A DNA stretch of 30,794 nt from a virus, in IMG/VR virus record IMGVR_UViG_3300009503_000086, positions 1 to 30,794 of that record. One strand, given 5' to 3'. Of the stretch, positions 1-30,794 are shown one piece after another. The notes beneath the pieces were generated by a model that worked only from the letters and a program-made list of their open reading frames with translations, was not told where the DNA came from and did no database searches. Within the stretch, counting starts at the first letter, position 1. Every line of letters begins with the position of its first letter. A program made the translations under genes and the position numbers.

Positions 1-17
1 AAACTTGGTATTGCCAT
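1..17 (-). CDS. 5' end of a gene running off the left edge
   Basis: Only the first codons are present, reading MAIPS from an ATG at position 17. An AGGAGG ribosome binding site ends 7 bases upstream, immediately after the stop of the fibre gene. The gene is the next late gene of the operon; a further fibre, lysis or tail protein is possible, but five residues do not allow an assignment. Confidence 0.6.
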
Positions 18-29
18 AATTATACCTCC

Positions 30-995
30 TTAAATGTTATCAATGTATGCTACAAAATCCCATTTGCTGTCTGTGCTATTATAAATAAAACCAAGATACA
101 TAGTTTTACTAATAATAGTTGTAGTGGGAAGTGAAATGTCACCAGCTCTATAAATAGCATTCCACGCCAGTGTCCTTGCAGTTCCGTTATCTTTAATTCT
201 TATAATTAAGGATTGTCCCTGTGTAGGAGTTCCACTTGGAGCGCCAAAAGTTGCATTTTCTGCAAGTGCTGTAATTGTATAAATATCAGTAGTATCACTA
301 TTGGGAGTTGGAGTTGCACTTGAAGTAATTGTTGTTTCTCTTTTAGTGATACGTTTGTTAGTTAAAGTAACTGTGCCAGTTGAAGTTACAAAATTATCAT
401 CACAATACTTCTTATTTGCTACTTGATAATCACTTGTAGGAGCTGACGATGGAGTAACAGGAAATGATGAAAATGTTTTTACTCCTGCAATAGTCTGGTC
501 TCCAAATAGCATTACGCCTTGCTGGTTTTTAACATAGTCACGCTCGTCAGTTATATTAGAGTCTGTTACATAAGTTACTCCGGCACCAACATAAACCTGG
601 GCTAATGAAATTTCATAAGTATTGTCTGATTGAGTTAAGCTTGGTGCACTAGGCGAAGTAGCAGGAGTTCCTGTGAGAACTTCACAGGAAATTTTTCTAT
701 TAGTTAACCTATCTAATCTTAAAACAATTCTATCAATTCTTGGTTTACTAGAATCTGCAGTTTGTAAAGTTTTTGTAAGACTAGCACTATTTTGATACCA
801 AAAGCCATTTATCCATGCTTCTCCAGTTTTAACTGAAACTCCTAGAGTTGGTGGATCAGTTGCAGTAACTTGAAGGCCATATGATATATCTTTAAAAACT
901 CCCGCACTTAAAAATCTTTTAAAAACATCAGAAAAGTCATTTTGGTCGTATGAGGGTGCGGGTGAACCACCAAAAAACCTACTATACTCAGCCAA
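30..995 (-). CDS. putative tail fibre / baseplate protein
   Basis: A 321-residue protein that probably forms part of the tail tip or a fibre contacting the host. Residues about 1-155 resemble the conserved N-terminal part of Firmicutes siphovirus fibre and appendage proteins: an opening MAEYSRFFGG, then an aspartate-rich strand pattern, GEAWINGFWYQN, RIDRIVLRLDR and ITDERDYV. The middle (about 160-205) has the GDQTIAGVKTFSS and KKYCDDNFV segments common in fibre shaft regions. The C-terminal 115 residues are Thr/Ser/Asn-rich and beta-like. The start is TTG, chosen because a GGAGGTGA site lies 6 bases upstream. It overlaps the coiled-coil gene by 8 bases and sits downstream of the Gp37-like gene, as expected for a distal tail part. 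The assignment rests on pattern and position; receptor specificity cannot be read. Confidence 0.7.
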   Translation of the reverse strand: MAEYSRFFGGSPAPSYDQNDFSDVFKRFLSAGVFKDISYGLQVTATDPPTLGVSVKTGEAWINGFWYQNSASLTKTLQTADSSKPRIDRIVLRLDRLTNRKISCEVLTGTPATSPSAPSLTQSDNTYEISLAQVYVGAGVTYVTDSNITDERDYVKNQQGVMLFGDQTIAGVKTFSSFPVTPSSAPTSDYQVANKKYCDDNFVTSTGTVTLTNKRITKRETTITSSATPTPNSDTTDIYTITALAENATFGAPSGTPTQGQSLIIRIKDNGTARTLAWNAIYRAGDISLPTTTIISKTMYLGFIYNSTDSKWDFVAYIDNI

Positions 996-1266
996 TTTGA
1001 CTCACCTCCTGTATAGTTTTTATTTTTTCTTGGATTGTGTTAATTTCTTCAATCATTTTTTTATCTTTTACAATTTTTTTAACTTCTGTAAAAATTGAAT
1101 CTACTTCTTTAATAAGATTGTAGTTTTGTAAAACTAAAACTGCACTTTGGACTGTTTTTAATTCATCCTGTAAACTTTTTAGTTTTAATGTAGCAATTCT
1201 TATATTGTTCTCAGTCCTTTCTATCTCTTTTTGTATTTCTTCAATTTTTCTATTTAAAATTTCCAT
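988..1266 (-). CDS. small coiled-coil tail-region protein
   Basis: A 92-residue protein made almost entirely of charged heptads (Glu, Lys, Ile, Leu), predicted by eye as one or two long alpha-helices forming a coiled coil. It has no signal peptide or membrane segment. The ATG follows an AAGGAGAT site. It lies between the Gp37-like tail protein and the fibre and overlaps the fibre start, so it is part of the tail-tip gene string. A role as a trimerising stalk, fibre chaperone or small structural spacer would fit, but the family is not recognised. Confidence 0.65.
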   Translation of the reverse strand: MEILNRKIEEIQKEIERTENNIRIATLKLKSLQDELKTVQSAVLVLQNYNLIKEVDSIFTEVKKIVKDKKMIEEINTIQEKIKTIQEVSQIG

Positions 1267-1268
1267 TT

Positions 1269-2402
1269 TTATCTCCTTATTTCAGCACTTATATTCTTTT
1301 GACTTAGTTTCAAAAAACCGATTAGATCAGGATATTCTCTACCGACTACTAGTTTATTTTGAATACCCTGTTCTGGTGTAATTTCTTCAGTAACTTCAAT
1401 TATTCTAGTATCAGCTTCAAAAATTCCAGGATATTTAACTGTTATAATATCACCGACATTGAAATCTGTTTCAAACTCAAAAGGTCCTGTAGGTAAATTC
1501 TCAAATTCTATTACTTCTTCTTCACCAAGCTCGACTAGTTTTTCATTACCTCTCTGCGTTAATTTATCAGTTGTATCTAGGTCTCTTGCATCTACAAAAA
1601 ACTCTCTCCTGTCTAAATTTGTATAAGTTAGCCCATCTTTAGTTACTTTTTGCACAGTCCTTAGTTCTGCTTCACCTTGACCTCCTACATAAGCTACAGT
1701 TTTAGAATCAATTCTTGTTTTTTTATAGCCGATAAGCTTTATATTACCAAATTCTGGGCTAAATACTACAACACTATTTACACCATTTCCCCAGCTTCTA
1801 TCAAGTCCTTGTAGAACTCTAAATTTAAATTTTTTATTAGAACTATCAAAAGTAACAGTCCAACCAAGCCCTGAAGCTAAACTTAAATCTTCAAGTATCT
1901 CAGCAATGCTTTGAAATCTTGCATCGTATTTAACACTTGCGCCCCTTTCCTGATCAGGCTCAAGTTCTAAAAAACTATAATTTCTATCAGTATCAGAAGA
2001 AGAAATACAATTTACATCAACGTAGTGTCTCATAAGAGTCTCAGCTATACCACTTTGGCTATCATAGCCATTACCGCTATCGGTTCCGTATAGAGCCAAC
2101 CTTTCAGCTAAAATTCCATCAAGTCCTCTTCCTGTTATGTCCCAAGCCTCCGACAGTTTGCCCTCACCACTAAGTTCAATTTCTTTGCTTTCAATTATAC
2201 CCTCTCTCACAAAATTCACACCTTTTCTAAGCTGTATAATATAACCTAACTGCAAATAATCAGCTGTAGTTTTGTAGCGGTTAATCTTTAGCTCAAAACT
2301 GTCTACTGTTCTGTATCTTATATTCCATCTAAGATATTCATAATCGTCTACTATTTTCACAATATTAAAATTTGTATCGTAAACATATAAATCATAACTC
2401 AT
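1269..2402 (-). CDS. Gp37-like tail-associated protein (ReqiPepy6 Gp37 / Tal-like family)
   Basis: A 377-residue tail-tip protein of the Gp37-like group, related in position and fold to tail-associated hub proteins. Visible markers are the N-terminal LYVYDTNFNIVKIVDDYEYL strand pattern, GRGLDGILAERLAL (about residues 91-105), a central segment with LEDLSLASGLGW, and the C-terminal GDIITVKYPGI. These recur in proteins that form the hub below the Dit ring. It follows the Dit gene after a 5-base gap, the classical order tape measure, Dit, hub. No peptidase or lysozyme domain is visible, so it seems structural only. The ribosome binding site is weak (GGGG about 10 bases upstream), so coupling to the preceding gene is likely. 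Confidence 0.75.
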   Translation of the reverse strand: MSYDLYVYDTNFNIVKIVDDYEYLRWNIRYRTVDSFELKINRYKTTADYLQLGYIIQLRKGVNFVREGIIESKEIELSGEGKLSEAWDITGRGLDGILAERLALYGTDSGNGYDSQSGIAETLMRHYVDVNCISSSDTDRNYSFLELEPDQERGASVKYDARFQSIAEILEDLSLASGLGWTVTFDSSNKKFKFRVLQGLDRSWGNGVNSVVVFSPEFGNIKLIGYKKTRIDSKTVAYVGGQGEAELRTVQKVTKDGLTYTNLDRREFFVDARDLDTTDKLTQRGNEKLVELGEEEVIEFENLPTGPFEFETDFNVGDIITVKYPGIFEADTRIIEVTEEITPEQGIQNKLVVGREYPDLIGFLKLSQKNISAEIRR

Positions 2403-2407
2403 AACTT

Positions 2408-3256
2408 TTAAACCCCACTATAACGATTATAAAAAAGTATTTGACAATATGAGTTGTCACCTTCAAAAGATGCTAAATACCGAACCTGATTGCCCCCAGG
2501 AATTAATTGCCAAAAAACACTATCCGGATCAACATATTCAAAGGCATCTGAATAATTGCCTCCCGAATAAATTTGAACTGATTTATTACCAAAAGCAGTA
2601 TTTATTATCAATATTTCACCATCAGCAATGTCTTTAGTTACAGATATAGTTTCATTAGTTGTTAAATTTACAATTTCAGGATCGTTAACTTCACCATGAA
2701 ACATTATAGTAACAGGTGTATTTACATTACCTTCGTTAGTAATTGTTATTAGGCTTGTAACTGTACCAAAACTAATTGGAAAGCTAAACGGAAAAGATAA
2801 TCCACCTGAAAAACCAACTAAAATTTTCTCTATTTGAGTTGATTCATACCAAAATGGATTGGGTGCTAAAAATTGAATTATTGATTGTTGATATGTTGGT
2901 CCTAAACCTTTTCCATCCTGAAATACTATTTCGAGTGGGATACAATCTAAACAATAAGCTGAACCACTGTCATCTTCCCAAACCAGCGTGCCTAAACCAT
3001 ATTTAGGATTGAAATGTTGGTGGACTGTTCTTCTTCTATTAAACAATTCTTGTCTATCAGCGCCAAGTATATAAAATTCTACCGTTACTGTTCTTGGGTC
3101 AAATAAAGTATCGATATACGTTTCACCGTCTTGGTATGGTGCTTTTATTAACTGATGCGTTACAGGTATATCGCCAAAACCTGAAAGATTAAAAACATGA
3201 TAATATTCTTGAAAAATAAATGTTTCGTTATTTGCATTTTTAAAACTAAGTTTCAT
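2408..3256 (-). CDS. distal tail protein (Dit / phage tail family protein)
   Basis: A 282-residue Dit-type protein, expected to form the hexameric ring that joins the tail tube to the tip complex. The family pattern is clear: an early strand-rich N-terminal domain, a PYQDGETYIDTLFDPRTV segment (about residues 40-57), the RRRTVHQHFNPKYGLGTL helix-strand (about 75-92), and the LAPNPFWYES motif near residue 130 that ends the first domain. The remainder is a beta-rich galectin-like C-terminal half. Its ATG overlaps the tape-measure stop by ATGA, giving translational coupling. The position directly after the tape measure supports the call. Confidence 0.85.
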   Translation of the reverse strand: MKLSFKNANNETFIFQEYYHVFNLSGFGDIPVTHQLIKAPYQDGETYIDTLFDPRTVTVEFYILGADRQELFNRRRTVHQHFNPKYGLGTLVWEDDSGSAYCLDCIPLEIVFQDGKGLGPTYQQSIIQFLAPNPFWYESTQIEKILVGFSGGLSFPFSFPISFGTVTSLITITNEGNVNTPVTIMFHGEVNDPEIVNLTTNETISVTKDIADGEILIINTAFGNKSVQIYSGGNYSDAFEYVDPDSVFWQLIPGGNQVRYLASFEGDNSYCQILFYNRYSGV

Positions 3257-6114
3257 AACCCCACCCTACTAACTAATTGTCTAGAAATTAAATCTAACTG
3301 CCTTCTTATTTCACTTTCTGTTAATTGTGCTGTAGTAGTTATATTTACATTTTGCACAATATTAGGTCCTGACGTTGTAACCGGTTTAGCCCTACCTAAA
3401 GGGGTGTTAGCTAAATTCCAAACTAACCTTAAAGCTTGTCTAGAATTTAATACAACTTCAGGTGGATGTAACACAGCAGGTACTTCACCTGCACCAGTAA
3501 CATACTTTCCACTTTGAGCCAGTAATCCACCTTGACTCATAAACAAGCCACCTTCTCTTGACATTACTTTAGTCCAAATATGAATCACCTTGTCTTTAAG
3601 ACTTTCAAGCCAACTTTTAACATTGTTAATACCTTTTTCTGCGTCACTGGTATCTACTTTTATTTTAGGTTCTACCGGAGTATTATGAACATCTAACATT
3701 TTCATTTTCAGGATATACATATCTGTGCTCATACCTTCAGTTTGTGTTTGAAAATGTATACCCATTTCACTAGCTTTTGCCATCATTTCAGCTGCGCTAA
3801 AGCCAAATTGACTAGCTAAATCTATAAAACTCGAAATACCTTGATTTGCTGCTTTTCTAAGTTCAGTCTCAATATTTATACCTGCATTTTGAGCATAAGT
3901 CGTAATAGCCCATGTTCGTATTCCAAAATCATCAGCTAATTGCATAAAACTATCTATTCCGTTTTTAGCTGCTGCAGTAAGTGCTTGTTGTATTTGGTCA
4001 CGAGTAAGATTTGCTTGAAGAGCAATCTGGCCCGAAGAAAAACCAAATTGGTTAGCCATTTTAACAAATCCATCTGCTGATATTTTACCTAAATTTAAGT
4101 ATTCTAGTCCTAATTCTATAGCTTTTAATCGAGCCTGTTCTTTCATATCTGTAGATGTTTGTTCAGCTGTATAAACCTGATAAAGTGAAGATAGATAATC
4201 TTGGGCACTGGAATCTGCTTTAGCTGTTGCTTCAGCTAATTGGGCATTTAATTCAGCTAACCTTTGTTTGCTTTGTGCATCGGATAAACCAACTACAACA
4301 GTGTCCCCAGTAAGTTTTATGCCTTCAGTTCTTATTTCGTTCAGCCTCTTCTCAGTTTCAGCCAATTGGTTTTGGACTGCAAAGTATCCTGCATTTGCAG
4401 TATCCCCCTGTGCAATATATTCATTTAATTGACCTTGTAAGTCACGTTGTTTTTCAAGTAATTCATTATATTCTGAATTTGTCTGTAAGTATCTATTCAA
4501 TGCTTCATCATTTTCAACTACTTTTTTAACTTTAGCGCCCTTGACGTTAGTTATTTCTTTCTCAATTTTTACAACTTCATTCAAAGCTTCCTTATACTCA
4601 GTTTCAGCACGATTCATTTCATCATTTGCATTAACATTATCAAATATCTGTTTAATTAAATTATCAAAAGCTTGACGCAGTTTGTCAGTGTTTGATGCAG
4701 CATCTTGTGCTGCATCTCCCATATTTTCTACAGATTCCTTTGCATTATTCATTGGTGGTACTAAATTTCCAGCTTTATCAGTTACGTACCCCAAAGATTC
4801 AGCAAATTGACTAGTAAGTTCTGTAGCTTTTTCCTTAGTATAACCTTCACTTTCTAAACTTTGTCTGTATTCTTCAATTTTCTTAGTTGCCACTTCCAAA
4901 CCTGTCGAAGATTCTTGCGTAGCTTTAGTAGATTCTTGCGTAGCTTTAGAAAAGCTGAACAAATTTTGTATAAGTTTTCCATAGTATGGTGGATATAAAG
5001 TTATAACCTGAATAAGTTCAGTTAAAGTCTGGCTCCAGCTTTTAGTTCCATGTGCAGCATTTACAAAACTATTAGTTACATTACTTAAACCTTTAGACAA
5101 ACCTAAAAGTACTGCTGCTACACTGGCATACCCAGCAAATGTTAAAACCGATGATGCATTTAAAGCAAGCATAGCAGTCCTCAACTTTGAAATTGTTATA
5201 ATCATCTGGCCTAAACCTGAAAGTATTGGGGGTATTCCTGCTGTTACAGCCCCAAAAGTTACTACAAGTTTTTTTTGCTCATCGCTTAAATTGCTAAACC
5301 AAGTAACTACATTTTTTAACACTCCTACGACATTTAAAAAAGTTGGTATCATTTGTTTACCTAAGTCCACCAGAAGCATATTAAACTGTTCTTTCAAAAC
5401 TCTTAACTGGTTTGCAGGTGATTCTATAGTTCTTGCCATATCACCTTGTGCTTTTTGGGTTGCTTCCATTATAACATTATAACGTGCCAAAATTTTCTGT
5501 TGTTCTGTTAACTGGTCACCTTGCTTGATTAATCCGTTAGTTAGTGCCCAATGCTGAACTGTAGTGTCATTTACAACTATACCTAATCTCTTTAGAGGTT
5601 CAACTTCGCCTGATATACCTGCCTGCAATTTTTCAAAAGCTTCCCAAGGCTGTAAATTATAGAAACTAGCCATATCGTAAGCCAGTTGTGTTAAACTTTT
5701 AGCCATATCATAAGCCTGTTGCTCACCTAAACCCATAGACGAAAGCATTACGTTAAAAGTTCCAACATTTTTTCTAACTTCATACTCGTTCAACCCTAAA
5801 CTATCCCTAAGCTCCTGGCTCCATTGTCTTGCAGCATCTGCCATATTACCCATTGAAACTTCAAAAAGATTTTCGGATTCTACAGTATCCATAGCCATTT
5901 CTAATGCTTTCTTACCAATTAAAGCCAGAGGCGTAGTAATAGCAGCAGACATCATAAGACCTATATCTCGCATTTCTTTTCCAACTTTTTCAAAATTCTG
6001 TGCTATGTTTTTAGTAGTAGTTTTTGTTTGTGACTGTGCTTGCTTTAATGCTTGCTCCAATTTAGTTGGGTCAGCATTTAAAAGCAATAGTAACTCTCCA
6101 ATATTTAATGCCAC
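3253..6114 (-). CDS. tail tape measure protein
   Basis: A 953-residue protein that sets tail length and is probably ejected with the DNA. The N-terminus is helical (TKTTTKNIAQNFEKVGKEMR), followed by a hydrophobic stretch at about 52-75 and a large hydrophobic region at about 285-345 that could span membranes. A charged coiled-coil section covers about 510-625. Residues about 680-790 hold tandem repeats containing FGF/FGI motifs. The C-terminus has the Gly-rich GGLLAQSGKYVTGAGEVP and LHPPEVVLNSRQALRL segments common at the ends of tape measures. The start is GTG, overlapping the chaperone stop (TAGTG), with GGAGG 10 bases upstream. It is the largest tail gene and follows the frameshift chaperones, as expected. 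Confidence 0.95.
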   Translation of the reverse strand: MALNIGELLLLLNADPTKLEQALKQAQSQTKTTTKNIAQNFEKVGKEMRDIGLMMSAAITTPLALIGKKALEMAMDTVESENLFEVSMGNMADAARQWSQELRDSLGLNEYEVRKNVGTFNVMLSSMGLGEQQAYDMAKSLTQLAYDMASFYNLQPWEAFEKLQAGISGEVEPLKRLGIVVNDTTVQHWALTNGLIKQGDQLTEQQKILARYNVIMEATQKAQGDMARTIESPANQLRVLKEQFNMLLVDLGKQMIPTFLNVVGVLKNVVTWFSNLSDEQKKLVVTFGAVTAGIPPILSGLGQMIITISKLRTAMLALNASSVLTFAGYASVAAVLLGLSKGLSNVTNSFVNAAHGTKSWSQTLTELIQVITLYPPYYGKLIQNLFSFSKATQESTKATQESSTGLEVATKKIEEYRQSLESEGYTKEKATELTSQFAESLGYVTDKAGNLVPPMNNAKESVENMGDAAQDAASNTDKLRQAFDNLIKQIFDNVNANDEMNRAETEYKEALNEVVKIEKEITNVKGAKVKKVVENDEALNRYLQTNSEYNELLEKQRDLQGQLNEYIAQGDTANAGYFAVQNQLAETEKRLNEIRTEGIKLTGDTVVVGLSDAQSKQRLAELNAQLAEATAKADSSAQDYLSSLYQVYTAEQTSTDMKEQARLKAIELGLEYLNLGKISADGFVKMANQFGFSSGQIALQANLTRDQIQQALTAAAKNGIDSFMQLADDFGIRTWAITTYAQNAGINIETELRKAANQGISSFIDLASQFGFSAAEMMAKASEMGIHFQTQTEGMSTDMYILKMKMLDVHNTPVEPKIKVDTSDAEKGINNVKSWLESLKDKVIHIWTKVMSREGGLFMSQGGLLAQSGKYVTGAGEVPAVLHPPEVVLNSRQALRLVWNLANTPLGRAKPVTTSGPNIVQNVNITTTAQLTESEIRRQLDLISRQLVSRVGL
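3745..4080 (-). repeat. tandem ~38-residue repeats inside the tape measure
   Basis: Three consecutive protein repeats of about 36-40 residues can be aligned in the tape measure C-terminal half. Each begins near an (I/M)x-LA/AN-x-FGF/FGI core and passes through an Ala/Gln-rich helix toward an IDSF/ISSF-type end; the third copy drifts before its end. Tape-measure length scales with tail length, so repeat gain or loss here would be a direct way of changing it. The DNA copies have diverged enough that no long exact repeat is seen. Confidence 0.5.
4911..4950 (-). repeat. short tandem duplication in the tape-measure gene (ATQES x2)
   Basis: Two adjacent copies of an 18-base in-frame unit encode KATQEST followed by KATQESS. 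The copies are nearly identical at the DNA level, suggesting a recent slippage duplication in the charged linker after the hydrophobic region. Confidence 0.6.
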
Positions 6115-6820
6115 TAATGCTTAACCTCCTGACGTTTTTGTTCTACTAATTCCATAACTTTTATCTGCCTCAATATTTCTCTAGGTTTACCGTGTTGTAT
6201 AGCTATGGCCATTTTAATGTCGTCTCTCTTTCGCTTTTCGATTAACTCTAAATGTTTCTCAATCTGCAAAAGCGTAAAGTTTCTAAGCACATCCTCAATA
6301 CTTTTAAACCCATATTCTTTCATTAAAAGTTCACAAGCGCTAAACAAATCTAACCCTCCTTCTCCTTCTTCTTGGTTAGTTCGGGTTGCTTTTTCCAAAT
6401 TGGAAAAAAAGGACTAAACATCCTCTTAATTTCATCTTTGTTTGTCTCAACTAAATCACTAATAATTACACCCAGCTGGCTTGGCATAAGGTTGTCCTTT
6501 AAAAACTGAAAATCAGTTTCTGCAAGTTCTGAATTATTTTCTGTTTTAAGGATGTATTTCAAGTATTCATTTATATCTCCAACTTCTGAAATTAACGTTA
6601 AAATTAATGCTGAAACCTGTGCAGGATCAGGTTTGTTAAAGTCCATATTCATAATTAAAACTGATATGGACATATTTTTAGACATTGCCTGATTTAATGC
6701 CTTTGATAAAAGATTTGCCAACTTAATTAAGTTATAGGCTGATAAAGGCTTTTGTATATATTTTTTATCACCAATACTATATACTTTAGGCTCAGGTAAA
6801 AAGATTTCTTCATTATTCAT
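6114..6820 (-). CDS. tail assembly chaperone, -1 frameshift product (gpGT-like)
   Basis: Predicted long chaperone form made by a -1 slip on a T7 run. Residues 1-139 come from the upstream frame and 96 residues from the downstream frame, giving about 235 aa ending in VKH. This is the usual arrangement just before a tape measure in long-tailed phages: the short form and the fused form together bind the tape measure and recruit tail tube subunits. The downstream frame (open to 6114) has no independent ribosome binding site and only a TTG near its beginning, so it is more likely expressed by frameshifting. The downstream part is helical and charged (FSACELLMKEYGFKSIEDVL). The frame relation and heptamer are read directly; use of the site is inferred. 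Confidence 0.75.
6350..6820 (-). CDS. tail assembly chaperone, short form (gpG-like)
   Basis: A 156-residue protein ending in a Lys/Glu-rich tail (KKKEKEG). It lies between the major tail protein and the tape measure, the fixed position of the first tail assembly chaperone. The sequence is mostly helical with a conserved-looking core YNLIKLANLLSKALNQAM (about residues 29-46) and ends after the slippery stretch if no frameshift occurs. The ATG at 6820 follows AAGGTGATG. It is not a virion part in known systems. Sequence similarity cannot be checked here, so the call rests on size, order and the frameshift signal. Confidence 0.8.
   Translation of the reverse strand: MNNEEIFLPEPKVYSIGDKKYIQKPLSAYNLIKLANLLSKALNQAMSKNMSISVLIMNMDFNKPDPAQVSALILTLISEVGDINEYLKYILKTENNSELAETDFQFLKDNLMPSQLGVIISDLVETNKDEIKRMFSPFFPIWKKQPELTKKKEKEG
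6389..6410 (-). promoter_or_regulatory. programmed -1 ribosomal frameshift signal (T TTT TTT) with hairpin
   Basis: On the minus strand the codons of the short chaperone read CCT TTT TTT CCA, so the seven T residues at 6410-6404 form a canonical X XXY YYZ heptamer (T TTT TTT) in the correct phase. A -1 slip continues as TCC AAT TTG GAA into the downstream open frame without meeting a stop. An inverted repeat (TTTTTCC then AATTT then GGAAAAA) overlaps and follows the heptamer. A second, weaker candidate is G AAA AAG at about 6395-6389. Confidence 0.75.
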
Positions 6821-6857
6821 TTACATCACCTTTACTTATAAAGTTATTTATTTATGT

Positions 6858-7247
6858 TTATGGGTTTTTACTTAACACACCATCACCGTCAAAGTCACAG
6901 CTAACAGCTACAACATCCCCCAAAGTTGCATCAATAGTTAAGTTTGGCCAGCAATATCCATAATAATATGCTGTTGAATTATTAGCATCTGGATAAATAT
7001 AGATTCTCTGTTTATTAGCACCTGTAGCTGCTGTAAATAAATCATTAGATGCAGTATCCATATAACCTGCAAAAGATCCAGACCAGCTAATAATTCCCTT
7101 TAACTGTGTTCTCCAGCTATCACCCATTACTGTATCTTCTGCTAAATCTCTATCAATTGAGATATGCCATTCTGTTAGCTCAGTAATTTGGGTAGCTGTA
7201 TTTTCACCCATATAAACTACTCCATTTTTACCGTGTAGTGTCGCCAT
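6858..7247 (-). CDS. major tail tube protein
   Basis: A 129-residue tail tube subunit. Visible features are an N-terminal MATLHGKNGVVYMG, a central LTEWHISIDRDLAEDTVMGD strand pair, the SWSGSFAGYMDT motif (about residues 55-66) that recurs in compact tail tube proteins, and a C-terminal strand ending in CDFDGDGVL. It is short for the family but fits compact versions. The ATG has GGGAGG upstream. Its start lies inside the 3' end of the glycosyltransferase gene (31-base overlap), which suggests that gene was added between the connector genes and the tail genes. It sits just upstream of the chaperone pair, the expected order. Confidence 0.85.
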   Translation of the reverse strand: MATLHGKNGVVYMGENTATQITELTEWHISIDRDLAEDTVMGDSWRTQLKGIISWSGSFAGYMDTASNDLFTAATGANKQRIYIYPDANNSTAYYYGYCWPNLTIDATLGDVVAVSCDFDGDGVLSKNP

Positions 7248-8254
7248 ATTGATTCCTCCCTTTCACTTAAATTTTTTAATAATATATTAACCCTTGCATC
7301 AAAGGTTTGCCTTAAAGCTATCTGCCTAGCTTTTTCAGCTTTAGCAAATCTTTCGCCTTCGTTATCAAGGTAATGCCTAATCTTTTGTTCTAAATCATTT
7401 GAATTTTCAAAGTATTCAATACTATCGCCAAATAAATTTATAACTTCTTGTCTTTTATCGCAAATTTGAAAAGTTCCACACGCAGAAAGCTCGAAAGTTC
7501 TAGGATTAGCTGAATACGCATAAGGGTGCGCTCTGTGTAAATTAAGACCAATTTTAGCACCATTATAAAATTTTACGGAAGCATCATTGGTAATAATTTT
7601 AGACAGTGTATATTTTCTTAATGGACTATTCCTTCTAAGCTTCCAAGTACCTAAAATTTTTAAATTTATCCCATCCCAATTAACTTTCTCTAAAAGTTTA
7701 ACTCTGTCTTCATATCCAGTTCCAATAAAAATTACATCGGATTTAAATTCATCGCTAACTTCGACTTTCTTATGTCTTTCAGGATCACAAGCTTTAGGTA
7801 AATAGCAGGTATTTACATTAACTTTTCTAAATTTCTCTAAACTAGCTACATCATCTACAAAACAAACTCTCAAAAATTTAGCTAAAAATATTTGTTTATC
7901 ATCATCATACGGGCATTCTGTAAATATCCAAGCTGTTTTAAAACCTGCTCTGTTTAAAGCAATTAAAGCGTTAGGATGAAAAAACAATCCAGATATAATC
8001 AAAATCCAATCAGGTTCAAAAACAAATGCTTCATAAACTATATCCGCACTTGCCAATTCAGATATATTCTGCCAGCTATAAGGTTTATCTTTATCCAATA
8101 ACCGTTTTAACGCTTCTTTATGATAAACTGCTCTACTAGCCAAATCATAAACTTTTAAGTTTATGTCAGACCTTCTCTCTAAAGCTTTTTTATATCCTTC
8201 GCCCACATCTCTTGTCGACATAGCTTCTGCAGGTAAAACTAAAAGTATTTTCAT
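7217..8254 (-). CDS. CgeB-like glycosyltransferase
   Basis: A 345-residue GT-B type glycosyltransferase resembling the CgeB / spore maturation protein group. The first half begins with MKILLVLPAE (Rossmann strand) and contains FHPNALIALNRAGFKTAWIF (about 92-111). The second half has FIGTGYEDR (176-184), a KIGLNLHRAHP segment (about 234-244) and the nucleotide-sugar-binding-like NPRTFELSACG (250-260), typical of this group. It starts with ATG overlapping the methyltransferase stop (ATGA) and ends inside the tail tube gene. It probably transfers a sugar to a protein or glycan; the acceptor is unknown. The tight packing with structural genes hints at a virion protein acceptor. Confidence 0.75.
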   Translation of the reverse strand: MKILLVLPAEAMSTRDVGEGYKKALERRSDINLKVYDLASRAVYHKEALKRLLDKDKPYSWQNISELASADIVYEAFVFEPDWILIISGLFFHPNALIALNRAGFKTAWIFTECPYDDDKQIFLAKFLRVCFVDDVASLEKFRKVNVNTCYLPKACDPERHKKVEVSDEFKSDVIFIGTGYEDRVKLLEKVNWDGINLKILGTWKLRRNSPLRKYTLSKIITNDASVKFYNGAKIGLNLHRAHPYAYSANPRTFELSACGTFQICDKRQEVINLFGDSIEYFENSNDLEQKIRHYLDNEGERFAKAEKARQIALRQTFDARVNILLKNLSEREESIWRHYTVKME

Positions 8255-8787
8255 TTATTCTCCTCACCTACAATAATTTTTTTATTTTTGCTAGTTTTAA
8301 CTTGAGGCTTATAAGCTGTAGCCCAAATACCTCCACCCCAAGGTTGATTAGTCGGCCCGTCTAAAATAATTTCAACATCTCTAAAACTAGCAAGTAAATA
8401 ACTTAATCCATCTGGCATAAAACGCCAATAATCTTTGTATTGGTCTGTACCGTGAATTTCCCAACAAGTGTGCGTAGTAACAATAAATAAACCATTAGGT
8501 TTTAAAACTCTAAAAATTTCATCTATCGCTTTTTTAGGTTCGTCTATATGCTCTAATGCTTCCAACAACAGCGCTAACCCCACAGAATTATCTTCTAGTG
8601 GAATATTTTTTACATCTGTTACAACTTCAACATCTCCCCATTGATATAAATCTAACGTATGATAATCTTTGCCTTCAAAAAGTTTTCTTACAGAAGCATC
8701 CCAGCCTGAACAAAATTCCCAAATAGGTTCTTCCCAAGTTAAACTTTCAATTTTTGTTTTTACAAAATCTATAACTTTATCTCTCAT
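8251..8787 (-). CDS. class I SAM-dependent methyltransferase (Methyltransf_11-like)
   Basis: A 178-residue protein with a Rossmann-type methyltransferase core. It shows a motif I region EFCSGWDASV (about residues 24-33, less Gly-rich than usual), an acidic strand LDLYQW (45-50), a motif IV-like LALLLEALEHI (71-81) and RVLKPNGLFIVTTH (93-106), all typical of small-molecule or sugar/protein O- or N-methyltransferases. No DPPY motif is present, so it is not a DNA amino-methyltransferase. It is coupled by ATGA to the following glycosyltransferase, so a joint sugar transfer and methylation pathway is plausible. The TRD-like C-terminus is short and the substrate is unknown. Confidence 0.75.
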   Translation of the reverse strand: MRDKVIDFVKTKIESLTWEEPIWEFCSGWDASVRKLFEGKDYHTLDLYQWGDVEVVTDVKNIPLEDNSVGLALLLEALEHIDEPKKAIDEIFRVLKPNGLFIVTTHTCWEIHGTDQYKDYWRFMPDGLSYLLASFRDVEIILDGPTNQPWGGGIWATAYKPQVKTSKNKKIIVGEENK

Positions 8788-8788
8788 A

Positions 8789-9238
8789 TTATTCCTCCTC
8801 AGTTATTTGTTGCAATTCTTGAACTTCACATATCATGGGCTGTACAATCCAATGAGGGCCGCCCCCTGTTTCATCAAATTTTTTCTCAGGTGTACCGCCA
8901 CTAGTTATTATTGCATGTATAACACCTGAACTTTTATTCAATCTAGGATACGAGTCAATCTTTTCTATAATAAGCTGTCTTTGACTTTGTATATCCGAAT
9001 TTGCCTGCACATCATCCTGATATTTTATCCACAGTTCTACAATTATGTTCCAGATTCTTTTACGCTGGCCTTTCATCGTAAAGTGTTCATTTGCAAAAGA
9101 ACCTGGAAGTAATACCACAGCTTTAGTATTACCTTTACCTAAAACTCTATAATCACCATTACTTACATTGTTATCCGAGTATCCATTTATTGTTTTTAGC
9201 AAAGCTTGTAAACTACTTATTACAGTACTATAACTCAT
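8789..9238 (-). CDS. probable neck / tail terminator-type protein
   Basis: A 149-residue protein without catalytic motifs. It has an N-terminal helix (STVISSLQALLKTIN), a strand-rich centre with VVLLPGSFANEHFTMKGQRK and an IIVELWIKYQDD strand, and a C-terminal WIVQPMICEVQE. This helix-then-beta pattern is like small neck proteins (tail terminator or head-tail joining family). It sits after the 182-aa connector and overlaps its stop by ATGA, with GAGGAG before the start. The structural role is inferred from position and size; no family is recognised with certainty. Confidence 0.55.
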   Translation of the reverse strand: MSYSTVISSLQALLKTINGYSDNNVSNGDYRVLGKGNTKAVVLLPGSFANEHFTMKGQRKRIWNIIVELWIKYQDDVQANSDIQSQRQLIIEKIDSYPRLNKSSGVIHAIITSGGTPEKKFDETGGGPHWIVQPMICEVQELQQITEEE

Positions 9239-9783
9239 CGTCTCTCCTCACTTATATCTGTACTTGATACTAAGCTTGGGTGTCTTAAAGTTTTCCTAGT
9301 AAAACTATAATCAGGATGGTCCGAATCTGCTTCAATGTCTTCTTTATCACTTATACTAATTCCACCGCAAGTTAAATAATCACTTTCTTGCCAGGACTTA
9401 GTTGCACCTAATCTTGCAAAAGCCGGACTTTTAATAAATTCTTCTACTCTATTAAATTCTTGGAAAAATCTTGCATACCTAGTATTTTCACCACCCTCAT
9501 AACCTACACTCGGTTGTGTTAGCTCTATCATAGAAGCTGCATAAAATGCATTAAAGGGCTGTAAAACTCCCAATATATCTGTATTAGTTTGCTCTTTTGC
9601 GTAACCATTAGCAGCCAAAATTGAACCAATTTTATCATAACCGTCAGTTAAAAATGTTTCTACTTGACTTTGGTTAGGATGAGTAGTTGAATCAAAAGTT
9701 CCATTGTTAGTTAAATGTCTACAAAGTGCTTCTACTTCAGCTAAACAACTTCCACTAACTCGTTCATATGCGGTATATGCCAC
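9235..9783 (-). CDS. probable head-tail connector protein
   Basis: A 182-residue protein, largely helical in the first 130 residues: CLAEVEALCRHL, QVETFLTDGYDKIGSILAANGY and FFQEFNRVEEFIKSP. This resembles the helical-bundle adaptor proteins that bind under the portal. The C-terminal 50 residues are polar and acidic with a basic end. The start is GTG with GGAGGTGA 7 bases upstream, and it overlaps the end of the GT4 gene by 43 bases. Gene order (capsid, small proteins, this gene, neck protein, tail tube) supports a connector role; the family call is tentative. Confidence 0.6.
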   Translation of the reverse strand: MAYTAYERVSGSCLAEVEALCRHLTNNGTFDSTTHPNQSQVETFLTDGYDKIGSILAANGYAKEQTNTDILGVLQPFNAFYAASMIELTQPSVGYEGGENTRYARFFQEFNRVEEFIKSPAFARLGATKSWQESDYLTCGGISISDKEDIEADSDHPDYSFTRKTLRHPSLVSSTDISEERR

Positions 9784-10948
9784 TTGGCATCACCTCCATT
9801 GTTTAATTGTAACTGAGCTTCTTCTAAAAAAGGTTTCCAGTAAATATTTACAACTTTATCCCAATTATATTCTTTCGCAAAATTTACAGCTTTATCTGAA
9901 TAAAAAGATTTTTTGTTTTCATAAACTTTTTCCAAAGCTATATAAATTTCATTAACATCAGGTAAAGCCCACCAAGCACCAAAAGGGTGGTAAAAATTAC
10001 TATAACCTACAGTAAACCCTGACCCACACAATTCAGGCATAGAACTAAAATTAGTAACAATAACAGGTACTCCACATGCTTGTGCTTCTATAATAGGTAT
10101 TCCAAAACCTTCACCCATGGAGGGGTTGAGCAAAACATCGAATGCATTATAAATAACTGCCATCTCATCACTGCTAAATCCAATAATTTCATGATATGGA
10201 TTTGGAAATACGGTTATTTCATCAATTTCAAAGAATTTTGCTAACTGGACTAAATCAATCCCGCCATAAGCTTTATCAAATCTACTATGAACATAAAATC
10301 CTACATCATCGTTTTTATGGTTTTTCATAAACTTAGCTACAGCTTCAAAAGCTTGAGGAAATCCTTTCTACAAGGAAAACCTTTATTAGCTGCAACCATA
10401 CCAATAACAAAAGTATTTTCATTAAAACTTAACCACTTTTTGGCTCCTTTACATTCAAAATCGCTATATGGTTTAAAAATGTTAGTTTCAACTCCGTGTG
10501 GAATATAATATGCTGAAATACCAACTTTATTAAGCTCTTTTACCGAAAACTTTGAATATGTAACTGGAATCCAAGCATTTTTAGCTCTTTCGATAACAGT
10601 CGGGTAAGGAGGGGAACTATCTACCGGAAACCATGGCACCCATTTGAACTTTTTACCAAAATCGGATTTAACTACCCAAATGTCCATAAGAGTTATTAGT
10701 ATATCAGCTTTAAAGTGTTGCAAGTGATCTTCTATAATATCGTTACCCCAAAGTTCAAGGCCAAGAGGATAATGAACTATGCCTTGAAATTCTGTTATAC
10801 CACCCATGTGACCATAAAAATCAAAAATTGCAATATCCTCAACAGAATCTAATGTCTTTAATCTAGGTAAAAGACTCGCTCCTTGAACGCCATAGCCTGT
10901 ATGAGAAAATATTGCATTCGACATATACAAAATCCTAAGTTTTTTCAT
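9741..10948 (-). pseudogene. GT4 glycosyltransferase split by a frameshift
   Basis: Two adjacent frames together encode one GT4-type (GT-B fold) enzyme of about 400 residues. The first frame (10948 to 10337) carries the N-terminal half with HTGYGVQG (residues 16-23 from the chosen ATG) and a PHGVETNIFKP hinge segment. The second frame (to 9741) carries the C-terminal donor-binding half with the E-x7-E motif in EGFGIPIIEA. The reading frame is lost at AGAAAGGAT (10370-10362); adding one A would restore a continuous protein through GFPQAFEAVAKFMKN. It may be a real inactivating deletion, a sequencing error, or less likely recoding. The ATG at 10948 is preferred over a TTG 15 bases upstream because GGAAGGA lies just before it. 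Confidence 0.8.
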
Positions 10949-10964
10949 TTTAATCCTTCCCAAC

Positions 10965-11267
10965 TTAAATCAACCATGTGAAATATGTTGTTACAGTTCC
11001 ACTAGTTACAGCTAACCCCAGAGATCCGGCATTTAATAATGTTAATTCATAAACTTGACCTGATTTAAAATAACCTGCATTGCTAACTGTACCTGCAGAA
11101 TTTATTGCCATTCTAAAATCACCGCTTGCCCAAAATATTACACTATGACAATTAGTTGGTACGGTAACACTAGTTCCACTAGCTGTAATATTAACACTAG
11201 TGCCCTCCAAATTTTGAACTGTTTTTGCAGTAGCTAATATTGCTCTAGCAGAAGAAAACTTAGCCAT
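10965..11267 (-). CDS. small beta-rich protein, possible head decoration or adhesion protein
   Basis: A 100-residue protein rich in Thr, Ser, Ala and Val with few charged residues. After a helical N-terminus (ARAILATAKTVQNL) it alternates strands and turns (SVNITASGTSVTVP, FRMAINSAGTV, LGLAVTSGTVTTYF). It has no signal peptide. It resembles small capsid-surface or fibre proteins rather than enzymes. The ATG has AAGGAGG upstream. It sits with a similar 95-residue gene directly after the capsid block, so both may be virion surface proteins and possible acceptors for the neighbouring glycosyltransferases; that link is inference. Confidence 0.6.
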   Translation of the reverse strand: MAKFSSARAILATAKTVQNLEGTSVNITASGTSVTVPTNCHSVIFWASGDFRMAINSAGTVSNAGYFKSGQVYELTLLNAGSLGLAVTSGTVTTYFTWLI

Positions 11268-11281
11268 TACCAGCCTCCTTC

Positions 11282-11569
11282 TTAGCTTGTGCTATCTATA
11301 TAATATGTCGTACCTGCTACTCTAAAATAGATTCTTGCAGTACCTCCAACTTGTGCTACCTGAAGCTCACCATTAGTTGATAATGTTGGTGCAGCAGTTC
11401 CTGCAGCTGTAACTAAAGCCACTGCCGATATAAACTTATCATCTGTCTTTAAAATATTAGCTCCACTTCTATATATATTTACATCACCGTTAGCACCTAA
11501 AGTAACTGTGCCGCCAGTTACTCTTACAGTAGGAGTTGTTATTGCAGCTCTTTCACGTCTCCATCCCAT
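11282..11569 (-). CDS. small Thr/Ala/Gly-rich protein, possible virion surface protein
   Basis: A 95-residue protein beginning MGWRRERAAITTP, then a series of short strands: VTGGTVTLGANGDVNIYRSG, VALVTAAGTAAP, ARIYFRVAGTTYYIDS. The composition and the final strand resemble bundled trimeric virion proteins such as head fibres. The strong AGGAGG site ends 8 bases before the ATG. There is no recognised family, and structural function is inferred from position between the capsid and connector genes. Confidence 0.6.
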   Translation of the reverse strand: MGWRRERAAITTPTVRVTGGTVTLGANGDVNIYRSGANILKTDDKFISAVALVTAAGTAAPTLSTNGELQVAQVGGTARIYFRVAGTTYYIDSTS

Positions 11570-11574
11570 AGTTT

Positions 11575-11805
11575 TTACCTCCTATGTCTTAATTCTCTAT
11601 GCGCATTAAGCTCTGCTTGTGTAGCAAAAACTTTACCGCAATCACAAGTGAAACCTTTTTTAATTTGTGACTCTTTAGCCACTTCACAATATCTTAGACC
11701 GACTAATTTCTCATCGTTACGCTTATTTCTTAAATCAAAAAACTCACCTTTGTCGATGTCTGCACCATCGTAATTGAATTTCTTTTTTGCAATTACTGTA
11801 ACCAT
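11575..11805 (-). CDS. small protein with a C2H2-like zinc finger
   Basis: A 76-residue protein. The C-terminal 24 residues (about 52-75) match a C2H2 finger pattern C-x1-C-x12-H-x4-H, with Phe and Leu at the usual core places (CGKVFATQAELNAH). The first Cys spacing is one instead of the usual two to four. The N-terminal half (FNYDGADIDKGEFFDLRN) resembles the small SH3-like strands of phage neck or decoration proteins. The ATG follows AAGGAGG. It lies just after the hairpin behind the capsid gene. It could bind metal for stability of a virion part rather than bind DNA. Confidence 0.6.
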   Translation of the reverse strand: MVTVIAKKKFNYDGADIDKGEFFDLRNKRNDEKLVGLRYCEVAKESQIKKGFTCDCGKVFATQAELNAHRELRHRR

Positions 11806-11830
11806 CCATCCTCCTTTTTATTATTATAAA

Positions 11831-11867
11831 ATAGAGAATCCCTCTACCTTATAGAGAGATTCTCTAT
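11831..11867 (-). terminator. hairpin after the major capsid gene
   Basis: A 16-bp stem with one G-T pair (arms 11831-11846 and 11852-11867) and a 5-base loop begins a few bases after the capsid stop codon. On the minus strand it is followed by TTTATAATAA, a weak U-tract. It could be a partial terminator or an RNA stabiliser that raises capsid mRNA relative to downstream genes. Confidence 0.7.
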
Positions 11868-11872
11868 AACTT

Positions 11873-12838
11873 TTAGTCAGCGGCGTCAGAGAAGAAATAA
11901 CCTGCGTCAGTAGCTAAAACTTTTTGGTCGAAATAGCTTTGCGCTTCAATAACATCGGCCTTTTCTTCTTCTTTACGAATTCTTCTTATAAACTGAGGTC
12001 CTGCACCTACAGCTGGTCTCCAAATAAATGTATAGCCTGCACTTGGTAAAAACAATCCGGGTCTAGGCGCTACATAAATAAGTAATGCATCATCATCAAT
12101 TATAGGTGAGTAAGTAACATTTGCTTCAGCAGTTCCTTCAGGACTTGATGCGTAAATTGCTTCAGCTATATAAATATTTTCTAGTTCAAGTATAGCTTTA
12201 ACTAAGTCACTTGTTACTACTCCCATCTGAGTATATTTTACTCTTTCTACAATATCTGGATGGTCTTGTAAAGCGTTCCAAACTATTTCACCTACAAGTA
12301 ATACATTAGGCCTACGACCAATGCGTTGTAAAATAGTTCTTATTCCATCCCTAATATCGCCTATGGGGTCCGAATTAGCATAATCTGACCATTTGGTAAA
12401 ACTAGAACCTCCAGTTACATCAGTTCCCCAAACACCGGTTTTCATAAAATTCGTAGCAAAAGCAATTTCTCTTTTTCTAGCCATCTGGTCAGTTACCCAC
12501 TCTGTAGCATCTCTATCCATATCAAAAGGCTGATCAGCGTTTAGCCTTACTTCATCAGGAATTATTTTTCCAATTGCATAGTTTACACAAAAATATTTAT
12601 TTGAAGTATCTACAGCATAACCAGCTCTAGCTCCTATCGTGCCGGGTGCTCTTTCTTGCACCTCATTTCTAAACCAATAGCTTTTAGTATATTTTGGGAT
12701 TATATCTGATTGTTTATCAACATAAATAATCGGAAAAATCGAATCTGCAACATAAGAAGAATTCATATAACCCCAGCTTACAGTAGTTAAAAGTTTGTCT
12801 ACATGAACGTCTCCAACATCAGGTAAATTTCCAGCCAT
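11873..12838 (-). CDS. major capsid protein (HK97 fold)
   Basis: A 321-residue major capsid protein. Diagnostic features are an N-terminal arm (LPDVGDVHVDKLLTTVSWGYM), E-loop-like sequence through SYWFRNEVQERAPGTIGARAGY, a spine helix region DRDATEWVTDQMARKREIAFATNF, and a P-domain with RRPNVLLVGEIVWNALQDHPDIVERVKYT and a late PRPGLFLPSAGYTFIWRP segment. The ATG at 12838 is chosen because GGAGGTGA lies 8 bases upstream; an earlier GTG falls inside that site. It is preceded by the decoration and scaffold genes and followed by a strong hairpin, as expected for the most expressed virion gene. Confidence 0.93.
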   Translation of the reverse strand: MAGNLPDVGDVHVDKLLTTVSWGYMNSSYVADSIFPIIYVDKQSDIIPKYTKSYWFRNEVQERAPGTIGARAGYAVDTSNKYFCVNYAIGKIIPDEVRLNADQPFDMDRDATEWVTDQMARKREIAFATNFMKTGVWGTDVTGGSSFTKWSDYANSDPIGDIRDGIRTILQRIGRRPNVLLVGEIVWNALQDHPDIVERVKYTQMGVVTSDLVKAILELENIYIAEAIYASSPEGTAEANVTYSPIIDDDALLIYVAPRPGLFLPSAGYTFIWRPAVGAGPQFIRRIRKEEEKADVIEAQSYFDQKVLATDAGYFFSDAAD

Positions 12839-12863
12839 TTTAAAAATCACCTCCCCTTTCTTT

Positions 12864-13250
12864 TTAAGCAGCTCTACCTTGCGGTTGAATTAACATTTCA
12901 ATTATATCACCTGCCGCACTTGCATCTTCCAGAGCAATTCCAATTACATATTTAGTTGTGTCTGTTCCAGAAGTTGCAGTTACAGCCTGGCCGCTAGCAT
13001 TAGTTGTGAGAAGGGCACCTTGTGTTACTGCAGCCCCAGCTACAACTTTACTAGTTCCTGCCACTCTCACTTTTGCGGGTCTATTAGCAGCAGCAGGTTT
13101 GTTTTGTAAAATACCTAAAATTACATCTGTTACAGCATCGCAAATGCCAACAGTTCTATCATTAGTAAGCTCTACTAAATAATACTGATAAGATGATAAA
13201 TCGGTTGATGCTTTTAGAGTTATATCAATTCCAGCTTGTTCTGTAGCCAT
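12864..13250 (-). CDS. DUF2190-like capsid decoration / stabilisation protein
   Basis: A 128-residue beta-rich protein of the DUF2190-like kind: DITLKASTDLSSYQYYLVELTNDRTVGICDA at the start, then a strand with ILGILQNKPAAANRPAKVRVAGTSKVVAGAAV (about 44-75), and a C-terminal IGIALEDASAAGDIIEMLI. Such proteins are trimeric and sit on or brace the capsid. The ATG has AGGAGGTGA upstream and it lies immediately before the major capsid gene, the typical place. Unlike longer relatives it has no extra domain. Confidence 0.8.
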   Translation of the reverse strand: MATEQAGIDITLKASTDLSSYQYYLVELTNDRTVGICDAVTDVILGILQNKPAAANRPAKVRVAGTSKVVAGAAVTQGALLTTNASGQAVTATSGTDTTKYVIGIALEDASAAGDIIEMLIQPQGRAA

Positions 13251-13264
13251 TTAAAAATCACCTC

Positions 13265-14077
13265 CTAATTTCTACCTCTCATTTCAGATAAGTACTGCTT
13301 ATATAATTCTGGATATTCTCTTGCAACTTCTTGTATAGCTTTAGCCATATCTTTTACTTCAGATTTTTCAACTTTAGATTTAGCAAGAGTTTCTATTTTT
13401 TCAACAGCACCTTGTAAGGTTCCTCCAGGATAACCAATTTCACCGAAAATTCTGCTTTGCTTCAATAAATTAGAATAAGCTTTCTCTCTTTCAACTGCTT
13501 TAGCAAAATCTTCAGGTGACAAACTAGATTTTAAAACCTTTAACCATTTTACATTTTCTTCAACAGAACCATTCATACTTTTTGCAATCTCAGAAAGCTC
13601 TCTCATTTCCTCTTTTTCTTTTAAAGTATTAATTTCCTCTTGTGCTTTAGCTAGTTCCTTTCTATAATCATCACGTTGTTTTTGAATTTCATCCAACAAT
13701 CCTTCAATATCTTTTTTAGCGGGTTTTTTATATCCGTAACCTTCTTCATCTGAGTTCTTCTTGCCTTCTTTAGGTGCAGGATAACCATAACCCACTACAT
13801 TAGCTAAAGCATTTAAAGCTGACTTTACATTATCTGGTAAGTCATCTTTATACTTATCTAAGATTTTTAAAGCTCCTTTGATTGCATTTTGGACATCTTC
13901 AGATACTCCCGCCTTTTCAACCTTTACGTCTTTATTATCTTCATCAATTTTTTCGCCATCAACATCTATATCTCCGGCAGTTCCACTTTCATTTTTAATC
14001 ATCAAATATTTTCGTTTATTAGCAGGAGAATCTACTAAACTAACTTCGAAAATATCAAGATCTTCCAATTTAGCCAT
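13265..14077 (-). CDS. probable scaffolding protein with protease-derived N-terminal strand
   Basis: A 270-residue acidic, helical protein. Residues about 110-175 and 220-265 are coiled-coil-like (KDIEGLLDEIQKQRDDYRKELAKAQEEI), fitting a capsid scaffold removed during maturation. The first 28 residues contain DLDIFEVSLVDSPANKRKYLM, which matches the last strand of XkdF/U35 prohead proteases (EVSLVD-PAN). That strand is missing from the end of the 1249-aa protease, so the ancestral protease-scaffold fusion seems to have been split between two genes. Gly/Tyr-rich linkers with GYGYPAPKEG and GYGYKKP sit at about 96-118. The ATG has GGAGGTGA upstream. No catalytic residues are present here. Confidence 0.75.
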   Translation of the reverse strand: MAKLEDLDIFEVSLVDSPANKRKYLMIKNESGTAGDIDVDGEKIDEDNKDVKVEKAGVSEDVQNAIKGALKILDKYKDDLPDNVKSALNALANVVGYGYPAPKEGKKNSDEEGYGYKKPAKKDIEGLLDEIQKQRDDYRKELAKAQEEINTLKEKEEMRELSEIAKSMNGSVEENVKWLKVLKSSLSPEDFAKAVEREKAYSNLLKQSRIFGEIGYPGGTLQGAVEKIETLAKSKVEKSEVKDMAKAIQEVAREYPELYKQYLSEMRGRN

Positions 14078-14211
14078 CTTAATTTCACCTCCACACTTTT
14101 TGAAATTTAAAATACTGCAAATTGGTATAGCAGCTGATTTTAGCAGTTCTAATAGACTGCTTGTAGGATCTCTAACAGGATCTCAACCCACGCTCTAACG
14201 GGCGCTCTAAC
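14078..14211 (-). promoter_or_regulatory. 134-base spacer with hairpin and tandem 12-bp repeats
   Basis: Unusual long gap inside the head operon. It begins (minus strand) with four imperfect 12-bp units of the type GTTAGAG-(CG/AT)-CC at about 14214-14168, followed by an inverted repeat AGCAGT-8-ACTGCT at about 14163-14144, and ends with the scaffold ribosome binding site. No clear promoter is seen. It may be an attenuator, a processing site, or a remnant of the rearrangement that split protease and scaffold. Confidence 0.45.
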
Positions 14212-14439
14212 TTATTCTTTAATAGGTATTATATTATAATCGTGTACTAAATACAAGCCTTTATCTATCTTTTCTAAATCTGAAACGTTAATTACGTTTA
14301 TATGTTTTTCACCAAAATGTTTAGACTTAATAATCAAAAAACCGCCTCTGTATTCAGCAATGGGCACACCACAATGCTCACAGCGTATAAAAAAACTATG
14401 TCCTGTTTTCTCAGGCTGGTGGTTCTTCATTCTCGACAC
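14212..14439 (-). CDS. Com-like zinc-binding small protein
   Basis: A 75-residue protein with an N-terminal CxxC in FFIRCEHCGVPI (about residues 16-27) and a His pair in KHFGEKH (about 40-46), giving a CCHH-like metal site similar to Mu Com-type translational regulators or phage zinc ribbons. The start is GTG with GAGGGGAGG 6 bases upstream, so it overlaps the end of the 1249-aa gene by 29 bases. It lies between the protease and the scaffold. A regulator binding nearby mRNA, such as the spacer just downstream, would fit the Com analogy but is inference. Confidence 0.6.
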   Translation of the reverse strand: MSRMKNHQPEKTGHSFFIRCEHCGVPIAEYRGGFLIIKSKHFGEKHINVINVSDLEKIDKGLYLVHDYNIIPIKE

Positions 14440-17400
14440 AGAATGCCTCCCCTCTCACTGAATAACCTGTAAGTTTACCTGATTTAACTAGTTGCCAAAC
14501 ACTGTCATTACCGCAGTATGTGACCATAATCCAACTACCTTTCTTTACCTTTTGCTTATTGCCCTTAAATTCAAATTCTAAGTCTTGCGGTGCAATATAA
14601 TTTTCTACAGGTCTTACATCGGGTAGTGGTTTTGTATGTTGTAAGTAAATTCTCTGCGCTTTTATCATAAACTTATGACAAGCTTTTTCTATTTCTTCAG
14701 CAGTCTGCCAATCACCTTGACTATCTACAGCGTCAGGTTCCATAACTATACCGTAAATTAACCTCTTTTCTTCGTCTACTTTAGCTATAGGAATGAATTT
14801 CCCCATAGTAGATTTAGCTTTTTCTTGCAAGTCATAAAGTTTAGGCTTTTCACCCGGCTTAGACCAGATAAGATATCTTTGTCCCTTAGCTTTTAATTCT
14901 TTCAATACATCCTCAGGTTTATTCTTTTCCGCGTACGGAACCTGGTCATCAGGCTTGTCTATTAGCCACTTTCTACTGCCACCTACCGGTGCATACATAA
15001 TTATAAATCTACCCTTAAGTTTATCTCCTTGTAAAAACAATTCAAACGAATGTTCTCTCCAAACACCTATTTCATAAGTACCATGATCTATTTCAAAAAA
15101 CTTAGCAAATGTTTGACTCGTTGAACCAACTTCCTTAGGCCCTGCTACATAAGGTTTATTTCTGGCAATATTAAGCCATTCAGCAGGTTCCTTTTGCTTC
15201 CATCCGCCTTGTAAATTATCTGGTGACTTTAACGTAACTAGTAAGTCTCCGCCTGCTTCTTTATTTTCTTTAGCAGTTCTTAAAAATACTGTGAACCCAA
15301 ATAACCAACCAGGTTCATAACTAAATCTCAAATCACCATGGACTGAGTGGTCTGTTTCTAATAGTTTGGCTTCATCCCAACCTGCTTCTTCTTCACTTAA
15401 ACCTCTCCAGTGATGCTGGTATGTGAAATAACCTTTTCCTGATTTAGGATAGCATGTAAACCAATTCTCATTCCAAAAAGTTTCAGAAATTTCAGATCTT
15501 GTCTCAATATCTTCTGCTTTTTGTATAACTTTTAAAAAGTGTTTACGTCTAGCCATATCTATTACCTGTTCTACTGTATAAGCAGGTCTACTTCTATCAA
15601 CCCCTTGTGGATAAGGTTTACCCCAGCTAATAGTCCCATCAGGGTTTAAAATAATTTCTTCTACTTTAACATTTAAAGTGTCCCCTACTTCAGCTAACTT
15701 TTCTTTAGTGACAAAAGTCTTACCCAAAACTAAATCTTTATCGTTTTGCCTTAATGCACATTCATAAACCCAACCATTTTCAGTTTTATCTATATTTACA
15801 ACCTTAACTTTTATTTCCAACCACAATTTAAATTTTGCATAATCATCAGTAGCGCCAAATGTATAAGGCATATCCCAAATTCGCGCTACTACTCCTTCAA
15901 TAGCTAAATCTGAGTTAGTCCAAGGTTCATACTCCAAAGCTTTTTTACAAGAATCTAAAAAAACTTCTTTATCAGTAACCTTAATCTGAGGTAATACAAT
16001 AAGATGTTCTAAATTACTAAACTTATCTTTCAAAATTGCTAATCTTTCATAAAATGGTTGCTTATGCAAATCCTCATCCCCAAAATAAAGCAGATCATAC
16101 AAAAATACATAAGGCACTCCATTTATGTTGTCGGCCAATACGGAAACAATTTGAGGCCTAGCTAAAAATTTACCTTTATCATCATTAGCCATACACAATT
16201 CACCTTCAATAATAAAATCAGGTAAATCTTTTAACTCACTACACAAAACTGGTAATTTGTCGGCCTTTTCCTCTTTAGAATCCTCAAAATAAATACTTAT
16301 TTTCTCACCAGATTTTTGAAGAATACATCGCAATCCATCAACTTTAGGTGATATGTAAAAAGGCCCCTTCTTTTTGCTAGCCCAAGCATTCCACAATTCA
16401 TCCGCACTAAAAGTATCTGTGTAACCTGCCATATAAGGTTTTGTAGGAATATATCGCTGTATAGGTTTTAAACCTTCTTTAGGTGTAATCTTGAATTTAG
16501 CGCCATCGGTAGCTACCTGGACTGCAACTCTGTCTTTACTTAACTCTTTAATTTTCTCTAAAACTTTATCATCATCGATAGTTACTGCCCATTTACCAAA
16601 GTGTGTAAAAATAGCATTAGGTATATCTTCAGGTATTAACCAGTCTAATTGTGTTTTAATACTAGCATGCCCAAAAGGTTTATTATTTTTATATCTTACT
16701 AGGTCTTTGTCTGAGCTAGCTCCGTCACCAATATAAATTTTAGTTTTGTCCAAGTTATCAGGCTTTTCTAATACATCTGGAAAGACTGCAATTTTAAAGT
16801 CTTTATAAATTACATAGTAACCATTAGCAGGAGCGGTAAGAGAATGTGTAACAGGTTGCAGTAACACTTCAAACGGCCCAAAAGTTTTTTTACCTTCAAA
16901 AACATTTACATTTATGTTTTTCTTAGTTAGTATTTCTGCTGTAACTTTACTACACCAAATATTACTCGTGTATTCATTTAAATTATCCTGGTAGTGATCC
17001 GGGTGCGCATGAGTTATAAGTACACAATCTGCATTAGGCCATTTATTGCCCGGACCAAAATCAACAAGTAACTTATAACCTTCAGCCTCAAAAAGTATTG
17101 AAGATTGATTTTTATGGGTTTGTGAATATTCCTCTATTTCGCCCCTTGTGCCTAAAAATGTTATATTTAAATCAAAGGCTTGCTTTACAACTTTTATAGT
17201 CCTATCAGTTACAGTTCTGGCAACTAAATCCCAAAGAGGTAAATAATCAGCGTGAGGCCCTGTAGGTTCATATATAAAATGAAGATCTTTAGATTTATCA
17301 GGATCCAGTTGCTTACGAATAGCAACTTCAAGGCTCTCATTTCTGTTTTCTTGTTTTATTAGGATATCCATATCGTTTGCAGTTTCAGGACTAGATACAC

Positions 17401-18160
17401 TAGACCCTACGAGTGTAATGAACTCAGGAATAATTACAAAATCATTATTTGCAAAATTAAGCAATTTATCTACGTGGACATCACTGGATTCTAAGTCTTG
17501 TTTAGCTATCGGTATTTCAATATTTTGCGCTTTAAGATTTCTAAATACTTTTTGTGTTAAATCATTTGCTTCTGGAGTCATAGTATTGAGATGAAATTCT
17601 ATAGCTTTACGATTTATCAATTCCTTGATAATTTGAGTAGCTAACTTTTCCATAGCTGCATAAGATAGTTTTACATCTTTACCTTGTTTCTTATTCGCCC
17701 ACCATGCACAAACAATTCTCCAGTCATCTCTTAACTGGTCATCCCGCATATCTTTAGGATTATAACTCTCGACATCTTGTATTTTAGCAATATATTCTGG
17801 AATGTTAGTGACTTCAGGCATTTCTAAATTTCTTTGTATAGCTGTAGATTCTAGTGTTTTAAAAGCATTGAAGAAATCCTCAGCATTCAAACCTTGCAAA
17901 CCTTCCTGTTGGTATAACTTATACAATTCATCTAATCTTACAAGCCAATCTAAAACTTCATTATCATCCATATTTTCAACTAATGAAGGCATACTTAGTA
18001 TAATCTTACGTTCATTCTTATCAGGCGGTTCGACAGGTTTAGGATAAGCTTTGCCTCCAGCATGTCCTCTAGCAGATTCATGCAATTCTTGAAACAAATA
18101 TGGAGGAACCCAAGGCTTTATTTTTTCAATTAGATTTTCTAAATATTCTTTTGTTCTCAT
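14411..18160 (-). CDS. NTase-MBL-ATP-dependent DNA ligase-LigD PE-XkdF prohead protease fusion
   Basis: A 1249-residue polyprotein-like gene product. Domains in order: helical N-terminus 1-220; nucleotidyltransferase-like 225-330 with GSSV (252-255) and DMD (263-265); metallo-beta-lactamase fold 333-525 with HAHPDH (384-389), H439, D479 and H520; ATP-dependent DNA ligase 575-860 with KVDGLR (adenylated Lys606), IEGEL (651-655), IEGVVAR (754-760), KFK (776-778) and an OB fold; a LigD phosphoesterase-like domain about 895-1080 with HGDLRF (941-946); and an XkdF/U35 protease 1118-1247 with H1175 and S1234 in GYSVRGE. Its start overlaps the gp10-like stop by ATGA. The protease end lies directly upstream of the scaffold block, as in ordinary phages. 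Ligase, MBL and protease motifs look intact; the PE active site is divergent. Probably packaged or cleaved during head assembly. Confidence 0.85.
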   Translation of the reverse strand: MRTKEYLENLIEKIKPWVPPYLFQELHESARGHAGGKAYPKPVEPPDKNERKIILSMPSLVENMDDNEVLDWLVRLDELYKLYQQEGLQGLNAEDFFNAFKTLESTAIQRNLEMPEVTNIPEYIAKIQDVESYNPKDMRDDQLRDDWRIVCAWWANKKQGKDVKLSYAAMEKLATQIIKELINRKAIEFHLNTMTPEANDLTQKVFRNLKAQNIEIPIAKQDLESSDVHVDKLLNFANNDFVIIPEFITLVGSSVSSPETANDMDILIKQENRNESLEVAIRKQLDPDKSKDLHFIYEPTGPHADYLPLWDLVARTVTDRTIKVVKQAFDLNITFLGTRGEIEEYSQTHKNQSSILFEAEGYKLLVDFGPGNKWPNADCVLITHAHPDHYQDNLNEYTSNIWCSKVTAEILTKKNINVNVFEGKKTFGPFEVLLQPVTHSLTAPANGYYVIYKDFKIAVFPDVLEKPDNLDKTKIYIGDGASSDKDLVRYKNNKPFGHASIKTQLDWLIPEDIPNAIFTHFGKWAVTIDDDKVLEKIKELSKDRVAVQVATDGAKFKITPKEGLKPIQRYIPTKPYMAGYTDTFSADELWNAWASKKKGPFYISPKVDGLRCILQKSGEKISIYFEDSKEEKADKLPVLCSELKDLPDFIIEGELCMANDDKGKFLARPQIVSVLADNINGVPYVFLYDLLYFGDEDLHKQPFYERLAILKDKFSNLEHLIVLPQIKVTDKEVFLDSCKKALEYEPWTNSDLAIEGVVARIWDMPYTFGATDDYAKFKLWLEIKVKVVNIDKTENGWVYECALRQNDKDLVLGKTFVTKEKLAEVGDTLNVKVEEIILNPDGTISWGKPYPQGVDRSRPAYTVEQVIDMARRKHFLKVIQKAEDIETRSEISETFWNENWFTCYPKSGKGYFTYQHHWRGLSEEEAGWDEAKLLETDHSVHGDLRFSYEPGWLFGFTVFLRTAKENKEAGGDLLVTLKSPDNLQGGWKQKEPAEWLNIARNKPYVAGPKEVGSTSQTFAKFFEIDHGTYEIGVWREHSFELFLQGDKLKGRFIIMYAPVGGSRKWLIDKPDDQVPYAEKNKPEDVLKELKAKGQRYLIWSKPGEKPKLYDLQEKAKSTMGKFIPIAKVDEEKRLIYGIVMEPDAVDSQGDWQTAEEIEKACHKFMIKAQRIYLQHTKPLPDVRPVENYIAPQDLEFEFKGNKQKVKKGSWIMVTYCGNDSVWQLVKSGKLTGYSVRGEAFCVENEEPPA

Positions 18161-18609
18161 CTTACCAAACCCTCTATTCCTTGTTTTACATATTTAGAAA
18201 ATAGTTTAGGTGCGTCGCTTTTTAATGTATCAAAAGTTTTCTGCATATAATGTTTAGGTACTTGACCTCTTACAGATTTACCATAAACTATACCTGACCT
18301 TTTATCTGCTAAAACCTTTTTTCTTACAGGTTTTATTTCCCTCCCCTCAGGTCCATAAATTCCAGTTCCAAATTCTGGATATGGTGCATATTGGATTGCG
18401 GTTCCAATTTTACCTTTTAAAGGTTCTATAAATTTATGTGTTATACTACTTCTTAAGTGTCCTGTTCTAACAGGTGCATTTTGTTTAGCTACAAGCTCAC
18501 CATAGTTCAATACTGCATCCAGCGCCCTTTCAGTTACTGAAAGATAATGGCTAAAGTCCAGTTTGTTTAAAACTTTCTCTAAATTTTTTATATCTACACT
18601 TATTTGCAT
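18157..18609 (-). CDS. HK97 gp10-like tail completion / neck protein
   Basis: A 150-residue protein matching the HK97 gp10-like family. Markers are the N-terminal ISVDIKNLEKVLNKL helix, the strongly conserved VRTGHLRSSITHKF (about residues 47-60) and YAPYPEFGTG (about 74-83), and a C-terminal helix after PKHYMQKTFDTL. In the family this protein acts at the head-tail joint or tail end. Its location before the prohead protease is earlier than usual, where it normally follows the connector genes, so the head module is somewhat rearranged. It overlaps the next gene by ATGA. The ATG has AAGAAGG upstream. Confidence 0.85.
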   Translation of the reverse strand: MQISVDIKNLEKVLNKLDFSHYLSVTERALDAVLNYGELVAKQNAPVRTGHLRSSITHKFIEPLKGKIGTAIQYAPYPEFGTGIYGPEGREIKPVRKKVLADKRSGIVYGKSVRGQVPKHYMQKTFDTLKSDAPKLFSKYVKQGIEGLVR

Positions 18610-18626
18610 AATAACCTTCTTACTTT

Positions 18627-18908
18627 CTAACTTAAAAAAGTTTCACAAAGCTCATTAAATTTACGTTCACCTGAACCTGGTACTTCTTTTAAATCAGAAA
18701 GCATATAATCCATTCTCAAAAGCCAAGTCCCACTTAATAGTTTGTCTAAAACATCTGGTTCCTGAGGTTTAATATAACCCAATCTAAATTTCACCACTTT
18801 TTCAATAGCTTTATCTTTTGCTCTGTAATAGACATCCTGTGAATCTGATGCAACTAAACCGACAATCTCTTCAGGATTAAGTAATTCTGTAATAATAAAG
18901 TACTTCAT
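18627..18908 (-). CDS. small unknown head-module protein
   Basis: A 93-residue protein beginning MKYFIITELLNPEEIVGLVAS, with mixed alpha/beta pattern and a Leu-rich middle (DKLLSGTWLLRMDYML). There are no motifs, membrane segments or metal sites. The ATG lies 2 bases after the portal stop; GGAGGG is about 13 bases away, so coupling is likely. It sits between portal and gp10-like genes. Function is not recognised. Confidence 0.65.
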   Translation of the reverse strand: MKYFIITELLNPEEIVGLVASDSQDVYYRAKDKAIEKVVKFRLGYIKPQEPDVLDKLLSGTWLLRMDYMLSDLKEVPGSGERKFNELCETFLS

Positions 18909-18909
18909 T

Positions 18910-21798
18910 TTAATAAATTTTCCCTCCTGTCTGTATTAACATTTGCCTACGACCTTTTATAATACTAATCTTTTCACTTACCTCCTCTTTTGAAAGACCT
19001 GTTAATTTACCAACAGCCTTTACTAATTCTTCAATTTTTTCATCAGTTATTTCATTTTGCAATTTATTAATAATATCCAGTCTTGCACTTTCAGCAATTT
19101 CAGGTTTCAATTTAGAAAGTTTCTCTGCCTCATCATACATACCTTGAGCATTACCAAATGTAGTATCTATAACCCATTCTAACTGTTTTTTTGGATCTTT
19201 TAACTCATAAAATTCACGATCTTCTGCAGCAACATAATATAAACTTAAACTATTATCAATTAATCCAACATAATAATTCTCTGATTGTTTATTAGTTCCT
19301 ATCATCCAGTTGCCGCCGTGTCTGTCATGATTATTAATTAAAAAGTCAAAATAAGGCATTTTGAAAAATTCATTAGCGTTATCCACTTTCGACCAGTCAA
19401 CTTCATCAACTTTATAATAACATTTAAACTCGTACTTAGGCATTTTACTATTCCAGTCAATCATAGTAATAGCTTCCCTATTTGCCCTCAATTCCACATC
19501 GCCTGCCAATTCTGGAGGAACTTTTTTTACAAATCGGACATCAGGCATATTTATACCTAAAGCTTTACCCAATCGTTCCGCAATTATTTCATTAGCTAAT
19601 TCATCATGACTTGAAGTTTTTATATACCATCTTTCATTAGTTCTTTTATCCCTTAAAATCCAGGACTGGTTAGCCCCTCGATTCTTATTACCTTCGACAA
19701 ACTCAAGATTGCCTAGAAACTTCTTATCAGCTTCCATCGGCCTTGATAACAAAGATTCTAAAGGCTCAGTCAATGAAGGCTGTTTACTGGGAGCAGTATC
19801 TCCAAGCCAAGGCCCAATAGAACAACGACATCCCGGGTGTGCAGGAGGGCCGTCAACATCTTCACCGACACCTCCAAAGGCTTCATCTAAACCTATAATT
19901 TTGTTATTTAGCTCTCTACAATGCGGACAAGCTCCTGCTTGTCCATCTAACCAAACTTTCTTTTCAACAATACCTGACTCTTTATACACTTGTAAACTTC
20001 CTTGAGTATATGCGCGGATTGTTTCTGTTTGCGCTATTTGTTTAGCTTTCCAACTTGTTATATCAGTTACTAATTCTTCCACCCTATCTTTGAGTTCGGG
20101 TAATCCTTCGCCAAATTTTAAACCTGTACTTAAGCTTTCTCTTAAACTATCTCTTACCGTATCAAAAACGCTACTAGCTACTTCTAAACTTCTTGCCCTC
20201 ATCCACCTTATAGCATTTTCATTTTGTAATGACCAATCTATAGTTAAACCTGCAAAAGCAGGAAAGTTTTTAGCAGATTCACCACCTAGACCAAGACAAA
20301 GCGATATTGGCTCCTGAATAGTTTTAGCAAATTCAGTAACCCACTGATCCCACTCTTCAGGAACATCAGCTTTTTCAACTTTTCTATATACGTCCATATA
20401 ATTTTCAGCTAACCACCCACTAAATTTTTTCATAAATTTTACTATTGCTTCTTCAAAGTCATTTTCTAGTTTAATAAGCTTTTCTTGGTTCGGCCTGTAA
20501 TTGGGATGCCAATCTTCCGCTTTTACTACTTCTCTACTTAATAGATTTTTTTTTTGCAATCTATTTTCTAAAGCTTCAGGTAATCTCGCTACCAGCCTTA
20601 AATAGTCCTGTAAATTATCATCTGGAGTTATCAACCCTAGTTCTATAGCTGGTTGTAAGAATTTCATCAAACTTTCAAGATCTACAGGTAAAGCACCACT
20701 ATGAATAACTTTAGGCCAAACCTCAGGTTTAAATCCATTAAGTTTCATAAGTCTTTCTACAGCAAACTTATTAAACGTTTCTGCAATATTGTCAGCCCAA
20801 CCATTTAAACTATCTAAAAAGAAGTCTTTTAAGCTTCTTCCTAACGCGTAACTACCCACTCTCTCTGCACCTAAAACTAAAAACTGCGCTAAAACTGACA
20901 ACAACATCTCATATCTATATCTTGTTATGCTTTCTCTAAAATCAGTTAAATCACTTGTTGGGCTTTTAAATTCAAAATCCCAACCATAAGGTAAAGTCAA
21001 GCCCATTTGCTCATCAACTCTAATTTTACGAACAATATCCTTAGCTTTTTCAAGATCTTCATCAGTTGCAGTTTCAGGCAATTTCATTACAGGAAAACCA
21101 GCACCTCTTCTTTCAAGAACAATACCTTCCATTTGCTCTAAGTTTGTCTTAAAATAATAAGCTCTATAAGCAGTTCTTAAAACACTAACACCAAATGGAT
21201 TATTTGCTTCTTTACTTGTTCTAAACAGTAAACTTTTCCAAATGGGTATCTCTCTAATTTTAAAATCAGGAGGTGCCATTTGAACCATTGCTTTTATTCC
21301 ACCCTCATCATCAAATATCCAATCATGCCAACTAAGCTGACTTCTAAAAGCAAACTTACGCCAACCAATCTTACCATCACTGAATTTGCTGGTTAAACCT
21401 TCATCTTCATTCTCACCTTTGCGTAGCTTATAAACAATTTCAAACCACGCCCAACCAAAAGGTAAAAACGTTACAACTTCGCTTAGGAAATCGTTCCAGG
21501 TATGAGACATGTCATCTAAACAGCTTTCCAAAAAGTCTGCGGCATCTAGAGCTTCTTTACTTGAGTTTGCAGGTTTAACTTTCCAACGCATCCTTCTTAA
21601 ATTCATCTCAATAGCAAACAAAAAACTACCCACAGTTGGATCGTTACGCCTCATTTCTTCGTAAGTCCTTATTCCTCTTAAACCTTGCAGTTCAGTTAAA
21701 AATTCTTCTTTTATTTGTCCGCCCCATCGGTTTAACCCTGATGTACCAATTTCAGCAGTTAACTTTTCAGTATCTTGTTGTTGTTTTTTTATTGCCAT
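18910..21798 (-). CDS. portal protein fused to MuF and a HipA/PI-kinase-like domain
   Basis: A 962-residue triple fusion. Residues about 1-420 are a Mu gp29 (DUF935)-like portal: RNDPTVGSFLFAIEMNLRRM, LLFRTSKEANNPFGVSVLR, FLVLGAERVGSYALGRS. Residues about 520-665 are a MuF-type minor head domain with QTETIRAYTQGS, CPHC (624-627) and HPGCRC (654-659). Residues about 690-870 resemble HipA or PI4K-type kinases: a YIKTSS lysine (727), then an NNHDRHGGNW catalytic loop (822-831) and LIDNSLSL (847-854) for metal binding. A helical tail of 90 residues follows. Portal and MuF are usually separate genes; here one chain joins them and adds an effector-like enzyme. It overlaps the large terminase stop by 10 bases. 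Whether the kinase is cleaved off or works in the host is unknown. Confidence 0.87.
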   Translation of the reverse strand: MAIKKQQQDTEKLTAEIGTSGLNRWGGQIKEEFLTELQGLRGIRTYEEMRRNDPTVGSFLFAIEMNLRRMRWKVKPANSSKEALDAADFLESCLDDMSHTWNDFLSEVVTFLPFGWAWFEIVYKLRKGENEDEGLTSKFSDGKIGWRKFAFRSQLSWHDWIFDDEGGIKAMVQMAPPDFKIREIPIWKSLLFRTSKEANNPFGVSVLRTAYRAYYFKTNLEQMEGIVLERRGAGFPVMKLPETATDEDLEKAKDIVRKIRVDEQMGLTLPYGWDFEFKSPTSDLTDFRESITRYRYEMLLSVLAQFLVLGAERVGSYALGRSLKDFFLDSLNGWADNIAETFNKFAVERLMKLNGFKPEVWPKVIHSGALPVDLESLMKFLQPAIELGLITPDDNLQDYLRLVARLPEALENRLQKKNLLSREVVKAEDWHPNYRPNQEKLIKLENDFEEAIVKFMKKFSGWLAENYMDVYRKVEKADVPEEWDQWVTEFAKTIQEPISLCLGLGGESAKNFPAFAGLTIDWSLQNENAIRWMRARSLEVASSVFDTVRDSLRESLSTGLKFGEGLPELKDRVEELVTDITSWKAKQIAQTETIRAYTQGSLQVYKESGIVEKKVWLDGQAGACPHCRELNNKIIGLDEAFGGVGEDVDGPPAHPGCRCSIGPWLGDTAPSKQPSLTEPLESLLSRPMEADKKFLGNLEFVEGNKNRGANQSWILRDKRTNERWYIKTSSHDELANEIIAERLGKALGINMPDVRFVKKVPPELAGDVELRANREAITMIDWNSKMPKYEFKCYYKVDEVDWSKVDNANEFFKMPYFDFLINNHDRHGGNWMIGTNKQSENYYVGLIDNSLSLYYVAAEDREFYELKDPKKQLEWVIDTTFGNAQGMYDEAEKLSKLKPEIAESARLDIINKLQNEITDEKIEELVKAVGKLTGLSKEEVSEKISIIKGRRQMLIQTGGKIY

Positions 21799-23441
21799 CT
21801 AAAACTCTTCCTCCATGGACTTATAGATATACTTTTTTCTAATTCTTCTGTAACTAACGCTGCACTAAGCCTATTATTTTCCCATTTACTTTTTTGATAC
21901 AAGTCAACCACATCAAATGATTTACCTTGTCTAAGATTTGCTACAACACTGGCGTAGCAATCTGCATGCCAAAAGTGATCTGGCCCTATAGAAGTCCACC
22001 ATATCTTTCTTACTCCGTATCTATCTTCTCTTTCATCTTTTCTAATATTCGACAGATGATCAACAAAAGTTTTAAAACTACCTACTCCAGCAAGTAACAC
22101 CCTTCCTTTTACATAACTTTCATAATTTGCAAGCATTACTTCACTCCTATCTAAAAGCAACGCATCGTGATAACCTGCTTTACGAGATTCACTAATCTTA
22201 ATTGGTGTCTCCTGTTCTTTATAATAGGCCATCTTCACTCTACCAGGATATTTTTTAACTAAATTTCTAACATTATGCTTATTCGGCAAAGCATCAATAA
22301 GACACAGCGTTACACGCCAAGCCTCTAACAAATTCTCGATTCTATCAAAACTTTCGCACCGCTCTGTCCACACAACAATTCTCCTACCGTCTTTTACTGC
22401 TGTAATTACAACATATAATTCATCACCCTGGTCTACTCCCATAAATACATTATCTACATCTCCTACACTATCTTCATCAATAACAAGTTTAAGTAAGAAC
22501 GGAGTTGATAAAACTACATCTCCTATACTATATGCTAAGCCCAAATTAAAATTGTAAAAGTTTTTCGTATAAGTTATATTCTTTTCAGTTTCCGATAAAT
22601 CTTTGAAACTTATCCAAGGTGCAATTGTTTGTGGTATATAATATCCATGTACTTCTCGGTCTGGATACTTGGCAACCCATGTTCCATTATTCCTATCTAA
22701 AACTTTACCACATTTAGGACAAAGCCAATCATCCATACCTTTTTCCTTCCATATAAAATAATCTAATTCAATATCATTCTTACCACAATGTGTGCAAGTG
22801 ATAAGCCAGGTATGCATGCTACTTTCGCTGTACAACTTATCAATGCCATAACCAGGTATTGTAGGAGTACCAATATTCCAAATCCCCTTGTAGTCACTAG
22901 CATCAAGTCTTCTCTTATACACTTCTCTTACATCAGGTTTGCTAAAGTCAAGTTCGTCGTGGATATTTAAATCAGATGGAATTTCTAGAGCTTGCTTTTC
23001 TGACCAAGTACCTCTAAAATACCATCGGCCTGTAGAAAATTTTTTAAACTGGGCATTATTCAATTGAAGCTCATCAGATAGGCCTGAATGAGAAAGAATA
23101 CTATCAAGTCTGCTAGTGCTAAAAAGCATTGCATCTTCACGGCTCGGAAAAGTATAAATAACGTTATACCCTCTTGTTTTTATAAGATATAAAGCCTTTA
23201 GAGCAGAAAGGGTTGTAACACCAACTTGAGTTGCTTTTTTATAAACTTGATAGGGTGATAAGTCCTGATATAAGGCTTTCAAGTAATTTCTATTTTCTAA
23301 CATTACAGGGCTTGCATCTTCTGTTTTAGTTTTAGCAATGAAACTAAGAATGTCACAATTCTGTTGGTCTAGTTTTACCACAAGATCGGATAATATTTTT
23401 TGTTTAATTGTTTGATACAAAACCTGCACCAATTTCTTCAC
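21789..23441 (-). CDS. terminase large subunit (GpA-like)
   Basis: A 550-residue packaging motor/nuclease. The ATPase half has a Walker A-like KKATQVGVTT (68-77), a TFPSRED segment (97-103) and Walker B HDELDF (161-166). A zinc-finger-like insertion has CTHC (216-219) and CPKC (241-244), a feature of GpA-type terminases. The nuclease half begins with FMGVDQGDELYVV (about 333-345), whose Asp residues are likely metal ligands, and ends near GPDHFWHADCYAS. It translocates DNA into the prohead and cuts it. The listed GTG start lies directly next to its GAGGGG, so an in-frame TTG at 23432 or GTG at 23429 fits the ribosome binding site better. It overlaps the small subunit by 38 bases. Confidence 0.9.
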   Translation of the reverse strand: MKKLVQVLYQTIKQKILSDLVVKLDQQNCDILSFIAKTKTEDASPVMLENRNYLKALYQDLSPYQVYKKATQVGVTTLSALKALYLIKTRGYNVIYTFPSREDAMLFSTSRLDSILSHSGLSDELQLNNAQFKKFSTGRWYFRGTWSEKQALEIPSDLNIHDELDFSKPDVREVYKRRLDASDYKGIWNIGTPTIPGYGIDKLYSESSMHTWLITCTHCGKNDIELDYFIWKEKGMDDWLCPKCGKVLDRNNGTWVAKYPDREVHGYYIPQTIAPWISFKDLSETEKNITYTKNFYNFNLGLAYSIGDVVLSTPFLLKLVIDEDSVGDVDNVFMGVDQGDELYVVITAVKDGRRIVVWTERCESFDRIENLLEAWRVTLCLIDALPNKHNVRNLVKKYPGRVKMAYYKEQETPIKISESRKAGYHDALLLDRSEVMLANYESYVKGRVLLAGVGSFKTFVDHLSNIRKDEREDRYGVRKIWWTSIGPDHFWHADCYASVVANLRQGKSFDVVDLYQKSKWENNRLSAALVTEELEKSISISPWRKSFRWQ

Positions 23442-23922
23442 CCCTCGCTAACTTTTTTATATCCGAGATAACCTGGGTTAACGTTTGTTGGTCTTTTATG
23501 TGAATTTGTAGAATATGTACGATATTATTAACAACATCACTTACAACTCTTGTTTCAACACGAGAAGTAGCTTTTCCTGCAAGTAACATCTGTAACTTAT
23601 ATACCTCGAGACTAAGTTCTAATAAACGTTCATAGTTTCTTGGTTGCATAACTTGCAAATATTTATGAATTTCAGTAAGACAAGTGTTTAAGTTTTCAAA
23701 GAAAGCAACTTCCAGCGGGTCTAAGCCATCTGGTATTGGTACTGTAAGTGTTTTTGGAATAATGTTAACTTCTTGAGTGTTTTTCCATTTTTCTTCTCTT
23801 GACCAGGCAGAGACAATTTGGGGACTAATACAAAGTTCGTCTGCAATCTCTTTTATAGTCCTACCTTTAAGATATAGATTTTTAGCAATTTGCCTTAATT
23901 GCGTATGCTGTTGTATGCTCAT
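23404..23922 (-). CDS. terminase small subunit
   Basis: A 172-residue DNA-recognition subunit. Residues about 10-48 form a helix-turn-helix: LYLKGRTIKEIADELCISPQIVSAWSREEKW, with the WSREEKW end typical of phage TerS proteins. The middle and end are helical and may form the oligomeric ring. It is the first gene of the late block, downstream of a strong promoter. The ATG has a modest AAGG 4 bases upstream. It overlaps the start of the large subunit, so the pair is coupled. Confidence 0.85.
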   Translation of the reverse strand: MSIQQHTQLRQIAKNLYLKGRTIKEIADELCISPQIVSAWSREEKWKNTQEVNIIPKTLTVPIPDGLDPLEVAFFENLNTCLTEIHKYLQVMQPRNYERLLELSLEVYKLQMLLAGKATSRVETRVVSDVVNNIVHILQIHIKDQQTLTQVISDIKKLARGEEIGAGFVSNN

Positions 23923-23928
23923 TTTACC

Positions 23929-23968
23929 TTACCTATTTACTTTTTTCTTAAATTTTTTCAATAGGTAA
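23929..23968 (-). promoter_or_regulatory. 5' UTR inverted repeat before the small terminase
   Basis: Arms TTACCTATT (23929-23937) and AATAGGTAA (23960-23968) are perfect over 9 bp with a 22-base spacer, placed between the promoter and the start codon. The proximal arm borders the ribosome binding region. It could act as an operator or an mRNA hairpin that controls translation. Confidence 0.4.
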
Positions 23969-23991
23969 TTAACGCATTATACTACAATTTG

Positions 23992-24020
23992 ATTATATAA
24001 TAAACTAAAACAAATGTAAA
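23992..24020 (-). promoter_or_regulatory. promoter for the late (packaging/head/tail) operon
   Basis: On the minus strand a -35 box TTTACA (24020-24015) and a -10 box TATAAT (23997-23992) are separated by 17 bases, a sigma-A-type promoter. It lies about 70 bases upstream of the small terminase. A palindrome-like AAATTTG-GTATAC-AAATTT lies just upstream (24045-24065) and may bind a regulator. Confidence 0.7.
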
Positions 24021-24087
24021 GTAATAGTTAGTGAAAAAGAGAGAAAATTTGGTATACAAATTTGGTTTAAAAATCCGGATAATTTTT

Positions 24088-24133
24088 AAAACCCAGTAAC
24101 TTATTTCAAGCATCCGAGGGTTTGTTTTTTTTT
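24088..24133 (+). terminator. possible terminator on the plus strand
   Basis: AAACCC (about 24089-24094) can pair with GGGTTT (24118-24123), and nine T residues follow (24125-24133). The loop of 23 bases is long and the stem weak. A plus-strand terminator would imply a plus-strand transcript coming out of the repeat region, otherwise unsupported. Confidence 0.25.
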
Positions 24134-24185
24134 ACTTTTGGCCTATAATATACTTAATATGATGTTACTACTATATACAATTTGC

Positions 24186-24407
24186 ATCTCTTATACTTCT
24201 CTTTTTATGGCAATAATTCTTCTCTTATGTCTTCACTATCGTGTCACCGATGTTTCTATTATTTTGTCTATAATGATTCTATTAATGAGTTTAATAATAT
24301 GTCTATTATGTCTCTATTATTATGTCTCTTATACATCCATTAAACAACTGCCCATTATATCTACAGCAGGTCTCTTATGTTTTTCTATAACAGGCCTATA
24401 ACAGGCC
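24186..24407. repeat. degenerate 11-12-bp TTCT(A/C)TTAT repeats, cluster 1
   Basis: A pyrimidine-rich stretch with about ten imperfect copies of an element like TTCTCTTATGTC or TCTATTATGTC, ending in a perfect 11-bp tandem duplication TATAACAGGCC at 24386-24407. The element matches that of the better-ordered clusters near 24730 and 25200. Confidence 0.55.
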
Positions 24408-24478
24408 AAGGATTACTTTTAAATAATAACCAGTTATGCTAAAGAGGGCCGACTTTACTACTTACTGTTTTGTGTTTT

Positions 24479-24600
24479 GTAGGCCCCTTAGAGAAAAGAA
24501 AAAGAAAAGTAGGCCCCTTTAGAAAAAGAAAGAAAGAAAAGAAAGTAGGCCCCTTTGAAAGAAAACATTTGAGAAAAGAAAAAGTAGGCCCATTAGAGGA
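24479..24600. repeat. four GTAGGCCC repeats in a purine-rich tract
   Basis: GTAGGCCC begins at 24479, 24509, 24545 and 24584, each followed by C/A-TT and A/G-rich sequence. The spacings of 30, 36 and 39 bases are all multiples of three. On the plus strand they translate as VGP(L/F) units separated by Lys/Arg-rich segments, but no start with a ribosome binding site is present. Confidence 0.7.
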
Positions 24601-24729
24601 AACCCATAATAAAAGAGAACAGGAAACCAGATTTAAAACCGGTAACCGGACTTAAAACAGGAAACCGAACCTGTTAATGGTAAAGTACTAAGTCAGCCAT
24701 GTTTAACAAATGTTACAAACTGAAAAAGT

Positions 24730-24784
24730 AAATCTTATACTTCTATTAAACTTCTATTATACTTTTATTATACAAGTATTATAA
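24730..24784. repeat. 11-bp iterons, cluster 2 (five units)
   Basis: Five consecutive units of exactly 11 bp: AAATCTTATAC, TTCTATTAAAC, TTCTATTATAC, TTTTATTATAC, AAGTATTATAA. The helical-turn period places the same bases on one face of the DNA, as in plasmid iterons and partition centromeres. Confidence 0.75.
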
Positions 24785-24828
24785 TGAAAGAAAGAATAGA
24801 GATAAGTGTATAAACATGTTTAGATTTT

Positions 24829-24871
24829 TATAAACAAAAATATTGACTGGTTTGTACAAATTTACAAATTT
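24829..24871. repeat. AT-rich long repeat, copy A
   Basis: TATAAACAAAAATATTGAC, five bases, then TTGTACAAATTT-ACAAATTT. It shares its body with two tandem copies at 25028-25130. The core TTTGTACAAA is a perfect palindrome here. Confidence 0.7.
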
Positions 24872-24904
24872 AAAATTTGTAATTTGTAAATTCGTATATT
24901 CTAC

Positions 24905-24994
24905 CAAGGATAATTTTTATATTATAAAAGGATTAATACATACGTGTGTTTAAAAAGATGTTTTTATACAAATATAATATAAAAATTATCCTTG
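24905..24994. repeat. perfect 22-bp inverted repeat with 46-base spacer
   Basis: The left arm (24905-24926, beginning CAAGGATAATTTTTATA) and right arm (24973-24994, ending AAAAATTATCCTTG) are exact reverse complements over 22 bp. The 12-mer GGATAATTTTTA in the arms also occurs at about 24077. It could extrude as a cruciform, act as an origin or recombination site, or be a tiny mobile remnant; no target duplication is evident. Confidence 0.8.
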
Positions 24995-25027
24995 ATAGAA
25001 AAAACAAAATTAAATTTTACAATATTT

Positions 25028-25130
25028 AAAAAGTTATAAACAAAAATATTAACCGGTGTGTACAAATTTTACAAAATTTAAAAAGTTATAAACAAAAATA
25101 TTGACGAACTTGTACAAATTTTACAAATTT
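25028..25130. repeat. two tandem 52-bp AT-rich repeats, copies B and C
   Basis: Copies at 25028-25079 and 25080-25130 share AAAAAGTTATAAACAAAAATATT(A/G)AC and TGTACAAATTTTACAAA. The variable part is six to seven bases in the centre. Each contains TTATAAACA, one mismatch from the DnaA-box consensus TTATNCACA, and a TTGTACAA or TGTACAA core. Confidence 0.75.
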
Positions 25131-25197
25131 AACAAAACTTACACCTAAACTCAAACTGCTCCACAATTACCACACAAAAGTTACCTCTGTTACTAAA

Positions 25198-25241
25198 ATT
25201 TATTAGACTTCTATAATACTTCTCTAATACATCTTATGGCC
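25198..25241. repeat. 11-bp iterons, cluster 3
   Basis: Four units of 11 bp: ATTTATTAGAC, TTCTATAATAC, TTCTCTAATAC, ATCTTATGGCC. They match the unit of cluster 2 and keep the same orientation. Confidence 0.65.
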
Positions 25242-25306
25242 AAAATAATACTCCCCCTTCAGTGTAAACTTCTACTTCTACCACTTTATATATTTTTTTT
25301 ACACCT

Positions 25307-25338
25307 CTCCTTGGGGAGTACTTTGTACTTTGTACTTT
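25307..25338. repeat. small hairpin and triple GTACTTT repeat
   Basis: CTCC-TTGG-GGAG (25307-25318) can form a 4-bp stem and is followed by three perfect GTACTTT units (25318-25338). On the minus strand this lies just after the stop of the 38-aa gene, so it may mark the end of the accessory transcript, but no U-tract is present. Confidence 0.45.
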
Positions 25339-25353
25339 ATAAACTTACATTAC

Positions 25354-25470
25354 TTACTTACACATAGTCGTACACATTATAAGCAAAATAGGAATAGTTA
25401 CAAAAACTGTAAGTATCAATCCTACAAGCCTAAGAATTCTACCAACCCTCTCCATCTTATCCCAATCCAC
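25354..25470 (-). CDS. 38-aa single-pass membrane protein
   Basis: A short gene reading MDWDKMERVGRI, then a hydrophobic segment LVGLILTVFVTIPILLIM (about residues 15-32) and a CTTMCK end. The GTG start has a perfect AGGAGGTGA 5 bases upstream, which overlaps the stop of the preceding gene. One membrane helix with a short charged N-terminus is visible. It could be a small holin-like or membrane regulatory peptide; no family is recognised. Confidence 0.6.
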   Translation of the reverse strand: MDWDKMERVGRILRLVGLILTVFVTIPILLIMCTTMCK

Positions 25471-25482
25471 ACCACTCACCTC

Positions 25483-25749
25483 CTATTTAACCTTTATATA
25501 AACTTCAATATTTTTACCACTATACTCACTTATAATATCAGATACATCTTTATCACCTATCTGATAACCCTTTCCATCGCATTTATACCAGTCAAGTCTA
25601 GTAACTTTACCACTTGCCACTAACTGTACCTGCTCTTTATCTTTTAGAAAGTCCACCGGATAAAATCTATGATCTCCAAGAAGTAGCCCTGCTAGAGCTA
25701 CTTCTTCAAAATAAACTATCAAATCATAGTCATCAATCACATACTTCAT
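25483..25749 (-). CDS. unknown 88-aa accessory protein
   Basis: Starts MKYVIDDYDLIVYFEEV and shows mixed strands and helices (GDHRFYPVDFLKDKEQVQLV; WYKCDGKGYQIGDKDV), ending IEVYIKVK. No membrane segment, signal peptide or known motif is present. The ATG overlaps the stop of the previous gene by ATGA and AGGAGG lies upstream, so the two are co-translated. Function is not recognised. Confidence 0.7.
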   Translation of the reverse strand: MKYVIDDYDLIVYFEEVALAGLLLGDHRFYPVDFLKDKEQVQLVASGKVTRLDWYKCDGKGYQIGDKDVSDIISEYSGKNIEVYIKVK

Positions 25750-25934
25750 TTCTTCTCTGCCTCCTCTATCATTTTTATAATTTCCTCCGGTTTTTCTTTC
25801 ACAGTAAATTCACTCTCTTCTGTTACAATATCTGTCTCCTTATTTGCACTATCCCATGTCATTCTAATTATATGTTCTGGCCTAATATAAACTTCACTCT
25901 TCCATCCTGTTAGTTTTAGTTTTATAAATTTCAT
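25746..25934 (-). CDS. unknown 62-aa accessory protein
   Basis: Begins MKFIKLKLTGWKSEVYIRPEHI and ends in a Lys/Glu helix (EEIIKMIEEAEKK). The beta-strand-rich first half with a short helix at the end resembles small phage proteins such as flagellar FlbD-like folds, but this is only a pattern. The ATG at 25934 is chosen because GGAGGAG lies 7 bases upstream; an earlier ATG at 25952 overlaps that site. It is the first gene behind the promoter at 25977-26004. Confidence 0.65.
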   Translation of the reverse strand: MKFIKLKLTGWKSEVYIRPEHIIRMTWDSANKETDIVTEESEFTVKEKPEEIIKMIEEAEKK

Positions 25935-25976
25935 TTTAACTCTCCTCCTCATTTTTTAGCTTTTTTTTTAATTATA

Positions 25977-26004
25977 ATTATAGTACTTTTATCTAAAATA
26001 TCAA
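25977..26004 (-). promoter_or_regulatory. promoter for the 62/88/38-aa gene cluster
   Basis: Minus strand: TTGATA (26004-25999), 16-base spacer, perfect TATAAT (25982-25977), in a 130-base AT-rich gap between genes. An A/T inverted repeat (AACTTTTTTT / AAAAAAAGTT) overlaps its upstream side. It would drive the three small genes to its left. Confidence 0.65.
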
Positions 26005-26086
26005 ACTTTTTTTTCAAAAAAAGTTAAAAAAAAACTAAATTTTTTGTTCAAATTTTGGTAAATTTTTTTATTAAAAAACATGCTTA

Positions 26087-26320
26087 TTATTCATAAAGTA
26101 TTATTTTTACCTTTCTCCTCTCAAGTGCTGCAAATAAGTCATATATTGAAACTGGCTTTCTGTCTTCACCAATAATATAAAAGTCCCATAACCTAACTTT
26201 ATTAGATAAATCTCTTTCTATTGTTACTATACCGCTTGCTATCACCTTTTGCTTTTTTATTTCTTCTATAACATCTTTCATTAATTCATCAACTTTTTCT
26301 AGCTTATCTTCAAGTATCAC
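26087..26320 (-). CDS. unknown 77-aa accessory protein
   Basis: Starts with a helix (MILEDKLEKVDELMKDVIEEIKKQ) followed by strands (ASGIVTIERDLSN, VRLWDFYIIGEDRKPVSIYDLF) and ends KVKIILYE. The GTG start has GGAGG 6 bases upstream. It stops 1 base before its predecessor's coding end and is followed by a 134-base gap with a promoter. No family is recognised. Confidence 0.65.
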   Translation of the reverse strand: MILEDKLEKVDELMKDVIEEIKKQKVIASGIVTIERDLSNKVRLWDFYIIGEDRKPVSIYDLFAALERRKVKIILYE

Positions 26321-26321
26321 T

Positions 26322-26666
26322 TTACTCCTCCTTTAAGGGTAGTTGCTGTTGATAATAGTTATTACACTTGCCTCTTTTAATTCCTAATGCTTTAAGTATT
26401 AGCTGGATGCATTTTTTACATTGTTCTATACTAACCTCGCTGTCATGTAAACTGGGGTTTTGACCTTGTAAGGCATCCAACAGATAACTGCAGATACCGT
26501 CTACACCATTTGAAAACAAAGTTAAAACCTTTACTGCCGTCTCAAGCTCTTTTATTTTCTCTCTATATACTTTTGCAGTTGTCGTATTTTCTTTTAAGAT
26601 ATCGCCGTATAATTCATAGATATAAGTCTTTAATGACTCTAAGTTTCTTATTGCGTATTCAAACAT
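26322..26666 (-). CDS. unknown 114-aa helical protein
   Basis: Almost fully helical with heptad-like Leu/Ile spacing (YAIRNLESLKTYIYELYGDILKEN, EKIKELETAVKVLTLF), then a Cys-containing part (CKKCIQLILKALG) and a Gln-rich end. A CxxC is present (QCKKC) but no second pair is convincing. The ATG has GAGGTGA upstream. Function is not recognised. Confidence 0.65.
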   Translation of the reverse strand: MFEYAIRNLESLKTYIYELYGDILKENTTTAKVYREKIKELETAVKVLTLFSNGVDGICSYLLDALQGQNPSLHDSEVSIEQCKKCIQLILKALGIKRGKCNNYYQQQLPLKEE

Positions 26667-26670
26667 TTTT

Positions 26671-27099
26671 TTATTTCACCTCACTTTCTTTTATTCTTTT
26701 AAGATTAATTAATTTTCTGTTCTCCCAAACATTTCCGATAACTTTAATGTCGCTGGCATAGATAAACTTAAAATCTACAATATAGAGCCTGGGTTGTTTA
26801 TTATTGTCTATGCGTCTTAAAAGCTGCATGTAAGCTCCAGCTATTTCACTATCTATAACAACTAAAAATAGGCCGTTATGCCAAATATCCTCAACTATAT
26901 CATCTTGGTAAACTTCAACGCCTAATTTGTCGTGCCTACCTGTTGATTGCATAAAAACTAATCTTTCTTTTAAGGTATCCCAACTTACTTCGCTAAAAAG
27001 AGGGTCTTCTTGAATATAAGAAAATATCTCCCATAAAGTAGCCCCTCTAGTCCACCATTCCTTTAAAGTCTTATCCCAAACTCTAAATTTTGGTACCAT
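26671..27099 (-). CDS. YopX-like phage protein
   Basis: A 142-residue protein resembling the YopX family of small Firmicutes phage proteins. Markers are the opening PKFRVWDKTLKEWW, the central MQSTGRHDKLGVEVYQDDIVED (about residues 50-71; family form is MQYTGLKDKNG-x-IYEGDIV), and a late IGNVWEN (about 126-132). YopX proteins are beta-rich and of unknown role. The ATG follows GGAGGCAAA, and the previous 50-aa gene ends in that ribosome binding site. It is a typical accessory-region gene. Confidence 0.85.
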   Translation of the reverse strand: MVPKFRVWDKTLKEWWTRGATLWEIFSYIQEDPLFSEVSWDTLKERLVFMQSTGRHDKLGVEVYQDDIVEDIWHNGLFLVVIDSEIAGAYMQLLRRIDNNKQPRLYIVDFKFIYASDIKVIGNVWENRKLINLKRIKESEVK

Positions 27100-27108
27100 T
27101 TTGCCTCC

Positions 27109-27261
27109 TTAATTCTTATGGCCGTAAGACCAGTTTATTACAAGCTTTTTAAATGTCTCCCACAGGAATACATATTCCTCTGCAAGTTCTCTGTTTAATT
27201 TAATCTGCTCATCCAGCTCCTTTTCTATAAGACATCTGTTGTCGCCGGTATTCATTTTCAT
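27109..27261 (-). CDS. 50-aa unknown helical protein
   Basis: A small gene reading MKMNTGDNRCLIEKEL and ending INWSYGHKN, mostly one charged helix with an aromatic patch (EEYVFLWETF). GAGGAGGTGA lies about 10 bases before the first ATG, and the stop codon merges with the ribosome binding site of the YopX-like gene. Spacing and reading frame support a real gene. No family is recognised. Confidence 0.6.
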   Translation of the reverse strand: MKMNTGDNRCLIEKELDEQIKLNRELAEEYVFLWETFKKLVINWSYGHKN

Positions 27262-27290
27262 TTTTATATTTTTCACCTCCTCTGTAATCT

Positions 27291-27914
27291 TTACATATTT
27301 AAATTTAGCACTTCTTGGGCTAATCGTTTTATTGCAATATCACAGTATTCTTTATTAATTTCAATTCCTATTCCTCTTCTACCCAAATCCTTACAAGCTC
27401 TTAAAGTAGTACCACTTCCCATAAAGGGGTCTAGAATAATATCGTCTTTACTAGAAAAGTTTTCTAGTAACCATTTTAAGACTGCCACAGGCTTCTCAGA
27501 TGTATAAACTATTTTTTTCTTTTTATAGTTTGGCTTTATCTTGCTTCCAGTAAAACCCTCATAGTTACCTGCATATGTATAATCTAAAACTTTATTTTTT
27601 ATCTTAAAAGAGGTCCATATTAGCTCTGCTTCATTAGTTGTCTTTAAGAAAGGCCTCTTATACCACACAACCCAACCTAGCTTTTTAGGCAGGTCAAAGA
27701 AATTTCCACCGAAGATTATCTGGTTTTTACTTACCCTAAACATCTCATCAAAATACTCTTTCGGAGGAACCTTATCCCAGTCATTTTTTGTTATCCCATA
27801 AGGCGGATCAGTTACTATTAAATCTATGCTACTGTCAGGCAATTCTTTCATAACTTCAAAACAATCTCCTAAGTATATCTTTATATTTTCTTCTTCATAG
27901 TACGGTTTAATCAT
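27291..27914 (-). CDS. DNA methyltransferase (DPPY class), copy 2
   Basis: A 207-residue adenine-N6 or cytosine-N4 DNA methyltransferase. The catalytic motif TDPPYG (35-40) precedes the SAM-binding motif DPFMGSGTT (162-170), the beta-type order, with a short specificity region between them. It ends in GIEINKEYCDIAIKRL. It is small, so target recognition is probably short. It is coupled to a paralogous methyltransferase, overlapping its stop by 8 bases, with GGAGGTG upstream. There is no adjacent nuclease, so self-protection against host restriction or gene regulation is more likely than a restriction-modification pair. Confidence 0.9.
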   Translation of the reverse strand: MIKPYYEEENIKIYLGDCFEVMKELPDSSIDLIVTDPPYGITKNDWDKVPPKEYFDEMFRVSKNQIIFGGNFFDLPKKLGWVVWYKRPFLKTTNEAELIWTSFKIKNKVLDYTYAGNYEGFTGSKIKPNYKKKKIVYTSEKPVAVLKWLLENFSSKDDIILDPFMGSGTTLRACKDLGRRGIGIEINKEYCDIAIKRLAQEVLNLNM

Positions 27915-28653
27915 TGAAATGAAACACCTCCTGCGAAAGTCTTTTTACTGTGATATCACAATATTCTTTATTAATTTCAATTCCAATACATCTGCGATTA
28001 AGCCGTTTACAGGCCACAGCTGTAGTTCCAGAACCGATAAAAGGGTCAAGGACTGTATCATTTTCATTGCTTGATATTTTTACTATTTTTTCTATAAATC
28101 CTAGTGGTTTCTCAGTGGGATGTTTTGTATCTTTTTTGCCGATAACATATGAGTAAATGTTAACACAATCTTGTTGCGATAGGAAGTTAAAAGTTTTAGG
28201 TTTGCCTTTTGAGACGTAAAAGCATAATTCAAATGCTGAACGATAGTTGTTTTTTACAAAATGCGGTAATGGATTTGTTTTTACGATAGCTAACAAATTT
28301 TTATAAGTAAATCCTACTCTTTCTGCTTCTCTAACAAAAAACCCACTATCTTTTCTGTCAGAAAACATGTAAAAACTTCCACCTTTCTTCAGTACTCTGT
28401 ACATTTCTGTAATTAACCTAAAAATAAATTCGTCATACTCTTTTTTATCATAGCTATCCCACTGTCCCCATGCTTCCATAGTTGACATTATTTTGTTTCT
28501 TAACATTATTCTTTTACTTGAATCGCTTATATTGTATGGTGGGTCAGCTATAACTAAATCAATACTATTATCAGGAATCTCATTTATTACGTTAAAACAA
28601 TCATCACAATATATTTTTATGTTTTCTTCTTCTTCATAATATGGGTTTAACAT
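27907..28653 (-). CDS. DNA methyltransferase (DPPY class), copy 1
   Basis: A 248-residue paralogue of the following gene. It has ADPPYN (36-41) and DPFIGSGTT (203-211) in beta-type order, plus HPTEKP (178-183), common in N6-adenine/N4-cytosine methyltransferases. The central region 42-160, which would read the target, differs from its neighbour, whereas the N- and C-terminal 30 residues are close (YYEEE-NIKIY at the start; GIEINKEYCDI-x-KRL-QEV at the end). The pair therefore probably arose by duplication and then diverged in specificity. The ATG has GGAGG upstream. Confidence 0.9.
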   Translation of the reverse strand: MLNPYYEEEENIKIYCDDCFNVINEIPDNSIDLVIADPPYNISDSSKRIMLRNKIMSTMEAWGQWDSYDKKEYDEFIFRLITEMYRVLKKGGSFYMFSDRKDSGFFVREAERVGFTYKNLLAIVKTNPLPHFVKNNYRSAFELCFYVSKGKPKTFNFLSQQDCVNIYSYVIGKKDTKHPTEKPLGFIEKIVKISSNENDTVLDPFIGSGTTAVACKRLNRRCIGIEINKEYCDITVKRLSQEVFHFND

Positions 28654-28692
28654 ATTTAATAATGCCTCCTACTTTCAAAGTGGCCTAACCTG

Positions 28693-28839
28693 CTATTTTA
28701 CTGGATTTACTACAAATTTGGCACTATTTTCAACCTCTAATTTGGGTTTTAAGGGGCGAAAATAAATAGGTGAATGTAAAACTATTACCTGTTTAAGGGT
28801 GTTTAAATGGCTTTTTATACTGTAATTGTAAATAAGCAT
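28693..28839 (-). CDS. possible 48-aa unknown protein
   Basis: Reads MLIYNYSIKSHLNTLKQVIV and ends KFVVNPVK. The ATG overlaps the preceding stop as TAATG, a common coupling form, and a GGGGG tract lies about 7 bases upstream. No motif is present. The remaining 40 bases to the methyltransferase contain a palindrome ACTTTCAAAGT and its ribosome binding site. It could also be a chance open frame. Confidence 0.4.
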   Translation of the reverse strand: MLIYNYSIKSHLNTLKQVIVLHSPIYFRPLKPKLEVENSAKFVVNPVK

Positions 28840-29270
28840 TACCTTGCCCCCATATCCTTTTCGCGATTGTAGTGCTGCAGGTCAAAACTGCTTTGAATTT
28901 GCCACTGCACAACTTCATCATCAGGTATATCTTCCTCTTCTTTTTCTTCTTTTTCAAACTGAGCCTCATAATCAGCCCAGCCCTCTTTGGTTTCTGGAAA
29001 ACAACCGCGAGGTCTTATGAATTTTTTCATTTTTTTACTCCCTTCTTCTATATTTTCAATATCAAAATTTCCTTCTTCATCAAATACTAATGTACATTTG
29101 AACGGAAGAAGTTTATAGTTTTTTAATTTTTCAGCTAACAACATAGATGTTGTGCTGGCAGTTTTATGTTCTGCATTGTGGTCGTAATAAATTGTTGTAA
29201 AAACCCCGTAGCCGTGAGGATTTACTCTAATTTGATAATCAGTAACTTCTACATAAATTTTCTTTTTCAT
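28839..29270 (-). CDS. unknown 143-aa accessory protein
   Basis: Beta-rich first half (IYVEVTDYQIRVNPHGYGVFTTIYY; KCTLVFDEEGNFDI) and an acidic linker (FEKEEKEEEDIPDDEV) near the C-terminus. Its first 20 or so bases of coding sequence are identical to those of the next upstream gene (MKKKIY start), a possible partial duplication. The ATG has AAAGGAGG upstream. No enzymatic motif is seen; the acidic stretch might mediate binding to another protein. Confidence 0.65.
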   Translation of the reverse strand: MKKKIYVEVTDYQIRVNPHGYGVFTTIYYDHNAEHKTASTTSMLLAEKLKNYKLLPFKCTLVFDEEGNFDIENIEEGSKKMKKFIRPRGCFPETKEGWADYEAQFEKEEKEEEDIPDDEVVQWQIQSSFDLQHYNREKDMGAR

Positions 29271-29292
29271 TTTTTGTTCCTCCTTTTCTTTA

Positions 29293-29718
29293 TTAAATCA
29301 CTTTTGTAATCTCTTGTAGTATAGTTAATTTGCCAATTGCAACTTCAACTGAGGAAGCTGCACCTTGAATTTCACCAGAAGAGTTATAATTGCCGCATTC
29401 CCTCTGGAATTTTAGAATTTCTTTTAGGTTTTTCATTCTTCTTAGCAAGTAATCGACTGAGTCTATTGCTTCATCTACAGCTCTATCTAACTGTTGTTGT
29501 AAATATCTTTTTTTAGGGTCTAGTGGAAGTTCTTTTTCAGTTGTGGTGTACTTATAAACATCATCAACTAGATGCCTAAAATCTTCTCGCAACTGGTTCT
29601 TATCATAATTTTTAGCTTCTTCAATTGCTTTTTCTGGTGAGTCAGTTTCTATAAAGTAACTGTGTAATTCATTCTCTTCTTTGTCCGTTACCATTATTTT
29701 ATAAATTTTCTTTTTCAT
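29293..29718 (-). CDS. unknown 141-aa helical protein
   Basis: Begins MKKKIYKIMVTDKEENELH as a short strand domain, then helical (SPEKAIEEAKNYDKNQL; RYLQQQLDRAVDEAIDSVDYLL; AASSVEVAIGKLTILQEI). It overlaps the end of the 3D-domain gene by 20 bases; a GGAGGTG lies about 13 bases from its ATG, so spacing is long. There is no transmembrane segment. Function is unknown. Confidence 0.65.
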   Translation of the reverse strand: MKKKIYKIMVTDKEENELHSYFIETDSPEKAIEEAKNYDKNQLREDFRHLVDDVYKYTTTEKELPLDPKKRYLQQQLDRAVDEAIDSVDYLLRRMKNLKEILKFQRECGNYNSSGEIQGAASSVEVAIGKLTILQEITKVI

Positions 29719-30271
29719 TTTTTAAAACTAACACCTCCATCTTTTTTACCCCAAATTCAGTTGCTTTTTTCTGGTCATTGACAAAATATAAATCTAGCCT
29801 CTTTCCTTTTACTAAACTTCCGCAATCGATAGCCAGAAACGGAACAATATCTGTCTCAAACTTAATAAGAACAACTGAACCGTATGGAATAACCTTTGGG
29901 TCAACGGCGCATAAGTTAAAGTATTTAGATAACTTTTCAATATCAATGTTAGTTGAAGAAATAGAGTTACAACCATCGTCTAGAGAAGTATATGCTGTAA
30001 CTGTAAAGGTTTCCCAAAGCCCAGATTGCCTAAAGTAGTAATCTGAATATTTTAAATCAAAATATTTTTTACTTAGTTTATTGTAGCTATCATAAATTTC
30101 ATTGTAGCTTTCAGTAAATTTACTGAGGGTATCGAAATAACTCTGTAGATTTACTGAATATTTTTGTTGTTTTTCAACTCGGTCAAATACGACACTTTGT
30201 AAGTAACATGTATAAGCAAGTAAACCCAATGTAATTATAATTGTAATGCTAATAAAAATTTTAAAATACAA
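29699..30271 (-). CDS. membrane-anchored 3D-domain cell-wall hydrolase
   Basis: A 190-residue protein with an N-terminal membrane segment (FIKIF-type hydrophobic run, residues 4-24), a helical region to about 85, and a 3D domain at about 88-184. The three conserved aspartates are visible: Asp124 in AVDPKVIPYGS, Asp149 in AIDCGS and Asp160 in KGKRLDLYF. 3D domains act as lytic transglycosylases on peptidoglycan. The start is TTG with AAAGGAG 6 bases upstream. It lies in the accessory block, away from any lysis cassette, so it may help cell-wall remodelling or superinfection control rather than end-of-cycle lysis. Confidence 0.8.
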   Translation of the reverse strand: MYFKIFISITIIITLGLLAYTCYLQSVVFDRVEKQQKYSVNLQSYFDTLSKFTESYNEIYDSYNKLSKKYFDLKYSDYYFRQSGLWETFTVTAYTSLDDGCNSISSTNIDIEKLSKYFNLCAVDPKVIPYGSVVLIKFETDIVPFLAIDCGSLVKGKRLDLYFVNDQKKATEFGVKKMEVLVLKNEKENL

Positions 30272-30285
30272 TTTCAGCTCCTTTC

Positions 30286-30621
30286 TTAATCTTTCATAAC
30301 ATGAAAAGTCACTTCTTTGGCCATGGCAAATACCGCGTTTTCAACAGCTTTTACATCTCCTGATGCCATAGCTACGCAAAGACTCGTGCAAATTGTAAAT
30401 AAAAGTGAGATTATAAAGTTTGTAAAGTATTCCTGGTATTCCTGGTTTGTAAAAAGCATTTCTAACTTGTTAGAAAGCTCTGTAGGACATGTAAAACTAA
30501 TTTTTGAACCGCTACAAATTTCTTCAATATCACCAAATTGGTTTTTAACTTCTTCTGGTACTACAGATTTAAATTTTCTATGTTCTACATCCCAATCCAT
30601 ATGAATCATAATTTCTACCAT
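30286..30621 (-). CDS. unknown 111-aa protein with hydrophobic C-terminal part
   Basis: Begins MVEIMIHMDWDVEHRKFKSV; residues about 65-90 are hydrophobic (YFTNFIISLLFTICTSLCVAMA), possibly a membrane helix. An earlier in-frame ATG at 30717 is rejected because AAAAGGAG lies 10 bases before the ATG at 30621. It overlaps neither neighbour. No family is recognised. Confidence 0.6.
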   Translation of the reverse strand: MVEIMIHMDWDVEHRKFKSVVPEEVKNQFGDIEEICSGSKISFTCPTELSNKLEMLFTNQEYQEYFTNFIISLLFTICTSLCVAMASGDVKAVENAVFAMAKEVTFHVMKD

Positions 30622-30661
30622 TTTTTTATTACTCCTTTTCGCTTTAATTATTTTTACCTCT

Positions 30662-30793
30662 TTATTGCCCTGAGACATCAACAAAATCAAAATTTTTAGG
30701 TTTAGTTGAGATTTCAATTATTACGCACTCTTTTATTGTAGTTTTACAATCCCAACACTTTTTTACTACATTGTAAAACGGTTGGTGGTTGTA
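30662..30793 (-). CDS. 3' end of a gene entering from the right edge
   Basis: At least 43 residues ending in VDVSGQ are open to the edge. A CWDC pair (KKCWDCKTT) suggests a zinc-binding site. It stops 41 bases before the 111-aa gene start, fitting an operon. The start and function are outside the window. Confidence 0.55.
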   Translation of the reverse strand, partial: YNHQPFYNVVKKCWDCKTTIKECVIIEISTKPKNFDFVDVSGQ

Positions 30794-30794
30794 A

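Follow-up and report, generated by a model that had tools for sequence, protein, structure and literature searches.

A prohead-protease gene extended N-terminally by DNA ligase and 3'-phosphoesterase domains: a candidate virion-borne DNA-repair chain of tailed viruses

Polyvalent proteins are multi-enzyme chains that are encoded by late genes and delivered with the viral DNA (Iyer et al. 2017, PMC5512222). They join unrelated enzyme domains, often with a peptidase, in one large chain encoded among virion genes; Pol-beta nucleotidyltransferases are among these domains, and the proteins are held to act in host-virus defence conflicts (PMC5512222). Their commonest peptidase is a zincin-like metallopeptidase, and the main text of that account mentions ligases only as RNA ligases and mentions neither XkdF nor metallo-beta-lactamase (PMC5512222). 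A second related system is bacterial and archaeal LigD, which carries a 3'-phosphoesterase (PE) and an ATP-dependent DNA ligase on a single chain. The LigD PE strips 3'-phosphate or 3'-ribonucleotide blocks. A third is the prohead protease XkdF (Peptidase_S78_2), whose usual slot lies between portal and scaffold/capsid genes and which is small, at 156-349 aa, in three isolate phages (PaP1, RHph_Y1_11 and Lactococcus phage 98201). Arthrobacter phage Laroye gp18, from the head-gene region, does have an enzyme domain N-terminal to XkdF, but this enzyme is 2H / 2'-5' RNA ligase-like and the whole protein is 373 aa. 'DNA methyltransferase' labels on XkdF proteins in GenBank and PHROG are no precedent for a fusion, because those proteins that we checked are protease-sized.

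We analysed a virus sequence of 30,794 nucleotides (IMG/VR record IMGVR_UViG_3300009503_000086; hereafter the window), whose minus strand carries an open reading frame of 1249 aa with an ATG start (14411..18160). Its first 4 bp are shared with the end of the HK97-gp10-like gene that lies upstream. From N to C terminus, the protein comprises an N-terminal motif and a helical domain, a nucleotidyltransferase (NTase)-like domain, a metallo-beta-lactamase (MBL) domain, an ATP-dependent DNA ligase, a LigD-type PE and XkdF. An initial annotation of this DNA had reported one 1249-residue frame, with no strand given, and the frame is genuine. An assembly join of separate genes is ruled out because an independent contig (IMGVR 3300005573_000388; 99.97% DNA identity across 14.6 kb) encodes the identical protein, and because nine architectures from separately assembled contigs (window, L013, L015, L016, L019, L020, L022, L025 and L026) end in XkdF, a matching fusion pattern that extends to distant relatives. 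A Pfam profile search, which the initial annotation had suggested, matched the XkdF, ligase and MBL segments (Peptidase_S78_2, DNA_ligase_A_M and Lactamase_B_3). The motifs are kept column by column in relatives of ~25-60% identity and are thus beyond chance; we regard the domain content as assigned here as nearly certain.

The C-terminal domain (aa 1123-1239; 14444..14794, minus strand) is a clear XkdF member (PF14550; Pfam match at 1125-1239, E 7e-31), and its catalytic H1175 and S1234 are exactly the residues named earlier. The gene also occupies the usual slot of XkdF. On the same strand, it is preceded by genes for the terminase subunits (21789..23922; large, 21789-23441, and small, 23404-23922), a 962-aa fusion of portal (Portal_Mu), MuF and HipA-like kinase (18910..21798) and the HK97-gp10-like / neck protein (18157..18609), and is followed by genes for a scaffold-position protein with an N-terminal match to a head-maturation-protease family (13265..14077) and for the cement/decoration and major capsid proteins (11873..13250; 12864-13250 and 11873-12850). 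This slot between portal/MuF and scaffold/capsid is found in most relatives with readable flanks. Portal_Mu lies upstream in L013, L015, L016, L022 and L026, and a portal from a different family (PF04860), with MuF, in L019; in L003, the enzyme core adjoins a separate XkdF gene, so the link between core and XkdF holds even where the two are unfused. Retention of the head-cassette slot in divergent viruses fits what is expected of a head-associated cargo, and the protein is likely to be head-associated at some stage. The adjoining portal and MuF genes would also suit a role confined to packaging, in which the enzymes seal nicks and clean concatemer ends at the portal in the producing cell and are later removed or inactive; the packaging of intact DNA would benefit from ligation, from cleaning of 3' ends and from removal of uracil. 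We consider this unlikely, since by itself it leaves the fusion to a head protease, active inside the prohead, unexplained and gives no obvious need for the methyltransferase and MBL modules.

The fusion gene is a member of an undescribed polyvalent-protein family that spans ~14 virus lineages; it lies among virion genes, and its single product combines enzyme domains of several unrelated kinds. The recurrent core of the family is NTase, ligase and PE, with an MBL, a uracil-DNA glycosylase (UDG) or a methyltransferase swapped in. MBL is carried by the window, L017/18 and L027-29; UDG, as called by Pfam, by L015, L025 and, weakly, L026; and methyltransferase by L003, L020, L022 and L025. On the ligase tree, three changes are required for MBL, and L014, nearest to the window, has none; relative to L014, the MBL is placed as an insert between NTase and ligase. 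The core is found without a C-terminal XkdF in L017/18, L027-29 and ANMV-1, the last being its sole relative among 50,697 phage records. The ANMV-1 'ATP-dependent DNA ligase' (AJP62006) shares the NTase-ligase-PE core in one protein, with a portal gene directly before it, but it is 866 aa long, has no MBL and no C-terminal XkdF and carries a methionine in place of the PE arginine. In bacterial and archaeal genome contigs, a non-exhaustive search with exact short patterns found no family member. The window protein differs from described polyvalent proteins in its peptidase, a serine prohead protease, and in its cargo of DNA ligase, LigD PE and MBL, joined in relatives by UDG. A literature search found no published account of a DNA-ligase/LigD-PE set joined to a prohead protease, in agreement with the earlier remark that this exact combination is not known to have been described.

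The N terminus carries a motif (aa 14-45, WVPPYLFQELHESARGHAGGKAYPKP...; 18026..18121, minus strand; profile i-E 1e-15) that is conserved among family members and, among all ORFs scanned, restricted to family proteins; L015 and L016 carry it twice. It is followed by a conserved alpha-helical domain (aa 48-124; 17789..18019, minus strand; i-E 6e-24), which has a weak second copy at aa 125-186 (i-E 0.007) and gave no significant match in a profile search against the PDB. Three other N-terminal assignments in relatives were rejected: a T4-endonuclease-V-like domain in L020 (Pyr_excise, E 0.012) was unsupported by the PDB profile search, and neither Pfam nor PDB supported a TGT/DpdA-like N terminus in L017/18 or an ASCH-like one in L019/L027. 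The NTase-like domain (aa 228-330; 17171..17479, minus strand) carries the motifs G252-S253-S254, D263xD265 and D311. This G[SG]..DxD..D pattern is near-invariant among 16 sequences, and to that extent the NTase-like motif reported earlier stands; the best Pfam match among family members, on the other hand, is sub-threshold (E 0.0055), and a fold search, with the MNT structures 1no5, 8xeo and 5yep among its matches, was not significant. The fold is not fixed by the structure model because the model is too poor (pLDDT 62). Given the conserved motifs and the sub-threshold Pfam matches, the NTase assignment is plausible, if weak, and probably correct.

The MBL domain (aa 331-566, 236 aa; 16463..17170, minus strand) matches Lactamase_B_3 at 351-396 (E 7e-6) and retains its metal ligands (H384, H386, D388, H389, H439, D462 and H520). 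The initial annotation had placed it with the SNM1/Artemis nucleases, as one part of a protein that joins DNA-end-repair enzymes to a prohead protease. A DNA-ligase/LigD-PE set is indeed found in one frame with the protease, in a conserved head-gene slot, but the SNM1/Artemis identity is ruled out: the domain shares the MBL fold and HxHxDH motif with those nucleases, whereas the 58 residues from D462 to H520 are too few for a beta-CASP insert, and that region is absent. Its nearest solved folds are tRNase Z (best), 1zkp and hydrolases resembling Apyc1, an anti-Pycsar enzyme, and it may therefore act on something other than DNA ends. The Apyc1 matches (7t28, E 2e-4; 7u2r, E 6e-3) bring in a second unlikely alternative, a counter-defence polyvalent protein whose domains do separate jobs: the MBL might, for example, cleave a cyclic-nucleotide signal, the NTase might modify a host target, and ligase and PE might mend cuts by host nucleases. 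In its favour, a part in such conflicts is ascribed to polyvalent proteins, which count Pol-beta NTases among their domains (PMC5512222), and a HipA-like kinase is also present on the portal gene of the window. However, tRNase Z and 1zkp outscore Apyc1, and both the ligase/PE/NTase core, which varies least across the family, and UDG as a swap-in point to DNA repair.

The ligase (aa 564-870; 15551..16471, minus strand) has both an adenylation domain with the K-DG nucleophile (K606) and an OB-fold region, and matches DNA_ligase_A_M at 597-778 (E 7e-14). Its profile gave 44 PDB matches at E <= 0.01 (best E 6e-26), all of them DNA ligases; the enzyme is therefore of the DNA type, and an RNA ligase identity is disfavoured. 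The claim that all main ligase motifs are present holds nearly but not strictly, because motif IV (EGVVAR) carries an R at a position that is K in most relatives, and the placement of motif VI (WGKPYPQGVDRSR, 846-858) is only tentative.

The PE domain (aa 890-1090; 14891..15493, minus strand) was confirmed by profile search and by structure prediction, as the earlier reading of a LigD phosphoesterase-like domain had anticipated. The model of this segment (pLDDT 87.6) gave seven Foldseek matches at E <= 0.001 (probability 1.00, E 1e-6 to 4e-4), and the assignment is firm because all seven are LigD PE structures. In LigD, a Mn triad of H42, H48 and D50 is joined by R52, and H84 and Y88 line the phosphate pocket (PMC8656161). 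H917, H941, D943 and R945 are invariant in 11 sequences and map to H42/H48/D50/R52 by our reading of the alignment; no residue there clearly corresponds to H84 or Y88, and the conserved H1037 may substitute. The window protein differs from LigD in having an NTase-like domain and no Pfam match to the LigD polymerase domain (archaeo-eukaryotic primase type), in its fusion to a head protease, and in a ligase most similar to archaeal and LigI-type DNA ligases. A search for Ku found none in the window or in the records of 14 relatives, most of them fragments, and the proposal that the protein circularises DNA ends finds no specific support. An RNA repair or processing set, pairing a tRNase Z-like MBL with an RNA-sealing ligase, is very unlikely. 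It draws on the best MBL match, on a weaker second match to PF09414 RNA_ligase in L009/L017-type relatives, and on the Laroye fusion; it runs against the uniformly DNA-ligase PDB matches, against the role of LigD-type PE in DNA end joining (PMC8656161), and against UDG, which targets DNA.

Metal ligands and nucleophiles are conserved across the family, except for the ligase of L026, which has lost the K-DG motif; ligation is therefore not always needed. That degenerate ligase, and the gain and loss of modules among relatives, are what one might expect if the domains were non-catalytic bulk, serving as scaffold filler or decaying. The family-wide conservation argues against such a passenger, as does dN/dS, which is 0.013-0.10 for all domains compared within two groups of close relatives outside the window's own lineage, and we find this explanation very improbable.

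Our preferred reading, to which we assign a probability of about 0.5, is that a prohead-protease gene of a tailed virus has been N-terminally extended into a late-expressed, head-associated chain of DNA-repair enzymes, packaged and delivered as cargo with the genome. That the protein acts on DNA is probable. We infer packaging, self-cleavage and ejection from the architecture and by analogy with polyvalent proteins (PMC5512222). The protein would be expressed late and enter the prohead via its protease end, perhaps also via the N-terminal motif. During maturation, the protease would cut itself and its neighbours, releasing the enzyme part within the head, which would exit with the genome and then work on DNA. 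MBL and PE would trim or clean DNA ends, nucleotide addition or modification of a target may fall to the NTase, and nicks or breaks left by lesions, packaging or host nucleases would be sealed by the ligase. The UDG of relatives fits this repair role; the protease could also have been joined for co-expression alone.

Retention of the head-gene slot in distant viruses suggests that the virus may bring along a DNA-repair kit of its own when it enters a new cell. Across family members, the parts of such a kit comprise a glycosylase, an end-cleaning phosphoesterase, a nucleotidyltransferase and a ligase. More tentatively, many uncultivated viruses may carry a DNA-end and base-excision repair kit on the N terminus of the head protease, freed in the capsid, borne in the virion and repairing the genome on entry, before viral gene expression. 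If so, tailed viruses of prokaryotes would possess a DNA repair system carried in the virion. Fusing enzymes to the head protease would be a general way to load them into capsids, with the protease as both the tag for loading and the switch for release. The slot for swappable modules would then serve as a survey tool, with its occupants as candidates for the activities that viruses need within the first minutes of DNA entry.

The window is an IMG/VR virus record 30,794 bases long. As initially annotated, the fusion gene at 14411-18160 is a single open frame encoding 1249 aa; it lies on the minus strand. Its ATG start overlaps the end of the gene upstream by 4 bp, and its base composition is fairly even end to end and resembles that of the window. 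A separate IMG/VR contig, 3300005573_000388, encodes an identical 1249-aa protein, and its DNA differs from the window by 5 mismatches across 14.6 kb. A profile scan of viral contigs yielded 18 loci, whose genes were read fully or partly. A C-terminal XkdF prohead protease closes nine architectures: the window, L013, L015, L016, L019, L020, L022, L025 and L026. L014, L023 and L024, where the sequence stops short of the protease position, are not among these. The identical protein and the nine protease-ended architectures rule out an assembly join of separate genes, the artefact that would have undone the initial annotation. Because the nine share the same C-terminal protease, fusion to it is, judged from these sequences, the rule within this branch of the family.

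Three proposed domains were recovered by Pfam above curated cut-offs, and PHROGs agreed: the C-terminal XkdF protease (E 7e-31), the ATP-dependent DNA ligase (E 7e-14) and the metallo-beta-lactamase (MBL; E 7e-6). At E <= 0.01 the family ligase profile had 44 PDB matches, and every one was a DNA ligase (best E 6e-26). The nucleophile lysine (K606) is kept wherever members cover the site except in L026 (4640-7702), where the ligase is degenerate and the K-DG motif gone, while uracil-DNA glycosylase (UDG)-like, phosphoesterase and protease domains are retained. The MBL, whose metal ligands are all conserved in the 5 sequences compared, has tRNase Z, 1zkp and Apyc1-like hydrolases as its nearest solved structures. 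The suggested SNM1/Artemis membership fails, since the 58 residues between D462 and H520 leave no beta-CASP insert.

The LigD-type phosphoesterase, for which Pfam LigD_N gave only sub-threshold matches in family members, was established by profile and structure. A 12-sequence profile ranked the solved LigD domains 3p43, 3n9b, 2lj6 and 5dmp highest (E about 5e-4). The 7 PDB entries that matched an AlphaFold2 model (pLDDT 87.6, pTM 0.85) at E <= 0.001 were every one a LigD phosphoesterase (probability 1.00); the eighth fell to E 0.05. As we read the alignment, P. aeruginosa LigD's manganese triad and its R52 (PMC8656161) have their equivalents in H917, H941, D943 and R945, which are invariant in 11 sequences, but no clear counterpart of LigD H84 and Y88 was found in the family.

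The nucleotidyltransferase-like (NTase) claim held for the motif (G[SG], DxD and a third Asp), which is near-invariant across 16 sequences. Matches to NTP_transf_2, Polbeta and MTPAP-like models were sub-threshold; because the structure model was poor and its fold search gave no significant match, NTase identity is probable. The protein begins with a short motif that, of all ORFs scanned, only members of the family contain, and that is present twice in L015 and L016; a conserved helical domain comes next. As a guess, this region may target the protein to the prohead.

The NTase-ligase-phosphoesterase core recurs in the family with exchangeable modules. The MBL lies between NTase and ligase in the window, before the NTase in L017/18, and before the ligase in L027-29, where no NTase was found. 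It is absent from L014, the window's nearest relative (58% identity across 190 columns), and requires three changes on the ligase tree, whose inner branches are modestly supported. A UDG module is clear in L015 and L025, weak in L026 and assigned by resemblance only in L016; a methyltransferase lies between NTase and ligase in L020, L022 and L025 and N-terminally in L003. The ~340 aa preceding the MBL in L017/L018 (4180-5214) matched nothing in Pfam and nothing significantly in the PDB. XkdF is encoded separately beside the core gene in L003, and L027-29 have an XkdF-like gene upstream in the opposite orientation. In L018 the phosphoesterase is its own gene nearby, followed by a 774-aa ORF (8487-10808) ending in Phage_capsid_4; by eye, its N-terminal part resembles another prohead protease, a candidate. 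With dN/dS of 0.013-0.10 for every domain compared in two close groups of relatives, the enzymes there are under purifying selection. Of the 50,697 phage records, ANMV-1 (uncultured archaeal host) alone carries the core, and its paper leaves the gene unmentioned.

In the window, the genes for the small and large terminase subunits come first, then portal-MuF-HipA-like kinase and a pair of small genes; the fusion gene follows, and after it a 75-aa ORF, a scaffold-position gene, cement protein and major capsid protein. A Portal_Mu gene lies just 5' of the family gene in L013, L015, L016, L022 and L026; L019 has a portal of a different family just upstream, and ANMV-1 likewise has a portal gene there. 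The L016 portal gene (2562-5078) has a LAGLIDADG-like insert (sub-threshold Pfam match), perhaps an intein. Portal, MuF and HipA-like kinase form a single 962-aa fusion (18910-21798), a second polyvalent-type head protein neighbouring the fusion gene. Elsewhere, a glycosyltransferase at 9741-10963 is divided between ORFs 10337-10963 and 9741-10328, which lie in different frames; the split looks like a frameshift or sequencing indel. A further glycosyltransferase and a SAM methyltransferase lie amid head/tail genes (7217-8787), two N6/N4 DNA methyltransferases stand side by side with overlapping ends (27291-28653), and an ORF-poor stretch upstream of the terminase genes (24298-25132) holds several short tandem repeats.

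The combination had been thought undescribed, and our literature search, with most subscription journals outside it, found no description. The sole verified XkdF-enzyme fusion precedent among the records examined is gp18 of Arthrobacter phage Laroye (L031:2269-3387), annotated 'aldolase class I', in which the enzyme is instead a 2H / 2'-5' RNA ligase-like domain. The label 'DNA methyltransferase' is frequently given to XkdF proteases in GenBank and PHROGs; this looks like propagated misannotation, because the three checked, from phages PaP1 (L034), RHph_Y1_11 (L030) and Lactococcus phage 98201 (L033), are only 156-349 aa.

The proposed circularisation of DNA ends gained no specific support, and a search for Ku came up empty both in the window and across the records of 14 relatives (mostly fragments). 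The enzymes may act in the producing cell, in repair coupled to packaging, or the protein may serve in counter-defence. A fixed head-gene slot, fusion to a head protease and conserved DNA-repair chemistry find their best explanation in a head-associated DNA-repair chain. We infer its packaging and subsequent delivery, both probable, as we do every post-translational step. Such a packaged, delivered chain would follow the theme of polyvalent proteins (PMC5512222), a known kind into which the fusion protein fits as a variant.
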